A DNA stretch of 64,000 bases from the NCBI RefSeq assembly GCF_000269805.1, contig NZ_JH711481.1, positions 621,779-685,778 on the forward strand, in the 5' to 3' direction. Positions 1 to 64,000 of the stretch are shown piece after piece. Within the stretch, counting starts at the first letter, position 1. Each line of letters begins with the position of its first letter. A program made the position numbers and the translations under genes. Source of the stretch: Actinomyces massiliensis 4401292 (GTDB lineage: Bacteria > Actinomycetota > Actinomycetes > Actinomycetales > Actinomycetaceae). The notes beneath the pieces are model-generated. The model searched no databases. It saw nothing but the letters and a program-made list of their open reading frames with translations, and was not told the DNA's origin.

Positions 1-2
1 AC

Positions 3-1115
3 CTGGCCTCCATCTCCCTGGAACTGCTCATGATGCGAGTGTTCCCGGCCATGCAGACGTGGGACGCCTCGTTCGTCGGGCTCCGACTCTCCGGCTGGCT
101 GGCGTTCCTGATCCTGTCGGCCATTCAGCTGATCATCGTGTGGCGCGGAATGGAGGCGGTCCGGCACTTCCAGGGAGCCGCCGGCCCGACCATCTGGGTC
201 ATCATGATCGGCCTGGGCCTGTGGATGCTCTCCCAGGCGGGCTGGCAGTTCCACTGGACGGTCAACGCCGACGGCGTGGTGCCGCCCATGGGGACGCAGG
301 TTCACCAGGTGCTGGTCACCGTGGGCCTGACGGTCGGCACACTGGCGACCCTCATGCTCAACTTCTCCGACTTCGCCCGCTACGCGCCGAGCTCGCGCTC
401 CATGGTCATGGGCAACCTGCTCGGCCTGCCGCTGAACTGGACCGCCTTCGCCATGACGTCGGTCCTCTGCTCGGCCGCGGCGATCGAGGTCTACGGCGTC
501 GCCATCCACGATCCGGGCGAATTGCTGGCCCTGGTCGACAACGACATCGTCTTCTACGCGGTGAGCATCGGATTCATTGTGGCCACGATCGGGGTGAACA
601 TCGTCGCCAACTTCGTCTCCGCGGCGTTCGACCTGTCCAATGTCAATCCCAAGCGGGTCTCCTTCCGCGTGGGCGGGATCGTCGCCGTCATCGCCTCCAT
701 TGTCGTTACGCCGTGGAACCTCTACGGCAGCCCGACGGCCATCACCTATTTCCTGGGCTCACTGGGGGCGCTCCTCGGACCCTTCTTCGGGATTCTCGTC
801 ATCGACTACTTCTACTTCAAGCGCGCGCGCATCGACCTGCGCGACCTGTACTCCCCGGCGCGCGAGGGGCGGTACTACTACCAGCGCGGAATCAATATGA
901 ATGCGCTCATTGCCTTCATTCCGGCGGCGATCATCGCCCTGTGCATCGCACTGATCCCGCTGCCGCTGTTCCAGACGCTGGCTCCGTTCTCCTGGTTCAT
1001 CGCGGCTCCGCTCGGGTCGCTGTGCTACTGGGCGGTCATGCGCGTGCGCGGGGTCGAGGAGCGACTGGTGCCCGTGCCCGCGGACGGGACGGATGAAGCA
1101 GAGGAGGCTGCGTAG
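3..1115 (+). CDS. NCS1-family nucleobase/allantoin-type permease, 5' end outside window
   Basis: Secondary transporter of the nucleobase:cation symporter-1 family, probably importing a nucleobase, hydantoin or allantoin at the cytoplasmic membrane. The reading frame is open from the window edge, so only about the last 370 residues are visible. About eight hydrophobic segments remain, and the NFSDFARYAPS stretch resembles the (G)DFSRYA signature of NCS1 carriers. A conserved GPFFGILVIDYFYFKR block near the C terminus, followed by two more membrane spans and a short acidic tail, also fits. The gene ends just before a strong hairpin, so it is probably the last gene of its unit. Substrate cannot be assigned from the sequence. 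Confidence 0.85.
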   Translation: MASISLELLMMRVFPAMQTWDASFVGLRLSGWLAFLILSAIQLIIVWRGMEAVRHFQGAAGPTIWVIMIGLGLWMLSQAGWQFHWTVNADGVVPPMGTQVHQVLVTVGLTVGTLATLMLNFSDFARYAPSSRSMVMGNLLGLPLNWTAFAMTSVLCSAAAIEVYGVAIHDPGELLALVDNDIVFYAVSIGFIVATIGVNIVANFVSAAFDLSNVNPKRVSFRVGGIVAVIASIVVTPWNLYGSPTAITYFLGSLGALLGPFFGILVIDYFYFKRARIDLRDLYSPAREGRYYYQRGINMNALIAFIPAAIIALCIALIPLPLFQTLAPFSWFIAAPLGSLCYWAVMRVRGVEERLVPVPADGTDEAEEAA

Positions 1116-1198
1116 CGACGAACCAGTGAATGTGAACTGATCTCGACGGACATCAGTGGAGATCAGCGGAGATCTGCGGAAAGCAGTGGTGTGACTGC

Positions 1199-1232
1199 GG
1201 CCCGCGGGCCGGGCTCCCCCGGCCCGCGGGCC
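1199..1232. terminator. Hairpin terminator after the NCS1 permease
   Basis: Fifteen-base perfect arms (1199-1213 and 1218-1232) with a CTCC loop, 84 bases after the permease stop. There is no T-tract, as is usual in very GC-rich genomes. Three short GGAGATC-type direct repeats lie just upstream (about 1158-1180). Confidence 0.7.
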
Positions 1233-1632
1233 TCCGTCATCAAGGGGCTCATCGTCCGGGTTCCCATCCCCGGAGGAGCACTCCTTCTTCGCCAGAGCGA
1301 CCGGGCCGGGCTCCCTAAGACCCGACTCCGTCTCGGCAGCGATCCGGTCATCGGGTTCCCCAACCCTCGCGGCCCGCTCCGTCCGGCGGCTGCGCCCATG
1401 TAACCCGCCTCGCCTGGAAGCTCACCCCCATGTCTGCTGACAAGTTCCTGTGAGCGCGCGATCGTCCGGGCGATGGCGCATGATGCGCGCCGGAATGCGC
1501 CGGAGACGGATGGACAGGAGCCGACGAGTTGGTGCGGGGCGCGTGAGAGCTCTTGGCCGGGCCGGCCGTGATCGCCTTGACCCTCGCGCTGCGTGAGGGC
1601 CCAGGCTCGAGTTCGTGAGAGATGCTGTGCTC
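1233..1632. other. Intergenic region, no gene recognised
   Basis: About 400 bases between the permease terminator and the MerR-type regulator. Only overlapping compositional ORFs are present. The regulator's promoter should lie here, but I see no clear -35/-10 pair or palindrome. Confidence 0.5.
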
Positions 1633-2457
1633 ATGGAAACCGCGAACACCGCGCCGCGCCGGAGCGAGGATTCCGGTGAGTTGACGGTCGGGCAGGTCGC
1701 CGGGCTCGTCGGGGTCAGCGTGCGCACCCTGCACCACTGGGACGAGATCGGTCTGGTGGTGCCCTCGGCGCGCTCGTGGGCCGGCTACCGGCTCTACGGG
1801 CCCGACGACGTCGCCCGGATCCACCGAGTTCTCGTCTACCGGGAGACCGGGATGCCGTTGGCCGAGGTGGCCCGGGTCCTGGACGACCCCGACGTCGATG
1901 CCACCGCACATCTGGCTCGCCAGCGCGACCTGCTCCAAGCACGCATCGCTCACCTGACCCGGATGCTCCGGGCGGTCGACACGATGATGGAGAGGAACAG
2001 CATGGGAGAGAACCTGACCCCGCAGCAGCAGGCCGAGATCTTGGGCGCCGAGTGGGACCCCGCGTGGCAGGAGGAGGCCGAGGAGCGCTGGGGCGACAGT
2101 GACGAATGGGCGCAGGCGGCCGCCCGCAAGGCCGCCATGACCCGGCAGGACTGGGCGCGCGTCGCTGAGGAGACGGAAGCTCTCGAGACCGACCTGGCGA
2201 ACGCCATGCGCGAGGGCGTGGTCCCCGGCAGCGAGCGGGCCAACGCCCTGGCCGAGCGCCACCGCGCCAGCATCGACCGGTGGTTCGACACGACCTACGC
2301 CAAGCAGGTCCTCATCGCCCGCGGTTATGTTGCCAATTCGCGCTTCACTGCCTACTACGACAAGCGCGAGTCGGGTCTGGCCGCCTGGATCAAGGAGATC
2401 ATCGACGCCAATGCCGCCGCCCACGGGGTGGACCCGGCCAACGCCGTCTGGCAGTGA
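1633..2457 (+). CDS. MerR-family regulator with TipAS-like ligand domain
   Basis: Transcriptional activator with an N-terminal MerR winged helix (LTVGQVAGLVGVSVRTLHHW, then a DEIGLV and GYRLY pattern), a dimerisation helix, and a C-terminal ~130-residue TipAS-like domain that in TipA binds thiopeptide antibiotics or other ligands. The C-terminal region shows the ESGLAAWIKEIIDANA end seen in TipA-type proteins. I chose the ATG at 1633 (274 aa); an in-frame GTG at 1615 is the alternative, and neither has a strong ribosome site. TipA-like regulators usually control multidrug export or stress genes. No obvious target gene is adjacent, so autoregulation is the simplest guess. Confidence 0.85.
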   Translation: METANTAPRRSEDSGELTVGQVAGLVGVSVRTLHHWDEIGLVVPSARSWAGYRLYGPDDVARIHRVLVYRETGMPLAEVARVLDDPDVDATAHLARQRDLLQARIAHLTRMLRAVDTMMERNSMGENLTPQQQAEILGAEWDPAWQEEAEERWGDSDEWAQAAARKAAMTRQDWARVAEETEALETDLANAMREGVVPGSERANALAERHRASIDRWFDTTYAKQVLIARGYVANSRFTAYYDKRESGLAAWIKEIIDANAAAHGVDPANAVWQ

Positions 2458-2547
2458 TCCGGTGTTGATTCTGGGCTGATCCAGCGCTGATCGTGCGCTG
2501 ATCCTGGGCCGGCCTCCGGCGTCGAGGTCGATCGAGGCGGACGAGGC

Positions 2548-2620
2548 AGACGAGATTGACATTTTCGAACGAAGACGACGGTGTCACCGTCGATCTCGTT
2601 CGAAAATGTCGACCTCGACG
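2548..2620. repeat. 73-bp palindromic repeat, copy A
   Basis: Dispersed hairpin-forming repeat centred on 2584, with arms around a GACGGTG-T-CACCGTC core and outer GACATTTTCGAACGA / TCGTTCGAAAATGTC blocks. This copy has a few arm mismatches. It sits between the convergent ends of the MerR gene and the ATPase gene, where it could act as a bidirectional terminator. Other copies: 23800, 35444, 48301, 53238, 55758, plus a half copy at 37507. Confidence 0.85.
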
Positions 2621-2686
2621 CCGGAGGCCTCATGGAGCCGGCGCGAAGTCAGCCCTGAGCCGGTCCAGGACTAGCGCGAAGTCATG

Positions 2687-3976
2687 TCATGGGGCGAGGC
2701 ACCCCAGCGGGACCACCAGTACGCCGTCCTGTCTGCGGTATGCAGTTGCAGTGCCCGTGAGCACCATGAGGAACTCGGGTTCGCCCAGCGACGTGGTGTC
2801 CACTCTGTCGGCAAGACGAAGCAGGTTGGCGGCGGCCTCGTCGATCTGACCACTTCCCAACTTGACCTCGATGGGCGCCCACCGGCCGTCGTCCAGCGAG
2901 ATGACGGCATCGGCCTCAAGGCCCTGCCGATCGCGGTAGTGGTAGAGCCTTCCGCCCAGACCTCCGGTGTAGATGCGCAGATCGCGTACGCACAGGGACT
3001 CGAAGAGGAGGCCGAAGGTCTCCGGATCCAGGAGCAGTCGTTCTGGGGTGAGCCGCAGTATGGCCGCTGCGATGGAGGGATCGGTGAAGTGGCGCGTGGG
3101 ACTCGTGCGGATGGCGGTGCGCGACCGCAATGACGGGCTCCAGGCAGGAAGGTCCTCTATGACGAATGCGCGTGAGAGCAGGTCGAGGTAGGGCCGAAGC
3201 GCGTTGACTGAGAGTGTCTGCCCATCCTCCTGCATATCCGCTCGCAGGGTTGCTCCTGTGGCTTGGGTGGCGATGTTGCGCGCGTAGGAGCGAAGAAGTG
3301 CTCGCATGCGCATGCTGGAACGGTTCACTGAGTCGACGCGTGAAAGATCGGAATCGATGAGGCCATTGACGTAGTTCCGCGCATATTGGATGGCGTCGGC
3401 GGGATCGGTCTCGAGTATGGCCTCAGGCCATCCGCCTCGGCAGATCGACTGGGCGAGGGCGTCGACCGTCAGGTTCGAGAGCGCAGCGATATCCGAGTCG
3501 CCGTCGAACAGGGCGTTGAGTGAGACGGCCCGGTTGGACTCCAGTGACTCGGTGAGCGACATCGTCCTCATGACGAGGCGCGTGATACGGCCGACCCCTG
3601 AGTGGGCGGGCTCGACAGCAGGTGTGGAGGACCCGGTCAGGATGAACTGACCGCGAGCATGACGCCTGTCGATGGCGAAGCGAACCGCGTCCCAGAGCTG
3701 GGGGGCCATCTGCCATTCGTCTATGAGGCGCGGGGTTGTTCCCTCGAGAAGCGCTGACGGCTTGAGATCGGCGAGCCTGAGGTAGGCGGTGCTCTGGTCC
3801 GGGTCCTGAAGGTAGATGATGCTGGACGCCGCCCGCGACCCCGTCGCGGTTTTACCGCACCACTTGGGCCCTTGGATCAGAACTGCTCCAGATGTGCGCA
3901 GGGCATCGGTGAGCTGACCGTCTGCGATACGGGGCAGGTACTCATTCAGATACTCGTTGCGGTGGTGGGTGCTCAT
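2687..3976 (-). CDS. AAA-type ATPase with DUF4143 C-terminal domain
   Basis: Predicted P-loop ATPase of 429 residues. Walker A is GPKWCGKT near residue 36 and the Walker B-like region is PRLIDEWQ near residue 85. The FILTGSSTPA motif is typical of the family, and the DUF4143 part (nuclease-like fold) has EADAVISLDDGRWAPIEVKL near residue 370. Such proteins are common in bacteria, often single genes, with poorly known roles; some have been proposed to act in defence or as toxin-like modules. The start at 3976 has GAGGTAAG about 11 bases upstream. The promoter region contains an unusual four-unit tandem repeat. Confidence 0.85.
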   Translation of the reverse strand: MSTHHRNEYLNEYLPRIADGQLTDALRTSGAVLIQGPKWCGKTATGSRAASSIIYLQDPDQSTAYLRLADLKPSALLEGTTPRLIDEWQMAPQLWDAVRFAIDRRHARGQFILTGSSTPAVEPAHSGVGRITRLVMRTMSLTESLESNRAVSLNALFDGDSDIAALSNLTVDALAQSICRGGWPEAILETDPADAIQYARNYVNGLIDSDLSRVDSVNRSSMRMRALLRSYARNIATQATGATLRADMQEDGQTLSVNALRPYLDLLSRAFVIEDLPAWSPSLRSRTAIRTSPTRHFTDPSIAAAILRLTPERLLLDPETFGLLFESLCVRDLRIYTGGLGGRLYHYRDRQGLEADAVISLDDGRWAPIEVKLGSGQIDEAAANLLRLADRVDTTSLGEPEFLMVLTGTATAYRRQDGVLVVPLGCLAP

Positions 3977-4015
3977 GCCTGTTCTTACCTCAGTGGATGC
4001 CCCGAGAGTACCCGC

Positions 4016-4102
4016 AGTGTGAAGGTTGGCGCGATTCTAGTGTGAAGATTGACGGGTTTTCAGTGTGACAGTTGACGCGGTTTCAGTGTGAAGGTTGACG
4101 AG
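4016..4102. repeat. Four-unit 23-bp tandem direct repeat
   Basis: Units start at 4016, 4039, 4062 and 4085 with an exact 23-base period. Each opens with AGTGTGA(A/C)(A/G)(A/G)TTG(A/G)CG and is followed by a more variable GATTCT/GTTTTC tail. The array lies about 40-125 bases upstream of the ATPase start and abuts the terminator of the following gene. It could be an operator array, or the end of a lost insertion sequence; no transposase remains. Confidence 0.8.
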
Positions 4103-4149
4103 CCGGTGCGGCCCCTGAACGTCATGTCGTCATGGGGCCGCACCGGCTC
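4100..4149. terminator. Terminator hairpin of the PEPCK gene
   Basis: Perfect 16-base arms (4100-4115 and 4134-4149) around an 18-base loop, 20 bases beyond the stop of the minus-strand gene ending at 4169. It touches the 23-bp tandem array. Confidence 0.8.
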
Positions 4150-4168
4150 CTCGGGGCCTCAGGCCACC

Positions 4169-7100
4169 TCAGGCCAGGGAGGGCTGGAGGCCGAGCGTGC
4201 CGATCAGGTGCGTGCGGTAGGCCGGCGAGGTGACCTCGTTGAGCCAGGCGCGCGCCGCGGCCAGGCGCCCCTCGATGTCGAGGCGCACGGCGACCTCCTC
4301 GTTGTTCTCCGCCGTGTAGAAGCGGGTGAGGTCCTCAATGGCCTGGTGGGCCTGGCGGGTGTCGCGCTCGACCTTGGCGTCGACGCGCGCCGCGTACCAG
4401 TCGGAGGCAAGGATGTTCTCGCGCTCGAACAGGGCGCGGAACTCCGGGCTCGACAGGGTCCACCCCTGCTCGGAGCGCCCGGAGTGCATGATCTCCAGCA
4501 GCGCTTTGAGCGGCGGCACGGCCCACTGGATGGAGCCGTCATCGATGTAGCGCTTGGCCACGACCTGATGGGTCTCGACGATGACCTCCACGGAGTCGGC
4601 GAAGACCGCCGGATCCTGCAGCTCGGGCCGCAGCATCTCCTCGGTGAACACGACATCGGGGTGCAGGAAGATGCGCCCGAAGTACGCCGTCGCGAAGGCG
4701 GCGTTCATGCGGTAGCCCAGGCGCGAGGCCTCAATGCGGCGCCCCTCGTAGTCGAAGTCCTCGAGGCGCTCCAGGTAACCGGCCTCAATGAGGGTGCGGG
4801 CGTCGCGCTCCTGCGGGGTCATGCGCGAGAAGATCTCGGGCACGAGCAGGGAGATGTCGTGCGCGACCTTGACCTTGGGGCCGATGTAGCCGGCCGAGCT
4901 CAGCCAGCCGTCGTAGCTCCCCAGGGCGTAGGACAGCAGCGCGGCGTTGAGGTCGTAGATGGGCGGCAGCGCGTTGAAGGGCGACTTGGTCAGCGCCCCC
5001 TCGCTGCCTGCGCCCGTCGTCGAGGGCGACTTGCCGGTCATGGAGGAGATGAACTCCATGAACAGCTCGGGCAGCTCCATGTAGTGCAGGGGGTTGTAGG
5101 CGCACAGCGCCGGTACCCCCGGCTCGGGCGGGTTGTTGCGGCGTCCGGCGGCGACGACGTCGACGCTGTGGCGCACCGGCTCGGCCAGCGGCGTGTCCCG
5201 GTACAGGTGGGAGGACAGGTTGGCCAGTGCGACCTCCTCCGGATGGGCGGTGTCCGGGCGCACCTGCAGGTAGCGCGGGTTCTTGGTGGGAGCCCCGTTC
5301 ACCAGGCGCGGGTCGGCCGTCGAGGTCCAGTAGGTCTCCTCGCGCGGATCGGTCGCCTCGGGGATCGCGGCCGCGCGCCGCACGAGCTCCTGCATGGGCT
5401 CGGTGAAGCGGGACAGGCCGGGCGCGTCGGCGACCATGGCCCGGGCGTCGGCGGGGGTGAGCGGCTGGAAGTTGGAGATGAACAGGCCCGTGGCCGACAT
5501 GTCCTTCTCGGTCTGCTTGTCGTAGCCGCGCACGATGGCGTCGTCGGGACGCTGGAAGAGCAGGGACTCGCAGTTGGCCACGAACTTGCGCGAGACGCTC
5601 GAGCCCGCCGTGGACGGCAGGCCGCCGGGCGCGACGATCGAGGCGGTGATGTCGTCCTCGGTCTGGACCTTGGCGGCCGGGGAGAAGTCGGGGCGCAGGG
5701 ACAGTAGGCGCCAGGCGCCGTCGTCCTCGAAGCCCACGCGCAGCATGTTGACCTTGATGACCTCCCCGTCCAGTCGCAGGGAGTTGCCCTTGCGGCCGTT
5801 GATGATGCCCACGGAGAAGTGGCTGCGCCAGTCCTTGCCCCAGCTGGGCTGGTAGAAGCGCTTGACGGTGAAGATGAGCTCCTTGATGTGGGCCGGGATC
5901 GACTCCAGGAAGGCGTTGTACTCATCGGTGTACATGCTCGACGGCGTCAGCAGCTTGATGACGCTCCCCAGCGAGCGGCGCTCGGAGAGGATCGAGCGGT
6001 GGTTGTCGCTCTTGTTGGCCGGGTCCACGAAGCGGTCGGCGTAGTTACCGTCCAGGATCTTCTGGACGGTGTCGAAGTCCTCCTCGACGTCGCCCACGTA
6101 GGCCTCGCCGAAGACGAAGGCGTCCAGGAGCGACTTGGAGATCTCCGACTTGCCTCCGCCGGAGACGGTGGCCGGCTTGTGGGCCTGGGTGGCCCAAGGG
6201 GCGGTGCCCACCAGGTGCCACTGGGTGGCGTCGCCCTCACGGTGCTTGGCGTGGACCCGGTAGCCGTTGGGGGTGATGTACACCCGGTCGGCCAGCAGCG
6301 GGATGGAGGACGTCCGACCGTCCGGGCGGGTCCAGGTGATCGTCTGGTCGCGCATCGAGTAGTGGGCGCCGCCGGGTACCAGCACCACGGCGGCGTCGGC
6401 GGCGTCGGCACTGCCAGCGGTGTTGGCAGTGTCGATGGCGGAGCCGTCCTCGCGCACCTCGAAGCGCCCCGGGTTGCGCTCCAGGACGTGCTCGAGGGTC
6501 AGCCCCTCGGGCGTGTGGATGTCGGTGTAGTCCTGGCCGAGGTTGTAGCGGGGGAAGGTCAGGGCGCCGCCGGCGTGCTCCTCCTCCACGCAGCCGAAGA
6601 GGTTGGCCGAGTACCCGATCTGGGTCTTGACCTCCTTCTTGCAGTAGCCGAAGTAGTTGTCGGCGATGACGGTGACGATGACGCCGCGCTCGTCGCGGGC
6701 CACCAGCTTGAAGGCCTTGCCGTCGTTGTAGAGCTCGCCCTCGTCCTTCCAGCACATGCCGTCGCGGCGCTGGCGCTCGGTGGCGTCCTCCCAGGCGGGC
6801 AGGCCGAGCTCCTTCTTGGTCAGTCGGGTCAGGTGCGGGGCCAGGATGACGCAGCCGGTGTGCCCGGTCCAGGACTCCGGAGCCAGGGAGGCGTCGTTCT
6901 CCGGCAGGTAGGGGTCCCCGCCGTTGCCGAAGATGCCCTCGACGAAGTCCAGGTTGGAGACCAGCCCGCCGGGCGCGATGAAGCGGATCTCCATGGAGCG
7001 CTCGGCGGAGAAGCCGGGCACCTCGGGAACGACGACGGGCCGCAGCAGCAGGGAGACGAAGCAGCGCGCCGGCGCCTCCTGGTTGGAGGCCCACGGCAGG

Positions 7101-7642
7101 GTCAGCAGGTCCTCGGGGGCGTCGACGGCGGCCGCGAGGATGCGGGCGAAGACATCGCGGGGCACGGCCTTCTTGTCGTCCGGGATGGGCAGGCCGCCCT
7201 CGGCGACGTGGAAGACGCCCGCAGTGGTGCGGCGGTCATTGCGCGGATTGTGGAGGACGCCGGAGAGCACCTTGTAGCTCTCGACGTAGTCGGAGGTGAA
7301 ACTGGTGGCGTCCACCGGCAGGGAGAGCGTGCGGGCCAGCCCCGGCTGATCCAGGACGAAGGTCTCCCCGGGCAGCTTCGGCTGGGCGGCCGCGCCGTCG
7401 AGATAGGAGTCCAGGAAGGTCTGGATGCGCCGATCCGCGGCGCACGGGCGGTTGGCCAGGCGGCGGGTCAGCTCGCGCTGACGGGCGAGGATCGGCGCCA
7501 CGAGGCGATCGGTCTCGCGGTCGAAATCGGAGCGGGCGGCGTGATCCGGGACGGGCGCGCCGAGCAGCTCCAGGCGCAGCGCGATTGCTGAGTTCTCTGA
7601 GTTCGCTGAGTCGTTGGTGGTGGCGGCAGGGGAGGAATTCAT
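4169..7642 (-). CDS. Probable PPi-type phosphoenolpyruvate carboxykinase
   Basis: Very large (about 1,157 aa) cytosolic enzyme that I read as the pyrophosphate-dependent PEP carboxykinase (EC 4.1.1.38), which interconverts PEP + CO2 + Pi with oxaloacetate + PPi. The size matches this family (about 130 kDa) known from propionibacteria, Entamoeba and Actinomyces. A kinase-type loop VSGGGKSEISKS lies near residue 500, preceded by the PEPCK-like GGAHYSMRDQTI region. I chose the ATG at 7642, with AGGG eight bases upstream; a GTG at 7672 would add ten residues. It is monocistronic and ends in a strong hairpin. An alternative reading is an uncharacterised protein of the same superfamily. Confidence 0.75.
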   Translation of the reverse strand: MNSSPAATTNDSANSENSAIALRLELLGAPVPDHAARSDFDRETDRLVAPILARQRELTRRLANRPCAADRRIQTFLDSYLDGAAAQPKLPGETFVLDQPGLARTLSLPVDATSFTSDYVESYKVLSGVLHNPRNDRRTTAGVFHVAEGGLPIPDDKKAVPRDVFARILAAAVDAPEDLLTLPWASNQEAPARCFVSLLLRPVVVPEVPGFSAERSMEIRFIAPGGLVSNLDFVEGIFGNGGDPYLPENDASLAPESWTGHTGCVILAPHLTRLTKKELGLPAWEDATERQRRDGMCWKDEGELYNDGKAFKLVARDERGVIVTVIADNYFGYCKKEVKTQIGYSANLFGCVEEEHAGGALTFPRYNLGQDYTDIHTPEGLTLEHVLERNPGRFEVREDGSAIDTANTAGSADAADAAVVLVPGGAHYSMRDQTITWTRPDGRTSSIPLLADRVYITPNGYRVHAKHREGDATQWHLVGTAPWATQAHKPATVSGGGKSEISKSLLDAFVFGEAYVGDVEEDFDTVQKILDGNYADRFVDPANKSDNHRSILSERRSLGSVIKLLTPSSMYTDEYNAFLESIPAHIKELIFTVKRFYQPSWGKDWRSHFSVGIINGRKGNSLRLDGEVIKVNMLRVGFEDDGAWRLLSLRPDFSPAAKVQTEDDITASIVAPGGLPSTAGSSVSRKFVANCESLLFQRPDDAIVRGYDKQTEKDMSATGLFISNFQPLTPADARAMVADAPGLSRFTEPMQELVRRAAAIPEATDPREETYWTSTADPRLVNGAPTKNPRYLQVRPDTAHPEEVALANLSSHLYRDTPLAEPVRHSVDVVAAGRRNNPPEPGVPALCAYNPLHYMELPELFMEFISSMTGKSPSTTGAGSEGALTKSPFNALPPIYDLNAALLSYALGSYDGWLSSAGYIGPKVKVAHDISLLVPEIFSRMTPQERDARTLIEAGYLERLEDFDYEGRRIEASRLGYRMNAAFATAYFGRIFLHPDVVFTEEMLRPELQDPAVFADSVEVIVETHQVVAKRYIDDGSIQWAVPPLKALLEIMHSGRSEQGWTLSSPEFRALFERENILASDWYAARVDAKVERDTRQAHQAIEDLTRFYTAENNEEVAVRLDIEGRLAAARAWLNEVTSPAYRTHLIGTLGLQPSLA

Positions 7643-8256
7643 AGCACCGACCCTAGCGACGGTATGCGACACATGCTGTTCTCATTCCTCAGCAGCGGCC
7701 CTCAGCGGAGGGTCTTGAGTGCCTTGAAAGCCCTTGAAGTCCCTTGAAAGTCCTTGAAGGCCTTGCTGAAGGCCCTAGTGAAGACCTTGCGAGAGCCCTT
7801 GATAGCCCTTGAGGGCCCTTGAGAGCGCTGCCGGCGGCTCGCAGTGGCTCGTGGGCTCGTGGTGGCTCACAGTGACGTGCTGTACACCACGGAAAGGTGG
7901 CGGGTCTCGTTGGTCACTGATTGGTCACCGATCGGTGGCCGATCAGGCGCCCGGCGGGCGGCGCGCCGGCGAGACGTCGAGGGCCCGACGGCGCTGCCGA
8001 GCCGGTTGTCGCAGGCCCCGGGTTGATGCGGAATCGCGCTGTTCGAGGCCCTCGCCGTCCATCGAGGAGGCCGGTCGGACGGTCGTCCATCGGCGGTCCG
8101 ACCGGCCGCCCCATGAGCGGGGCGAGGATGCGGGTCATGGGCAGCGCTCGGGCGTCGTGCAGGTTCTTCCTGCTGTTCATGTCCGGCCGAAGCCGCCATA
8201 CTTGACGACAGTCCGTGACGGCACGTGGCCGTCGTCCGCACAGAAATGAGGACCGC
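7643..8256. other. Intergenic region with degenerate CTTGAAG-type repeats
   Basis: About 610 bases separating divergent promoters. From about 7707 to 7827 the sequence is built of imperfect 9-11 base units resembling CCCTTGAAG (CCTTGAAAG, CCTTGAAGT, CCTTGAGGG). From 7915 to 7950 there are overlapping GGTCACTGATTGG/GGTCACCGATCGG motifs. I see no credible gene here. Confidence 0.55.
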
Positions 8257-10650
8257 GTGGCAGACTCCGCTAACAAGGGCAAGCGACCGAAGGGCATGAA
8301 GCTGGCGCAGGCCGCCGGCCGCTACAGCGACCCGGCAAGCGCTCAGCCGGTTGCGGCTGTGTCCGGCGGCAGGACGGCCGGCGGGAAGGCGGGCGGACGG
8401 CCGGCGGGCAAGCCGGGCGACTCGCGGCGCCGTCGCTGGATCAACTACCCGCGCGCGGGCAAGGGGCCGATCCGTCGGTGGATGCCCGGATGGCGTTTCG
8501 TGCTGGGGAGCTTCCTTCTCCTCATCATCACCGCGGTGGGAGCCTTCGCCGTGGCCTATTCGATGGTCAAGGTCCCCGAGCCCAGTGAATTCGCCCTGGC
8601 TCAGACGACCACGGTCTACTACAACGACGGCACCACCAAGATGGGCGAGTTCGCCGATGTGGACCGCACCATTGTGGACACGAGCACGTTGCCCGACTAC
8701 GTGGGCAATGCCGTTGTCGCCAGTGAGGACCGTACGTTCTACAGCAATAACGGCGTCGATCCCAAGGGCATTGTCCGCGCCTTCGTGAACAATATGCGCG
8801 GCGGCGACCGCCAGGGGGCCTCCACCCTCACGCAGCAGTACGTCAAGAACTACTACGTGGATACGACCTCCTCATATTCCGGCAAGTTCAAGCAGGCCAT
8901 CATGGCCATCAAGATCGACCGGGAGATGAATAAGAAGAAGATCCTGGGCTCTTATCTCAATACGGTTTATTTCGGCCGCGGGGCCTACGGCGTCGACGCC
9001 GCCTCCAACGCGTTCTTCGGACACCCGGCCTCCGAGATGACCGTCTCCGAGGCGGCGCTGGTGGCCGGCATCCTGCCCGCGCCGAGCTCCTGGGATCCTG
9101 CCATCAGCCCTGATCAGGCCAAGGAGAGATGGCAGCGCGTGCTCGGCTACATGCTCGAGGACGGCTACATCACCCAGGATCAGTACGACTCCGCCACCTA
9201 CCCCGAGACCATCGTCTCGGAGAACACCGAGACCTATGCGGGGCCCACGGGCTATCTCCTCCAGATGGTGCGCGCCGAGCTTCAGCAGGAGGGCGAGTTC
9301 ACCGACCAGCAGATCGACACCGGCGGCCTGAACATCGTCACCACGATCAAGAAGGAGGATCAGGACGCCGCCGTCGATGCCGTCAACAATCTTCCTGAGG
9401 GGCACTCGGACAGACTGCGCACGGGGCTGGTGTCGATCGATGCCACGAATGGGGGAATTCTCGCCCTGTACGGAGGCCCGGACTATCTGACCGACCAGGT
9501 CAACTCCTCGACTCAGGCCGTCGCCCAGGCGGGGAGTACCTATAAGCCCTTCGCGCTCATCGCCGGCCTGGAGGGCGGGCTGACCCTGTCCAATGGGTAT
9601 GACGCCTATTCGCCGATGCAGGTGGAGGGCTCGACCTTCAATAATTTTCAGAACGCACAGTTCCCCTGGATCAACCTGATTCAGGCCACGACCGACTCGG
9701 TCAACACCGCCTATGTCCAGCTCAACCGCGATGTCGGCCCCGATGCCACCAATGAGGTCGCCAAGCGCGCCGGCTATCCGGAGGACACCGTCGGTATGGA
9801 CGAGACCCTTCAGAACGTGCTCGGATCCGCTTCCCCGCACACCTTGGACATCGCCGCCTCCTATGCCACCTTCGCCTCTCAGGGCAGGCAGCGCGACGCA
9901 CATATCATCTCCTCGGTGACCAATGGCGCCGGAGCGGTGTCCTATTCGCCCTCCACGGATGGGGAGAAGGCCTTCGACGAGGACGTCATGGCTGACGCCA
10001 CCTACGCCATGCAGCAGGTCGTCAACTCCGGCTCGGGGAAGACCGCTCTCGCCCTGAATCGGCCCGTAGCGGCCAAGACCGGTTCGTCCAGTGACAACAA
10101 GTCCGCCCAGTTCGTCGGCTACACCCCGCAGGTCGCCACCGCGGTCACCCTCTACCAGGCCGGTGAGGACGGCACGGAGGAGTCGATCACCCCGTGGGGC
10201 GAGTACGAGGAGATCACCGGGTCAACGTATCCGGCCGATATCTTCACCGATTACATGACCACCGCCCTGAAGGATCTGCCGGTGGAGGACTTCCCCGACC
10301 GCACCCCCGGCTCCTATCAGCGGGGCTCCCTCAACGGGACGCAGATGCCCGTGGATGATGACTACAACACTCCCGAGCCCCAGCAGCCGACCGCTGCGCC
10401 CACGACCGCCCCTCAGCCCGTCGCGCCCTCGGAGGAGCCCGGTCAGCCTGAGCCCTCCTACGGCAATGGCGATCAGCCGGATCCGGGTGTGGGGCAGCCG
10501 ATACAGCCGACTCAGCAGCCGCCGATCCAAACTCAGAATCCCATTCCCAATCCCAATCCTCTTCCGCCGGACAATGGGGGTAACAACCCCCCCGATCCTC
10601 CCAGGCAAGGGGAGCAACAACTGAGGAACAACAACGGACAGCAGCAATAG
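8257..10650 (+). CDS. ponA: Class A penicillin-binding protein (transglycosylase/transpeptidase)
   Basis: Bifunctional peptidoglycan synthase: lipid II polymerisation and peptide cross-linking outside the membrane. A basic cytoplasmic tail is followed by one transmembrane segment near residue 85-110. The GT51 domain has ASEDRTFYSNNGVDPKGIVR with catalytic Glu, then GGDRQGASTLTQQYVKNYY. The transpeptidase domain has the SxxK motif in AGSTYKPF, SxN in TDSVNTAY and KTG in AAKTGSSSDN. A long Pro/Gln-rich C-terminal tail follows. GTG at 8257 is chosen because ATGAGGACC precedes it; an upstream start at 8215 lacks this. Position before rpsF–ssb–rpsR–rplI matches mycobacterial ponA1. Confidence 0.95.
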   Translation: MADSANKGKRPKGMKLAQAAGRYSDPASAQPVAAVSGGRTAGGKAGGRPAGKPGDSRRRRWINYPRAGKGPIRRWMPGWRFVLGSFLLLIITAVGAFAVAYSMVKVPEPSEFALAQTTTVYYNDGTTKMGEFADVDRTIVDTSTLPDYVGNAVVASEDRTFYSNNGVDPKGIVRAFVNNMRGGDRQGASTLTQQYVKNYYVDTTSSYSGKFKQAIMAIKIDREMNKKKILGSYLNTVYFGRGAYGVDAASNAFFGHPASEMTVSEAALVAGILPAPSSWDPAISPDQAKERWQRVLGYMLEDGYITQDQYDSATYPETIVSENTETYAGPTGYLLQMVRAELQQEGEFTDQQIDTGGLNIVTTIKKEDQDAAVDAVNNLPEGHSDRLRTGLVSIDATNGGILALYGGPDYLTDQVNSSTQAVAQAGSTYKPFALIAGLEGGLTLSNGYDAYSPMQVEGSTFNNFQNAQFPWINLIQATTDSVNTAYVQLNRDVGPDATNEVAKRAGYPEDTVGMDETLQNVLGSASPHTLDIAASYATFASQGRQRDAHIISSVTNGAGAVSYSPSTDGEKAFDEDVMADATYAMQQVVNSGSGKTALALNRPVAAKTGSSSDNKSAQFVGYTPQVATAVTLYQAGEDGTEESITPWGEYEEITGSTYPADIFTDYMTTALKDLPVEDFPDRTPGSYQRGSLNGTQMPVDDDYNTPEPQQPTAAPTTAPQPVAPSEEPGQPEPSYGNGDQPDPGVGQPIQPTQQPPIQTQNPIPNPNPLPPDNGGNNPPDPPRQGEQQLRNNNGQQQ

Positions 10651-10677
10651 CTGCGGCACGCATCGTGGTGCACCGCA

Positions 10678-10712
10678 CGCCGCCCGGACGGGTTTTCGCC
10701 TTCCGGGCGGCG
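10678..10712. terminator. Hairpin after the penicillin-binding protein gene
   Basis: Eleven-base arms CGCCGCCCGGA (10678-10688) and TCCGGGCGGCG (10702-10712) with a 13-base T-containing loop, 27 bases after the stop codon. It separates ponA from the ribosomal operon. Confidence 0.7.
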
Positions 10713-10841
10713 CGTCGTCTCCGGTATCGTGCTGAGCCAGTCTGGCCGGCGGACATTCAACTGCCGGCTCGGCTGCACGCATCACCCTCCTGTCACGGAA
10801 ATGCCGTGACCGCTTGAGTCCAGAGGAGGTGGGTACTAAGC

Positions 10842-11129
10842 ATGCGTCATTACGAGATCATGATCATTCTCGACCCCGAGACCGACGAGCGCACCGTCGC
10901 TTCGTCGCTGGAGAAGCTGCTGCAGGTCGTCCCCAACAACGGGGGCACGGTCGACAAGATCGATATCTGGGGCAAGCGTCGTCTCGCCTACGACATCAAG
11001 AAGAAGTCCGAGGGCTTCTACGTCGTCGTCGATATGACCACCGCGCCGGAGATCGCTCAGGAGCTCGACCGTCAGCTCGGCCTCAACGAGTCCGTTCTGC
11101 GCACCAAGCTCCTGCGCCCCGAGGCCTGA
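10842..11129 (+). CDS. rpsF: 30S ribosomal protein S6
   Basis: Small-subunit ribosomal protein that binds 16S rRNA together with S18. It is 95 residues, usual length, with the family start [12 protein letters not shown] and the [21 protein letters not shown] strand region. The ribosome site GAGGAGGTGG lies about 10 bases before the ATG. It is the first gene of the rpsF–ssb–rpsR–rplI operon, whose promoter should lie in 10713-10800. Confidence 0.98.
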
Positions 11130-11154
11130 GACCGGATCGGGAACGGAGGGAAGC

Positions 11155-11733
11155 ATGGCCGGCGAGACGACCATCACCGTCATTGGAAACCTCACCGCGG
11201 ACCCCGAGTTGCGGTACACCAGTAGCGGCATCCCCGTCTGCTCGTTCAGGGTGGCCTCGACGCCGCGCGTCCGCAATCGCCAGACGGGCGAGTGGTCGGA
11301 CGGCGACCCGCTCTTCTTAGGATGCGAGCTGTGGCGCGAAGCCGCTGAGAATGCGGGTGAGTCCCTCAAGAAGGGCATGCGCGTCATCGTTCAGGGCAAT
11401 CTGACTCAGCGCTCCTACCAGACCCAGTCCGGTGAGCAGCGCACCGTTTTCGAGCTCAAGAACTGCGAAGTCGGGCCGTCCCTGTTCCGCGCCCGTGCCC
11501 AGGTCACGCGCAATGAGCGCGGTGGTGGCGGCTACGGCGGAGGCGGCGGTTACCAGGGCGGCGCCGGCGGTTACCAGGGCGGTTCTGGCAGCGGCTACAA
11601 CAATGCCGGTGGCCAGGGCGGCTACAACGGCGGCGGCCAGCAGCCCACCTACAACGCTCCGGCCGGCGGGGCCCCGGACGACCCGTGGGCCACGGGCGGG
11701 GCGACCAGCTTCGGCGACGAGCCTCCGTTCTGA
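11155..11733 (+). CDS. ssb: Single-stranded DNA-binding protein
   Basis: Binds single-stranded DNA during replication, repair and recombination. The OB fold occupies about residues 1-115 ([20 protein letters not shown], then the [20 protein letters not shown] region). A Gly/Gln-rich flexible linker follows, and the acidic tip DEPPF recruits partner proteins. At 192 residues it is normal for actinobacteria. It starts 25 bases after rpsF with GGAGGGAAGC before the ATG, and is co-transcribed with the ribosomal genes. Confidence 0.97.
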
Positions 11734-11883
11734 CTCAGGTCTGACTCAGGATCGTTCTCGGGAGCGGGGGACCGCGGCAAGGACTCCTGCTCCCCACATC
11801 GCGCAGCGCGCAGACACGCGGCGCCGCGCATCACCACACATCTCGTATGAGCGCCATGAGCGCTTGAAGCAAGGAGTACCACT

Positions 11884-12120
11884 ATGGCGAAGCCTCAGCT
11901 TCGTAAGCCGAAGAAGAAGGTTGGCCCCGTCAAGGCCATCAAGGTCGGCGCTATTGACTACAAGGACACCGCCACGCTGCGGAAGTTCATCTCCGACCGC
12001 GGCAAGATCCGCGCTCGCCGTGTCACCGGCGTTTCCGTTCAGGACCAGCGCAAGATCGCCAAGGCCGTGAAGAACGCCCGTGAGATGGCGCTGCTGCCCT
12101 ACTCGAGCTCGGCTCGCTGA
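11884..12120 (+). CDS. rpsR: 30S ribosomal protein S18
   Basis: Small ribosomal protein (78 aa), binding with S6 in the 30S platform. The conserved core [20 protein letters not shown] and the [22 protein letters not shown] block are intact. AAGGAG sits before the ATG. A 150-base gap after ssb has no hairpin, so the operon probably continues. No CXXC zinc motif is seen, so this is the zinc-free form. Confidence 0.98.
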
Positions 12121-12135
12121 CGGGAGGGGGAACGC

Positions 12136-12591
12136 ATGACCACCAAGCTCATTCTCACGCACGACGTTGCCCACCTCGGCGAGGCCGGTGAGGTCGTCGA
12201 GGTCAAGGACGGCTACGCCCGCAACTACCTCGTCCCCCGCAAGCTCGCGACGCCGTGGACCAAGGGCGCCCAGCGTCAAATCGACCAGATGGCCGAGGCC
12301 CGTCGTAAGCGGGCCATCGCCTCTCTCGACCAGGCCCAGACCGCTCGCGCCTGGCTGGCCGACAACGTCATCACGGTCACCGCTTCCGCCGGCGCCAATG
12401 GCCGCCTCTTCGGCGCCGTGACGACCGCCGTGCTCGCCGACGCAGTCAAGGAGGCCGGTGGCCCTGCCATCGACCGCCGTAAGATCGAGGTCATCCCCCC
12501 GATCAAATCGACGGGTCGCCACAGTGCCTCGGTGCGTCTGCACACCGACGTCGTCGCGCCTCTCGAGGTCAACGTCGTCGCCGCGCGCTGA
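12136..12591 (+). CDS. rplI: 50S ribosomal protein L9
   Basis: Large-subunit protein with an N-terminal RNA-binding domain, a long connecting helix and a C-terminal domain; 151 residues is normal. The family signature GEVVEVKDGYARNYLVPRKL is near residue 17. It begins 15 bases after rpsR with GGGAGGGGGAAC upstream, and is the last gene of the operon, followed by a large hairpin. Confidence 0.98.
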   Translation: MTTKLILTHDVAHLGEAGEVVEVKDGYARNYLVPRKLATPWTKGAQRQIDQMAEARRKRAIASLDQAQTARAWLADNVITVTASAGANGRLFGAVTTAVLADAVKEAGGPAIDRRKIEVIPPIKSTGRHSASVRLHTDVVAPLEVNVVAAR

Positions 12592-12637
12592 CTCCTGATG
12601 TCGAGCCCGGCTTTCGGCCGGCCTCGGCATGAGCGTT

Positions 12638-12704
12638 GCTGACGTCGCTCCTTCACCTTAGTGCGCTTTGTCGCGGCGCACGGAGGCGAAGGAGCGTCGT
12701 CAGC
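12638..12704. terminator. Terminator of the ribosomal operon
   Basis: Long hairpin: outer arms 12638-12654 and 12688-12704 (17 bases, one mismatch) and inner arms GTGCGC/GCGCAC (12661-12666 and 12676-12681). It lies between the convergent ends of rplI and the TPR gene and may serve both. Confidence 0.8.
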
Positions 12705-12721
12705 GTCTTACCCCTGTGGCA

Positions 12722-15025
12722 CTAGCCGATATCAGGTCCGGGTGAGCCTTTCGGCGACTGCTCGGTGCCGTTCAAGTTGGGGTCGAGGTTCTGAGCCTGT
12801 TGGTAGGCGGTGGCTGCTTCGTCGGGGCGTCCCATTCTGTGCAGGGTGTTGCCGATGCCCTCGTTGAGGCAGTAGGCCTGCTGACGCTGGGTTCCGTTCA
12901 CCTGGCGGAACAGCTCCAGAGCTTGCTGGTAGGCCGTGAGAGCTTCCTGGTAGCGCCCCAGGTCGCGCAGAGCGTCACCGGTGTTGCGCAGACAATCCGC
13001 CTGCCAGCGCCGGGTTCCGCTCACCTCTCGGTAGAGGTTCAGGGCTTGCTGGTAGGCGGTGGCTGCTTCGTCGGGGCGTCCCATTCTGTGCAGGGTGTTG
13101 CCGATGCCCTCGTTGAGGCAGTAGGCCTGCTGACGCTGGGTTCCGTTCACCTGGCGGAATAGCTCCAGGGCTTGCTGGTAGGCCGTGAGAGCTTCCTGGT
13201 AGCGCCCCAGGTCGCGCAGAGCGTCACCGGTGTTGCGCAGACAATCCGCCTGATCCTTCTGGCTCCCACCCTGGCGGAACAGCTCCAGGGCTTGCTGGTA
13301 GGCCGTGATCGCCTCCTGGTAGCGCCCCAGGTCGCGCAGAGTGATACCAGTGTTGTAGAGACAGTCGGCATGCTGGCGCTGAGCGCCTGTCGCCCGACTG
13401 TAGAGGTCCTGGGCCTGTCGATAAGCCGTCAGGGCTTCGTCGTATTGCCACATATCGGCCAGGGTGAGGCCGATTCTGTAATTCAGGATATTGGCCTGGT
13501 CCTTCTCGGTCCCGTCCTCCTGACGGAATATGGCCAGGGCTTCTCGATAGGCGGTGACCGCCTCCTGGCGGCGCCCCAGGTCGCGCAGAGTGTTACCGAT
13601 GCTGCGCGCGCAGTCGGCCTGATCCTGTGTGCTGCCGTCCAGGTGCTGGTAGAGGCCCTGGGCCTGCTGAAAGGCCGTGATGGCGTCCTCATACTGCTTC
13701 GCGTCGCGCAGAACGGCGCCGGTGTTGTACAGGCAGTGGGCCTGGTCGCGTTGGGTTCCGTTGATCTGGCGGTAGAGGTTGAGCGCTTCCCGGTAGGCGG
13801 TGACGGCCTCTTGATAGCGCTTGAGGCTGCGGAGAGTGATACCGATGCGGTAGTGCAGGATGTTGGCCTGATCCTTCTCCGTGCCGGGCACGTCGCGGTA
13901 GAGCTCCAGGGCCTGTCGGTAGGCGTCTACCGCCTCCTCAGGTCGTTCTGCGTCGCGCAGAAGCATGCCGATATATCGCAGGCTATCGGCCTGGTCCCGC
14001 TGAGATCCGTCGATCTGGCGGTAGAGGTCGAGCGCTTGCCGGTAGGCGTCTATCGCCTCGTCAGCTCGTTCTGCGTTGCGCAGGGCGACGCCGGTGTTGT
14101 ACAGGCAATGGGCCTGGTCGCGTTGGGTTCCGTCCAGCCGGCGGTAGAGGTCGAGCGCTTCCCGGTAAGCGCTGATCGCCTCTTCGAACTGCCCGATTCT
14201 GTTCAGGGTGAGGCCGATGCTGTAGTGCAGGGTGTCAGCCCGCTCCTGTTGGGTTCCGTCCAGCTGGTGGCAAAGATCCACGGCCTGCCGGTAGGCGTTG
14301 ATCGCCTCCTCGTAGCGTTCTAAGTTGCGCAGGGCATGACCGGTCTTGAGCAGGCATTTGGCCTGCTGGTACTGGGTTCCGTCCAGCTGGCGGTAGAGGT
14401 TCAGGGCATCGTGGAAGGCCGAGCACGCCTCCTCGTACCGCTTCATCCCGTGCAGGGACAGGCCGATGCCGCGCAAGCAGTTGCCCTGCTGGTACTGGGT
14501 TCCGTCCAGCTGGCGGTAGAGGTTCAGGGCATCGTGGAAGGCCGAGCACGCCTCCTCATACCGGTCTGTATCAATCATGATGCCGCCGGTGTTGAGCAGG
14601 CAGTCGGCTTGATCTCGTTGAGTTCCGGGTACGTGGCGGTACAGCTCCACCGCCTGCCGATAGACCGTCAATGCCTCGCCGTATCGGCGCATCTCGCGCA
14701 GAGCCAGACCGGCGTTGAACAGGTTGTCAGCCTGCTGGCGCTGCGAGTCTGGCAATTGACGGTACAGTTCCAGGACCTGCCGGAATGCGGTCAGCGCCTC
14801 GTCGTACCGGCCCGCCCTGTGCAGGGCGGTGCCGGTGCTGTTCAAGCGCTCGGCCTGCATCCACATGGCGGGCGGGGTGCTGCGTTGGAAGGCCAAGGAT
14901 TGATCGGCATCATTGGAGGCGGTGACCGTCTCCATCTGCTGATCCGCCTGTGCGGGGCGTTCCCCTCCGGCTATGCGATTGAGCTTATTCTCGTTCTTCT
15001 TTATGCTCGGATCCATCGGCTCCAT
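12722..15025 (-). CDS. Tetratricopeptide-repeat protein with 17 TPR units
   Basis: Protein of 767 residues made almost entirely of TPR units of about 41-42 residues, each built around A/Y-x-EA-x-x-A-Y followed by L-Y/F-R-Q and C-L-x-N-T-G. I count 17 units. There is no signal peptide, kinase or NB-ARC domain, so it is a cytoplasmic scaffold of unknown partner. The 42-residue spacing with conserved G, L and Y positions resembles kinesin-light-chain/NPHP3-like TPRs. Two adjacent units are duplicated nearly perfectly at the DNA level (12801-13003 and 13050-13252), showing recent expansion. A GGAAG precedes the ATG. Function is unknown. Confidence 0.85.
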   Translation of the reverse strand: MEPMDPSIKKNENKLNRIAGGERPAQADQQMETVTASNDADQSLAFQRSTPPAMWMQAERLNSTGTALHRAGRYDEALTAFRQVLELYRQLPDSQRQQADNLFNAGLALREMRRYGEALTVYRQAVELYRHVPGTQRDQADCLLNTGGIMIDTDRYEEACSAFHDALNLYRQLDGTQYQQGNCLRGIGLSLHGMKRYEEACSAFHDALNLYRQLDGTQYQQAKCLLKTGHALRNLERYEEAINAYRQAVDLCHQLDGTQQERADTLHYSIGLTLNRIGQFEEAISAYREALDLYRRLDGTQRDQAHCLYNTGVALRNAERADEAIDAYRQALDLYRQIDGSQRDQADSLRYIGMLLRDAERPEEAVDAYRQALELYRDVPGTEKDQANILHYRIGITLRSLKRYQEAVTAYREALNLYRQINGTQRDQAHCLYNTGAVLRDAKQYEDAITAFQQAQGLYQHLDGSTQDQADCARSIGNTLRDLGRRQEAVTAYREALAIFRQEDGTEKDQANILNYRIGLTLADMWQYDEALTAYRQAQDLYSRATGAQRQHADCLYNTGITLRDLGRYQEAITAYQQALELFRQGGSQKDQADCLRNTGDALRDLGRYQEALTAYQQALELFRQVNGTQRQQAYCLNEGIGNTLHRMGRPDEAATAYQQALNLYREVSGTRRWQADCLRNTGDALRDLGRYQEALTAYQQALELFRQVNGTQRQQAYCLNEGIGNTLHRMGRPDEAATAYQQAQNLDPNLNGTEQSPKGSPGPDIG
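12801..13252. repeat. Recent tandem duplication within the TPR gene
   Basis: Segments 12801-13003 and 13050-13252 (203 bases) are almost identical with an exact 249-base (83-codon) offset, corresponding to two TPR units. The high identity at synonymous positions implies recent unequal crossing-over or gene conversion. Confidence 0.85.
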
Positions 15026-15331
15026 CTTCCGTATGCTGATGGCAACTGTATATCAAGACGTTATCCGTGTTCGCGGCGGAGAATATTCTGAACTGCGCGA
15101 AATACTGCGCGAGTAGGGCAGCCGTGTCCTTGTAGATAAACGTGTCGTGCGCGGAGCGGAATATCGGACGGAGCGTTCGGCTCTGCTCGGCGGGCTGTGG
15201 GGCATTGTGAAAGCACTGTGAGGGCGCCGTGAAGGCACCGCGGCGGCACTGTGACGACACCGCTGTGACACCGTGGTGACGATGACGCGAGCTGCCGGTG
15301 GCCCCGCTCCACTCCGACCGGGTGTTGTTTC
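15026..15331. other. Intergenic region upstream of the TPR gene
   Basis: About 305 bases between the TPR start and the MATE stop, both on the minus strand. It contains degenerate GTGACACC/GTGAAGGCACC-like repeats around 15200-15285. No gene is supported. Confidence 0.45.
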
Positions 15332-16873
15332 TCAGCGGCGCCAGGCGGAGCTGCGGGCTCGCAGGCCGGTTGTCAGTGCTCGCATCCCCATGAACACCCA
15401 GGCGAAGGCCGCCCACAACCATACGAGTCTCCCAGTGCCGGCGATGGCGGGTGTTGTCGAGGCGGTGAGGGCGGGCGCCCCCTTGGCCACGATGATCGCC
15501 AGGGGCAGATAGGGAACCAGGGTGAGGATTCCGGTGCGCGCCAGGTATCGCCCGTCGCCCGCGCCCATGAGAACCCCGTCGAACAGGTAGACGGCGCCTG
15601 CCAGGGGCATCGCCGAGGCGGCCACGATCAGGGCCGGTGTCGCGGCTGCGCCGACGGCGCTCTCCGAGGTGAATACGCGCGGCAGCCACGGGCTCACCGC
15701 CGCCAGGCCGACACCGATGACCGCGCCCACCGCGATGCCCCATACCAGGCATCGGTGCAGCACCGCGTCCAGCGCACCGCGCGACGCAGACCCGTGGATG
15801 CGGTGGATGCGGCGAGTACCGCGGTGATCGGAGTCGCTGCCGGTGCTCGTCCCGCTCGTGGCGTCGGACTGCTCGGCCTCGCCGTCGCCCCTGCTCTCCG
15901 CCCGTTTCGCGTCCTCCTGCCCCAGGGCGGTGCCGACCAGCGCCTGCGCCGCGATCGCCAGCGCGTCCAGCGCGAAAGCGGCGAAGTTCCATACAGAGCT
16001 GACTACTTGGTGCGCCGCCAGCGGCACCTCGCCGAGCGCCGTCGCCGACCACACCGTTGCCAGGATCGCCACTCGCAGTGACAGGGTGCGCACCAGCAGC
16101 GGCGTTCCCGCACCCAGGGATGCCCGCAGGCCGCGGCGCCCCGGGAGCAGCCCCGCACCTGCCCTGCGGGCGGCCCGGATCACGGGCGCCATGAGCGCTG
16201 CCGCCATGACGCTCTGGGAGATCGCGGTTCCCAGTCCCGATCCGGCGATCCCCATTCCGACGCCGTACAGGAGCACGGCATTGAGCCCCGCGTTGAGGAT
16301 CGCTCCGGCGCTTGCCACGATGAAGGGCGTGCGGGTGTCCAGCAGTCCCCGCAGCGTGCCGGTGGCGGCGTAGACGACGAGCATTCCGGGGATTCCGGGT
16401 GCCGAGGCGCGCAGGTAGTCGCATGCCGCCTCGGCGACGTCGCCGCCGGCGCCCATGGCCGTGGCCACCCATGGTGCGCCCGCTGCGAGCACTACCGCCG
16501 CCCCCAGACCGAGGAGCGCCGCCAACCAGCAGCCGTCGATGCCGGCGCGCAGCCCGCCGTGCTGATCTCCGGCGCCGAAGAGACGGGCCGTGGTCGCCGT
16601 TGTGGCGTATGCGAGGAAGACGAACAGGCCCACGACCGTCGTCAGCACCGTTGATGCGAGCGACAGGCCGGCCAGGCTCGTGGCGCCCAGGTGGCCGACC
16701 ATGGCGGAGTCGACAAGAACGAACAGGGGCTCGGCGACCAGGGCTCCGAGAGCGGGTACGGCCAGGGACAGGATCCGCCGATCGAGACTCCGCCGATCGA
16801 GAGTGGAGCTGGTCGTCCGGCCGGCTGGGTGGCCGGATCGCCGAGTGGGGCGCGGGCGGGCGGAGCGGGTCAC
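15332..16873 (-). CDS. MATE-family efflux transporter
   Basis: Inner-membrane multidrug and toxic-compound exporter driven by Na+ or H+. About 12 membrane segments are recognisable; the first contains ILSLAVPALGALVAEPLFVL, followed by VDSAMVGHLGATSLAG, typical of the DinF-like branch. The frame extends upstream to 17326, but that part is arginine/proline-rich noncoding translation. I place the start at the GTG at 16873 (513 aa), with AAGGA upstream. A Ser/Asp-rich loop of about 45 residues interrupts the second half. Divergent from dnaB. Confidence 0.85.
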   Translation of the reverse strand: MTRSARPRPTRRSGHPAGRTTSSTLDRRSLDRRILSLAVPALGALVAEPLFVLVDSAMVGHLGATSLAGLSLASTVLTTVVGLFVFLAYATTATTARLFGAGDQHGGLRAGIDGCWLAALLGLGAAVVLAAGAPWVATAMGAGGDVAEAACDYLRASAPGIPGMLVVYAATGTLRGLLDTRTPFIVASAGAILNAGLNAVLLYGVGMGIAGSGLGTAISQSVMAAALMAPVIRAARRAGAGLLPGRRGLRASLGAGTPLLVRTLSLRVAILATVWSATALGEVPLAAHQVVSSVWNFAAFALDALAIAAQALVGTALGQEDAKRAESRGDGEAEQSDATSGTSTGSDSDHRGTRRIHRIHGSASRGALDAVLHRCLVWGIAVGAVIGVGLAAVSPWLPRVFTSESAVGAAATPALIVAASAMPLAGAVYLFDGVLMGAGDGRYLARTGILTLVPYLPLAIIVAKGAPALTASTTPAIAGTGRLVWLWAAFAWVFMGMRALTTGLRARSSAWRR

Positions 16874-17168
16874 GTTCTCTGAAGTCCTTCGAGTCTTGAA
16901 CCGAGCCAGTCTCTCACGCCGGTGCGAGCCTCTCGGCCGTCCCGAGCTCCCGGGGCCGTTCTGAAGCCGTCCTGGGGCTCCCCGCCCGCCGGGTGCTCGG
17001 CTGCCGAGAGGTGCTGGGCGGGGCACCCCGGGCCGCCGAGCGCCCAGTGGTGACCCAGAGCTCACTGAGCGCACAGAATTTACGGTGGTTATGACGATTC
17101 TTCCAGGCTGAGTACAGGTTCGGTACGAGTCTCCACGCAAGCCGAAAACCTCAGGGTGAGGTAGAGGT

Positions 17169-17386
17169 TCATCCACAGGTTTACCCACTTGTCCACAGAT
17201 TTCTCCGTGACGCTCAGAATTTGTGCTGTGAATCGTGACTCCGCGTGAAGAATCGCTCCATTGCAACGATCTGAGCGTGGTCTGTGGATGAGGGCTTCGA
17301 GCTCTGGTACGCCTGTGCACAAGCAACGCGGCGCGTCGTCCACAGCTGCGGACCAGTTGTCCACAAGGCCGTGCAGATTGTCCACA
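17169..17386. promoter_or_regulatory. Cluster of DnaA-box-like sites upstream of dnaB
   Basis: Three exact TTGTCCACA nonamers (17189-17197, 17357-17365, 17378-17386) and three near matches: TCATCCACA at 17169-17177 and on the minus strand at 17283-17291, and TCGTCCACA at 17336-17344. TTGTCCACA is the usual actinobacterial DnaA box. All are within 220 bases just before dnaB, suggesting DnaA control of dnaB or DnaA titration. Confidence 0.7.
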
Positions 17387-17494
17387 TGTGGCAAGTGGAT
17401 ACCCGCTTGCGAGCGCTATGGAGGGCGGCTATGGTCGCGCGCGCACCCTGCCAGCACCCGGACCCGGCCATGGGTGCACGGCAGAAAGGTGCGT

Positions 17495-18970
17495 ATGACC
17501 GACCGTATGACCGACATCGACTCCCGCCCGGGCTTCGAGTCCGGCCGGACAGCCGGATCCGACGACGTCGGCCTCGGCGGCTCGGTGCGCTACGACGGTG
17601 CCTTCGACCGCGTCCCGCCCCAGGACCTTGAGGCCGAGATGGCCACGCTGGGCGGAATGCTCCTGAGCAAGGAGGCCATCACCGACGTCATCGAGGTGCT
17701 GCGCGGTTCCGAGTTCTACAAGCCGGCCCACGAGTCGATCTACGACGCCGTCATCGAGGTCTACAACCGCTCCGAACCGGCCGATCCGCTCATCGTGGCC
17801 GACGAGCTGGCCAAGCGCGGCGAACTCGAGCGCATCGGCGGCGCGCCTTACCTGGCCTCCCTCATGGCGACTGTGCCCACGGCGGCCAACGCCGCCTACT
17901 ATGCGCGCATCGTGCGCGAGAAGGCCCTCATGCGCGGGCTCGTCCAGGCGGGGACGCGCATCGCGCAGCTCGGCTACTCCACTGACGCCGGCGATATCGC
18001 CGAACTCGTCACGCTCGCCGAGGCCGAGGTCTACTCCGTGGCCCACTCCGAGGGGGAGAAGGAGGACTACGTCCCGGTCGGCGAGCTTCTCAATGAGGCC
18101 AACCTTGAGATCGAGGCCGGGCAGGCCCGTGAGAACGGCCAGATGACGGGTGTGCCGACGGGCTTCGTCGAACTCGACGAGCTGACCGGCGGCCTGCACC
18201 CCGGGCAGATGGTGATTGTCGCCGCGCGTCCCGCCATGGGCAAGTCCACCCTCGCCGTCGACTTCTGCCGTTCGGCCTCCCTGCACTCCCGGCGCGCTGA
18301 CGGCTCCCTCATCCCCAGCTGCTACTTCTCCCTGGAGATGGGGCGCATGGAGCTCATGATGCGCATCCTGGCCGCCGAATCCGGGGTGGATATGAACAAG
18401 CTGCGCGGCGGGCGCCAGATGAGCGAGCGCGACTGGGAGGACGTGGCGCGCGCCTACAACCCGGTCAGCGAGGCGCCGCTGTTCATCGATGACTCCCCGA
18501 ATCTCACCATGCCGGAGATACGCTCCAAGGCGCTGCGGCTCAGGCAGCAGAGCGACCTGGGCCTCATGGTCATCGACTACCTGCAGCTGATGACCTCGGG
18601 CAAGCGCGTGGAATCCCGCCAGCAGGAGGTCTCCGAGTTCTCCCGCTCCCTGAAGCTGCTGGCCAAGGAGCTCGACATCCCAGTGGTGGCCGTCGCCCAG
18701 CTCAACCGCGGCCCTGAGCAGCGCACCGGCAACAAGCCGCAGATGTCCGACCTGCGTGAGTCCGGCTCGCTGGAGCAGGACGCCGACATCATCATGCTGC
18801 TGCACCGTCCGGAGTACTACCAGCCCGAGGAGCGCGCCGGCGAGGCGGACATCATCGTCGCCAAGCACCGCAATGGTCAGACCCGCACGATCCCGGTCGC
18901 CTTCCAGGGGCACCTGTCCCGTTTCGCCAACATGGCGCGCGATGTCAGCGTCGAGCCCGCCTACGAGTAA
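17495..18970 (+). CDS. dnaB: Replicative DNA helicase DnaB
   Basis: Hexameric 5'-3' helicase at the replication fork. The N-terminal helicase-loader domain begins RVPPQDLEAEMATLGGMLLS; the RecA-like domain has Walker A ARPAMGKST near residue 245 and Walker B LGLMVIDYLQLM. The C-terminal LRESGSLEQDADIIMLLHR and VAKHRNGQT motifs are intact. No intein is present. I start at the ATG at 17495 (491 aa), which has AAAGG five bases upstream. The frame extends to 17261 but the upstream part overlaps the DnaA-box cluster and is not expected to be translated. Confidence 0.95.
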   Translation: MTDRMTDIDSRPGFESGRTAGSDDVGLGGSVRYDGAFDRVPPQDLEAEMATLGGMLLSKEAITDVIEVLRGSEFYKPAHESIYDAVIEVYNRSEPADPLIVADELAKRGELERIGGAPYLASLMATVPTAANAAYYARIVREKALMRGLVQAGTRIAQLGYSTDAGDIAELVTLAEAEVYSVAHSEGEKEDYVPVGELLNEANLEIEAGQARENGQMTGVPTGFVELDELTGGLHPGQMVIVAARPAMGKSTLAVDFCRSASLHSRRADGSLIPSCYFSLEMGRMELMMRILAAESGVDMNKLRGGRQMSERDWEDVARAYNPVSEAPLFIDDSPNLTMPEIRSKALRLRQQSDLGLMVIDYLQLMTSGKRVESRQQEVSEFSRSLKLLAKELDIPVVAVAQLNRGPEQRTGNKPQMSDLRESGSLEQDADIIMLLHRPEYYQPEERAGEADIIVAKHRNGQTRTIPVAFQGHLSRFANMARDVSVEPAYE

Positions 18971-19110
18971 GTACGAGCAGAGGGACGCGGGCGTGGCGAG
19001 CGGCGGGCTGCGCCAACGGAGCGCGGGGCGGGCCAGGTCCCTCGACGTCAACGGCTGGCTGTGGGAACGAGTTGGCGGGCGTGGACGGCTCGATCCGCGC
19101 CCTGGCCGTG

Positions 19111-20631
19111 TCAGTGGACGTCGGTGGCGGACAGGTCGAGCTTGTCCAATGGGAGCGGGCGCGAGCCGCGCATCAGCCTGTAGCCGAGCCACAGCGCCAC
19201 GGTGATCGGCAGACCGATATAGGCCACGAGTAGGCCGTACCAGGTGAAGCCCGATATGGCCAGGTTGACTCCCTGTCCGATGATCACGCCGATGAAGACG
19301 ATGAGTGCGAACCACGTGCCCACCGGGAAGAACCGAGCCCGGTAGGGCAGCTCGTCGGCGCTGTGCCCCTGCGCCTTCCAGGCTGCGCGGAACCGCAGGT
19401 GGGCCAGGCACACGCACACCCACACGATGAAGCCGGTCAGGCCGGTCGCGTTGTAGAACCAGGTGTAGGCCACCGAGTCGCCCACGAGCGAGGACAGGAA
19501 GCCGAGCATGGAGATGGCGACTGTGGCCAGCACGCCCCACACGGGCACGCCGCGCGCCGTCGTCTGCGTGAAGAGCCTCGGCGCGCGCCCGGCTCCCGCC
19601 ATCGAGTACAGCAGGCGGGAGCCGACGTAGAGCGTGGAGTTGCCGGCCGACAGCACAGCGGTCAGCACGACGGCGTTCATGAAGGCGGCGGCCACGGCCA
19701 GGCCCGCCCGTTGGAAGATGATGGTGAAGGGGCTGGCCGCGATGTTGTCCTCCGAGGCGTTCAGAAGACTGGGGTCGGTGTAGACCACGAGGGTCGCCAC
19801 GACGGCGATCGCCCCGATGTAGAAGAGCATGATCCGCACGAACACGGAGTTGATGGCCCGGGGCATGGTCGTGCGGGGGTTCTCCGCCTCGCCGGCGGCC
19901 ACCGCCGCGGACTCCACGCCGATGAAGGAGAACCCGGCGACCATGAGCACCGAGAACGTCCCCGACCACCCATCGACGAAGGGCGCCGCGTCAGTCGTCC
20001 AGTTCGACAGCCCCGCCTCGTGGCCGCCGACGATGCCCACGATCATCGCCACACCCAGAATGAGGAAGACGATGATGGTGATGACCTTGATTCCCGCGAA
20101 CCAGAACTCGGATTCGCCGAAGATGCGGGCGGAGAACAGGTTGAGCGCCAGGATGATCCCGAGGAACAGCACGCTCCACAGCAAGGAGGGGGAGTCGGGG
20201 AACCAGTACTTCATGATGATGGAGGAAGCCACCAGTTCCACGGCGATGGTCATCGCGCACGAGTACCAGTACATCCATCCCACGGTGAAGCCCAGTGCCG
20301 GCTCGACGTACTCGCCCGTGTAGGTCTCGAAGGCCCCGGCCACGGGGCGGTGGGTGACCATCTCTCCCAGCGCCGCCATCATGAAGTAGATCGCGATACC
20401 GATCACCCCGTAGGACACAATGGCGCCGCCCGGTCCGGCGGCGGAGATCGAGGCGCCCGTGCCGACGAACAGCCCCGTGCCGATCGCCCCGCCGATGGCG
20501 ATGAGGTTGATGTGCCGGGCCTTGAGATTGCGCTGGAGACCGCCTTCGACGGGGCTGTCCGCGAAGGCCTGGCCGGGCGGCGCGGCGGAGGGTGCTGCGT
20601 GAGGATGATCGCCGTCGGATTGTCCGTCCAT
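19111..20631 (-). CDS. Amino-acid permease (APC superfamily, AAT-type)
   Basis: Twelve-span amino-acid:proton symporter of 506 residues. The first span carries the family signature NLIAIGGAIGTGLFVGTG, with FSFIGVESAAVAAGEAENPR in span 6-7 (AAT branch, which includes LysP, GabP and AroP). The N terminus is a 30-residue hydrophilic leader. It is divergent from ddaH across a 159-base gap, so import of arginine, a methylated arginine or citrulline is a reasonable guess, but the substrate cannot be read from sequence. Confidence 0.85.
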   Translation of the reverse strand: MDGQSDGDHPHAAPSAAPPGQAFADSPVEGGLQRNLKARHINLIAIGGAIGTGLFVGTGASISAAGPGGAIVSYGVIGIAIYFMMAALGEMVTHRPVAGAFETYTGEYVEPALGFTVGWMYWYSCAMTIAVELVASSIIMKYWFPDSPSLLWSVLFLGIILALNLFSARIFGESEFWFAGIKVITIIVFLILGVAMIVGIVGGHEAGLSNWTTDAAPFVDGWSGTFSVLMVAGFSFIGVESAAVAAGEAENPRTTMPRAINSVFVRIMLFYIGAIAVVATLVVYTDPSLLNASEDNIAASPFTIIFQRAGLAVAAAFMNAVVLTAVLSAGNSTLYVGSRLLYSMAGAGRAPRLFTQTTARGVPVWGVLATVAISMLGFLSSLVGDSVAYTWFYNATGLTGFIVWVCVCLAHLRFRAAWKAQGHSADELPYRARFFPVGTWFALIVFIGVIIGQGVNLAISGFTWYGLLVAYIGLPITVALWLGYRLMRGSRPLPLDKLDLSATDVH

Positions 20632-20790
20632 ATGTGCCTCATTCGTGGTGCCCGTGCACCGGTCTGTTGGAGAGGTGTATCGACAGTGGGGCGGATCCCA
20701 CTGATCCCACTGAGTGGGGCCTCACTATAACGGTAGAGTAAAAGACATTCAGCATACGTATCGCCTCCTTTCAGAAACCGGAGTCATCGC
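20632..20790. promoter_or_regulatory. Divergent promoter region of permease and ddaH
   Basis: Contains the AT-richest stretch of the area, CACTATAACGGTAGAGTAAAAG (about 20722-20743), which offers -10-like hexamers for both directions. A shared regulator is likely but no clear operator palindrome is seen. Confidence 0.45.
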
Positions 20791-21567
20791 ATGGAGATCA
20801 CCAAGGCACTCGTTCGCAGGCCCAGCCCTCGACTCGCCGAGGGGCTGGTGACCCATATCGAGCGCAGCCCGATCGACATGGATCTTGCCCGCAGGCAGTG
20901 GCAGGACTACGTCGATGCCCTTCACTCCCAGGGTTGGGAGACCATCGAGGTGGATCCGGCCCCTGACTGCCCCGACTCGGTCTTCATCGAGGATGCCGTC
21001 GTCGTCTACGGGCGCACCGCCGTCATCACCCGCCCCGGTGCCGACTCGCGCAAGCCCGAGATCGAGGCCGCCGAGAGGGCCGTGGCTGCGCTCGGCTACG
21101 ACGTCAGGCGCATCACCTCGCCCGGCACGCTCGACGGCGGCGACGTGCTCAAATATGGCGGGAAGGTGTGGGTGGGCCAGGGCGGCCGCACCAACGAGGA
21201 GGGACTGCGCCAGCTGCGCGAGCACCTGGCCCCCGAGGGCGCCGAGACGATCGGCGTGCCCCTGACCAAGGTGCTCCACCTCAAGTCCGCCGTGACCGCG
21301 CTGCCGGACGGCACCGTCGTCGGCTACGAGCCGCTGGTGGACGACCCCTCGGTGTGGGACTCCTTCCTCGCGGTTCCCGAGGAGAGCGGCTCGCACGTCG
21401 TCCTGCTGGGCGGCGACCGGCTCCTCATGGCCGCCGATGCGCCGCGCTCGGCCGAGCTCTTCCGCTCGCGCGGCTACGAGGTCACCGAGGTCGACATCTC
21501 CGAGTACGAGAAGCTCGAGGGCTGCGTGACCTGCCTGTCCGTGCGCCTGCGGGGCTGCCCCGCCTGA
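20791..21567 (+). CDS. ddaH: Dimethylarginine dimethylaminohydrolase
   Basis: Guanidine-modifying hydrolase (EC 3.5.3.18), which converts N-omega-methylated arginines to citrulline and (di)methylamine. The 258-residue length is that of bacterial DDAH. Diagnostic motifs: CPDSVFIEDAVVV, GTLDGGDVLK, catalytic His region HLKSAVTALP and a C-terminal nucleophile Cys in EGCVTCLSVRL. GGAG lies nine bases before the ATG. Position divergent to an amino-acid permease suggests uptake and use of host-derived methylarginines, as nitrogen source or to influence host nitric-oxide signalling; the latter is inference. Confidence 0.9.
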   Translation: MEITKALVRRPSPRLAEGLVTHIERSPIDMDLARRQWQDYVDALHSQGWETIEVDPAPDCPDSVFIEDAVVVYGRTAVITRPGADSRKPEIEAAERAVAALGYDVRRITSPGTLDGGDVLKYGGKVWVGQGGRTNEEGLRQLREHLAPEGAETIGVPLTKVLHLKSAVTALPDGTVVGYEPLVDDPSVWDSFLAVPEESGSHVVLLGGDRLLMAADAPRSAELFRSRGYEVTEVDISEYEKLEGCVTCLSVRLRGCPA

Positions 21568-21649
21568 GGGGCCGGGGCCTCTGCGCGGGTGCGGGCGCGT
21601 CCCCGGTCCCCGGTGGCGCTGCTGTGGCGCTCCTGCGGTGTCGCCGTGC

Positions 21650-22453
21650 TCAGGGCTCGGGCAGGCGGATCGTGCGCAGGCGCAGGACGCCGAGCAGCCA
21701 GCTGATCGTGCCCAGTGCCAGTCCGTAGGCGGTCCCATGGGCCAGTCCGGCGTTCAGGCTGCCGCTCGTCCCGGAGCTCGAGGCGGCCACGGCGTCGGCG
21801 GAATCCAGGATGTAGGTCGCCAGTTCCCGTGCGGACCACAGCGGCAGAACGCGGGTCCAGCTCTCGGCGGGGTCGACGAGCACCTGGACCGCCATGATCG
21901 CCAGGAGCAGGAGTGCGCCCTCGAGATCGCGCGGGACGGCGGCGGCCACCAGCGACCCCAGAGGCGTGGCGGCGGTCGCCGTCAGCAGCAGCATGAGGGG
22001 GACGGCGGCCGGTCGAGTCAGCTGATCCCCGATCATGACCAGCGCCAGTGCGCTGTAGAGCAGGCCGATGCCCCAGCTCAGGCCCAGCACCGCCAGCTGC
22101 CGGCCCAGGACGAGCGTGATGGGTGAGGCGCCGGTCACGGTGAGCCGACGATCCACGGAGCGCGACGACACCGCTGTGAACAGGGCCAGGGTCGCCGCCG
22201 CCCAGCCCAGGCCCATGGACAGCAGGCGGAGCGCCGTCCAATACGTGTCCAGGCGGACCAGGAAGAAGGCCAGCGGGAGGAGGAGCGCGAGCACCAGTGC
22301 CCATCGCCGTCGGGCCAGCTCGTGCAGCGTGATGAGCGCGACCAGGGCCAGGGTGCCCGCATGGTGGCGGATGCGTTGGCGGATTCCGCCGGGGGCCGTG
22401 CGGGTCGCATCGAGGGCGAGGCCTGCTGCCGAGGCTGTTGAGTCGCCGGTCAT
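21650..22453 (-). CDS. ABC transporter permease subunit
   Basis: Membrane protein of about 267 residues with roughly six spans (for example LITLHELARRRWALVLALLL and the following hydrophobic block). No periplasmic lipoprotein partner is present, so it is probably an exporter. It starts at the ATG at 22453, preceded by AAGGAGG, overlapping the ATPase stop by an ATGA junction; longer upstream frames are artefacts. Third gene of a PadR–ATPase–permease operon. Substrate unknown; as nearest transporter it is a possible exporter or immunity pump for the RiPP cluster 1.5 kb away. Confidence 0.75.
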   Translation of the reverse strand: MTGDSTASAAGLALDATRTAPGGIRQRIRHHAGTLALVALITLHELARRRWALVLALLLPLAFFLVRLDTYWTALRLLSMGLGWAAATLALFTAVSSRSVDRRLTVTGASPITLVLGRQLAVLGLSWGIGLLYSALALVMIGDQLTRPAAVPLMLLLTATAATPLGSLVAAAVPRDLEGALLLLAIMAVQVLVDPAESWTRVLPLWSARELATYILDSADAVAASSSGTSGSLNAGLAHGTAYGLALGTISWLLGVLRLRTIRLPEP

Positions 22454-23370
22454 GCCGCCTCCTTCGAGGCCCGTTCGGGGGCGGGCAGTTCGACTACCCG
22501 GTCCACGAGGTCGATGTCGCGCAGGAGGTGGGTGACGAGCAGGACCCCGGCCCCGGAATCGCGCCACGCCGAGATCAACGCCCACAGGTCCTCGTAGGCC
22601 AGGGCGTCGAAGCCCTGGTAGGGCTCGTCGAGCAGCAGCAGGTCCGGGGAGTCCAGTTGGGCCAGGGCCACGTTGAGCTTCTGCTGCGTGCCGCCGGATA
22701 GGGTGCCGGCGGTGCGCGAGCCCTCTGGGGTCCAGCCCAGGCGGCTGAGGAGGCGGTGGCCGGTGGAGATCGATCGGGCGCCGCCGGCACCGCTGACGGC
22801 GCCGAACAGCCGCAGGTGCTCATCGACGGTGAGCAGTGGGGCCAGGGCGTCGAGCTGGGGCGCATAGCCGAAGCGCGCGGTGCGCTCCACCGTGCCCGAG
22901 CTCGCGCGCAGCAGGCCGGCGCAGACCTGCAACAGGGTGGATTTGCCCGCTCCATTGGCCCCGACGACGGCGACGACCTCGCCGCGGCGCACCGTCAGAC
23001 TGACTCCGCCGAGCACGGGGCGGCGGCCCCGACGGGCGCCGACGTCGGTCAGGCGGAGCACGACCGGGCGGGGCTCCGGGGGCTCTGAAGGCACTGAAGG
23101 CTCGTGAAATCCTGGCGCTCCGTCGCGGGGTTCGTGCAATGGGGCGACGCCGTCCCTCAAGGCCGAGGCGAGCTCGCGGGCGTACAGGACGGCTGGGCCG
23201 AACATGGTGGTCGGATCGAGGCCGGCGGCCTCGGCCTCTGCACGGGTGTCGGCGGTCGCGCGCTCGGCCTCGTGGGGGCTCAGGCCCCGGGAGCGCAGTT
23301 CGGCGTCGAGGCTCCGGTACCAGGCGGCGGCATCGAGGCGGGATGCGGGTTCATCGGCGGCGCGGGTCAT
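22450..23370 (-). CDS. ABC transporter ATP-binding protein with N-terminal HAAS-like domain
   Basis: ATPase subunit of 306 residues. Walker A is GANGAGKST, the signature LSGGTQQK, Walker B PDLLLLDEP and the switch His is in LLVTHLL. Before the ATPase domain come about 90 extra residues with a helical LDAELRSRGLSPHEAERATA pattern resembling the DUF1700/HAAS domains often tied to PadR regulators. The start at 23370 overlaps the padR stop by ATGA; translational coupling is expected. The partner permease is directly downstream. Confidence 0.85.
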   Translation of the reverse strand: MTRAADEPASRLDAAAWYRSLDAELRSRGLSPHEAERATADTRAEAEAAGLDPTTMFGPAVLYARELASALRDGVAPLHEPRDGAPGFHEPSVPSEPPEPRPVVLRLTDVGARRGRRPVLGGVSLTVRRGEVVAVVGANGAGKSTLLQVCAGLLRASSGTVERTARFGYAPQLDALAPLLTVDEHLRLFGAVSGAGGARSISTGHRLLSRLGWTPEGSRTAGTLSGGTQQKLNVALAQLDSPDLLLLDEPYQGFDALAYEDLWALISAWRDSGAGVLLVTHLLRDIDLVDRVVELPAPERASKEAA

Positions 23371-23717
23371 GAGCGCGCCTCGGTCGTCGCCGTCGAGCTT
23401 TCCAGGATGGCGGAGAAGGCGGTGCGGAAAGAGCGCCATTCCGCCCGGCGGGCAGCCAGTTCGTTACGGCCCGCCGCCGTGAGCTCGTAGTACTTGCGGG
23501 CCGGTCCGGAGGCGGAGGGTCGCGTGGAGGTGCTCACCAGGCCGCGGCGCTCCAGGCGGGTCAGGGCCGGGTAGAGGCTGCCGCCGGGAACGTCCTCCAG
23601 GCCCGCCGCGCTCAGGCGGCGCATCAGTGAGAGCCCGTAGTCGGGGCCGGGTGTGAGGAGGGCGAGGAGGCAGGGCTCTAGGAAGCCTCGCAAGAGGCGG
23701 GAGGTGGAATCGCTCAT
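23367..23717 (-). CDS. PadR-family transcriptional regulator
   Basis: Winged-helix repressor of 116 residues (LEPCLLALLTPGPDYGLSLM, then GGSLYPALTRLERRGLV and RKYYELTAAGRNEL). PadR proteins of this short class repress adjacent transporters and are released by a small-molecule inducer. It is the first gene of the ABC transporter operon. A perfect inverted repeat at 23737-23755, 20 bases before its start codon, is the likely operator. Confidence 0.9.
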   Translation of the reverse strand: MSDSTSRLLRGFLEPCLLALLTPGPDYGLSLMRRLSAAGLEDVPGGSLYPALTRLERRGLVSTSTRPSASGPARKYYELTAAGRNELAARRAEWRSFRTAFSAILESSTATTEARS

Positions 23718-23736
23718 GTAGGTAGGTTAACTGGTT

Positions 23737-23755
23737 ACTAGTCTGTCTGACTAGT
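23737..23755. promoter_or_regulatory. Likely PadR operator
   Basis: Perfect inverted repeat ACTAGTC-TGTCT-GACTAGT just before the padR start, placed where it would block the promoter or early elongation. The flanking GGTTAACTGGTTAC adds partial symmetry. Confidence 0.6.
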
Positions 23756-23799
23756 GGTGCCGCTCGGATCGCGGTGAGGCTGTGCGGTGGGGCCGTGCG

Positions 23800-23872
23800 C
23801 GTCGAGATCGACTTTTTCGCACGAAGACGACGGTGTCACCGTCGATCTCGTTCGAGAATGTCGATCTCGCGA
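23800..23872. repeat. 73-bp palindromic repeat, copy B
   Basis: Centred on 23836, with outer GTCGAGATCGAC / GTCGATCTCGC arms and the same GACGGTG-T-CACCGTC centre as copy A. It lies after the response-regulator gene stop and before the padR promoter, consistent with a terminator role. Confidence 0.85.
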
Positions 23873-23959
23873 CGCTGAGGGCGCGGGGTGTGGGGGTTCG
23901 GAGGGCGCTGAGGGCGCGGAAGGTGAAGGTGTGGGGGTTCGGGGGCGCGGGGCGCGGAG

Positions 23960-24664
23960 CTACGAGGCGGTGGCGCGGTCGGAGGATGCGTATCCGAAGG
24001 TGGTGGCGTATCCGTGCCGGAAGGCCCATACGACGATCTCCAGGCGGGACTTCGTCTTCGTCTTGCTGAACAGCACGGAGATGTGGGACTTGACCGTGGC
24101 CTCGGAGATCGACAGCTGCGAGGCGATCTTGCGGTTGGAGGCGCCCTCGCACAGCATGTGGAGGACGTCGCGCTCCCGCTTCGACAGGGCGACGCTCCCG
24201 TCCTCGGTGTGGGCGGATGCCAGCACGTAGTCGATCAGGCGCGCGGTCGACATCGGGGCGACCACCTTCGCCCCGGAGTGGACGGTTCGCACGGCGGAGA
24301 GGATCTCCTCGGCGGGCGCGCTCTTGAGGAGGAAGCCGCTGGCGCCCGCGCTCAGCCCCTGGATGAGGCTGTCGTCGGTATCGACAGTGGTCAGCAGGAT
24401 GACGCTGGTCTCGGGGGAGACCCGCAGCGCCTCCCGCGCCACCTGGGCTCCGTCGATGTTCTCCATGTGGATGTCGGTGATGAGGACGTCCACCCGGCTC
24501 GACTCGAGGAGCTCCAACATCTGGTCGGCGCACCGCGTCGCAAGTAGGACCTGGATATCCTCCGGCGGGGTGAGAAAGGATTCCAGGCAGGTCAGCGCCA
24601 TCGCATCGTCGTCGAGGAGTACGACGGTGATGCACTCAGGGTCGGTGGCGGTCAGGGAACTCAT
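23960..24664 (-). CDS. NarL/LuxR-type response regulator, orphan
   Basis: Two-domain regulator of 234 residues. The receiver domain shows the acidic pair (LLDDDAMALT), the phospho-acceptor Asp in ITDIHMEN and the conserved Lys in FLLKSAPAEE. The C-terminal LuxR helix-turn-helix reads LSKRERDVLHMLCEGASNRK and then ASQLSISEATVKSHI. The start at 24664 has AAGGAG four bases upstream. No sensor kinase is encoded nearby. Divergent from the RiPP operon across about 490 bases, so it is the natural candidate for the cluster's activator, which is inference. Confidence 0.9.
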   Translation of the reverse strand: MSSLTATDPECITVVLLDDDAMALTCLESFLTPPEDIQVLLATRCADQMLELLESSRVDVLITDIHMENIDGAQVAREALRVSPETSVILLTTVDTDDSLIQGLSAGASGFLLKSAPAEEILSAVRTVHSGAKVVAPMSTARLIDYVLASAHTEDGSVALSKRERDVLHMLCEGASNRKIASQLSISEATVKSHISVLFSKTKTKSRLEIVVWAFRHGYATTFGYASSDRATAS

Positions 24665-25152
24665 ACATCTCCTTGCGACGTAACCGGCTCGAGCCGAGGT
24701 CAGAGATGTCCGCGGCCTCAAGGGAGATAACGATAATATTACGATTCAGAGCGCCTGGGTAATCCCGCTTGACGGTGCTCGTCAGGCGCGAGTTTCGTGG
24801 TCTTGTGAGGTCGTGCCGCCCGGCCCTTGAGGCGCTGGCGCGCGGCAGTGGATCTGCAGTGGATGAGCGGGATCGGCAGGGGAGCCGGCTGAGTCGGCAC
24901 AGTCAGTGAGGATCAGTGGCGCCGGAGCCGACGCTCCCAACGGTCTCCAGTGAACCCCGACCTCCTTCCACCGGCGGTGCGCCGAAGGGATGAGCGTGGT
25001 CGTTCGAATAGTGAACGGGCACACACTCAAAAAGAGACATCACAGTGGCCTGATGGCCGATACATGATTCCGCACCTCACCGGGCAGACTCTTCGGTCAA
25101 CGGCACATTCCTGAAAATGTGTTGGCCCTGTCTCACCCTGGAAGGCGGATCC
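24665..25152. promoter_or_regulatory. Divergent promoter region between response regulator and RiPP operon
   Basis: The stretch ATAACGATAATATTACGATTC (about 24727-24747), unusually AT-rich and partly palindromic (CGATAATATTACG), probably holds the regulator's promoter or a regulator-binding site. From 24780 to 25110 I see no gene. The YcaO promoter should lie in the last 150 bases, near TATTCGAACGACC-like sequence at about 25003-25015. Confidence 0.45.
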
Positions 25153-26529
25153 GTGTACCGATCTGCGCTCGACGAGCGAATCGCTCCTTCACTGGCCCGC
25201 GCGGCGTCCCTCGAGTCGTCGGTCGGCCTGGTGTCCCGCACTGCGGAGCTGCCTCAGGCTCCCGGGGAACCGGCCTTCTCGATCTGGACCGGATTCCTCG
25301 GCGACCTCTCCGCACCGCTGGCCTCGCAGAACACCTGGAATCACCGGGTTGAGTCCGGCAACATCGACGGCGCCGGGGGCGCCATCGACCCCGATCTCGC
25401 CAGGCACATCGCCATCGTGGAGTCCCTGGAGCGCTACTCCAGCTGCGCATGGGCGGCCGAGGACCTGATCTGGGACACCCCCGCCGGACTGGGCGAGGCC
25501 GCCGTCGGGCCGGAGCGCTGGCCCGCCTGCTCGCCCACGGAGTTCGCGGACCCGCACTGCGGGCTGATCCCCTCCGACCCCAGGGTGCCGCTGCGCTGGG
25601 TACGGGGCTGGTCCCTGACCCGAGGATGCGAGGTCTTCGTGCCGGCCATCCTGGTCTACCTCAAGTTCCCGGTGCGCAGCCCCTCCGAGCGCTTCATCAA
25701 CATGGTGTCCACCGGTACGGCCGCCCACTCCGACCTGCACGAGGCCGTCCTCGGCGGTCTGCTGGAGGTCATCGAGCGCGACGCCATCGCCATGACCTGG
25801 CTGCAGAGGCTGCGCCTGCCCGAGGTCACAGTAGACCCCGACGCCCTCGGCCCCGAGGTCGCCGAGTACTACCGGGCCGGCACCTCCACCGAGCTGACGG
25901 TCCACCTGCGGGACGCCACCACCGACTACGGGGTCCCGATCCTCTACGCCGTCCAGACCTCCGAGGTCGACACCGAGCTGGCCCAGGTGGTGGCGGCCAC
26001 CTGCGACCTCGACCCGCAGCGGGCGCTGGCCAAGATCTACCGCGAACTCGCCTCCCTGCGCATCGCCCTGCGCAGTCACGCCCGCAGCCCCCGCGCCCAG
26101 GAGGTCACCGGCCAGGACATGACGGTGGTCGGCGGCGCCCTGGCCGATGCCGCCCCCGACATGCGCGGCGTCTTCGACTTCCTGCTGGAAGGACCCCGAC
26201 CCGTCCACCGGCTGGATGACATGGGACTGCCGGAGCTCCGCAAGACCGCCGGATCCGGAGCATCCGACGGTGCCGATCCGCTGGGGAAGGTCGTCTCTGC
26301 ACTGGAACGCGCCGGATCGGAGGCCATCGTCGTCGATATCACCACCGACGAGGCCCGCCAGGTCGGAATGCACGTGGTCAAGGCCCTCGTTCCCGAGGCC
26401 GTGCCGCTGTCGTTCAGCCACCACGCCCGCTACCTCGCCACCCCCCGCCTCTACGAGGCACCCCGCGCCATGGGCCTGACCGCTCATGACGAGGCCGATA
26501 TCAACCCCGTCCGTCAGCCCTTCGCCTGA
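25153..26529 (+). CDS. YcaO-domain cyclodehydratase (azole formation)
   Basis: ATP-dependent YcaO enzyme that converts Cys/Ser/Thr side chains of a precursor peptide to azolines. About 458 residues; recognisable blocks are the ATP-binding IAIVESLERYSSCAW region (residue about 90), RFINMVSTGTAAHSDLHEAV with GLLEVIERDAIAMTW, and KIYRELASLRIALR. The GTG at 25153 has GGAAGG seven bases upstream; an ATG at 25117 lacks a ribosome site. The C terminus ends NPVRQPFA, a Pro-containing tail as in azole-forming YcaOs. First gene of the RiPP operon; the partner leader-binding domain is encoded in the next two genes. Confidence 0.9.
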   Translation: MYRSALDERIAPSLARAASLESSVGLVSRTAELPQAPGEPAFSIWTGFLGDLSAPLASQNTWNHRVESGNIDGAGGAIDPDLARHIAIVESLERYSSCAWAAEDLIWDTPAGLGEAAVGPERWPACSPTEFADPHCGLIPSDPRVPLRWVRGWSLTRGCEVFVPAILVYLKFPVRSPSERFINMVSTGTAAHSDLHEAVLGGLLEVIERDAIAMTWLQRLRLPEVTVDPDALGPEVAEYYRAGTSTELTVHLRDATTDYGVPILYAVQTSEVDTELAQVVAATCDLDPQRALAKIYRELASLRIALRSHARSPRAQEVTGQDMTVVGGALADAAPDMRGVFDFLLEGPRPVHRLDDMGLPELRKTAGSGASDGADPLGKVVSALERAGSEAIVVDITTDEARQVGMHVVKALVPEAVPLSFSHHARYLATPRLYEAPRAMGLTAHDEADINPVRQPFA

Positions 26530-26547
26530 CCCACCCGCAGGAGAATC

Positions 26548-27201
26548 ATGAGCACCAGTACTGCCAGTACTGCCGCGCAGAGGCCGGTGACGGCCTACCT
26601 GCCGCAGGGGCGCTTCGGGCACGCCGTCGTCGAGCACCTCGCCGAGCCCCAGGACGTCGTCCTGTCCGTGGACCACGGCCTGGTCTACGCCTCGGTCCCC
26701 TACGCCGACCGGCTCGTCATGATCAGCGACGCCGACCGCACCCCCGTGCGCGAGGCGCTGGACGAGGTCTCCTTCGTCCGCTCCCTGCCCTCCCTGGGCC
26801 TGGAGCTGACCCCCACCGAGCTGCGCTGCGGACCCCTGGTGGTGCCCGGGCGCACCGCCTGCTACCACTGCTACGCCCGACGTCGTCAGCAGCACGGCTA
26901 CCGTCCGCTGCCCGATGACCTCGAGCCGCTGCCGCAGGGCTACGCCAGGCATCACGTGGTCATCGGTGCCGGGCTGGTCAGGCTCGCCCTGGGGGTTCTG
27001 GACCATGGCGACCCCGCCGACGGGAGCACGGGCGATGACGAGCTCGGCGGGCAGGTGTGGACCGTCGACCTCGTCTCCGGGCTGACCTCCCTGGCCCGGA
27101 CCGTCGCCACCGATCGCTGTCAGACCTGCTCCGGGCGCTACGCGACCCGGCGCGACGCAGTGCCCGCACTCGCCGCCCTCCTGCCGGAGCGGGTGATCTG
27201 A
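26548..27201 (+). CDS. E1-like/leader-binding-type RiPP protein with CXXC zinc motifs
   Basis: 217-residue protein with two CxxC pairs (CYHCYARR near residue 107 and CQTCSGRY near residue 191) that can form the tetra-thiolate zinc site typical of ThiF/E1-like proteins in azole RiPP clusters. The body (GRFGHAVVEHLAEPQDVVLS, TELRCGPLVVPG) resembles the bacteriocin cyclodehydratase-partner domain. AGGAGA precedes the ATG, 18 bases after ycaO. I infer that it supports the YcaO reaction or scaffolds it. It lacks an obvious N-terminal RRE, which is carried by the next gene. Confidence 0.65.
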   Translation: MSTSTASTAAQRPVTAYLPQGRFGHAVVEHLAEPQDVVLSVDHGLVYASVPYADRLVMISDADRTPVREALDEVSFVRSLPSLGLELTPTELRCGPLVVPGRTACYHCYARRRQQHGYRPLPDDLEPLPQGYARHHVVIGAGLVRLALGVLDHGDPADGSTGDDELGGQVWTVDLVSGLTSLARTVATDRCQTCSGRYATRRDAVPALAALLPERVI

Positions 27202-29202
27202 ATGGCCGAGAGAGTCGACAGCATCGACGGCGTCAAGAGCCCTGAAAGCCCTGCGAACCCTGAGAACCCTGCGGCGTCGGCGGCCTCGGCGGCCTCCGGG
27301 ATGCGTGCGGCCGATGTGGGCCGTGCGGCCCGCCAGGACCTGCAGTTCCGCATTCCCCGCAAGCCCGTGGTCCGACTCGGGGTGCGCATGCGCCCCGAGG
27401 ACGAGACCTGGGTGCTCGAGGGCGGGCGCAAGCGCCAAGTTCTGGGCGGAGCCTTCGCACGCGAGCACCTGGGCGCGCTGCTTCAGGCCTGCGACGGCAC
27501 TCGCACGCTCGACCAGATCGCTGAGGCCATGGGAATCGGCCCGGGCGGTGCTTTCGAGGCCGTCTCCCTGCTGTGGACCGGCGGCATCGTCGAGGAGGGC
27601 GACACCGACCCGCTCCCCGACCCGCAACCGGCTCCGGAGCTGGCCTGCCTGCTGTCGCGCCTGGGCGAGTCCACGGGCGTCAACGACTCCTGGCAGGACG
27701 CCGCCCGTCGCCTGGCGGCCGCCCGCGTGGCGGTTCTGGGGGACGCCGCGCTCGCCGACGACGTCGTCAGCGCCCTGTCCCCCACGTTGGCGGTGGCGGC
27801 CCGGGCCGCCGCTGTCGAGCCCGGCGACACCCTCGCCGTCGTTGTTGAGACCGCTGAGGCAGCCGAGACCGGTGACGCCGGCAGCGCGATCAATCGCTGC
27901 TGGGAGCTCGGCGTCCCCCTGCTGCGCGTACGGGCCGAGCATGACGCGGTCACGATCGGACCGTACATCGACCCGAGCTTCTCGCCCTGTCCGCAGTGCG
28001 CCACCGCCGGCGAGTCCGACCCGGGGCCGGTGCCGGGGCCGGACCGCAGGGACCTCGCCGGCGGTATGGCAGCCCGGGCTGTGGCCGCACTCATCGCCCG
28101 CGCCACCATGATCCACCTGCCGGGCGACATCCGGCGCATCGACCTGGAGACCTTCAGGCATACAGACCATCCGGTGACCACCCGTCCGGGGTGCCCCATC
28201 TGCTCGATCACGGGAGGCTCAGGACAAGCCGACGAATCGGACGGGCCATCCGCGCCGGTCGCGCAGTCGGCCCCCGTCGGGGCCCGCTACGAGCAGGCCG
28301 TGGCCATCCCCCCGGCCGGGTTCGTGGACTCCAAGGGCCACCAGCAGCACTACAAGCCCTCCAACCTGCGGCTTCAGCGCGAGTTCCGCGACTGGCCCAA
28401 CTGTCCGCGCACACTGCTGCCCGACGCGGACCTGGAGCGCTTGAACCGGCCCTGGCCCCTGGGCGGGGCGGGTGCGCAGGCGGCGGGCAGTTCAGGCACT
28501 CCGGTCTCGGACAGGACTGTCTCGGACCGGACTGATGACGGCCCGGAGGCGCCGATCGGTCGGCCAACGCTCACCGAGCTCGCCACCGTGCTGGCGCTGG
28601 CGGTCGGTGTGCGCGAGCCGCTGCGCCCGCAGGAACAGGACGCCGACGCTCCCGCCGACGCCTCGAAACTGCGCCGGTGGACGGCGGCCGGCGGCAATAT
28701 CGGCTCGGTCACCGCCTACGTCCTCGTGCCCGACGCCGGGGCTTCCGGGGCCGGGGCCGCCAAGAGTGTCGGGGCTTCCGGGGGCGCCGGATCGCCGGCC
28801 CCGCTCGCCCCGGGCGTCTACACCTACATCGAGCGCGACCACGCCCTGGCCCAGGTGGGGCCGCCGCCTTCTCCGGCATCTCAGGGCTCCGACGGCCCCG
28901 GGGGCTCGACGACTCCCGAGTCTCCCGAAGGCTCGGAGGCCCGCGATGCAGGGGTGCGAATCGTCCTGACCGGCAATGTGGACAAGCTCTCCAAGAAGTA
29001 CATGGCCTTCGCCCTGCGACTCGCGATCCAGGACTGCGGCTGCTCCCTGGAGACCCTCCGGATCGTCGCCCGCTGCTTGGACCTCCCCCTGCGCGCTCAG
29101 GCCCGCTGGGACGAGCGGGAGCTGTCCGCCGCCATCGGCGTCGATCCGGCGCGCGAACCGATCGTCGCCGTCGTTGATCTGGGAGGCCGCCATGCGCACT
29201 GA
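27202..29202 (+). CDS. RRE–E1-like–SagB dehydrogenase fusion of the RiPP cluster
   Basis: 666-residue fusion. Residues about 45-135 form an RRE-like winged helix (GGAFAREHLGALLQACDGTR and a following EAVSLLWTGGIVEEG). Residues about 160-340 are E1/ThiF-like with zinc pairs CPQC and CPIC. Residues about 350-660 are a SagB-type flavin dehydrogenase (GVYTYIERDHALAQV, LTGNVDKLSKKYMAFALRLA, AIQDCGCSLETLRIVARCLD) that would oxidise azolines to azoles. It starts immediately after the previous stop. Pro/Ser/Gly-rich linkers (about 410-430 and 490-510) separate domains. Such fusions unite leader recognition with dehydrogenation. Confidence 0.75.
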   Translation: MAERVDSIDGVKSPESPANPENPAASAASAASGMRAADVGRAARQDLQFRIPRKPVVRLGVRMRPEDETWVLEGGRKRQVLGGAFAREHLGALLQACDGTRTLDQIAEAMGIGPGGAFEAVSLLWTGGIVEEGDTDPLPDPQPAPELACLLSRLGESTGVNDSWQDAARRLAAARVAVLGDAALADDVVSALSPTLAVAARAAAVEPGDTLAVVVETAEAAETGDAGSAINRCWELGVPLLRVRAEHDAVTIGPYIDPSFSPCPQCATAGESDPGPVPGPDRRDLAGGMAARAVAALIARATMIHLPGDIRRIDLETFRHTDHPVTTRPGCPICSITGGSGQADESDGPSAPVAQSAPVGARYEQAVAIPPAGFVDSKGHQQHYKPSNLRLQREFRDWPNCPRTLLPDADLERLNRPWPLGGAGAQAAGSSGTPVSDRTVSDRTDDGPEAPIGRPTLTELATVLALAVGVREPLRPQEQDADAPADASKLRRWTAAGGNIGSVTAYVLVPDAGASGAGAAKSVGASGGAGSPAPLAPGVYTYIERDHALAQVGPPPSPASQGSDGPGGSTTPESPEGSEARDAGVRIVLTGNVDKLSKKYMAFALRLAIQDCGCSLETLRIVARCLDLPLRAQARWDERELSAAIGVDPAREPIVAVVDLGGRHAH

Positions 29203-29908
29203 CTACGAGATCCTGCGAGAGATCATCGGCGGCTTCTCCGACCCGGACGCCGTACCGACCTCCGACGGCCTGGCCGCACGGCGCCCGCGCCGGCCGCTGG
29301 ACTGCGAGGTCCCCGACGCCCTCGCCCCGCAGGCTGACGGCCCCTACCCGTACGACCTGCGCCAGACCTTCGAGCGGCGCTCCTCGACCACCGACTACGC
29401 GCCCGAGCCCCTGGATGCCGCGCCCCTTCTGGCCAGCGTGCAGGCCGCCCTGGCCGAGGAGGCCGAGGCCTGGGGCGAGGAGGCCGACGTCGTCGGCCTG
29501 GAGCCCTTCGTCCTGCTTCTGCGGGCTCGCGGCGCCCGACCGGGCGTCTACAGGGTCGGGCCCGACGGTGCGGACCTCGTGCGCGAAGCGCCGAGCCCAG
29601 AGGAGATCGAGGGGATGACCGTCCAGAAGGAGTTCGCCCGCGCCGGGGCCATCGTCTCGATGGCCGCCGATCTGGACCGGGCCGACGCCTGGGCCGGGGC
29701 CCACGGCTACCGTCACGCCATGGCGCGCGCCGCCGCCGTCATCTACTCGGTGCACCTGCGCAGCGCCGCCCGCGGCCTGACCGGAACCGTCTTCGCGGGC
29801 CTGTCGCCCTCGGCCGTGCGCCGCCTGCTCGACTCCGACGGAGTGAGCCGTCACCAGATGCTCGCCGTCACCGTGGCCGTCCCGGCCCGCGCCGCGCCGT
29901 CGTCCTAG
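29192..29908 (+). CDS. Second SagB-like nitroreductase-fold protein
   Basis: 238-residue protein with nitroreductase-fold features: FERRSSTTDYAPEPLDAAPL near residue 55, a PGVYRVGPDGADLV strand, and a C-terminal half (MARAAAVIYSVHLRSAARGL, TGTVFAGLSPSAVRRLL). The usual FMN-binding N-terminal GRRSSG-type block is only partly present, so it may heterodimerise with the SagB domain of the preceding fusion. The ATG at 29192 has GGGAGG upstream and overlaps the previous gene by 11 bases; frames reaching further upstream are artefacts. Confidence 0.7.
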   Translation: MRTDYEILREIIGGFSDPDAVPTSDGLAARRPRRPLDCEVPDALAPQADGPYPYDLRQTFERRSSTTDYAPEPLDAAPLLASVQAALAEEAEAWGEEADVVGLEPFVLLLRARGARPGVYRVGPDGADLVREAPSPEEIEGMTVQKEFARAGAIVSMAADLDRADAWAGAHGYRHAMARAAAVIYSVHLRSAARGLTGTVFAGLSPSAVRRLLDSDGVSRHQMLAVTVAVPARAAPSS

Positions 29909-29928
29909 CCGGACACGGCTCCCATAGC

Positions 29929-29979
29929 CGCCCCGTTCCGCGGGGCGAGGGGCCCGGCCCGTGCAAGACCGGACCCCTC
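29929..29979 (+). promoter_or_regulatory. Tandem hairpins before the precursor gene
   Basis: Hairpin 1 has CGCCCCG/CGGGGCG arms (29929-29935, 29941-29947). Hairpin 2 directly follows with 11-base arms (29947-29957, 29969-29979; one mismatch). Placed 21 bases after the dehydrogenase stop, they may attenuate transcription or stabilise a processed 5' end of the precursor mRNA. Confidence 0.6.
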
Positions 29980-30045
29980 AATGAGGCCCGACAAGGGCCT
30001 CGCTCCTGACCAGTGACACGAACCGGAGAGGAGGTGAACAAGCAT

Positions 30046-30237
30046 ATGGCTAACACCATCGATCTGACACTGACCGACAGCGATTTCGGCGTTGAGGAGC
30101 TCCCCGAGGGCAACGCTCTGGGTTGCGCCTTCTGCGGCGGCTGCGCGTCGTGCCCGGGTTGCGCCGCCTGCGGCTCCTGCCCGTCCTGCGCCGCTTGCTC
30201 GTCGTGCCCGTCGTGCTCGTCATCGTCGTCCTGTTGA
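30046..30237 (+). CDS. RiPP precursor peptide with period-3 Cys core ([CXX]n polyazole type)
   Basis: 63-residue precursor. The acidic leader is MANTIDLTLTDSDFGVEELP, followed by EGNALG and then the core. Cys occurs at 27, 30, 33, 36, 39, 42, 45, 48, 51, 54 and 57; position 60 is Ser and 63 is Cys, so 13 cyclisable residues keep an exact three-residue spacing. Between them are Gly, Ala, Ser, Pro and one Phe. This is the [CXX]n arrangement described for heterocycloanthracin/sonorensin precursors of Bacillus. The ATG at 30046 has a strong GAGAGGAGGTGA site; an in-frame upstream GTG at 30013 is unlikely. It is embedded in its modification operon and flanked by hairpins. Confidence 0.88.
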   Translation: MANTIDLTLTDSDFGVEELPEGNALGCAFCGGCASCPGCAACGSCPSCAACSSCPSCSSSSSC

Positions 30238-30250
30238 GACGTCATTCACG

Positions 30251-30285
30251 GCGGCGGGCGGAGGAGCTCCCTCCGCCCGCCGCCC
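30251..30285 (+). terminator. Strong hairpin after the precursor gene
   Basis: Perfect 15-base GC-only arms (30251-30265 and 30271-30285) around a five-base loop, 13 bases after the precursor stop. Probably a partial terminator or 3' stabiliser that lets precursor mRNA exceed mRNA for the downstream enzymes. Confidence 0.75.
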
Positions 30286-30325
30286 CCTATGCCACTTCGA
30301 TCCGACCTGAGGGGGCCCTGACCCG

Positions 30326-31519
30326 ATGACCACGACGACGAGTCCGGCGAGGATGTCGAGCAATGACATTCCGCGGCTGCGCCGAGGGGTCAAGCTGATC
30401 GTCGGGATGGATGATCAGCCGATGCTGTTCGACTCCGTGTCGGGCGCCTACCACCGCCTCGGAGGCGCCGCCGCCTTCATCGTCGATCAGTTCGACGGGG
30501 CGCGCTCCCTGCCCACGATCATCGACCAGCTGCCCCAGGAGATCGACGCCGCCGGCAGGCAGCGCATCGCTCGTCTCGTGGAGTACCTGCGTTCCAAGAG
30601 CCTCTTGGAGGGCGGAGCGCCCCCCAAGGTCGTCGTCCAGCAGGAACGGGCCCGCAAGCGCGCCGACGGCCGACACGTCGCACCGCCGCACGTCGGAAAG
30701 CACGAGCAGATCCACCCGCCCCGCTGGAACGGCAACTGGATGCTGCCCCGATTCATGCTGATCCGCAGCTACCGCCGGGCGGTCGCGCCCGTGGTGACCG
30801 CACTCCATCACCTGCCTGCGCGCGCACTCGGCTGCCTGTTCGTTCTCGCCGCTGCCGGAGGCTACGCGGCGGGGGTGGAGGGCCTGATCCATCTGGCCGG
30901 AGGCCCGCTCCCGCCCGCGCGCGTGTACGTCATCGCCGTCGCCATCCAGCTGGTGAGCATCGTCGGGCACGAGTCCTGGCACGCGATCGTGGCCGGCTAC
31001 CTGGGAACCCCCGTGCGCGGTCTGGGAGTGGCGTTCATGTTCTGGGTGCTGCCGATCGCCTACGTCGACCGTACCGACTCCTACCGCGTGCGCTCGCGGC
31101 TCGGGCGCGCCATGCTCGCTTTCGCGGGCATCTGCTCCGACGGCGTGGTGTGCGGTGTGGAGGCCGCGGTGGCCGCGGCGTTCACGGGCGAGGTGCGGCA
31201 GGTGGCGCTGACCCTGTGCGCCTTCCAGCTCACCATGCTCGTGACCAATCTCAACCCCCTGACCCAGTCCGACGGCGTGGCCACGGTCGAGGCCCTGACC
31301 GGCTCGGTCAACCTGCGCGGCCGCTCCATGCTGATCCTGCGCAGCGTCTTCACGCGCGCACCGCTGCCCCCCGCCCTTGCCCGCATGCGGCTGACCGTGC
31401 GCGGAGCCTACTTCCTCTACGGCCTGGCGTGCGCGCTGCTGAGTGTGGTCGGCACCGTGTTCGGCGTCGCCTGGCTGGGCATGATCGTGGTGGGCATCGT
31501 GAGAGGAGTGCTCGCCTGA
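30326..31519 (+). CDS. PqqD-like–M50-type membrane zinc metalloprotease fusion
   Basis: 397-residue membrane protein. Residues about 15-95 look like a PqqD/RRE-type domain (DSVSGAYHRLGGAAAFIVDQ, FDGARSLPTIIDQL). The rest has about six membrane spans with a zinc-protease HESWH motif near residue 214 and the third-ligand NLNPLTQSDG motif near residue 310, the site-2-protease (M50) arrangement. Related 'peptide zinc metalloprotease' proteins are found in bacteriocin clusters. Inferred role: leader removal and possibly release of the mature peptide at the membrane. It starts 16 bases after a GAGGGGG stretch and ends in a TGATG overlap with the dehydratase gene. Confidence 0.75.
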   Translation: MTTTTSPARMSSNDIPRLRRGVKLIVGMDDQPMLFDSVSGAYHRLGGAAAFIVDQFDGARSLPTIIDQLPQEIDAAGRQRIARLVEYLRSKSLLEGGAPPKVVVQQERARKRADGRHVAPPHVGKHEQIHPPRWNGNWMLPRFMLIRSYRRAVAPVVTALHHLPARALGCLFVLAAAGGYAAGVEGLIHLAGGPLPPARVYVIAVAIQLVSIVGHESWHAIVAGYLGTPVRGLGVAFMFWVLPIAYVDRTDSYRVRSRLGRAMLAFAGICSDGVVCGVEAAVAAAFTGEVRQVALTLCAFQLTMLVTNLNPLTQSDGVATVEALTGSVNLRGRSMLILRSVFTRAPLPPALARMRLTVRGAYFLYGLACALLSVVGTVFGVAWLGMIVVGIVRGVLA

Positions 31520-34323
31520 TGCGCACTGAACCCGCTGACCCCACTGAATTCACTGGACTCGAGGCCGGTGCCGCGACTATGACTGCGCCCGATCGTGTTG
31601 CCACTACTGCCGCTGCTCCCGCACCCGCTCCCGCGCTGGACCACGCACCCGCTCCCGCGCTGGACCACGCACCCGCGCCCGCTCGCGCCGCTGGGCCGGT
31701 CCCGCTGCTCCCCACGCTCGTGCGCCTGGGCGGCCTTCCGGCAGCGGCCGTCCCCCGGCCCGGCAATGCCCTCGTCGAGGCCCTGGAGGGGCTGAGCCGC
31801 CTTGACGAGGAGATGGAGCTGGCCGGCGATCGGCTGCTCGACCCCCTGTACAGACTCATCCCCGACCTGGAGCGCAATGAGAGGCGAGCGGTCCTGCACG
31901 CCAAGCGCAGAGTGTTCCAGGGGCGCGTCAGCGGCCTGCCGCCGCAGGTGCGAGCGGGCCTGCCCGCCGACGTCGGCGCCATGCTCGCCGTCTGGGACGA
32001 CCTGGTCTCCCAGCGGCGCGCTCAGTACGCCCGCCTGGAGGCGGCGGTGGCCTCGGACCTGGATCACAGCCGCACCCTGCTGGCGGCCGGCCTCGACGAC
32101 GCCGAGTACCTGCGCGCCCTCGCCATCGCCGCCCCCGCACTGGTGGCGGCGCTGACCAGACGCGGGCGCCGGCTCGACGACTCGCGCGTGCTGCGGACCC
32201 TCTACACGATGGCGACTCGCACGGCCCTGAAGACCAGCCCCTTCTCCGGTCTGACGACTGTGGCCGAGGCCGGCAGGCCGGCTCGCGGGCGCCGCCGCTG
32301 CACGGTGGCGCTCCACCTCGCCTACGGAATCCTCGCCGCGACTGCGCGCGATCTCGATCCCGCCGGCCTCCTGCGCCTGGAGGCCGCTCCCGTCAGGCGG
32401 GCGCCGGCCATGAGCATCGCCGTCGTCGCCGGGGGGAGTGGCGACGGCGATGGGGCGGTTCCCGGCGGTACCGCGGCCGAGCCCGGCGGTACCGCAGCTG
32501 CCGAGCCCGGCGGTACCGCGGCCGCACAGGCGAGCGCGCTGACCATCGTCGCCGAGCACGGGTACGCCAATGCCATGGTCTTCCGGCGCCAGGAGGTGCA
32601 GCCGGCCCGATGGCTCGCAGCCGCTCACGACCGCCTGACCGGTGGGCGCCCCGATGCGGAGCCGGTGAGCGTGCGGGAGGCCGCCCGACTCGTGGGCGGA
32701 CGGGATCCGCGCCTGCGCCTGCGCCGTCTGCTGTTCTCCGGGGCCGTGCATCCCCGAGCCCCGTGGTCGCGGGGTGCGGACCCCCTTCCCGCCCTGGCCG
32801 CCACGCTCTCAGAAGCGCAGCGGCGCGCCTGGGGCGAGGACCTCGGCCGGCTCGGGCGTCTCGAGCGGCTCGTCGAGACCGAGGACGGGTCCGCGCGGGC
32901 GGAGCTGCTCACCGACGTCCAGCGCTTGGCGCAGCGCATCTTCTCCGACGGCGAGCTGGGGGCCAAGCCGGGCGGCCTGCTCTACGAGGACTGCGAGTCC
33001 AGAGGGCAGTGGCCCGATCCGATGGAGCTCGAGCCGTTGCGGCGGGATATCGAGACCCTGACCGGGCTCGTGGACCCCTGGGTGACTCGTTCTCACATCT
33101 ACGACCTCATGGTGCGCCGGTTCGTCTCCCGGTACGGGCGCGGCGGAGTGTGCGAGGACCCGCTCTCCTTCCTCATGACTCTGGCGCACGCGCCCGACGG
33201 CGACACGGAGATGATGGGTGCGGTCGCGCGGGACATCTCCGCCGGCCCCGACCCCGAGCGCGCGGCCATGCCCGGTGGCGTCTCGGCCTCGCCGCGGCAC
33301 ATGGGCGCCTACCTGCAGCCGGTTCTCGCCGGTTCGGATGGGCCTGCCGGGGCCGCCGGGCCTGCCGGGGCAGGCGGTTCGCAGGCGCTCGGCACCGGCG
33401 GCCTGACGGTGGTCAACGCCTTCACCAATGGCAATGGGGCCCTCCAGACCCGCTTCCACCGGTTGCTGGGCGATGGCTACCGCGAGCGCCTGGCGCGAGG
33501 AGTCCGCACCGCCTGGGGCCTGGAGCGCGTGCTGGAGATCGAGGTCGCCACCGACTGCAATACGGCTCAGGCCGCGGCCTGCGGCGTCCTGCCCCCGCTC
33601 GGCCTGCCCGGCGAGCCCGCGGCGCCGGACGCCGTGCCCCTGAGCTCGCTGAGGCTCGCGCACGATCCGCCTACCGACACCCTGTTCCTGAGCGACGACC
33701 ACGGGCCGGTGGGAGTGGCCTACCTCGGGCTCATCCCGCAGTACCGACTCGGCGGTTACATGTCCTGGCTGGCTCTGCTGGGCGATCCGTGGGCCCGAAT
33801 GGCCCCCTTCGCGGATCACCGGACCAGTCGGAACCTTGACATGACCGGACCGCTGCCGGATGAGGTGGTCCACTCCCCGCGCTCCTCCCATGGGCGCCTG
33901 GTCACTCGTCGGGAGTCCTGGACCTTCCCGGCCTCCCGGGTGACCGAGCTCCTGGACCGCGATCTGGCGGCCACCCTGGTGAGAGTGGCGAGACTGCGCG
34001 ACCAGTGGGGGATTCCCGCGGAGATCTACGTCCATCAGCATATGGATTCCCGGGCGGACCCCGGCGCCACCTTCGACGAGCACAAGCCGCGGTACGTGGA
34101 CCTGCGGTCGCCGGTGTCGCTGCTGGCACTGCACGGCTGGATCGACCCCGACGTCGAGCACCTGACCCTGGTCGAGGCCCTGCCGACCAGGGATGAGCTC
34201 GCGGGTACGACGCCCGACGGCGAGGCGACGGTGCTGGAGTATCTGATCGGCATGCAGTGGCCCAAGTGGCCTAAGGGGCCCAAGGGGCCCAATGGGCCGC
34301 AGATCGGTGGAGGTGACTGGTGA
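31519..34323 (+). CDS. Lantibiotic dehydratase-type protein, glutamylation (LanB N-terminal) part
   Basis: 934-residue protein of the split LanB class that attaches Glu from Glu-tRNA to Ser/Thr of the precursor. Family features: TRTALKTSPFSGLTTVAEAG near residue 235, the RFVSRYGRGGVCEDPLSFL region near 535, NAFTNGNGALQTRFHRLLGD near 640 and a C-terminal AEIYVHQHMDSRADPG block. The start at 31519 overlaps the preceding stop (TGATG); a 120-residue upstream extension is out of place because it overlaps the protease gene. An Ala/Pro repeat near the N terminus (31617-31680) and a GGTAA-type repeat (32460-32520) are low-complexity insertions. Confidence 0.8.
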   Translation: MRTEPADPTEFTGLEAGAATMTAPDRVATTAAAPAPAPALDHAPAPALDHAPAPARAAGPVPLLPTLVRLGGLPAAAVPRPGNALVEALEGLSRLDEEMELAGDRLLDPLYRLIPDLERNERRAVLHAKRRVFQGRVSGLPPQVRAGLPADVGAMLAVWDDLVSQRRAQYARLEAAVASDLDHSRTLLAAGLDDAEYLRALAIAAPALVAALTRRGRRLDDSRVLRTLYTMATRTALKTSPFSGLTTVAEAGRPARGRRRCTVALHLAYGILAATARDLDPAGLLRLEAAPVRRAPAMSIAVVAGGSGDGDGAVPGGTAAEPGGTAAAEPGGTAAAQASALTIVAEHGYANAMVFRRQEVQPARWLAAAHDRLTGGRPDAEPVSVREAARLVGGRDPRLRLRRLLFSGAVHPRAPWSRGADPLPALAATLSEAQRRAWGEDLGRLGRLERLVETEDGSARAELLTDVQRLAQRIFSDGELGAKPGGLLYEDCESRGQWPDPMELEPLRRDIETLTGLVDPWVTRSHIYDLMVRRFVSRYGRGGVCEDPLSFLMTLAHAPDGDTEMMGAVARDISAGPDPERAAMPGGVSASPRHMGAYLQPVLAGSDGPAGAAGPAGAGGSQALGTGGLTVVNAFTNGNGALQTRFHRLLGDGYRERLARGVRTAWGLERVLEIEVATDCNTAQAAACGVLPPLGLPGEPAAPDAVPLSSLRLAHDPPTDTLFLSDDHGPVGVAYLGLIPQYRLGGYMSWLALLGDPWARMAPFADHRTSRNLDMTGPLPDEVVHSPRSSHGRLVTRRESWTFPASRVTELLDRDLAATLVRVARLRDQWGIPAEIYVHQHMDSRADPGATFDEHKPRYVDLRSPVSLLALHGWIDPDVEHLTLVEALPTRDELAGTTPDGEATVLEYLIGMQWPKWPKGPKGPNGPQIGGGDW

Positions 34324-35357
34324 CCACGGTGCAGAACGACGTCGGCGCGGGCTCGCCGAGACCCCGGGCGGAGAGCAGCGGCCCCCCGGCAGGAGACCTC
34401 ATGACGACGGGATCCGGCCTGCTCGCCGGGATCGACCCGTCGGCGGAGGAGCGCTCGCCGGCCGAGGGCGGTCCGAGCGCCGCCTCGGTTCCGACGGGCC
34501 GGGATGACCGGGATGGTCGGGATGATCGGGATGTCGACTGGCTGTATGCGCGCATCTACTGCGACGGCGGGGACGACACCGACGCCCTGCTGCCCGACAT
34601 CGCGCGATGGGTGGATCAGATCCGCGCCCGCCGGCCGATCCGCTCCGTCCACTTCCTGCGCTTCATCGACCTGCGCGGCCACCATGTAAGGCTGCGACTG
34701 CAGGCCGCTTCGGATGTGCTGGACGAGGCCTTCGATCGTCTTGACGCCCTGGACGCGGCATCCCGGCGGGCGCGGGTGCGCGTGGTCGAGCGACTCGTCC
34801 CCGATCCGATGACCGCCCCCACCGGCAGCGGCCGGGCGGGCGCGGTGTGCTCGGTGTACGGGCCCGAGTACGACAAGTACGGCGGTCCGCCGGGGGTGGA
34901 GGAGGCCGAGCGGCATTTCGACGTCTCCAGCCGCTGGTGCTTGGAGAACCGGGTGTGGACGGTGCCGCGTCCGCTGCCCAGGGTCGCTCTGACCGCTCGC
35001 TTCCTGGCGCGTGCGGCCGCCGTCGGATCATTGCCTGCGGATGAGCTGTTGGGCACGCACCTGCGCACGTGGGGGCCGCGGCTCCCCGAGCGTTTGCGCG
35101 ACGGCGCCGTCCTCGGCCCCGTGGTGCGTCAGGTGCTCGGGTGCCGCCTGGAGGAGGAGCCGGGATGGGAGCGGGTCGATGACCTGGTTGAGCAGTTGGC
35201 CGCCGACGCCGCCCTCACCGCGCGCAGGATCGGTGCCGGCCCCGGCGGGCGCCGGGCCCTCGACGTCATGCACATGGATGCGAATCGTTTCGGCGTCAAC
35301 CCCGCCGAGGAGTGCGTCGCCGGGGTGTGCGCCCGCTACCTGCTCGGTTCCGGCTGA
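34320..35357 (+). CDS. Thiopeptide-type bacteriocin biosynthesis protein (LanB C-terminal/elimination-like)
   Basis: 345-residue partner of the split LanB, overlapping the previous gene by four bases. After an 80-residue hydrophilic extension come DWLYARIYCDGGDDTD, the IRSVHFLRFIDLRGHHVRLR strand and a GPEYDKYGGPPGVEEAERHF motif with the following DVSSRW, typical of the SpaB_C/thiopeptide-type domain. In thiopeptide pathways this fold either eliminates glutamate to form dehydroalanine or acts as the [4+2] cyclase. With only one copy here, elimination is the likelier role. Last gene of the operon. Confidence 0.8.
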   Translation: MTTVQNDVGAGSPRPRAESSGPPAGDLMTTGSGLLAGIDPSAEERSPAEGGPSAASVPTGRDDRDGRDDRDVDWLYARIYCDGGDDTDALLPDIARWVDQIRARRPIRSVHFLRFIDLRGHHVRLRLQAASDVLDEAFDRLDALDAASRRARVRVVERLVPDPMTAPTGSGRAGAVCSVYGPEYDKYGGPPGVEEAERHFDVSSRWCLENRVWTVPRPLPRVALTARFLARAAAVGSLPADELLGTHLRTWGPRLPERLRDGAVLGPVVRQVLGCRLEEEPGWERVDDLVEQLAADAALTARRIGAGPGGRRALDVMHMDANRFGVNPAEECVAGVCARYLLGSG

Positions 35358-35443
35358 GGCGGTAGGGGGTGGCTGCTGCCGGTGCCACCGTTCCCGCCGG
35401 CGCTTGCGCTTCTGCCGGCTTCTGGCTCCCGCCAGTGCTTGCG

Positions 35444-35516
35444 CGTCGAGGTCGACATTTTCGAATGAGATCGACGGTGCCACCGTCGATCTCATTCGAA
35501 AATGTCTATCTCGACG
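35444..35516. repeat. 73-bp palindromic repeat, copy C
   Basis: Centred on 35480 with one arm mismatch in the inner 57 bases. Both arms carry the same change relative to copy A (GAATGAG paired with CTCATTC), so pairing is kept. It sits between convergent gene ends (RiPP operon and Rrf2 gene). Confidence 0.9.
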
Positions 35517-35536
35517 GGGTGGGCGCGTCGGTTTCT

Positions 35537-36046
35537 CTACCTTCTGGGTTTTCCGGTTTCTCTGTTCGCACCTGATGCGGCGTCGGAGAGGATGGTCGAG
35601 GTGCGGTGCTTGAGCGTGGAGGGAAGGACTGAGACCAGGTCGGCGATCGTCTTCTTCGCGAGTTCGGATCGCCAGGCCGCATCGGCGGAATCCACGAGCG
35701 TGTGAATGATGCACCTACGCCGGCATTCCTCAGGTGTGGCGGCACCGAGGCCGTGACGACGAATGTCCTGACAGGTGAACGCGGGCGCCGTGCCCTCAAT
35801 GGCCTCGAAGACGTCCAGAGCAGTGATTTTCTCCGCTGGAGCGGCCAAGCGGTACCCGCCTTTGGGGCCCGTGGTGGCCACCAGTACGCCCGCGGCGACC
35901 AGACGACGAAGGTACTTGGCCAGGTACGGCTCGGGCAGGTCGTAGAACTCGGCGATCGTCCGCCGTGAGGTCCACGCGCCCTCGGGGGCCTGCGCCAGCA
36001 GGACCGCCGTATGCATGGCCCACTCCACTCCCGTCGAGACGCGCAT
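35537..36046 (-). CDS. Rrf2-family transcriptional regulator
   Basis: 169-residue winged-helix regulator. The DNA-binding part is SRRTIAEFYDLPEPYLAKYL and a TGPKGGYRLAAPAEKI wing. Three conserved Cys lie in TCQDIRRHGLG, EECRRRC, the position of the Fe-S cluster in IscR/NsrR-type proteins, so redox or nitric-oxide sensing is possible. Divergent from an MFS exporter; a perfect palindrome 34 bases beyond its start codon overlaps the exporter start and is the probable operator. Confidence 0.88.
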   Translation of the reverse strand: MRVSTGVEWAMHTAVLLAQAPEGAWTSRRTIAEFYDLPEPYLAKYLRRLVAAGVLVATTGPKGGYRLAAPAEKITALDVFEAIEGTAPAFTCQDIRRHGLGAATPEECRRRCIIHTLVDSADAAWRSELAKKTIADLVSVLPSTLKHRTSTILSDAASGANRETGKPRR

Positions 36047-36079
36047 GGACGTCAGTGTCGCATACTTTCAACGCTTTGC

Positions 36080-36106
36080 TATTGTGGATACATGACATCC
36101 ACAATA
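36080..36106. promoter_or_regulatory. Perfect palindromic operator overlapping the MFS start codon
   Basis: TATTGTGGAT-ACATGAC-ATCCACAATA: perfect 10-base arms with the MFS ATG (36092-36094) inside the seven-base spacer. Placement between the divergent Rrf2 and MFS genes makes it the likely Rrf2 site, repressing the exporter and perhaps its own gene. Confidence 0.75.
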
Positions 36107-37486
36107 CGACATCAGGGCATGATCCTGGCGATACTGCTCGTCGCTGCGTTCATGGGGCAGTTCGACTTCTTCGTCGTGAACGTCGCGGCTCCGGCTGTCC
36201 AGGAGGCGCTGGGGGCGAGCGAGGCCGGACTCGAGCTCATCGTGGGCGGCTACGCCTTCGCGTATGCCAGCGGACTCATCGCGGGTGGTCGCCTCGGCGA
36301 TATGTACGGGCATCGGCGGATGTACCTGTGGGGAATCATGCTCTTCGCGGCGACGTCTCTGCTGTGCGGGGTGAGTGCATCCGCCGGATTCCTGATATTC
36401 GCGCGAATAATGCAGGGTTTTGCTGCTGCGGTCATGATTCCGCAGGTGCTGGCGTCCATCAATGTTGTTCTGCCGGGCGAACGACGCGGGTGGGCCATGG
36501 CCTGGTACGGCGTCGCCACCGGTGTCGGGTCGATTGCGGGCCAGATTCTGGGGGGATGGTTTATTCACGCCGATCTCATGGGGCTGGGTTGGCGCGTTAT
36601 CTTTCTCATCAATGTGCCCATTGCTGTGCTCACGTTCGTGGCGACGCTTCTCATCATTCCTGGCAGTCGGCGTCCGGAGGCGCCCACGATCGATGCGCCG
36701 GGAGCTGTCGGCATCTCCGTGTCGCTGGCTGCCATGCTTCTGCCCTTCGTCCTCGGGCGTCAGAATGGGTGGCCCGTGTGGATGTGGGGCGGTCCGGTTG
36801 TCGGCGTCATCCTTTTATTGATCGTCATTCGTATGGAGAATCGACGTGCGGCGCGCGGTGGTGATCCCGTGCTCGATACGAGGGTCATCGTTATTCCCTC
36901 ATTGGCGCGCGGCCTGATCGCATCCGTACTATTCATGACTTTCTTCGCCAGTTTCATGTTCAGGCTGACTATTCTTCTGCAGCAGGGCGAGCATATCGAG
37001 CCTCTGTATGCCGGATTGGTATTCGCGCCGTCGGGCGTCACGTTTGCACTCAGTTCCCTGCTCATGCGGGGATGGGTTGCTCAGAATCGAGAACGAGCTG
37101 TTCGGACTGGCGCGTGCGTGACCATGATCGGCCTGCTCATCGCCGTCCTGGGTCTGACTGTTGAGGCTCTGCCCACAGTGCCCCTGATCGTGGCGGCGGT
37201 GTGTGCGACTGGATTCGGGAACGGGCTGGTTCTGCCCACTCTCATCGGGCTCGCGCTCTGCGATGTTCCGTTGGCGAAATCCGGCGTCGCCAGCGGGACG
37301 ATGACCGCTTCTCAGCAGTTCGCGGCGTCGGCGGGGGTCGCGCTTCTGGGGACGCTTTATTTCGCGTGCTCCGCCTCGACTGGGCACGAGCATGCGATGG
37401 CATGGACTCTGGTCGTTGACATCGTTCTGCTGATCGCCGTCATTCTTGTTGCCGGGTTGCCGAGGCGTTCAGCGATAGAGGGATGA
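36092..37486 (+). CDS. MFS drug exporter (DHA2-like)
   Basis: Major facilitator with about 14 spans (464 aa). Motifs: FDFFVVNVAAPAVQEALGAS in span 1, GGRLGDMYGHRRMYLWG (motif A) near residue 70, and RIMQGFAAAVMIPQVLASIN (motif B/C region). Probable proton-driven efflux of a toxic compound. The ATG at 36092 has no ribosome site and lies within the palindrome, so the transcript may be leaderless; the alternative ATG at 36119 (after CAGGGC) would shorten the N terminus by nine residues. Confidence 0.85.
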   Translation: MTSTIRHQGMILAILLVAAFMGQFDFFVVNVAAPAVQEALGASEAGLELIVGGYAFAYASGLIAGGRLGDMYGHRRMYLWGIMLFAATSLLCGVSASAGFLIFARIMQGFAAAVMIPQVLASINVVLPGERRGWAMAWYGVATGVGSIAGQILGGWFIHADLMGLGWRVIFLINVPIAVLTFVATLLIIPGSRRPEAPTIDAPGAVGISVSLAAMLLPFVLGRQNGWPVWMWGGPVVGVILLLIVIRMENRRAARGGDPVLDTRVIVIPSLARGLIASVLFMTFFASFMFRLTILLQQGEHIEPLYAGLVFAPSGVTFALSSLLMRGWVAQNRERAVRTGACVTMIGLLIAVLGLTVEALPTVPLIVAAVCATGFGNGLVLPTLIGLALCDVPLAKSGVASGTMTASQQFAASAGVALLGTLYFACSASTGHEHAMAWTLVVDIVLLIAVILVAGLPRRSAIEG

Positions 37487-37506
37487 CTCTCGATTCCCGG
37501 TTCCCG

Positions 37507-37534
37507 CTCCGTCGGTCTCATTCGAAAATGTCGA
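37507..37534. repeat. Half copy of the 73-bp palindrome
   Basis: Only the right arm is present (CGTCGGTCTCATTCGAAAAT, then GTCGACCTCG), just after the MFS stop. The left arm is absent, so this copy cannot form the hairpin; it marks a deletion or rearrangement at the island edge. Confidence 0.75.
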
Positions 37535-37581
37535 CCTCGTCTACCCTGACGGGGGTGGGGTGGCGCATGGGGCGCGTGCGC

Positions 37582-37652
37582 GAGGGAGACGGCGGGGAGC
37601 GGCGGAACCGGTGTACTCCGCGTCAGCCCTCCAGGTGGTCCACCAGCTGGAA
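37582..37652 (-). pseudogene. Duplicated 3' end of purB
   Basis: Read on the minus strand, this stretch encodes QLVDHLEG and stop, the exact C terminus of the real PurB at 42419, with synonymous differences (GAC/GAT, CTG/TTG). The downstream flank is also similar. It marks the boundary of a segment inserted or rearranged next to purB and comes from a diverged allele. Confidence 0.75.
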
Positions 37653-37654
37653 GG

Positions 37655-38880
37655 TCGAGCGCGCCCGCGCCCCCGAAAAGGGAGCGGTTCCTCGGGAAAA
37701 TGGCCTCGTCCCGGGTGGGGTGCACCATCTGGCAGATCTCCTCGTTGCTCAGTGTGGCGCCCACTGACTCCGTCCAGCATTGTCCCGGCGCGCTCTGGTT
37801 CTACCCACGGAGGAGGCTTATTCATGGGCCTCGTCGTTCCTGGTGGGGTCGGTTGGCGGGGCTTGTCTGGGCGGATGTGTCCAAAACGGAGGAGATTAAG
37901 GCCTCGGTGGCCTGGGGTCTCTCCAAGGAACCATGCGATGGCCTGGTGCTTTCGGTATCGCGCTGCATGATGCCCGGGTTAATCTCCTCCGTTTCGGACA
38001 CCTGGCGCGGTCAATGCGCCGTACTGACACCAGAACAGAACTGTTGAACAAGACGCCCCCGGACTCAACCAGCCCCGGGCTCGATCAGTCGCATGTCCCG
38101 CCCTCGACTCTCGAGAACCGCCCAACGCCTCCCCACAAAACGGACACAACCCGCGGAAACATGAGGGAGCTTATGAATAAGCCTCGAGATGATCCCATGA
38201 GCCTTGAGGTACTGCGCGAAGGTTTCGGAAGTGCATTGGCGGCCCCGATCCGAATGAAACATCGTCTCATCTTCACGTGGAGGACGTTTATCTGCTGCCA
38301 TATCGATCGTCTCGCAGGGTAGGGATGTGCGCATTTGGTCGGCCATCGCATACCCAACCACTTTCTTGGTGCAGCAATCCAGAACCGTGGCCAGGTAGAC
38401 GAATCCCTCCCAGGTACGAATGTAAGTAATGTTACCCACCCATTTCACCCCAGGCTCATCGGCCGTGAAATCCCGCTTGTCCAGGTCCGGGCGCGACTCC
38501 AGGTCCGCGGCGGGGACTGTGATGCGGACTTTCTCCCGTCACCGGGCGGCTTCCAGGCCCATGGCCCACATGCGGGGGTAGGCCGTGTTCCCGGTAGATG
38601 CTGATACCCCGTCGTTGCAGGGCGGCGTGGACCCTTCGGTGCCCGTAGGTGCCGTGGGAGTCGTTGAATACCCGCTGTTCTCCGCCGACTGCTCAGTGCT
38701 CGTCTCGGCATCCATGGATTCCGGGTGGTCTTTTCTACATTTCTTGACCTAAACCCCCGCACCGTCTGCGGCACCAGGTCGTAGGACTTCGCGACCTCCG
38801 CGATACTACAGTCCTTCACAGGCCACCTCGCGGACTATTTGCGCTTTGAAATCACTGTTGAGCCTCCGTGCTGCCATGAG
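37655..38880 (-). pseudogene. Degenerate IS3-family transposase, split by a short element
   Basis: OrfA remnant near 38770-38860 (KDCSIAEVAKSYDLVPQTVR) and OrfB remnant with the integrase core at 38186-38448 (WVGNITYIRTWEGFVYLATV, LDCCTKKVVGYAMADQMRT, FHSDRGRQCTSETFAQYLKA). It breaks at HGI. Beyond the 373-bp insertion (37813-38185) the coding resumes; deleting the insertion and one GAG target copy restores HGIISVGRT followed by a DNA motif, as in intact IS3 transposases. Further frameshifts (for example before GATLSNEEICQMVHPTRDEA) and loss of the 3' end show it is dead. Confidence 0.8.
37813..38185. mobile_element. Non-autonomous transposon-like element, copy 1 (373 bp)
   Basis: Terminal inverted repeats GAGGCTTATTCATGGGC / ...ATGAATAAGCCTC with a 3-bp target duplication GAG (37810-37812, 38186-38188). 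Inside is a 23-base inverted repeat (37877-37899 and 37979-38001, one mismatch) containing GTGTCCAAAACGGAGGAGAT. It encodes no recognisable transposase. A related 596-bp copy is at 50474-51069. Confidence 0.8.
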
Positions 38881-39091
38881 CCGATCCCCGCCTCATTTCT
38901 CGAAAGGCGGATCTTTTCCACCACTGTCCGAGAAACGCTGAGACTTCAGTCCTTTTGAAGGTTCGTGGGTGTGCTGGGGCGTCGGAAGGTCGATTGGTCG
39001 GGAGGTTGGAGCGGGTGTGGAGTAGTCTGTACGGGGGTCGTGTTGGGCGGTCTCTGGCGTGGTCAGGTCTCCCGGTGTCGAGGTGTGGAGC

Positions 39092-39436
39092 ATGGTGGAT
39101 AAGCCGAATCAGTACAAGCAGGCGCTGAGCGCGGTGGGTAGTGCCTTCGGCTCTCACGAGGAGCCTTTCGAGACCAGTGGGTATGCCACGCTCGGGGAGG
39201 GGTTCGCTACGTCCATCTCGGGGTCGGCGTGGACGTCGTCTCAGGCTGATACGTATGCGACTGATGTGGCCGGGATCGTCGACTCGGTGCATGCGCTGTG
39301 GAAGAGCGCCAAGGAGCATGTGGCCCAGGATGTTGCTGCGGAGAGCGACATGGTCGACGATGAGGGGGAGGAGTCCTGGAAAGCGCGGTTCCTTGACTCC
39401 GCTGCGGGCGCGCCCGAGGCGGGGGTGCTCCCCTGA
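39092..39436 (+). CDS. Small WXG100-like helical protein
   Basis: 114-residue protein predicted to be mostly helical, with SGSAWTSSQADTYATDVAGI in the middle, a WXG/WxS-type turn seen in type VII (ESX) substrates, and an acidic C terminus. GAGGTG precedes the ATG at 39092. Its stop overlaps the start of the 675-residue protein (TGATG), so the two are translated together; this small-plus-large arrangement is typical of ESX substrate pairs. No recognisable catalytic motif. Confidence 0.6.
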   Translation: MVDKPNQYKQALSAVGSAFGSHEEPFETSGYATLGEGFATSISGSAWTSSQADTYATDVAGIVDSVHALWKSAKEHVAQDVAAESDMVDDEGEESWKARFLDSAAGAPEAGVLP

Positions 39437-41463
39437 TGACGTACATCTACTTGAACTACGACGAGATGAAGATGGTGGTGGCTTCCCTGCTCGCTTTCGC
39501 CAATGGGGCCGAGGATGCCAAGTCAGGGGTTGAGGCGAATAACACGGTCAATGGTTCGGCCGCGGACTTGAGTGCGATGTCCACGCTTCCGGACAAGTCC
39601 CAGGAGCTGAGGGATAAGGCCGCTGAGATCGATGCTCGGGTTGAGCTGGCTAAGACGCAGAACGAGAACGGCATCACCTCCAAGGCGTCGGACGGGACGA
39701 TCGCTTACAAGTTGCCCGATGGGGTGGAGGACACGGTCGCCAACGTCCAGGGAGCTAAGAGCGCCACCCAGGACGCCATTGACCTCAAGAAGGCCCTGGA
39801 GAACCAGGATGCGGCCGCCGCCGAAGAGGTTAGGAGCCGTATCGAGGAGCACCAGGATGATCAGGCCTATGCCACGTCCTTCATCGACACGATCGGTATG
39901 GAGAGCTTCCTGGAACTCGGCATTAACGCCCAATCAATATACAAGCACCCGGAACAAAGTGGCGTTATGGTGTCGAATTCCAATAAGGATGCGGAGTCAT
40001 TTAATGACACTATTTATACATTGGGGCACGTGCTTGCGGCTGCGTCGCAGCCTAACCCGGAGACGCACAAGGAGAACCATTACGAATCCGATATCTATGA
40101 TGTTGTGGTGGCCAAGGGTAATAACGGCCTGGCTTCAGTTGTGACAGCCTTGATGTCGGTACCCGACACCGTTTATGGGACCGAGTTCACTTCTCGTCTT
40201 GCCGAACAGATGGAAACCGAAAAAAATTACGGTGACGGTATCCTTGGTCCTAAATATGGGACCTATCTGGACGGGTATTCTTTGGATCCGTTGACCGGCC
40301 CTCTTTTTGCTATGGGTAATAATCCGGAGGCGGCGGATCGTTATTTCACGCCGAACAATACGGGGACGAATCCTGCTCTTGAGATTCTGGATACTGATGG
40401 TGATGGCGAGGCCGACGGCACCAAGGAGGTGTTCGACCCCTATGATCCTTCGAAGCCTTTCACAACCATCGATGGGCGGACCATCACTCCGCAGGAGAGA
40501 ATGAAGAAGCTTCTTGATCGGAAATGGGACAGAAGAGGCGAGGAGGCCTTGACGGCGGCGTTTGCGGGGGAGTCTGCTAACAAGACCTCTGACAACCCCA
40601 ACCTTGATTACCGGGCGTCCTGGGCCAGTGGTGAGGGGCTGACGTACTTCGGAAAGCAGGATTACTCCGGCTCCTCGGACCAGACGAAGAGGAACCTTGG
40701 CGTGTTCACCGGAAACTACGCTGCGGACCTTGTGGGGATCGGGGATAATTACAACGGGAATAATACCACAGCTGGAGCAGATACGCGCTACGACTACAAA
40801 ACCGAGAATGGCAACGAGTGGCATTCGGCTAAGGAGCGTGAGGGCTCCCTCAAGAGCATCATTGAAGACATCTCCGATAATGATGACGCGATCTCCGCCA
40901 CCGGCCAGGGCATCATGAAGTACACGGAGAAGGCGGCTGACGCGGAGGCGAAGCACGACTCCGCACGGGAGAAGGATGGCGGCATCAAGGGTGGGCAGAG
41001 CGGAATGTACGAAGCATACATGAGCGGCAAATCTGCCACGAAATGGGTCGATGATGTGGCTGATCAGGCGAACAAGGACAGCGACAGTGACGGCAAAAAG
41101 GAGAGAGCCGCCCTGGGTGCCTCATTGAGCGCGCTCGGACTCGTGCCCCACCCAGCTGCAAAAGCGGTGTCGACCGTTGGTTCGGCGGGCCTGACCCTGG
41201 CCAACGCCTACCCGAACGATAAGACGACTGAAACAGGGGTGAGTTCCTCTGATTACAATGCGAGTATCGTGAGGGTCGGGGTGCGGAACGGCCTCGTGGA
41301 CACCAGTGAGTTGCCGACTGACCAATCATGGTACAACCCGAGCACGGGGGAAGTGACAATCAGCAACTCCGAACAACGCGAGCAGTTCGACCGCTGGTGG
41401 GCCGAGCGCGGCGACGACATTGGCCTCTCAGATGACCTCCGCAACTTCAGCAAACCGCAGTAG
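39436..41463 (+). CDS. Large secreted-type protein, DUF6571-like, type VII substrate candidate
   Basis: 675 residues, no signal peptide. The N-terminal 100 residues are helical and resemble WXG/ESX substrates; the middle contains a calcium-loop-like DTDGDGEADGTKE near residue 318 and PYDPSKPFTTIDGRTITPQE. The C-terminal third (ALGLVPHPAAKAVSTVGSAG) is small-residue rich and ends in a short WYNPSTGEVTISNSEQREQF domain. The overall plan resembles DUF6571 proteins of actinobacteria; I cannot assign a toxin activity. Codon use and base composition are lower in GC than the flanking core genes, supporting acquisition. Confidence 0.55.
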   Translation: MTYIYLNYDEMKMVVASLLAFANGAEDAKSGVEANNTVNGSAADLSAMSTLPDKSQELRDKAAEIDARVELAKTQNENGITSKASDGTIAYKLPDGVEDTVANVQGAKSATQDAIDLKKALENQDAAAAEEVRSRIEEHQDDQAYATSFIDTIGMESFLELGINAQSIYKHPEQSGVMVSNSNKDAESFNDTIYTLGHVLAAASQPNPETHKENHYESDIYDVVVAKGNNGLASVVTALMSVPDTVYGTEFTSRLAEQMETEKNYGDGILGPKYGTYLDGYSLDPLTGPLFAMGNNPEAADRYFTPNNTGTNPALEILDTDGDGEADGTKEVFDPYDPSKPFTTIDGRTITPQERMKKLLDRKWDRRGEEALTAAFAGESANKTSDNPNLDYRASWASGEGLTYFGKQDYSGSSDQTKRNLGVFTGNYAADLVGIGDNYNGNNTTAGADTRYDYKTENGNEWHSAKEREGSLKSIIEDISDNDDAISATGQGIMKYTEKAADAEAKHDSAREKDGGIKGGQSGMYEAYMSGKSATKWVDDVADQANKDSDSDGKKERAALGASLSALGLVPHPAAKAVSTVGSAGLTLANAYPNDKTTETGVSSSDYNASIVRVGVRNGLVDTSELPTDQSWYNPSTGEVTISNSEQREQFDRWWAERGDDIGLSDDLRNFSKPQ

Positions 41464-41573
41464 CGTGATGGGACATAAGAGAATCCCGCAGTCGGAGCCT
41501 GTGGTGCAACCGATCGGCGATGATCCCAGTTCAGCCCCCTTGAGCCGCCTCGACGAAAGAAGCCGGTGATCGC

Positions 41574-42311
41574 ATGCCGCTATCGCGCCGCTCCAACGGG
41601 GAGCACGTGAATCCGCCCCGCACTGGCGCCGACCAGGATCGCGGTGATGAGCCGACCACTTACACCCGGCAGCATCTGCTGGTGGTGGGCGCGACTATTC
41701 TCATTGTGCTGGCGGTAGCCGCCGTAGTCATCCGTCCCACATGGCACCCATGGGAGAAGGAGACACCGCCGACCTCCCTGTGCGACGGGGTTTACGCCAC
41801 CTCCGAGATCAACCGCCTCGCCCACATGCAAACGGTAGGCTATTCTGTGTCAGGATCTTACTTGTGCCATATCGAGACCGACAAAGGGGCGCAAGATGAT
41901 TCGGGGCGGCGAATATTCGATATTAGAATCTGGCCATCGAGTAGTTTCGATACCGGTTCCGCTGTCGAATGGGACAGGGATACTCTGGCGTCGGACACGA
42001 GCGGCGATGTCAAGCGTTTCGACGTCCCGGACCTGGAGGGCGAGTTCTACACCTGGGACTACCGTGCCGAGAACACCGCCTACGGGATCTGGGCTACAGA
42101 CCGGTTCTTCCTGGTCGTCGCCTTCTACAATCCGGACCAGCAGCCCGACGGCCCGGCCACCACCGAGCAGGCCCTGGAGCTCATGCCCGACCTCCTGTCC
42201 TACATCGCCCACCAGGCCGACCAGCACGGTGTCCTCCCCAGCACCACACCCACAACCGAACCACCACCCATCGATCCCACCACACAACCCGCAACAGAAC
42301 CCACCTCCTGA
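41574..42311 (+). CDS. Membrane-anchored hypothetical protein
   Basis: 245 residues with a 45-residue cytoplasmic start, one membrane span (LLVVGATILIVLAVAAVVIR) and an extracellular domain with two Cys (SLCDGVY and GSYLCHIE) likely in a disulfide. The tail is Thr/Pro-rich. It follows the DUF6571-like gene in the same direction by 110 bases and may be its immunity, docking or accessory partner. No family recognised. Confidence 0.6.
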   Translation: MPLSRRSNGEHVNPPRTGADQDRGDEPTTYTRQHLLVVGATILIVLAVAAVVIRPTWHPWEKETPPTSLCDGVYATSEINRLAHMQTVGYSVSGSYLCHIETDKGAQDDSGRRIFDIRIWPSSSFDTGSAVEWDRDTLASDTSGDVKRFDVPDLEGEFYTWDYRAENTAYGIWATDRFFLVVAFYNPDQQPDGPATTEQALELMPDLLSYIAHQADQHGVLPSTTPTTEPPPIDPTTQPATEPTS

Positions 42312-42320
42312 AGCAAACCG

Positions 42321-42388
42321 CCTCAATTGGACCGATTCCTCAGGAATGACCAACGTGCGCGTCATTCCCAAGATCGGTCCAGTTGAGG
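42321..42388. terminator. Bidirectional terminator between island gene and purB
   Basis: Long imperfect hairpin: CCTCAATTGGACCGATTCC... (42321-42350) against ...GATCGGTCCAGTTGAGG (42361-42388), loop about 10 bases. It lies between convergent stops. Confidence 0.75.
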
Positions 42389-42418
42389 GAGGGGGCGGCG
42401 GAGCCGGCGCCCTCCGCG

Positions 42419-43873
42419 TCAGCCCTCCAAGTGATCCACCAGCTGGGTGGCCAGTCCCGTGTAGGTGGCGGGGGTGAGCGCCAGGAGGCGCGCCTCGACG
42501 TCGTCGGGCATGCCCAGGGAGCGGATAAAGTCGCGCATGGCCTCGCGCGTGACCCGCTTACCGCGGGTGAGCTCCTTGAGGCGCTCGTAGGGGTCGGCCA
42601 TGCCGGTGGCGCCGGCCACCGATGCGGCCCGCATCGCCTGCTGGACCGGCTCGCCGAGCACCTCCCAGGTGGCGTCGAGGTCCTCCTCCAAACGCTCCCG
42701 ATCGACGTCGAGCCCCGCCAGGCCGCGCCGGATGTTGTCGATGGCCAGCAGCGAGTGCCCCAGGGCCACGCCGATGTTGCGCTGGGTGGTGGAGTCGGTC
42801 AGGTCTCGCTGGAGGCGGGAGGTCACCAGGGTGGCGGCCAGCGTGTCCAGCAGGGAGCAGGAGATCTCCAGGTTCGCCTCGCCGTTCTCGAAGCGGATCG
42901 GGTTGACCTTGTGCGGCATGGTGGAGGAGCCGGTGGAGCCCTGTGCCGAGAGCCGCTGGTGGAAGTAGCCCAACGAGATGTAGGTCCACGCGTCGGTGGC
43001 CAGGTTGTGGGCGATCCGGTTGAAGCGGGCGACGTCGGAGTACAGCTCGGCCTGCCAGTCGTGGGACTCGATCTGCGTGGTCAGCGGGTTCCAGACCAGG
43101 CCCAGGTGCTCCACGAAGGCGCGCGCCACCGCCTGCCAGTCCGCGCCGGGCACGGAGACGACGTGCGCCCCGAAGGTGCCGGTGGCCCCGTTGATCTTGC
43201 CCAGGTACTCGGTGGCCTCCACGCGGCGCACCTGGCGGCTCAGGCGGCGGGCGAGCACGGCCAGCTCCTTGCCGAGCGTCGTGGGGGTGGCGGCCTGGCC
43301 GTGCGTGCGCGAGAGCATGGCGGCGTCGGCGTGCTCGTGGGCCATGGCCGTCAAGTCCGCCACGAGCCCGCGGGCGGCGGGCAGCCACACCTGCTCGATG
43401 GCGGCGCGGATGGTCAGGGCGTAGGAGAGGTTGTTGATGTCCTCCGAGGTGCAGAAGATGTGGACGATCTCGCCCACACCCGGCAGCACCGTGGGGCCGC
43501 CGTCGGCACCGACGACGCCGGGGGCCCGGGCCGCCTCGGCCAGGCGCCGCTTGAGCAGGTACTCCACGGCCTTGACGTCGTGGCGGGTCTCGGCCTCGAT
43601 GGCCGCCAGCTCGGCGATCTGCTCGGCCCCGAAGTCCTCGACGACGCCGCGCAGGTAGGCCTTCTCGGAGTCGCTGAGCGCGGGGGCGCCGGGCAGGGCG
43701 CGGGCGTCGGTGAGGTGGATGAGCCACTCGACCTCCACCTGCAGGCGCGCCCGGTTGAGCGCGGCCTCGGAGAGGTGGTTGACCAGGGGGGCGGCGACTG
43801 CCCGGTAGCGCCCGTCCAGGGGGCCCAGGGCGATGGCGGGGGATGCGGTGGAGAGATCGACCATGCGGCTCAT
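42419..43873 (-). CDS. purB: Adenylosuccinate lyase
   Basis: Purine-biosynthesis lyase (EC 4.3.2.2) acting on SAICAR and adenylosuccinate, releasing fumarate. 484 residues of the E. coli-like PurB class, with CTSEDINNLSYAL, SRTHGQAATPTTLGKELAVL and the fumarase-superfamily signature GSSTMPHKVNPIRFEN carrying the mobile catalytic loop. The C-terminal residues QLVDHLEG are duplicated at 37582. It faces the island on both sides, so it is the chromosomal anchor gene. Confidence 0.97.
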   Translation of the reverse strand: MSRMVDLSTASPAIALGPLDGRYRAVAAPLVNHLSEAALNRARLQVEVEWLIHLTDARALPGAPALSDSEKAYLRGVVEDFGAEQIAELAAIEAETRHDVKAVEYLLKRRLAEAARAPGVVGADGGPTVLPGVGEIVHIFCTSEDINNLSYALTIRAAIEQVWLPAARGLVADLTAMAHEHADAAMLSRTHGQAATPTTLGKELAVLARRLSRQVRRVEATEYLGKINGATGTFGAHVVSVPGADWQAVARAFVEHLGLVWNPLTTQIESHDWQAELYSDVARFNRIAHNLATDAWTYISLGYFHQRLSAQGSTGSSTMPHKVNPIRFENGEANLEISCSLLDTLAATLVTSRLQRDLTDSTTQRNIGVALGHSLLAIDNIRRGLAGLDVDRERLEEDLDATWEVLGEPVQQAMRAASVAGATGMADPYERLKELTRGKRVTREAMRDFIRSLGMPDDVEARLLALTPATYTGLATQLVDHLEG

Positions 43874-43875
43874 TG

Positions 43876-44198
43876 TGGCAGGCCGGGGGCCGTGTCGGCG
43901 GCGCGCACGGCGGCGAGCGCCTCTCGCACCTCGGCGGGATCGTCTGTCAGAAAGGCCTCATCAAGCGGTTGCTCGCGCAGGCGAAAGAGCAGGGCGTGGG
44001 CCTGGTTGGTCCAGGCGGACTGCTGAACCAGTCCACGAGGAGCGCGCTGGAGACTGCCTTGAAGAAATTTTCCCGGGGCGAATCAGCATAGTCTGGGAAA
44101 GCATCGCCGTACGGCAATTTATCGAACGTGATGAGAGCAAGGTCCCGGTGTTTCTCGAACAGCGGCAAAAATAAGCATCGTGTGTAGGTGTCAGGCAT
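43876..44198 (-). pseudogene. Frameshifted fragment of unknown protein
   Basis: Minus-strand frame 44198-43947 reads TFDKLPYGDAFPDYADSPRE with the following NFFKAVSSALLVDW, then switches frame near 43985 to FRLREQPLDEAFLTDDPAEV and a tail ending GLPQ-stop at 43876. Codon use in both parts looks coding. It may be the C-terminal half of an immunity or accessory gene of the decayed toxin locus; no family recognised. Confidence 0.5.
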
Positions 44199-44259
44199 CT
44201 CAGTCTTGTCGCCCGCTCGCGCGATATGACCGCGGCTCCGGGGCGCCAGTGGGCATCAC

Positions 44260-44846
44260 CTATTTCCATAGGGCCACGCCGGGGTCGAGAACAAGATTGA
44301 ATTCCTGACTTCTTCCTCCTCCTGGTTCGGGTTCCCCAAGCTCAATAATGGGAGGAGGGACGGCTTTTATCCATATGACGGTTCCAAAGCCATCGAAATG
44401 GACACTTTCCCCCAGGCGAAGATCCACGGCCTGTGTGGGGCCGCCGCGCGGGTGCCATTTCGCCGTGATAACCCACTCATGATTCACCGACCGCAAATCT
44501 CGTGCACGAAAAGACCCGCCGTCTATCGTCCAAGGCGTCGGAAGATTACCTTGTATGAAGACGGTCTCCCCTGTTCAATCCCAGGCGGCAGGGCTGCCGA
44601 GCGCTTCAACGGGTGCGTCCACCACACCCGCCCCATCACAGCAACCGCACCAGACAACACAAAAACCAGAACAACAACCACAACCGCCCGGCCGAACCTC
44701 CCCATACGCCCAACCCAATCACAAACCCACGACCTCACCGCCACCATCACCACCAGAACTCGGAAAATCGCCATTCGTAATTTCAACAACGACCGGCTTA
44801 TCGTCCTCAACGGCCTGGCCGATCTCGTCCCACTCACCATCTGCAT
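44260..44846 (-). pseudogene. Frameshifted paralogue of the membrane protein at 45965
   Basis: The upstream part carries a membrane span (VVVVLVFVLSGAVAVMGRV) and WWTHPLKRSAALPPGIEQG, matching WWIRPWTRSAPLPPGVEQ of the 45965 protein. The frame then breaks, and a second frame continues VNHEWVITAKWHPRGGPTQA ... HFDGFGTVIWIKAV, matching NHEWVATVNW ... HIQGLGTITLIEI. A degenerate second copy of the toxin-associated membrane protein, next to a degenerate toxin copy. Confidence 0.7.
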
Positions 44847-44849
44847 ACT

Positions 44850-45681
44850 TGCGATAGTCCCACCACCGCCACCTCAAGGCTCCCGAACCACCACCCATCC
44901 TATTATCATCGTCGATGACTCCGTTTTGTTCGTGTCCACTTTTGCTTCTATGACACCTTCGCCAATTTGTTCGAAGTCTTCCCCGCCGGTCCCGGCACCC
45001 GCGGGCTTCCCGTCTTCAGTGGTTTCTTCGATTTCATTTCATTTTTCATTTCTTCATCTCCTAAGAACTTACCGTAAGCGCGCTCATATATGCTTAAAAA
45101 CTCGATGGCCCTTCCAGGCTGTCTGTATGATAGCCATCCACTTTAACTTCGATTGGAATTCCATGAATATATAAGGTGATTATGAAATCGTGATCCTTAT
45201 TGCTCCACCCAACTTGATCACGCAAACGCTGCCTGCCTTTTTCGGTATTGGAGTACGCCTGTAGTGTGGCCAGTAGGAAGCAATCGCCTATACCTTGCTG
45301 ATCAACAGCAGCCCAGTCCTCGCCGCTCTCATCTTGTCTTTTGATTCGCTCAATGTCGTCTGGATTTAGCTTGCTGGTTTTAAGATCGCCACCCCCGGAA
45401 CCGCTCGTCTGCGATCCCGATTTATCCCCTGACTTCTGCCCGCCAGCGCCGGCACCCAGTGCCGTTGAATCGCTGATACCAGCACCGCCGCCTCCCAAAC
45501 TCAACCGGTGGGACAAGATTTGGTACAGGTTTGGTCGGTCCGCGACAGGTGATGCGGTGGAACAGAACCTTGTATGGGGAGAGGGTCTCGCCTTGCTCAG
45601 TTCCAGGGCAGGGCCATCGAGTGCGTCAACAAGGGGCCATAGCATACTGCCTTGATACTGCCGGACACACGCCCTAGACAC
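44850..45681 (-). pseudogene. Degenerate second copy of the calpain-like toxin
   Basis: The first 195 codons include the same linker (GQKSGDKSGSQTSGSGGGDL) and protease core (WAAVDQQGIGDCFLLATLQA) as the toxin at 46512, but the N-terminal WXG region is replaced by unrelated sequence and the frame stops at 45094. Beyond it, IYERAYGKFLG and YADGEWDEIGQAVEDDKPVV appear in other frames, matching the intact toxin's IYERAYGIY and YEDSEWSDIEQASEDN. So it is a frameshifted, recombined paralogue, perhaps a reservoir cassette. Confidence 0.75.
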
Positions 45682-45964
45682 TCATCAGGCGCTCGGAGAA
45701 TCCCCTGCTCTCAGCAGTGGAACCCGCTACTCGAAAGCAAGTGATGGCGAGACGATGGGCCCGTGCACAATAAATCGCAGCATGATACGCTAGCAATGCG
45801 AGTTTCGATTTCATATGATCTGTGTGGTAGTCCCATAGCGCATATTCAGAAGGAGTGCTGCTGAGGGCCAGAACCCCGCGTAGCGCATGAAGACACGCGC
45901 GAGCGCTCATGGACCTGGTTGAGGTGGTCTGGGACTGTTCATGGAGGATGACGGAGGACGTCAG
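45682..45964. other. Intergenic region, no supported gene
   Basis: A 78-codon minus-strand frame (45674-45910) with SEYALWDYHTDHMKSKLALL is open, but its start context is poor and I recognise no family. The promoter of the 45965 gene should lie here. Confidence 0.4.
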
Positions 45965-46498
45965 ATGCAGGATCGAGAACCTCAGAAAAACCTGCGGTCA
46001 CCGGACAGCGGAAGCAAGAAGCTGGCGGGTACTTCCCGACGAAGCGATAGTAAGCGCCTCATTATCGGCACTAGCGTATTCGTGATTGTATCAATGGTTA
46101 TCGCAGGCGCCATGACAGGCTACCTGTGGTGGATTCGTCCCTGGACACGATCCGCGCCCCTGCCCCCAGGAGTAGAACAAGCGGAGACCGTGAAAATCGG
46201 GAACACGATCCAGCCGCTATACACTAATCAAGGCAGATTAGAATGGGATTCCCTGCGAGTTGAGAACCATGAATGGGTGGCTACCGTCAACTGGAGGCAA
46301 GACAACGTAGGAAACAATCCTATCGACTTCCATCTAGGACAAACACACCACATTCAAGGACTTGGCACCATCACCCTCATCGAAATTGATCCAGCATACG
46401 TCGGCATAGAAAAATGGGCGGGAGCCCAAAAAGGCGGCGGCCCTCGAGCTTTCTTTAATGTACAATTGGACTCAGAGGTCGAAAGAATATATTACTAG
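45965..46498 (+). CDS. Membrane-anchored protein, possible immunity/partner of calpain-like toxin
   Basis: 177 residues: a basic cytoplasmic start, one membrane span (LIIGTSVFVIVSMVIAGAMT) and an extracellular domain with a WDSLRVENHEWVATVNWRQD ... IQGLGTITLIEID pattern. The ATG at 45965 has GGAGG upstream; an ATG at 45941 would add eight residues. It converges on the toxin gene, the stops being 13 bases apart. A frameshifted paralogue at 44260 lies beside a degenerate toxin copy, so the protein repeatedly accompanies this toxin family; an immunity role is inferred from that linkage. Confidence 0.6.
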   Translation: MQDREPQKNLRSPDSGSKKLAGTSRRSDSKRLIIGTSVFVIVSMVIAGAMTGYLWWIRPWTRSAPLPPGVEQAETVKIGNTIQPLYTNQGRLEWDSLRVENHEWVATVNWRQDNVGNNPIDFHLGQTHHIQGLGTITLIEIDPAYVGIEKWAGAQKGGGPRAFFNVQLDSEVERIYY

Positions 46499-46511
46499 GC
46501 GCCGAAGTTGT

Positions 46512-47852
46512 CTAGGGAATATTTCCAATATCGGTGGAAGTGAACCATCTACCATAATCACTTCGCGACACACGAATCAGGCCCCCACCGCCAGGATTCC
46601 CTTCACCATCATTGTGCGCCCAAGGATTATATAGCGTCACATAATTGTCGTCGACGGTAACTACTGTGTACACATGATCTTTGACGACTCGATAGTTTCC
46701 CGAAGAGTCCTGCGAATTGATAGCGCCGTCGCCGTTGGTGTCAGCTGTACCGTGAACCACGCCCCCTTCGTCGGTGCTTGCTGTAACAACCTTGTTATTG
46801 TCTTCAGATGCTTGCTCGATGTCTGACCATTCTGAATCTTCATACTTGTGATCTTCAGTGCGCCCAAGCCACAGGAATCCCGAAGGCTCGCTAGTATTTA
46901 TCGTTTCCACCGGAGCTTTAGAAATGTCATGCATAACATTTCCGCTATAGCCGCCTTTATCTAGATTATGATCGCTGATATAGATTCCGTAGGCTCTTTC
47001 GTATATACTCATGAGAGTTGGCGGATTATCTTTGCCTTGTGCGCCATCCGTATAGTAATCATCCACCTCGATGGGGACAGGCATACCATCATAATAAAAT
47101 GTAACAACAAAGACCTGTTTATCTTTATTCCATTGGATCTGATCACGCAAACGCTGCCTGCCTTTCTCGGTAGTGGAGTACGCCTGTAGTGTGGCCAGTA
47201 GGAAGCAATCGCCTATACCTTGCTGATCAACAGCAGCCCAGTCCTCGCCGTTCTCATCTTGTCTTTTGATTCGCTCAATGTCGTCTGGATTTAGCTTGCT
47301 GGTTTTAAGATCGCCACCCCCGGAACCGCTCGTCTGCGATCCCGATTTATCCCCTGACTTCTGCCCGCCAGCGCCGGCACCCGGTGCCGTGCCGGTGTTT
47401 AGTATGGCAGCGGTTCGGGCGGCTGCCATGTCGACCTCGGCCTGTAGGTTTGCCCAGGCTCCCGCGATTGCGGACAGCGCTCCTACCGCGGCACCGGCCC
47501 CAAGCGGATTAGCCATGGCCTCCAGAAGCACCCTGCCCGCCTGCTCACGTAATGCTGCCGCCGCATGAATCGCTGATTCCAGCACCGCCGCATAGTCATC
47601 CAAAACCCCCGCACCATGAGACAGGTGGCCCACGCCCTGTTCCAGCCCAGACTCAAGACTGCTGGCCGTGCCAGCAAAAGCTACGGCCGCCTCGCCCTGC
47701 CATGACGGCACCCCACCGCGCGCACCACTACTAAGACCAACTGCCTCACCAAGCCGGCCCGCACCCGACCGCCACGACTGGGCCACCGACCGCACCCCAC
47801 CCGGATCACCCTCAATCCGACCAACCACCACACCACCAAGCCCACCAGCCAT
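46512..47852 (-). CDS. WXG-type secreted protein with calpain-like cysteine protease domain
   Basis: About 446 residues. Residues 1-150 are helical with a SWQGEAAVAFAGTASSLESG WXG-like motif, marking a type VII substrate. A Gly/Ser-rich linker follows. The C-terminal ~270 residues match the calpain (C2) core: catalytic Cys in QQGIGDCFLLATLQA, then catalytic His in KDHVYTVVTVDDNYV and Asn in TLYNPWAHND. A DTNGDGAINSQD calcium-type loop lies before the His. Polymorphic-toxin architecture; protease activity against competitors or host is inferred. The ATG at 47852 is preferred over TTG 47876. It follows the small WXG gene by five bases. Confidence 0.75.
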   Translation of the reverse strand: MAGGLGGVVVGRIEGDPGGVRSVAQSWRSGAGRLGEAVGLSSGARGGVPSWQGEAAVAFAGTASSLESGLEQGVGHLSHGAGVLDDYAAVLESAIHAAAALREQAGRVLLEAMANPLGAGAAVGALSAIAGAWANLQAEVDMAAARTAAILNTGTAPGAGAGGQKSGDKSGSQTSGSGGGDLKTSKLNPDDIERIKRQDENGEDWAAVDQQGIGDCFLLATLQAYSTTEKGRQRLRDQIQWNKDKQVFVVTFYYDGMPVPIEVDDYYTDGAQGKDNPPTLMSIYERAYGIYISDHNLDKGGYSGNVMHDISKAPVETINTSEPSGFLWLGRTEDHKYEDSEWSDIEQASEDNNKVVTASTDEGGVVHGTADTNGDGAINSQDSSGNYRVVKDHVYTVVTVDDNYVTLYNPWAHNDGEGNPGGGGLIRVSRSDYGRWFTSTDIGNIP

Positions 47853-47857
47853 CACCG

Positions 47858-48211
47858 TCACCGCAACCCCTCCCAACCAGACCCCGCAACACCCGCAGCC
47901 GCGCCCACGGCCGCGCCCGCGCCCAACGAACCGCCCAGCGCCCGGGCACCCGCAGCCGCTTCCTGATCAACCGCCTCATAATTACTCATAGCAGAGCTCA
48001 ACCCATCAACAATCCCGTCAGCCCTCGCCGCACCAGACCGAATCTCCCCCTCGCAATCCGAACAGAAACCAGCCGCCGCCGAAGCCAACACCGCCACCCC
48101 GAACACCGCCTGACTCCCCCGATCCAGACGCACACCGCTCAACACCTCAGCGCACTGACCCATCTGCGAACGAGCCGCAGCCAACTCCCCACCAGAAACC
48201 CGCAACACCAC
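47858..48211 (-). CDS. Small helical WXG-like partner of the calpain-type toxin
   Basis: About 117 residues (GTG at 48211, with GAGGGAGGGG upstream; TTG at 48217 is too close to it). Helical and Ala/Gly-rich, with GGELAAARSQMGQCAEVLSG, then two Cys (FCSDCEGEIRSGAARA) and a C-terminal GSGWEGLR. Genes of this size directly before a toxin encode the heterodimer partner needed for type VII export. Stop and toxin start are almost touching, so translational coupling is likely. Confidence 0.6.
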   Translation of the reverse strand: MVLRVSGGELAAARSQMGQCAEVLSGVRLDRGSQAVFGVAVLASAAAGFCSDCEGEIRSGAARADGIVDGLSSAMSNYEAVDQEAAAGARALGGSLGAGAAVGAAAGVAGSGWEGLR

Positions 48212-48300
48212 CGACAAACCCCTCCCTCATAAGAAACCAACACCAACAACAAACACGTGAAACATACCACACACCCCACAACCCCAACAGAGACACCCAC

Positions 48301-48373
48301 CATCAAGGCAGACATTGCCGAACGAGGCAGACGGTGTCACCGTCTGCCTCGTTCGGCAATGTCTGTTTGGACG
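48301..48373. repeat. 73-bp palindromic repeat, copy E (perfect 57-bp core)
   Basis: 28-base perfect arms (48309-48336 and 48338-48365) around a single T. The arms differ from other copies at several positions (GCAGACATTGCCGAACGAGG instead of TCGACATTTTCGAACGAGAT), and each change is matched on the other arm. Located between the subtilase stop and the WXG gene promoter. Confidence 0.95.
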
Positions 48374-48467
48374 CGAGGACGAGCGACAGCAACCCGTACT
48401 CGACGCGAAGACGACCCATATAAGTAAGGGATGGTCGGAAACGACACGCCTCGTCGCCCGCGGATCG

Positions 48468-50117
48468 TCACTCCTCCCCGTTGCGGACGCGATCCCACAG
48501 GTCGCGCAACGACTTGCCCAGGTCGCCGTCGTCCGAGCCGCCGTCGCCGGGCTCTTCTCCGGCGCCCGGCTCGCTGGGCGTGGCCTCGTCACCGGGGTCC
48601 TGCGCCTTCTGAGTCGACAGTTCGGTCACTGCGGCGTTCGCGTCGATGATGCCGGTTCCGCAGGCGTCGCGGTCGCAGGAGGTCATGGATCTGGAGGTGT
48701 TCTGCAGAAGTGTGGTGGCCTTCTCGGTTGTGAGCGAGGGATCGATGTACTTGAGCAGCGCGATCGTGCCGGCTACGTGCGGGGTGGCCTGGCTCGTGCC
48801 CATCTGGAAGGCGTAGGGAGGGGAACTGGGGTCTGAGGGCTGGGAGAGGGAAATGATGCCGTTGTCTACTTCGGAGTCGCCGCCGGGGGCCGACACCTCG
48901 ACCTTGGTGCCGTGGTTGGAGTAGTAGGAGCGGGCGCCGTTCTCGTTGGACGCGCCGACGGTGATGACGTTGTCGCAGCCGCCGGGGCTCACGATGCTCA
49001 CGTCCTGATCCTCGTTGCCGGCGGCAGCGACGACGATCGACCCCCGGTCCACCATGTCGTCGATGACCTTCTGGTAGTAGCTGGGGCAGATGCCGACGCC
49101 GCCCAGGCTCAGGTTGACGATCTGTGCGGGGTTCGCGTTGTCCGGAACCCCTTTGACGCTGCCGCCCGACGCCCAGGTCATGGCGTCGAGGATGTCCGTT
49201 CCGCTTCCGCCGCAGCGGCCGAGCGCGCGCACGGGCACGATCTTGGAATCTGGGGCGACCCCGGCCACACCACTGCCGTTGTCGGTCGAGGCGCCGATGA
49301 TCCCCGACACGTGCGAGCCGTGCCAACTGGACTCCCTCGCCTCGGAGCCCTGACCGCAGACCTCGGCGTCGACGGCGTCGCCCGCGTCAGTAGGGTCCGC
49401 GTCGCGGCCGTCGCCGTCGCCGGCCATCCAGGAGTCGGAGATGAAGTCGTATCCGGGCAGGAGCTTGCTGCTGATGTCCGGGTGGTCGGGCAGGATGCCG
49501 GTGTCCACGACGGCGACCGTCACGTCCTGCCCGGTGGACTGGGACCAGGCGCTCGTGGCGTTGATGCTGTGGTCCTCGTTGCTCACGCCCCACTGGTAGC
49601 CGAAGTACTCGTCGTTGGGCGTGCCCGAGCTGGTGTCGAGCGCCGTCATCTTCATCTCGGGCTCCGCGGACTCGACGGAGTCGGAGGAGGTGAGGGCGTT
49701 GATGAAGGACTGCGACTTCTCGGGGGAGAGCACGTCGCTCAGCTTGACGGTGGTCAGGCCCCCCACGTGGACGGTGGCCTGCTCGACGGAGACGGAGGCC
49801 TGGTCGGCGGCCGCCTTGAGCGAGTCCTGGTCCTTCTGGGGCAGGGAGCTGATGACGTCGACGCCGTAAGCGTCGACGGAGTCGACGAACTTGGCGGCCT
49901 CGGAGCCCTCCGCCCAGGTGATGACGAAGCTGTCCGCGGCGGCGGGCGTGGCGCTCGGGGCGGCGCTCGCGGCGGCAGGGGCATTGGAATCCTCGGTACT
50001 GCTCGCCGAGGGGGCCGTGGAACTGGAAGAGGAGGAGCAGGCGCTGAAGGTGCAGGCGAGGGAGAGGGCGCAGAAGAGCGCGAGGATCGTTGAGCGTCTT
50101 CGGGAAGCGGTTCTCAT
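48468..50117 (-). CDS. Lipoprotein-type subtilisin-family serine protease
   Basis: 549-residue exported protease (S8). A signal sequence with lipobox-like SLACTFSAC is followed by a Ser/Ala-rich linker, a propeptide-like segment and the catalytic domain: Asp in VTVAVVDTGILPDH (about 200), His in SSWHGSHVSGIIGAS (about 265) and Ser in MGTSQATPHVAGTIALL (about 440). The tail is acidic, without a C-terminal membrane span, so it is not a mycosin of a type VII system. Probable surface-anchored protease for nutrient or protein processing. Confidence 0.9.
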   Translation of the reverse strand: MRTASRRRSTILALFCALSLACTFSACSSSSSSTAPSASSTEDSNAPAAASAAPSATPAAADSFVITWAEGSEAAKFVDSVDAYGVDVISSLPQKDQDSLKAAADQASVSVEQATVHVGGLTTVKLSDVLSPEKSQSFINALTSSDSVESAEPEMKMTALDTSSGTPNDEYFGYQWGVSNEDHSINATSAWSQSTGQDVTVAVVDTGILPDHPDISSKLLPGYDFISDSWMAGDGDGRDADPTDAGDAVDAEVCGQGSEARESSWHGSHVSGIIGASTDNGSGVAGVAPDSKIVPVRALGRCGGSGTDILDAMTWASGGSVKGVPDNANPAQIVNLSLGGVGICPSYYQKVIDDMVDRGSIVVAAAGNEDQDVSIVSPGGCDNVITVGASNENGARSYYSNHGTKVEVSAPGGDSEVDNGIISLSQPSDPSSPPYAFQMGTSQATPHVAGTIALLKYIDPSLTTEKATTLLQNTSRSMTSCDRDACGTGIIDANAAVTELSTQKAQDPGDEATPSEPGAGEEPGDGGSDDGDLGKSLRDLWDRVRNGEE

Positions 50118-50473
50118 CGGATGGTCCTTGATCAGTGAGGGCCCAGTGAGATCCCCTGGGCAGGGCTTGCTCCGCTGATCCGGAGCACCATGAGTGTGGC
50201 ACAGGAGGGTCGGTGAGCAGGAACGCTGCGGATGGGCAGCGGTCCCCGGGGACTGCTGTTCACGGGACGCCCGCTCTCCCGCCCGCGGCGGCGCGGATCG
50301 GTCCTGACAACCGCTCTGGAGTGGAAGCGTCCCAACATGTGCCTGGCCCGGCAGCTTTCCTTGGTCGAGGGGTGGTTCTGGCGGGGGCAGGACTAAACCC
50401 GCGTACGGCGAAGAAGACCTAGGCGGACCAAGAGTGGTATTCGACGTCGATGTCCCGTCGCAGTCGCGGCTAA
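50118..50473. other. Intergenic region upstream of the subtilase gene
   Basis: About 355 bases between the protease start and the transposon-like element. Only shadow frames are seen. The protease promoter should lie near 50130-50200; no clear motif. Confidence 0.4.
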
Positions 50474-51069
50474 GAGGCTTGTTCGTGGGCTTCTAGGCGT
50501 CGTTCTCGAGGGGGCGGTTGTTTTTGGTGGGCCGGCGTGGTGGTGGGGTCGGTTGTCGGGGGTTGTTGGGCTGGGTGTGTCCAAAACGGAGGGGATTAAA
50601 GCCTCGGTGGCGTGGGTGTCTCCAGGAGACCAGGCGATGGGCTGGTGTTTTCGTTGTGTTTCCGGTGTGTTTTCGGTGTCGTGCTGCATGGTGCCCGGGC
50701 TGATCTCCTCCGTTTTGGACACTTGGCGCGTTCACTGCGCCGTGCCGGCACCCGAGTAGGGCTGTCCGGCGGGCCGGGCTGGGGCGGGGCGCTCGAGGGT
50801 GCTTGGACCTTGTCGTGGACGAGGGCTTGCGCTGCCAACGCGAGTTCAAGGCTGATCATGAGGGCCGGGGCCTCGTCATCGGGGACGAAGCCGGCCTTGA
50901 TGAAGGCAGCAGTCCCCGTTGACGACCGGGACCCTCGCCACCCCCGGCCTCCGCTACCGAGGCGTCCCGGGCTCGACCAACCGCGCATCCCGCCCTCGAC
51001 CCTTGAAGACCGCCCCCGCACAACAGACACAACGTGCAGAAACACAAGAGAGCCCACGAATAAGCCTCT
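50474..51069. mobile_element. Non-autonomous transposon-like element, copy 2 (596 bp)
   Basis: Terminal inverted repeats GAGGCTTGTTCGTGGGC (50474-50490) and GCCCACGAATAAGCCTC (51053-51069), one mismatch, with 3-bp flanks TAA on both sides. Carries the same internal 23-base inverted repeat (50577-50599 and 50700-50722) as copy 1, plus about 220 extra bases between it and the right end. No transposase frame. It interrupts or abuts the 3' part of the gene at 51111. Confidence 0.8.
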
Positions 51070-51110
51070 AAAATTAAAACCGTAATGAATGCAGGCCCTT
51101 TCTCGTTTGG

Positions 51111-51534
51111 TCAGGATGGTTGGCCGGTGGATGGCGGCAGTGTCGGAGCTCCCTGCGTGTGCGGCTGGGCGGGTGGCATTGGTCGCGGCACAGGCGGTGT
51201 GTAAGGACCTCCCTGCAGAGCTGGAGAGGGGCGCATGGAAGGGACGGGTGCCCGTGCGGGCATCTGTGGCGCCGGTAGCGCTGGTATGGGCAAGGGCATC
51301 TGGGGAGGGTGGCTGAAGCGCCAGGGGGGTGGGTGCGTGTGAGCTGTGTGAGTTCATGAACGTGCTGTGACCGCAATACACGCAGTTCCTAAAGAATGCC
51401 GGAATGATGAGGAAGAGGCCAAAAGTGCAGACGGCCAGTAGACCGATGAGAATTGAGAATACTGCGGCCGATATTCTTCCCGCCTCCTTCGCACATGCAG
51501 CAGCCGAAACAGCCGTGGCGGGCGTAAGTCTCAA
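51111..51534 (-). pseudogene. Probable frameshifted membrane/zinc-ribbon protein
   Basis: The upstream frame gives ISAAVFSILIGLLAVCTFGL, FLIIPAFFRNCVYCGH, a membrane span followed by a Cys pair. Around 51330 the coding character moves to another frame that ends in a Pro-rich tail (MPLPIPALPAPQMPARAPVP ... STGQPS, stop at 51111). A single frameshift would join them into a small membrane protein with a proline-rich C terminus. The start is unclear. The neighbouring transposon-like element may have contributed to its decay. Confidence 0.4.
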
Positions 51535-51782
51535 CGTTGAGAGGCAAGGTCGTGATAATCCTTAGTATGGGAAGTACTTCCCCTCCTATTCATCCACAAT
51601 CATGGACACAGTGCAGATGGAGTGTGTATGAGTGTGCATGAAGGTCCTGCGCCATGGCCCGTACCGACTGTGCTCCGGCGGCGGCAGTTCTAGCTCTTGG
51701 GCGACAGCCCGCCCAGGAGATTGGGCGACGGCCCGGACGAGAGGCGCGACCCCGCCCGCTCTCCCGCCCGCGCCGGCGCGGA

Positions 51783-53108
51783 TCAGGCAATCGGGTCCCA
51801 GCTGGGCAGTATGACGGGCTCGGCCTCCAGTGCCGCGCGGACTTCGGCGGGCAGGCGTCGGGCGCGCACGACCACCTGGAAGACGTACTCGTCGAACCAC
51901 GAGTCGTTCATCGTGTGGAAGCCCTTCTCGCCGAGCTTGTCGCCCCAGGAGTTCTCCACCCGCCAGCGCCGCGGGACGCCGTCGACCAGGTCCACGCCCG
52001 TCAGGCACATGGCGTGAGTGAGCATGGACTCGCGCGCCAGCAGCCGCTCCGCCTTGGTCATGGACAGCTCCACGCCGTACAGGCCCTCGTAGTCGTGCAG
52101 GGCGGCGTCCCAGATGCCCGTCTCCTTCTCCCGCTGCTTGGCCACGTCGCAGCCGAACCACACCGGCTCGCCGTCCTGGATGGCGGCGATGGCGGCGGCC
52201 TTGAGGACGTCCAGCTCGGCGGTGACGTGCTCCTGGGTGGGCTCGCCCACCATGATGTCGGTGCGGTCGATGCCGAATCGGGTGTTCACGGCGATCCCGG
52301 GGCGCGGGTCGTGGACCACGACGACCAACTCCTCCAGGCCGGTGACGTACCGCTGGGCGAACTCGCGCGGGGTCAGTGCTCCGACACGGTGGAAGGCCTT
52401 GTCCTTGTCCCGGTACTGCCACACGAAGTCGGTCGGCGGCGTGCCCAGGTGGATGGACAGGACCCGGTGGACGTCCTCCATCGCCGCCGCACGGATCGGC
52501 TCGGGGTCCTCGCCTGCGGTCACCGCGGCGCGCAGGCGCAGCGCGGCCCGGCGCAGGAGCGTGGACAGGCGGGTGTTCATGGTCTCCGAGTGGGTCGCCG
52601 AATCCGTGTCCGGCATGGCGTAGTGGGGAACCACCCCGTACTTGGCCACGAGCCGGGCGAACTGCGGCCACCACCCGCCGTCGCCGATCGGCTCGTGGAG
52701 GGAGGCCGCTACCTCCCGGTCGTCGAGTGGGCGCTCGGCGTCGACGATGGCGCGGGCCAGGAAGGCGGCGGCCTTCTCCAGTTTGTCGTGGAAGTAGACG
52801 AAGTTCTGGCTCAGCTCCACCGACTCCAGGTTCAGCTCCTTCATGAGGGCGGTGCGCAGGACGTTGAGACCGGCGAAGGTCCAGCAGCGGCCGGATCGCT
52901 TCTGGTCGGTGACGGCGGCGTCGGGGATGAGGTCGGAGACCGAGGTGTCGATCGAGGTGACGATCGCGCGGTCCAGGGTGAGCTTGTCGACGTCGGTGGT
53001 GGCGACGGCGTTGCCGGCGACGCGGGCGGCGGGGTCGGAGAGGAATGCGGTGCTGCGGGCGGTCACCCAGGAGGGAGCGATGGCGCGGGGCGCGTGGGGG
53101 TCGGTCAT
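51783..53108 (-). CDS. pepC: C1B-family cysteine aminopeptidase (PepC/bleomycin hydrolase)
   Basis: Cytosolic papain-fold aminopeptidase, 441 residues. Catalytic Cys in TDQKRSGRCWTFAGLNVLR (about 73), His in MLTHAMCLTGVDLVDG (about 370) and Asn in RVENSWGDKLGEKGFH (about 390). The C terminus ILPSWDPIA reaches into the active site in this family and confers aminopeptidase activity. Involved in peptide use. Single gene, with the divergent methyltransferase 230 bases away. Confidence 0.92.
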   Translation of the reverse strand: MTDPHAPRAIAPSWVTARSTAFLSDPAARVAGNAVATTDVDKLTLDRAIVTSIDTSVSDLIPDAAVTDQKRSGRCWTFAGLNVLRTALMKELNLESVELSQNFVYFHDKLEKAAAFLARAIVDAERPLDDREVAASLHEPIGDGGWWPQFARLVAKYGVVPHYAMPDTDSATHSETMNTRLSTLLRRAALRLRAAVTAGEDPEPIRAAAMEDVHRVLSIHLGTPPTDFVWQYRDKDKAFHRVGALTPREFAQRYVTGLEELVVVVHDPRPGIAVNTRFGIDRTDIMVGEPTQEHVTAELDVLKAAAIAAIQDGEPVWFGCDVAKQREKETGIWDAALHDYEGLYGVELSMTKAERLLARESMLTHAMCLTGVDLVDGVPRRWRVENSWGDKLGEKGFHTMNDSWFDEYVFQVVVRARRLPAEVRAALEAEPVILPSWDPIA

Positions 53109-53237
53109 GATGCGAGGCTAGGCGCTGGGTTTTGTTTGCCGGGGCGTCCTTCTCCCATGTGCGAACTGCCTCCGCCATGTGCGAATCGCCTCCGCGCCTG
53201 CTGTCAGGCTTTTCTGGCTTCGGGCTCGGTGCGCCGC

Positions 53238-53310
53238 CGTCGAGGTCGACTTTTTCGAACGAGGGCGACGGTGGCGCCGTCGATCTCATTCCGGGATGTC
53301 GATCTCGACG
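53238..53310. repeat. 73-bp palindromic repeat, copy F
   Basis: Centred on 53274 with a G-T mismatch near the centre and several in the outer arms. Unusual because it lies between divergent genes, its right end only 27 bases before the methyltransferase ATG. A 19-base direct repeat CCATGTGCGAA(C/T)(T/C)GCCTCC lies next to it (about 53155-53193). Confidence 0.85.
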
Positions 53311-53337
53311 CCGTCTGGTATCGCTAGTCTCGCACCC

Positions 53338-53961
53338 ATGAATGAACGTCAGGAGCAGTGGGAATCGCGTTACGCCGCCGTCGATCGGCTGTGGTCCGAG
53401 CAGCCCAACGACTGGTTGCCGGAGTTCGCCGCCTCCTGGGAGCCGGGGCGCGCCCTCGACCTGGGCTGCGGGGAGGGCGCCGACGCCGTCTGGCTCGCCG
53501 AGCGCGGTTGGGACGTCACCGGCATCGACCTGTCCGCCACTGCGATCGCCCGTATGGAGGCCGAGGCCGATCGGCGCGGCCTGGGGGAGCGGGTTCACGG
53601 CGTCGTCCTCGACGTGACTCGTGAGGAGCTGCCCACCGGCCCCTTCGAGCTTGTTGCGGCCTTCTACGTTCATGGAGGGCCCATGCCCGGATCGCTCGAC
53701 CTGATCGAGCTCCTGGGTCGGGGTGCCGGGCTCGTCGCCCCCGGCGGCCGTCTGCTGACGGCTGTCCACTGCGTCAACCCGCCCTGGCACGGCCATCATG
53801 CGCGCACCTACACCCCTGACGAGCTTCTTTCGGGGTTGAGCGGGGCGACTCGGGGCTGGCAGGTCGAGGCGGGGCGCGAGCGGTGGCGGGAGGTCACCGG
53901 CCCCGACGGCGAGGCGGGACGGCGCTCCGACGCCGTGGTCTGCCTGCGTCGGCCCGCCTGA
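53338..53961 (+). CDS. Class I SAM-dependent methyltransferase
   Basis: 207 residues with the SAM-binding motif ALDLGCGEGADAVWLAERGW, acidic loop VTGIDLSATAIARME and post-I region VVLDVTREELPTGPFELV. Resembles small tellurite/thiopurine-type methyltransferases; substrate unknown. The ATG at 53338 has no ribosome site and a TATCGCTAGTCT -10-like sequence ends about 10 bases upstream, so a leaderless mRNA is likely. The frame reaching back to 53179 would run through repeat F and is rejected. Confidence 0.85.
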   Translation: MNERQEQWESRYAAVDRLWSEQPNDWLPEFAASWEPGRALDLGCGEGADAVWLAERGWDVTGIDLSATAIARMEAEADRRGLGERVHGVVLDVTREELPTGPFELVAAFYVHGGPMPGSLDLIELLGRGAGLVAPGGRLLTAVHCVNPPWHGHHARTYTPDELLSGLSGATRGWQVEAGRERWREVTGPDGEAGRRSDAVVCLRRPA

Positions 53962-54083
53962 GCGGTTCGGCGTCAGCGCGCGGATCGATGCTGCCGATCA
54001 CTGCCGGTGGCGCCGAGGCTGCCGATGAGGTGGTCCGGGGGCAGTCGGTAGCCGGTCGAGCTGCCCGCATCAGCGGATGGCGT

Positions 54084-54965
54084 CGAGATCGGTCGTACTC
54101 CGTGTCGAGTTCGGTTCGCTTCCGCGTCGAAATCGGTCGTAACCCGTGTCGAGTTCGGTACATCTCCGGCTCGAGTTCGGTCGTACTCCGTGTCGAGATC
54201 GGTTCAAACTCGCTTCGAGTTCGGTCGTACTCCGCTTCGAGTTCGGTCGAGTTCTGGCTTGAGTTTGTGGTGGGTGTGGTTGTCATTGGTGTTGCACATG
54301 GGAGAGCGGGGTCTTTGCGGGGCGGTGGCTGGCTTTTGTTGGAATGACGGGATTTTCTGATGATCGTGGTGTGTGGTGGTCGGGCTCCCATGTGCGGTGA
54401 GGGGGGTCTGCGCACATGGGAGCCCGACCATGACCGCTACTGGCGGTGCTGTTCCGCGTGATTCCGCGGTTCCCACCGACACGGAGCGTGCGTGAGTGTG
54501 CAACACCCACCAGCCCCGGCACACGCGGGCACCGGGAATCACGAAGACGCCGCGATTCACGCCATCGAGCACCGCCCCCGGCACACGCGGGCACCGGGAA
54601 TCACGTGAATGGACGTCAGGTGTTCACAGCCCACCCCCGGCGTATCGAGGCAGTCGGCCCAAGAGCTGACAGCCGTCCCGACCGCCTAGGCACCACCCCA
54701 CCATGCGCGGGCATCGACGTCGTCCAGGCCGTGGCCCACGACGTCCTGGCCCACCACCCCATCCCACGCAGGCATCAGCAGAGCCGGCCGGCAACGATCC
54801 AGTCCGACCCATCCGGCTCCCAGCCCCAAGACGTCGCACCCCGCACCGGAGTACGACCGATCTCGACGCGGAACTCGACCGATCTCGGCACGGGTTTCGA
54901 CCGATCTCGGCACGGGTTTCGACCGATCTCGACGCGGAACTCGACCGATCTCGGCGAGCGGGCGA
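54084..54965. repeat. Composite repeat element, copy 1 (22-bp arrays flanking a hairpin core)
   Basis: Left array 54084-54259: eight exact 22-bp units, each starting CGAG(A/T)TCGGT with a variable second half, plus a degenerate ninth. The core (about 54270-54640) includes a 19-base perfect hairpin (54378-54396 / 54411-54429) and two copies of CCCCGGCACACGCGGGCACC (about 54515 and 54573). Right array 54844-54953: five units in the opposite orientation (ACCGATCTCG). The core reappears inverted at 58560-58930. No gene is convincingly encoded. Confidence 0.85.
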
Positions 54966-55060
54966 GATCGGCGTCGACGATCGAAGCTCAGTACAACACC
55001 CAGCTCGCCGGTTCATGCGGATGTGACGCGGGGCGACGCGACGCCGCCCTGCCGATGGCC

Positions 55061-55582
55061 TCAGATATCCAGCTCTTCGACCGCCGGGACCTTACCCGCT
55101 CGCCGGACAGCGTCGACCAGCTCGTCCGGGAGGTGGCCGGCCATGTCATCAACCGAGGCGAACACCCTCAACTCGCGGTTGCCCCTGCGCCACCAGTCGC
55201 CCTGCCAGGTCTTGGGGTCTTCCCACACCGGATTGTCGTCATCGGGGTTGGAGAGCACCGCCCAGTTCGGGTCATCCCGCTCATAGACGGCGAGCTGCCC
55301 CCTGGCCGTCTCGAACACCCGGAACGAGCGCGTCCGCATGCCCTCGTCCCGCCTCCACCGAAGCAACTGACGTCCGGAGAAGCGCTTGGTCGTGACAACC
55401 CGCTCTTCGTCGACATCGAGCTCGATCGTTCTCATGTCATTCCCTTTTCGCCGGTTCTCATGCTGAGCCAAGTAGAGCCTGAGCCCCGCGGCGACCGCCG
55501 CCGACAGGCTGCCCGCATGAGCGGTGGCAGCCTCGAACAGGGGCAGGTCGGCGTCTGAGACGTAAACGTTCTTGCTTGGCAT
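55061..55582 (-). CDS. EXLDI-family protein
   Basis: 173 residues ending VPAVEELDI, the E-x-L-D-I signature that names the EXLDI family, with the conserved middle RFSGRQLLRWR and VYERDDPNWAVLSNPDDDNP. The N-terminal 45 residues (KNVYVSDADLPLFEAATAHA) look like a ribbon-helix-helix or short DNA-binding segment. The function of the family is not established; members often lie beside transport or stress genes. The ATG at 55582 lacks a ribosome site; GCATATGACTATGCTTATG just upstream is AT-rich and partly palindromic, suggesting autoregulation. Confidence 0.75.
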   Translation of the reverse strand: MPSKNVYVSDADLPLFEAATAHAGSLSAAVAAGLRLYLAQHENRRKGNDMRTIELDVDEERVVTTKRFSGRQLLRWRRDEGMRTRSFRVFETARGQLAVYERDDPNWAVLSNPDDDNPVWEDPKTWQGDWWRRGNRELRVFASVDDMAGHLPDELVDAVRRAGKVPAVEELDI

Positions 55583-55757
55583 GCACATAAGCATAGTCAT
55601 ATGCATTCTCGTCGTGCGATCCTTCGCCGCGCCGCGCCCCGACGGACGCTGACGGGCAACTGGAGCCGACGAGCGCCGCCGCGCCACGCCAGGCATCGAC
55701 GGGCGCCGCGCCGGACGCCGCCGGGCAGCCGAGCACCCCCCACCGCTCGCACCCATG
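55583..55757. promoter_or_regulatory. Promoter region of the EXLDI gene
   Basis: Minus-strand GCATATGACTATGCTTATGT at about 55585-55604 is the only AT-rich stretch and overlaps CATA/TATG half-sites that could form an operator. The rest is GC-rich without a gene. Confidence 0.4.
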
Positions 55758-55830
55758 CGTCGAGATCGACTTTTTCGCATGAGATCGACGGTGGCACCGT
55801 CGGTCTCGTTCGAAAATGTCGATCTCGACG
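55758..55830. repeat. 73-bp palindromic repeat, copy G
   Basis: Centred on 55794, with outer arms CGTCGAGATCGAC/GTCGATCTCGACG perfectly matched and a few inner mismatches. It lies after the lipase gene stop and upstream of the EXLDI promoter. Confidence 0.88.
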
Positions 55831-55913
55831 GGGCGAGGCAGGGCAGAGGGGTGGAAGGGAGGCAGGCCGCGACAGGGCGCGAGCCGGCCGGAGCGAGCCG
55901 GCCTCACCCCGCC

Positions 55914-58028
55914 TCAGAACTGCGAGCTGGAGCCGGACTGACTGGGCTCACCGGTCGTGTTGCGGGTGACGTCGAAGACGAATGCGCTCGTCGTCGCCCC
56001 CTCCTCACCCGTGCCGGTGAGCGACCCCAGTTGCTGAGTCCACGCGTCGATCCCGGGGTCCCCGCTCATGCCCTCGACGGCGTCGGCGTAGACGTCGCCC
56101 CCGTGCGGGTAGCCCTGCAGGTCGGAGCCGGTGGTGTCCAGGGTGACGACGGTGCGCGTGGGCGTGCGCGGAGTGGGCGCGCCGTCCAGGCCGGGAACGG
56201 CGTCGGCGCCATTCTCGAGATGCAGCGCGTTGACGTGGTCGGGGAGGTCGGCTCCGGCCGTGGGGCCGCCGGCCGTCAACAGGGTGGTGACGTTGTACCG
56301 CTCGTTGATGGTGGGGTCCGCCGCAATATCTGCCGCCACAATGGCGCCCTGCGAGTGGCCGTAGATCCCCACCGGGTCATCCGGACCGATCCCCGCCCGG
56401 CGCATGGCGGTGACCACGGCGCTCTCCAAGTCGTTGGGCGCCCCGGCCACGGACTGCAGGTTGGTCAGGAGGTCCTGCGGATTGGTGTTGCCCAGACCCC
56501 AATCGGTCGTGCCCGGCACGACGACCATCCACGAATTCGTGCCATCGGCGTGCGTGGTGCGCACGACGCTGACGACGCCACTGGAGGCGTCGTCGTCCTC
56601 CGCCTTGAGCGAGTCGCTATAGCGGATGACGTCCGAGGCCGTCCCCAGTGGCCGGTCCATCCTCTCCCCGTCAGCCGGCGCCCCGTCCGCCTTCTTGAGA
56701 GCGGGCACCTGCGTACCCCACGCCATCGGGTCGCTGCCGGAGGGCGGGATGGTGAAGGAGGAGCCGCCGCGCGCGGCCACAGTGGTGCCGGTCGGGTCGC
56801 CGAAGCGCCTGGCCGCGACCTGCGACGACAGCGCGGACATGTAGTAGACGACGCGCTCCATCGGCGTCAGCGACGAGGCGGGAACCGTCTGGCCGCCGCC
56901 GGTCACGAGCTCGTCGGGCAGCTTCTCGCTGATCTCCGGGTCGAGACGCTGCGCGACGCCGGCCAGGTAGGTCTCGACGGCGGCCGACTCATGACTGGTC
57001 TTCGCATCCTTGGCGTACGCGACCAGAGCCGCGATCGTCAACAGGTCGCTCTTGACCCACCCCGACAGGTCCTCATCCGACATGACGACCGCGAGATCGT
57101 CCAAGACATCGGCGAGATCGCCGTCGGCGTACTTGGTCAGATCGGGATTCTTGACCGCGGAGGCGCCTGCGAGCATGAGGAGCAGCCCGGCGGGCGAGGA
57201 CGCCGCCGCCGCGATGAGCCCGAGCACGACCCCGGCCGTGACACCGTTCAAGCCTGCGGATCCACCGGCGGGCGTCGCACTGGAATCGGCGCCGTTGTAA
57301 ACACTGACGCAGGCCGTGACGTCAGCGGCGAGGGCGCGCAGGGAGTCGGCGGCGTCCTGGAGGGAGCCGGGGCCCGCCGTCAGCGCCGTGGCGGCGTCGA
57401 TCGCATTGGTGCGCAGGGTCTCGAAGCTCGACGGCGCGCCCTGCCCGGCCTGGGCGGCCCCACCGCAGGAAGGAAGGCCCGTGTTGCCGAAGCCGGAGTA
57501 GCACATGGGGTCCGACCAGGTGAATCCGCTGGAGGCGACCCCTCCGCCCGCCCCGGAGCCGCCGTCCTGGGAGTTCTGGGGGTCCGAGGAGGAAGCGCCC
57601 GAGGTCCCGTCGTCCGGCTCGGAGGGGGCGATGGCGGCCCGCGCCTGGGCCTCGGCGTTGAGGACGTGCGTGCGGGCGTCGTCGAGGTATCCGGCGGCGT
57701 TGGTGAGCGCTGTGGCGAATTCGGTGAGTGCGTCGGTGTCGACTGCATAGGCGCCTCCCGACACGACGGCGGTGACCCCGGCGGTGATTCCGGGCCAGGA
57801 CAGCGTGGCCGATCCGTCCCCGTCGCCCGCGGACGGCGGATCGACGTAGGTGCCCTTCGGCGCCGGGTCGCTCGCGCAGCGCGGCATCGCGTCGCCCAGG
57901 GTCAGCTCGGGGAACGGGTCCCTGCTGTTCTGGATGGCCTCATCGGCGGCGAGGAGGGCCTCTCCCGGGTCGTCGCAGATGTCCGCCTGCTGTGACGAGG
58001 TCGACGGGGATGCTGTCGCGGTGCTCAT
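55914..58028 (-). CDS. Large WXG-linked alpha/beta-hydrolase (lipase-like)
   Basis: 704 residues, no signal peptide. The N-terminal ~130 residues are helical (ALTEFATALTNAAGYLDDAR), followed by a Gly/Ser-rich region and one hydrophobic stretch (GVVLGLIAAAASSPAGLLLM). The C-terminal ~250 residues are an alpha/beta-hydrolase with the nucleophile elbow GIYGHSQGAIVAAD and a MVVVPGTTDW oxyanion-type strand; Asp/His candidates follow (GADAVPGL, GYPHGGD). The start at 58028 overlaps the stop of the small WXG gene by ATGA. Likely a type VII-secreted lipase/esterase; whether toxin or nutrient enzyme is unknown. Confidence 0.75.
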   Translation of the reverse strand: MSTATASPSTSSQQADICDDPGEALLAADEAIQNSRDPFPELTLGDAMPRCASDPAPKGTYVDPPSAGDGDGSATLSWPGITAGVTAVVSGGAYAVDTDALTEFATALTNAAGYLDDARTHVLNAEAQARAAIAPSEPDDGTSGASSSDPQNSQDGGSGAGGGVASSGFTWSDPMCYSGFGNTGLPSCGGAAQAGQGAPSSFETLRTNAIDAATALTAGPGSLQDAADSLRALAADVTACVSVYNGADSSATPAGGSAGLNGVTAGVVLGLIAAAASSPAGLLLMLAGASAVKNPDLTKYADGDLADVLDDLAVVMSDEDLSGWVKSDLLTIAALVAYAKDAKTSHESAAVETYLAGVAQRLDPEISEKLPDELVTGGGQTVPASSLTPMERVVYYMSALSSQVAARRFGDPTGTTVAARGGSSFTIPPSGSDPMAWGTQVPALKKADGAPADGERMDRPLGTASDVIRYSDSLKAEDDDASSGVVSVVRTTHADGTNSWMVVVPGTTDWGLGNTNPQDLLTNLQSVAGAPNDLESAVVTAMRRAGIGPDDPVGIYGHSQGAIVAADIAADPTINERYNVTTLLTAGGPTAGADLPDHVNALHLENGADAVPGLDGAPTPRTPTRTVVTLDTTGSDLQGYPHGGDVYADAVEGMSGDPGIDAWTQQLGSLTGTGEEGATTSAFVFDVTRNTTGEPSQSGSSSQF

Positions 58029-58252
58029 CCGACCGCTCCGCACTGGTCGCTTGCGTTATCGAGGGCCGTCATGGCGCTGGAGGCCGTGTCCAGAAGCGGA
58101 TCGAGGCCGGCGAGCAGGACCTGAAGGGTGTCCAGTTGCGTCTGACAGGAGCTTGACGCGGCCCCGGTCCAGCTCTCGGGGACGGCGGCGGGAACGAGTG
58201 ACACGCCGGTGGCGGCGTCTTCATCGGCCAAGGCGATGCTTAAAGAAGCCAT
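58025..58252 (-). CDS. Small WXG100-like partner of the lipase
   Basis: 75-residue helical protein with PESWTGAASSSCQTQLDTLQ, a WXG turn between two helices, the hallmark of ESX/WXG100 proteins. The ATG at 58252 follows CGAGG; longer frames upstream run into the 22-bp array. Translationally coupled to the lipase, its presumed export partner. Confidence 0.65.
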   Translation of the reverse strand: MASLSIALADEDAATGVSLVPAAVPESWTGAASSSCQTQLDTLQVLLAGLDPLLDTASSAMTALDNASDQCGAVG

Positions 58253-58370
58253 GCCTCGACGGTACGACCATCGGCCCGCATTCCGCCGAGCCCCTGTGGA
58301 GAGCGCGCCAGCAGGGTGCACGACGCCACCCTGTGGAGCCCCGCGCATCCTCTGCGCGCGCCCCCTCCGT

Positions 58371-59093
58371 CGAGATCGGTCGAAACCCGTGCCGAGATCG
58401 GTCCATTTCCGCACTGAGATCGGTTCACTTCCGGCTCGAGATCGGTCCGGTTCTGCGTCGAGATTGTGGTGTCAGTACATCTGAGACAAGGCGAGTGTCC
58501 GGGGTGTGGTGGTCCCCGGTGTGGTGGTTCTCGAGGTTGGGGTCGTATGAGTCGGGCCGCACCGTTGCGGGCTGGCTCTGCCGCTGCCCGCATACGCCGG
58601 GGGCGGTGCTCGATGGCGTGAGTCGCGGCGTCTTCGTGTTCCCGGTGCCTGCATACGCCGGGGCTGGTGGGTGTTGCACACTCACGCACGCTCCGTGTCG
58701 GTGGGAACCGCGGAATCACGCGGAACAGCACTGTCAGTAGCGACCACGGTCCTGCTCCCATGTGCGCAGACCCCCCTCACCGCACATGGGAGCCCGACCA
58801 CCACACACCACGATCACCAGAAAATCCCTTCATTCCAACAAAAACCAGCACCCACCCCGCAAAGGTCCCGCTCTCCCATGTGCAACACCAACAACAACCA
58901 CACCCACCAAGCACACCAGGCCCCACACAACCAAACTCGAACCGAAGGTAGACCGAACTCGACACGAGTTTGAACCGATCTCGATACGGAGTACGACCGA
59001 TTTCGACGCGGAAGCGAACCGAACTCGACACGGAGTACGACCGAACTCGACACGGAATGCGACCGAACTCGACACGGAGTACGACCGAACTCG
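58371..59093. repeat. Composite repeat element, copy 2 (inverted relative to copy 1)
   Basis: Left array 58371-58458: four exact 22-bp units (CGAGATCGGT + variable), ending CGAGATTGTGGTGT. The core 58560-58930 is the reverse complement of the core of copy 1, including the hairpin (58748-58766 / 58781-58799, two mismatches). Right array 58930-59093: seven good units and one degenerate unit in reverse orientation (ACCGAACTCG). Open frames inside (for example 58667-58951) are conserved with copy 1 in several frames, as expected from DNA identity rather than protein selection. Confidence 0.85.
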
Positions 59094-59263
59094 AGAAACA
59101 AAACAAATGAGGCGCTCGCAGACACCGTCGCGAATGCTCAGAAGCAGACAACACACCACCCCACACCCCCGCACCCCACACCCCCGCACCAAGATCGGCC
59201 GCGTTGGGGCTGCCGGCCCTTCCGCGAACGGCGACCCGCCGTCCCGCGGGTAACCCGCCGTCG

Positions 59264-59623
59264 CTACCTCGTCATGAGATCCCAGAGGGTCAGACCGATC
59301 ACGGCCAGGCAGCCAACGGTGCCGAACGGCAGGTACCAGATCCCGAGCGCGGCGACCACGATGAGTGCGACACCGCCCGTGAAGGAACCCATGAGGTAGG
59401 AGATGCCCGCGGCCAGCAACGCGATGTCTTAACCGACGAACACCATGGCCACGCCGGGCGCGTGGGGGTCGATCCCGAGTCGTTTGAGCAGCCCCGCCCA
59501 CGGGCCGAGCTCTCCGCCGGGCGCGATATACCCGGCGCCCTAGAGCTCCCGAACGCCGTCGACGATCATGAAGCCCGCGACGATCACAACCAGGACGCCG
59601 ATCACGATCGGCCGTACCGTCAC
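59264..59623 (-). pseudogene. Small membrane protein with two in-frame stop codons
   Basis: One continuous 119-codon frame: VTVRPIVIGVLVVIVAGFMI ... VREL, then TAG (59540-59542), GAGYIAPGGELGPWAGLLKR ... MVFVG, then TAA (59429-59431), DIALLAAGISYLMGSFTGGV ... LTLWDLMTR, then TAG. There are no frameshifts and the hydrophobic pattern (three to four spans) is kept, so decay looks recent, or the stops are sequencing errors. It overlaps the holin-like gene region by operon order (directly downstream of it). Confidence 0.65.
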
Positions 59624-59687
59624 TCGACCTCGCCTTCCTGTGCGCGCGCTCCCGGGCCGCCGGCCGACAAGAGTCGTGGGGACCCCG

Positions 59688-60101
59688 CTAGTCGTCCCGC
59701 TCGCGCGAGCCGAGCACGCCCACCACCAGTGCCGAGACGATCGAGACCACGATCGAGCCGAGAACCGCCGTCCCGAAGGAGCCCACATGCAGGCCCAGGG
59801 TGACCCCCGCCTCCGCCCCGACACCGACCAGCCGGTCCGTGATGGCACTCGTGAGCATCAGCATCGCCCCGTTGACGACCAGGGCGAACAGCCCGAACGT
59901 CAGGACGTACAGCGGAAAGGCGACGAACTTCGCCACGGGCTTGATCAGTGAGTTCACCAGTGCCAGGACGAGGCCGACCACGAGCAGGTTGACGACTGTC
60001 ATGAGCGTGGTCGGTGTGCCCGGCACGTCCATCCCCTTGATGAAGGTGACCGCCAGCCACAGGCCGGCCGCATTGCCGATCGCACGTACGAGAAACTCCA
60101 T
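59688..60101 (-). CDS. Phage-holin-4-2-like (YvlD-type) membrane protein
   Basis: 137 residues with four membrane spans (LVVGLVLALVNSLIKPVAKF, VAFPLYVLTFGLFALVVNGA) typical of the four-span holin superfamily IV / YvlD family. Despite the name, these chromosomal proteins are not phage lysis genes; some belong to envelope-stress regulons. I place the start at the ATG at 60101 with GGAAG upstream; the frame reaching 60257 adds a Pro/Arg-rich stretch unlikely to be translated. The pseudogene at 59264 follows it in the same direction. Confidence 0.85.
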   Translation of the reverse strand: MEFLVRAIGNAAGLWLAVTFIKGMDVPGTPTTLMTVVNLLVVGLVLALVNSLIKPVAKFVAFPLYVLTFGLFALVVNGAMLMLTSAITDRLVGVGAEAGVTLGLHVGSFGTAVLGSIVVSIVSALVVGVLGSRERDD

Positions 60102-60428
60102 AAACTTATTCTTCCATGCCCTCCTGTGGCGGGGCTGTGCGCGCCCTCCCAAGACGGGGCTGTGTGCGGCGCTGGGGGAGGGCGGAGGCCTGTCGGTCGC
60201 GGCGCCTCCGTCGCTGCCGGGATCGTTCTCTGCGCCCTCGCTCTGCGCCCTCGACACGCCCCATCTGCCGGTCTGCTGCTCGTCGCGCCCGGCCGCTGGT
60301 TCCCGACGACGGACGGCGGGGCTCGTGCGGGGCGCAGACGATACTCACGAACAGGCGGCGGGTCCGGTCGCGGACGATGGCTTGGCGCGGTGCCCTCGGT
60401 GCTCCCGGGGTACTCGAACTCCTCGGTG
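60102..60428. other. Intergenic region, no gene recognised
   Basis: About 330 bases between the MFS stop and the holin-like start, both minus strand. Only antisense and compositional frames run through it. The holin-like promoter is expected near 60110-60150. Confidence 0.45.
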
Positions 60429-61868
60429 TCATGGGGTTTTCGAGGGCCGCAGAGCGGCGGCGCTCACGCTGCCGAGGAGCGTCAGGAGAGCAGATCCGAT
60501 GAGCGCTGCGCTGAAACCGCGGGCGAAGGCCGAGTCGGGGGTCAGCTCGCCGAATGCGTAGAAGAGGATCACGGCGATCGATGTGCCCACGGCCCCGCCG
60601 AGCTGGCGGAATGTGTTGAAGACTCCGGAGGCGATGCCCGTGCGCGTCGGGTCGACGGCGCCCAGGACCGCCTTCTGCAGTGCGGGCCCGGCCATGGATA
60701 TGCCGGCCCCGGAGATCACCAGGGGCGTGATCATGGCGCGGTAGTCCGTGTCTGGGGACAGGATTGCGGCGATCCAGACGTATCCGATCGCCTGGAGGAG
60801 CAGGCTGATGATGGCTACGGGCCGCTCTCCGAATCTGTCGACCGCTCGCCCGGCGAAGGGCGAGACGATCACGAGAGTGCCCGTCCACGGGAGTATCTCC
60901 ATGCCGGCGGTCAGGGCGTTCGCGCCGGTGACCGTCTGAAGATACTGGGGCAGGAGGAAGACGACCCCGTACATCGCGGCGTAGAGCAGGAATGTCCCCG
61001 CAACGCCGCCGCTGAAGGTCGACGACGCGAAGAGCGACAAAGGGATCATCGGTGCGGACGACTTTCGCTGCCGAAGCACGAACACGGATCCCAGCGCGAT
61101 GCCGGCCGTGCCGACGACCAGCGCGCTGGTGCGGCCGGCTGGGAAGATGCTCTCGGACAGTGCCCAGATGATTCCTCCCGAGGAGGCGACGACGAGGACG
61201 GAATCAAGGGCGTTCGGCAGTCTCCCGCCGGCCTCGGATTCGGGGAGCCTCCGGTGGGACAGGTGCATGCCGATCAGACCGATGGGGACGTTGATCCAGA
61301 ACACCCACTGCCAGCCCAGCTGCGAGACGATCGCACCACCGAGTGCGGGACCGATGATCAGCGCCAGACCGCCGACTCCGCTCCAGATCCCCAGGGCCCG
61401 GCCTCGTCGGGACGGAGGAGATGCGGCGAAGAGGATGGCCATGGACATGGGTGTCATGACCGATGCGCCGATTCCCTGCAGGACGCGCGAGGCGATGAGG
61501 GCGCCGAGACTCGGCGACAGGGCGCAGGCCACGGACCCGATGACGAAGAGGAGCAGGCCGATGGTGTAGAGCCTGCGGTGTCCGATCCTGCCTCCGATTG
61601 CGACCCCGATGAGGAGGAAGGCCTCCACGGCGACGTTGTAGGCGTTGAGCGTCCACTGCAGCTGCCCGACGCTCGCGTCGAAGTCGTCACGGATCGCCGT
61701 CGAGGCGGTCGTGACGATCATCGAATCCATCATGGCCATGAAGAAGCCGAGCGACGTCAGGGCCAGGACCCAGGCATATCCGGCGGTATCGGCTCTGCCG
61801 GCTCCGCCAGTGCTGCCTGTCCTGTCGGCATCGCCGGCGGCGCCGACCTTCTTCTGAATGTCCGACAT
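60429..61868 (-). CDS. MFS multidrug exporter (EmrB/QacA, DHA2 type)
   Basis: 479 residues, about 14 spans. Motif A GGRIGHRRLYTIGLLLFVIG, motif C-like GSGVGGLALIIGPALGGAIV region (GIWSGVGGLALIIGPALGG) and the span-1 SMIVTTASTAIRDDF pattern place it with proton-coupled drug exporters. The ATG at 61868 has AGAGGA about 10 bases upstream. Immediately before it is a GTTCAA-ATATTA-TTGAAC palindrome with similarity to the promoter of the ArsR gene 0.7 kb away, which probably controls it. Confidence 0.9.
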   Translation of the reverse strand: MSDIQKKVGAAGDADRTGSTGGAGRADTAGYAWVLALTSLGFFMAMMDSMIVTTASTAIRDDFDASVGQLQWTLNAYNVAVEAFLLIGVAIGGRIGHRRLYTIGLLLFVIGSVACALSPSLGALIASRVLQGIGASVMTPMSMAILFAASPPSRRGRALGIWSGVGGLALIIGPALGGAIVSQLGWQWVFWINVPIGLIGMHLSHRRLPESEAGGRLPNALDSVLVVASSGGIIWALSESIFPAGRTSALVVGTAGIALGSVFVLRQRKSSAPMIPLSLFASSTFSGGVAGTFLLYAAMYGVVFLLPQYLQTVTGANALTAGMEILPWTGTLVIVSPFAGRAVDRFGERPVAIISLLLQAIGYVWIAAILSPDTDYRAMITPLVISGAGISMAGPALQKAVLGAVDPTRTGIASGVFNTFRQLGGAVGTSIAVILFYAFGELTPDSAFARGFSAALIGSALLTLLGSVSAAALRPSKTP

Positions 61869-61899
61869 CTTTGAGTATCCTCTCGCAGTCATTTCAATG

Positions 61900-61917
61900 G
61901 TTCAAATATTATTGAAC
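61900..61917. promoter_or_regulatory. Candidate ArsR operator upstream of the MFS exporter
   Basis: Perfect inverted repeat GTTCAA-ATATTA-TTGAAC, 32 bases before the exporter start. A related GTTCAATAGTCATAGAAC sequence overlaps the ArsR gene start (62619-62636), suggesting a shared repressor site. Confidence 0.65.
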
Positions 61918-62319
61918 TGTTTCTTAGGGTGCACCGCTGATCCGGGGTCGGTGCGCGCGTGCCTCCACCCGCGGGCGGCTGTGCCTCTGTTGTCGGTCCT
62001 CCGCTGTGGATCGGTCCGCGTCTCCGCCCGCAGGCGGGTCAGGGGCGGTGGCCTGATGCATCTCGATGTCTGCGATGCGTGCCTCCACCCGCAGATGGAG
62101 TCGCGGCGGATGCTGCGGCGGGGTTCGACGTTTGCAGCGGACCGGGTCGTGTGGCGGGCTCTGCGGCGACCTTGGCGGCGGGTTCTGCGGCGGCATGGTG
62201 GGTCCCGTAGCGAACTTTGCGGCAGATCTCGTGGTGATCTTTTGGTGAGCTTGCGGTGGGCCCGGCGGCGGATGTGCGATGTGGCGGGTGCGCTGGGCTC
62301 TGCGGGCTCGATGTGGGAC
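61918..62319. other. Intergenic region, no gene recognised
   Basis: About 400 GC-rich bases. A 16-base direct repeat GCGTGCCTCCACCCGC occurs at about 61958 and 62078. No credible coding frame. Confidence 0.45.
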
Positions 62320-62631
62320 TTACAGAAGATCGACGAAGTGCGTCACGTAATCGTTCAGGGTCTTGAGATTGATGGAGACGTACTTCTCGCGGGACTTCTT
62401 CTCGGTGATGGTGAGTCCGGCCTCCCGCAGGGTCTTGAAATGGTAGGAGCCGGCCGACTTGCTGATATCGATGACCTCTCCGATCTCGCTGCAGGTGACG
62501 CCCCGGCCGACCCGCTTGAGGTAGCGGAGGATCTGGAGGCGCACCGGGTCGGACAGGGCCTTGAACACCTTGACCTGCATGTCCTCGTCCCAGTTCGAAG
62601 CGGTCGGCACCCCCGTCAGTTCAATAGTCAT
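62320..62631 (-). CDS. ArsR-family winged-helix repressor
   Basis: 103 residues with the ArsR fold: KVFKALSDPVRLQILRYLKR, TCSEIGEVIDISKSAGSYHF (recognition helix) and the wing GLTITEKKSREKYVSI. No CxC metal site is seen (single Cys in VTCSE), so it likely senses an organic ligand or redox state. The ATG at 62631 sits in a CATAG-AA-CTATG palindrome without a ribosome site, suggesting a leaderless, self-repressed gene. Likely controls the neighbouring MFS exporter. Confidence 0.88.
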   Translation of the reverse strand: MTIELTGVPTASNWDEDMQVKVFKALSDPVRLQILRYLKRVGRGVTCSEIGEVIDISKSAGSYHFKTLREAGLTITEKKSREKYVSINLKTLNDYVTHFVDLL

Positions 62632-62774
62632 AGAACTATGATATCTTCGAGTCCGCCGTCGGGCAATCGAATGACCGGGCGCCACCGCCGACGGATCAGG
62701 CCGACGCCGGCGCATCTGGTCTCCCCAGGCGGCTACTCCGGCCCACTCGCACTCCCCAGTGGGAGGATGCGCCC

Positions 62775-63899
62775 ATGAGCAGCACGGAACCAGCCGGAAC
62801 CCCCGGCGCCCTTGGCACCCCCGGCACCCCCGTCCACATCCGCGACGCCGTCCTCTCCCTGCCCGGCTATGTGCCCGGGGCGCGCCCCGGCGCCGGCCGC
62901 ACGGCCAAGCTCTCCAGCAACGAGCTCCCCTACCCGCCCCAGCCCGCGGTGCTGGAGGCCATGGTCGAGGCCGCGTCCGGCGCCAACCGCTACCCCGAGA
63001 TGGCTGCAGACTCACTTATCGCGGCTCTCGCCCGGCGGCACGGGGTGGACGCCGAGCAGATCGTCGTCGGCAACGGGTCGGTGGCCCTCATCCAGCACGT
63101 GCTCGACGCCGTGTGCGACGAGGGGGACGACGTCGTCGTGCCGTGGCGCTCCTTCGAGGCATACCCGATCTGTATCGCCGTCGCCGGGGCGCGGGCCATC
63201 GCGGTGCCGCTGACCGCCGACGGCCGCCACGACGTCGCCGCCATGATCGCGGCCGTCACGCCGCGCACCCGCGTCGTCATCGCCTGCACGCCCAACAACC
63301 CGACCGGGCCGGCCCTGACCGGCGCCGAACTGGCCGCACTGCTCGACGGCGTGCCCGAGCGGGTGCTCGTGCTCGTGGACGAGGCCTACCTCGACTTCGT
63401 CACCGACGCCGCCGTCGGGGACGCGCTGACGCTGCTGGACCGCCACCCGAACCTGGTCGTGTCGCGGACCTTCTCCAAAGCGCACGCCTTGGCCGGAATG
63501 CGGGTGGGCTACCTGGTGGGGGCTCCCGCGATCATCAGCGCCGTCCGCAGCGTGGCGACTCCCTTCGGGGTGGGGCTCGCGGCGCAGGCCGCGGCCATGG
63601 CGGCGAGTCGGCCCGAGGCGCTGGTCGAGACCGCACGGCGGGCGGGCGCGGTGGTCGATGAGCGGGAGCGCGTGGTGTCGGCGCTGCGCGAGCGGGGGTG
63701 GGCGGTGCCCGATGCTCAGGGGAACTTCTACTGGCTCGGCGTGGGGGAGGCGACGGCGCGCCTGGCGGAGCATTTCGCATCCGCCGGGGTGCTCGTGCGC
63801 CCCTTCGCCGGGGAGGGCGTGCGCATCTCGGTGGGCACGAGCGAGGAGAACGACCGGGTGCTCGACGCCGCAGCCGCCTGGAGGGGCCCGCGCGGCTGA
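62775..63899 (+). CDS. hisC: Histidinol-phosphate/aromatic aminotransferase
   Basis: PLP-dependent fold-type I aminotransferase, 374 residues. Key sites: KLSSNELPYPPQPAVLEAM start, ACTPNNPTGP, VDEAYLDFV, PLP-Lys in SRTFSKAHALAGMRVGY and C-terminal Arg in GEGVRISVGT. It is close to HisC and to the stand-alone aromatic aminotransferase (Pat) of actinobacteria; being outside a his operon favours the aromatic role as an alternative. GGGAGGA precedes the ATG. It is followed by the start of another 22-bp repeat array. Confidence 0.85.
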   Translation: MSSTEPAGTPGALGTPGTPVHIRDAVLSLPGYVPGARPGAGRTAKLSSNELPYPPQPAVLEAMVEAASGANRYPEMAADSLIAALARRHGVDAEQIVVGNGSVALIQHVLDAVCDEGDDVVVPWRSFEAYPICIAVAGARAIAVPLTADGRHDVAAMIAAVTPRTRVVIACTPNNPTGPALTGAELAALLDGVPERVLVLVDEAYLDFVTDAAVGDALTLLDRHPNLVVSRTFSKAHALAGMRVGYLVGAPAIISAVRSVATPFGVGLAAQAAAMAASRPEALVETARRAGAVVDERERVVSALRERGWAVPDAQGNFYWLGVGEATARLAEHFASAGVLVRPFAGEGVRISVGTSEENDRVLDAAAAWRGPRG

Positions 63900-63919
63900 C
63901 CTCCTCCGGCTCCTTTCCG

Positions 63920-64000
63920 CGAGATCGGTCCGCTTCCGCGTCGAGATCGGTCCGGTTCCGTGTCGAGATCGGTCCGGTTCTGCGTCGAGATTGTGGTGTG
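63920..64000. repeat. 22-bp array, start of a third composite element
   Basis: Three exact 22-bp units (starts 63920, 63942, 63964) with consensus CGAGATCGGTCCG(G/C)TTC(C/T)G(C/T)GT, then CGAGATTGTGGTGTG, the same array end as in copy 2 (58459). The window stops here, so a third copy of the element probably continues outside. Confidence 0.8.

Follow-up and report, generated by a model that had tools for sequence, protein, structure and literature searches.

A putative cassette for a long linear azole- and dehydroalanine-containing peptide of the goadsporin/spongiicolazolicin type in Actinomyces

In goadsporin, azoles are formed at T2, T5, and C8, and dehydroalanine (Dha) formation at S4/S14 requires the azoles at T5/S15; GodF accepts the peptide only once it carries azoles, and the resulting rule is that Dha arises next to an azole (PMC5303826). 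Streptomyces sp. CWH03 produces spongiicolazolicins A and B, linear azole RiPPs with lengths of 29 and 28 residues (PMC8838263). One account places them beside goadsporin among the split-LanB azole/Dha peptides (PMC10676384); according to another, they have the tripeptide blocks of nostatin A, and fewer of their residues are dehydrated (PMC11583998). Goadsporin, the spongiicolazolicins, and the predicted coryneazolisins already combine YcaO with LanB-type dehydratases and have no pyridine synthase, and the production of azoles plus Dha by YcaO and a split LanB is already known, although a sequence-only reading of the locus described here had taken this combination to be undescribed.

We analyzed a 64,000-nucleotide stretch (the window) from the 3.37-Mb, 13-contig genome of Actinomyces massiliensis 4401292, a member of a genus often found in the human mouth (PMC8549736). 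Positions 25117-35357 of the window form a single RiPP cassette of eight genes, all of them open reading frames on the plus strand that overlap or are closely spaced, in the order YcaO, E1-like protein, RRE–E1–SagB fusion, SagB2, precursor, PqqD–M50 protein, GodF-like LanB-N, and LanB-C. Every part and the co-directional arrangement with overlaps or short gaps had been named before, and both were borne out by domain and profile searches and by the coordinates; the YcaO gene was present as described, but its start had been placed at 25153, a later possible start in a frame that opens at 25117. The features are as follows.

23960..24664, minus strand: NarL/LuxR-type response regulator, divergent (PF00072 E 1.7e-20; PF00196 E 6.6e-19)
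25117..26529, plus strand: YcaO cyclodehydratase, D protein (PF02624 E 2.9e-66; TIGR03604 E 3e-117)
26548..27201, plus strand: E1-like protein with two CxxC (TIGR03882 E 4.6e-10)
27202..29202, plus strand: RRE–E1–SagB fusion (TIGR03882 E 3.6e-11; TIGR03605 E 6.7e-13, below cut-off)
about 27355-27606, plus strand: RRE of the fusion, border read from the model
about 27634-28212, plus strand: E1-like domain of the fusion, border read from the model
about 28276-29199, plus strand: SagB-like nitroreductase part of the fusion, border read from the model
29192..29908, plus strand: SagB2, possible dehydrogenase partner half (profile to nitroreductase E 5.3e-11)
30029..30036, plus strand: Shine-Dalgarno-like AGGAGGTG preceding the precursor, read from the sequence, with a presumed function
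30046-30237, plus strand: precursor gene, 63 aa (NF033482 'thiocillin family RiPP', above cut-off)
30046..30123, plus strand: precursor leader, 26 aa, MANTIDLTLTDSDFGVEELPEGNALG, with putative cleavage after LG
30124..30237, plus strand: precursor core, 37 aa and stop, with a C/S lattice at 1, 4, 7...37
30326..31519, plus strand: fusion of PqqD-like and M50-like intramembrane protease parts (PF05402 E 2.4e-5; PF02163 E 0.0027)
31519..34323, plus strand: LanB N-part, GodF-like (phmmer E 1.9e-25 to PDB 9jhq)
34320..35357, plus strand: LanB C-part, 345 aa (PF14028 E 1.3e-26)

The first genes have the composition of a TOMM cluster, with a SagD-family YcaO (the only YcaO match in the genome), an E1-like/RRE partner, and an adjoining C/S/T-rich precursor. 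No RRE was detected in the separate E1-like protein, whose listed relatives carry two CxxC in 30 of 31 cases and three in the remaining one, an over-long frame. The fusion profile matched 3eo7, ThcOx/CyaGox, TruD, MusD, and LynD, with PbtF only at E 0.91, and the fusion structure model, which is of moderate quality (pLDDT 75.2), matched TruD, LynD, and ThcOx. Single-sequence domain matches of SagB2 were weak (best E 0.0062 to 0.092), and single-sequence PDB searches with both SagB proteins found nothing at E up to 1, but the corresponding profiles did match. In particular, against 3eo7, a 511-residue double nitroreductase, the fusion SagB profile scored 35.5 bits on the first domain and 20.1 on the second, and the SagB2 profile scored 43.1 bits on the second and -0.1 on the first. 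Because each protein aligned best to a different domain of 3eo7, we suggest that the fused and separate SagB might be the two halves of one FMN dimer; counting against a unique pairing, the fusion SagB also aligned to the second 3eo7 domain, and both profiles matched the same ThcOx domain. The second SagB-like protein noted earlier is present, but instead of being a second dehydrogenase it may supply the other half of a single nitroreductase dimer.

A genome-neighborhood comparison, which the sequence-only reading had proposed, showed that the cassette recurs in related genomes. A LanB-C scan recovered nine named Actinomyces loci, including israelii, gerencseriae, oris, and johnsonii, the best two at 82% and 78% identity. 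Of 49 genomes from the genus, 24 had a YcaO match (E up to 1e-60), and these same 24 had LanB-N (E up to 1e-15); a precursor-family match was obtained in 23 of these 24, the search having missed the window genome itself. At the family level, LanB-N was present in 24/213 genomes and 1/36 genera. The order sample (149 genomes) and the phylum sample (246 genomes) each contained one other genome with YcaO at E up to 1e-60, and in the large-genome genus of genome G517, YcaO matching that of G517 at E up to 1e-80 was found in 8/199. A plasmid search with the PqqD–M50 protein returned four weak records.

The locus comparison covered 28 loci, namely 24 window-type loci, three from distant Actinomyces (L058-L060), and L061. 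Two window-type loci are truncated within the cassette: L047 ends before the precursor, and L008 starts inside the fusion gene. The gene order in L058-L060 is that of the window, with cores of 25-28 residues, and one genome (G042) carries both window-type and distant-type loci; L061 is a different cluster, in which PqqD–M50, LanB-N, and the precursor had no match at E up to 1e-4. L093 and L095 also show the gene order of the window, with several precursors between SagB2 and PqqD–M50. Among seven further loci, L104, L105, and L107 carry the full order; in L109, the E1 protein was not detected and a precursor candidate follows LanB-C; in L106 and L108 the set is limited to the first four genes, with azole genes but no LanB, and L110, from which 8 kb were taken, has only the first three. 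The same order, combined with arrays of precursors that are shorter (28–30 residues for the most part), was observed in the three distant Actinomyces loci, in another family, and in the large-genome genus; by an assumed cut, the cores of L093, L095, and L105 are about 28-32 residues long.

The flanks of the cassette also recur. In 11 of 20 other loci, a relative of the response regulator (59-83% identity) lies on the minus strand roughly 1 kb upstream of YcaO; three more have a weaker relative elsewhere in their flanks. The window gene probably encodes a local regulator. A purB relative lies downstream in 8 of the 20 other loci at 0.1-3.8 kb, and at 7.1 kb in the window. The recurring regulator and purB suggest that the cassette occupies an old fixed site in Actinomyces. 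There is a tRNA-Asp gene near the cassette at 23711-23803, and GC falls after 36 kb in the window; a mobile-island origin, considered for the tRNA-Asp and the GC drop, is disfavored by the same recurrence of regulator and purB. The possibility that an MFS gene at 36092-37486 encodes the exporter was also weighed, but the gene was kept out of the cluster because it had no match in the 28 + 9 compared loci at E up to 1e-4.

We addressed the design of the product by analyzing the precursor cores. The NCBI family model NF033482 already matches these precursors, and a direct scan of the window precursor against the precursor family gave E 5.5e-8. The A-type set comprised 24 precursors from 22 genomes (L005/L050 and L007/L046 share genomes) with 20 distinct cores, in which phase was counted from the first core Cys; the leader from IDLTL through the final LG is nearly identical across all 24. 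The window core has 13 lattice sites, of which 12 are Cys, and all 12 Cys lie in one phase of three, an outcome that none of 100,000 shuffles of the core reproduced. Because no shuffle phased all 12 Cys and the cassette recurs in relatives, we do not regard it as a product of chance. In the 20 distinct cores, 266/266 phase-0 positions are C/S/T (164 C, 79 S, and 23 T), and Cys occurs off the lattice once; in the seven of the 20 cores tested by shuffling, 0 to 48 of 20,000 shuffled single cores had one all-C/S/T phase, and these counts and shuffles are non-independent tests because the cores share kinship. The lattice, together with the domain matches of the YcaO, E1, and SagB proteins, supports the polythiazole peptide that had been proposed.

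The position directly before the lattice site followed a different preference. Across 247 such positions in A-type cores, Ser was found in 117, Ala in 104, Phe in 20, Gly in 5, and Cys in 1, a comparison that adds weight to the earlier suggestion of dehydroalanine in the product. These 117 phase-2 Ser precede Cys in 89 cases, Thr in 23, and Ser in 5, and all 48 Cys-Pro motifs of the A-type cores have Ser before them. Twelve cores are 40 aa long; in these, both C and S occur in seven lattice columns and both C and T in two, and no Cys stands in the columns of the pre-lattice phase. In the window core, Ser 9, 18, 21, 27, 30, 33, and 36 stand just before a lattice residue and are the seven candidates for dehydration; Ser 26, 32, and 35 follow lattice residues, and the pre-azole rule predicts nothing for them. 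A-type cores are built on a repeat of about nine residues, [C/S]AA[C/S]ASCPx, and their lengths of 31, 37, 39, 40, and 43 are partly explained by gain or loss of whole units (31 versus 40 is one unit).

For the distant cores, 25 were registered, 12 from L058-L060 and 13 from L093, L095, L105, and L107; three from L104, near-copies of those of L095, and one from L109 were left out. CP is present in 24 of the 25, and the register was moved by one residue after it, a shift picked post hoc with the counts already known. With this register, the slot before the azole slot holds Cys in 0/96 cases left of CP and 1/96 right of it, and Cys occupies 41 azole slots on the left and seven on the right; position +3 is also C/S/T in 96%.

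Taken together, these observations favor a linear azole- and dehydroalanine-containing RiPP with no pyridine macrocycle, and we consider it likely, from sequence and analogy, that such a product is made by the mechanism outlined here. Because the module repeats the local pattern of goadsporin, with Ser before the azole and sites three residues apart, we infer azoles at every third residue and dehydroalanine at some of the preceding Ser. The RRE of the fusion would bind the conserved leader, and YcaO with the two E1-like proteins would cyclize one core residue in three, namely Cys (and Ser/Thr) of the lattice; the SagB protein or proteins, possibly as one FMN dimer by comparison with 3eo7, would then oxidize the azolines. 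LanB-N would subsequently glutamylate the Ser just before an azole, and LanB-C would eliminate the glutamate to give Dha, both steps being modeled on goadsporin. Finally, the PqqD–M50 protein may cut off the leader at the membrane. Its PqqD part scored above the Pfam cut-off and its M50 part below, NF041824 matched at E 1.5e-24, also below cut-off, and HExxH and a loose P..DG pattern are conserved in 29/29 of its relatives; a leader peptidase/exporter role is probable from these motifs. The window peptide would thus carry about 11-13 azoles and up to seven Dha. The calculated M of its unmodified core is 3304.008, which would fall to 3009.66 with 12 azoles and 3 Dha and to 2917.59 with 13 azoles and 7 Dha. 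It is probably a long linear peptide of the goadsporin/spongiicolazolicin type, in which every third residue forms a ring and some of the serines are dehydrated; as a weak guess, it might act against or between related bacteria.

The strongest competitor of this mechanism is a product with azoles only, in which the two LanB parts are vestigial or have another activity, such as that of a peptide aminoacyl-tRNA ligase (PEARL), and the Ser remain unmodified. Such a product would fit a window core that is rich in Cys with many Ser, the LanB-less azole genes of L106 and L108, and the split LanB-N frame of one relative, and PEARLs are LanB relatives; they are, however, typically without an eliminase domain (PMC11962472), whereas LanB-N and LanB-C occurred together in 29 of 29 loci from which LanB-C was taken. 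Moreover, LanB-N, which has no meaningful Pfam match and no NCBIfam match, found a single PDB entry at E up to 10, namely 9jhq, 'Goadsporin biosynthetic protein', which together with the PF14028 match of LanB-C upholds the split LanB described earlier and makes a tRNA-dependent glutamyl transferase the probable function of LanB-N. The bias toward Ser and away from Cys just before lattice residues also speaks against unmodified Ser, and we regard an azole-only product as unlikely.

In a thiopeptide pathway, the 345-aa SpaB_C-type protein would be a [4+2] pyridine synthase and the product a macrocycle. The annotation of the precursor family as thiocillin-type and the match of LanB-C to TIGR03891 'thiopeptide-type' agree with this, and the AlphaFold model of LanB-C (pLDDT 83.8) matched TbtD, PbtD, and LanB domains alike, with a [4+2] aza-cyclase as the best Foldseek match; by fold, eliminases and pyridine synthases cannot be told apart. 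The LanB-C profile, in contrast, matched MibB (8.4e-16), MadB (2.6e-10), and NisB (1.4e-6), and its seven sequences at E up to 10 included neither TbtD nor PbtD and only weakly (0.038) a chain named TsrE/TsrL. Relatives of LanB-C keep HxxxNRxG and HxRxR in 29/29, and the His of the former motif, which aligns to the LLHMTCNRL stretch of MibB, is presumably the same residue as NisB H961, which is needed for dehydration (PMC4341554). With the same profile, no second SpaB_C-type protein was detected in the genome at E up to 10, and this counts against a thiopeptide because a cyclase role for LanB-C would leave LanB-N without an eliminase. All 20 distinct A-type cores begin with Cys. Thiopeptide cycloaddition uses a Ser at core position 1. 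Even though structure ranks a cyclase first, we set the thiopeptide aside and consider it very unlikely, because only one SpaB_C-type protein was detected, its profile leans toward eliminases, and the cores start with Cys. The question of eliminase or [4+2] cyclase raised by the sequence-only reading was thus answered in favor of a probable glutamate eliminase by sequence, with no support from the fold. That the window copy is decayed or silent seems highly improbable, since its eight genes are open and overlapping or close and its leader is almost invariant, even though one YcaO with a TAA, one LanB-N with a TGA, and one split LanB-N were found among relatives.

Returning to the azole/Dha peptide, we tentatively propose, as a fuller reading whose correctness we rate somewhat below even, that a nine-residue module (azole-Ala-Ala-azole-Ala-Dha-thiazole-Pro-x) has been gained and lost unit by unit from an ancestor of about 28 residues, giving peptides with an uninterrupted run of 11-15 azoles spaced exactly three residues apart in half of the sampled genus, with a heterodimeric SagB. 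This module-duplication reading also includes Cys/Ser exchanges that occur naturally at fixed sites in different species. If the azole/Dha assignment is correct, the locus represents an uncharacterized family of long azole/Dha peptides in a genus little studied for natural products, and the core would be a readable grammar in which azole and Dha residues follow from phase alone. The natural Cys/Ser swaps would test this grammar without mutagenesis, the choice of Ser by an azole-dependent LanB would become testable, and so would the possibility that two SagB proteins work as a single oxidase.

Among related systems, the nearest relatives found are actinobacterial loci sharing the gene order, not the Bacillus heterocycloanthracin and sonorensin named earlier for their [CXX]n precursors. 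Sonorensin is grouped with heterocycloanthracin by its Cys-repeat precursor. Heterocycloanthracin resembles the present system in its Cys-repeat precursors and leader-binding F protein but has a fused truncated C-D cyclodehydratase, where the window has separate genes, and LanB goes unmentioned in that account (PMC4603692). The dehydrazole carnazolamide likewise has azoles and a dehydrated Ser before the azole, but there a DUF4135 LanMbC dehydrates a peptide that has an NHLP leader (PMC10676384); no DUF4135 match was found among the nine window proteins scanned. The coryneazolisins predicted in Corynebacterium share YcaO and LanB-like dehydratases with no [4+2] enzyme, but have two D proteins, against one in the window genome, and cores of 10 contiguous C/S/T, Ile, and 5-7 more, against an every-third lattice (PMC4603692). 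Goadsporin is closer, with YcaO azoles three apart and split-LanB Dha directly before an azole (PMC5303826), and the window agrees with it at the sequence level in the GodF-like glutamylation part, the separate predicted eliminase, and the Ser directly before the azole site. It differs in that goadsporin has a fused cyclodehydratase (PMC4603692), whereas YcaO and E1 are separate genes here, and in the GodH acetyltransferase and peptidase-bearing ABC transporter GodB (PMC5303826), neither type being found among the 19 window proteins scanned; PqqD–M50 stands in the place of the protease.

The spongiicolazolicins are probably characterized members of this group, as likened through their published descriptions: their kinship is likely because the 29/28-residue length and tripeptide pattern fit G517-type loci, and the arrays of L095, L104, and L105 combine 28-29-residue cores (assumed cut) with the gene order of the window. 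The window itself differs in a single precursor gene with a core of 37 residues, 12 Cys, and repeats of about nine residues, and at the level of titles and abstracts we found no description of the longer, repeat-built, often Cys-rich A-type Actinomyces core; microbiome surveys that count Actinomyces RiPP clusters may include it under another name (PMC8549736, PMC6469967). What is new here is the variant itself, which is expanded by repeats, often rich in Cys, and equipped with 11–15 sites in phase; the paired SagB may be new as well.

Four features were recorded on either side of the cluster in the window:
22450-23439, minus strand, ABC ATPase gene (PF00005), upstream of the cluster
35358-42418, spacer of ~7 kb between the cluster and purB, GC partly lower
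42419-43873, purB, downstream of the cluster
44001-48000, second low-GC stretch (GC 0.55), with a weak coding signal

The distance between purB and the cluster was 0.1-3.8 kb in 8 other loci. Within the spacer of the window, an MFS gene and a gene for a DUF6571 protein were observed. The upstream ABC ATPase showed 28-36% identity to the ABC proteins near L039, L095, L104, L105, and L107, loci compared with the window cluster, and it is possibly part of an exporter.

In the more distant Actinomyces loci with the same gene order (L058-L060), precursor genes occurred in tandem, with 3-5 per locus by sequence pattern and 4-5 by HMM. An ABC-2-like protein, judged by eye, was located downstream in these loci.

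Interrupted genes were observed in three relatives: LanB-N was shared by two frames in G021 (a split gene; L007/L046), YcaO was interrupted by one TAA in G029, and LanB-N by one TGA in G003. These interruptions reflect either decay or sequencing error.

G003 also carried a second YcaO cluster of a different kind (L061; YcaO identity 44%), with two regions resembling the RRE-E1-SagB fusion, weak LanB-like matches, and no PqqD-M50. At two further loci, L106 and L108, neither LanB nor PqqD-M50 was matched, and the gene set comprised YcaO, E1, RRE-E1-SagB, and SagB2 only; this type perhaps represents an azole-only sub-type.
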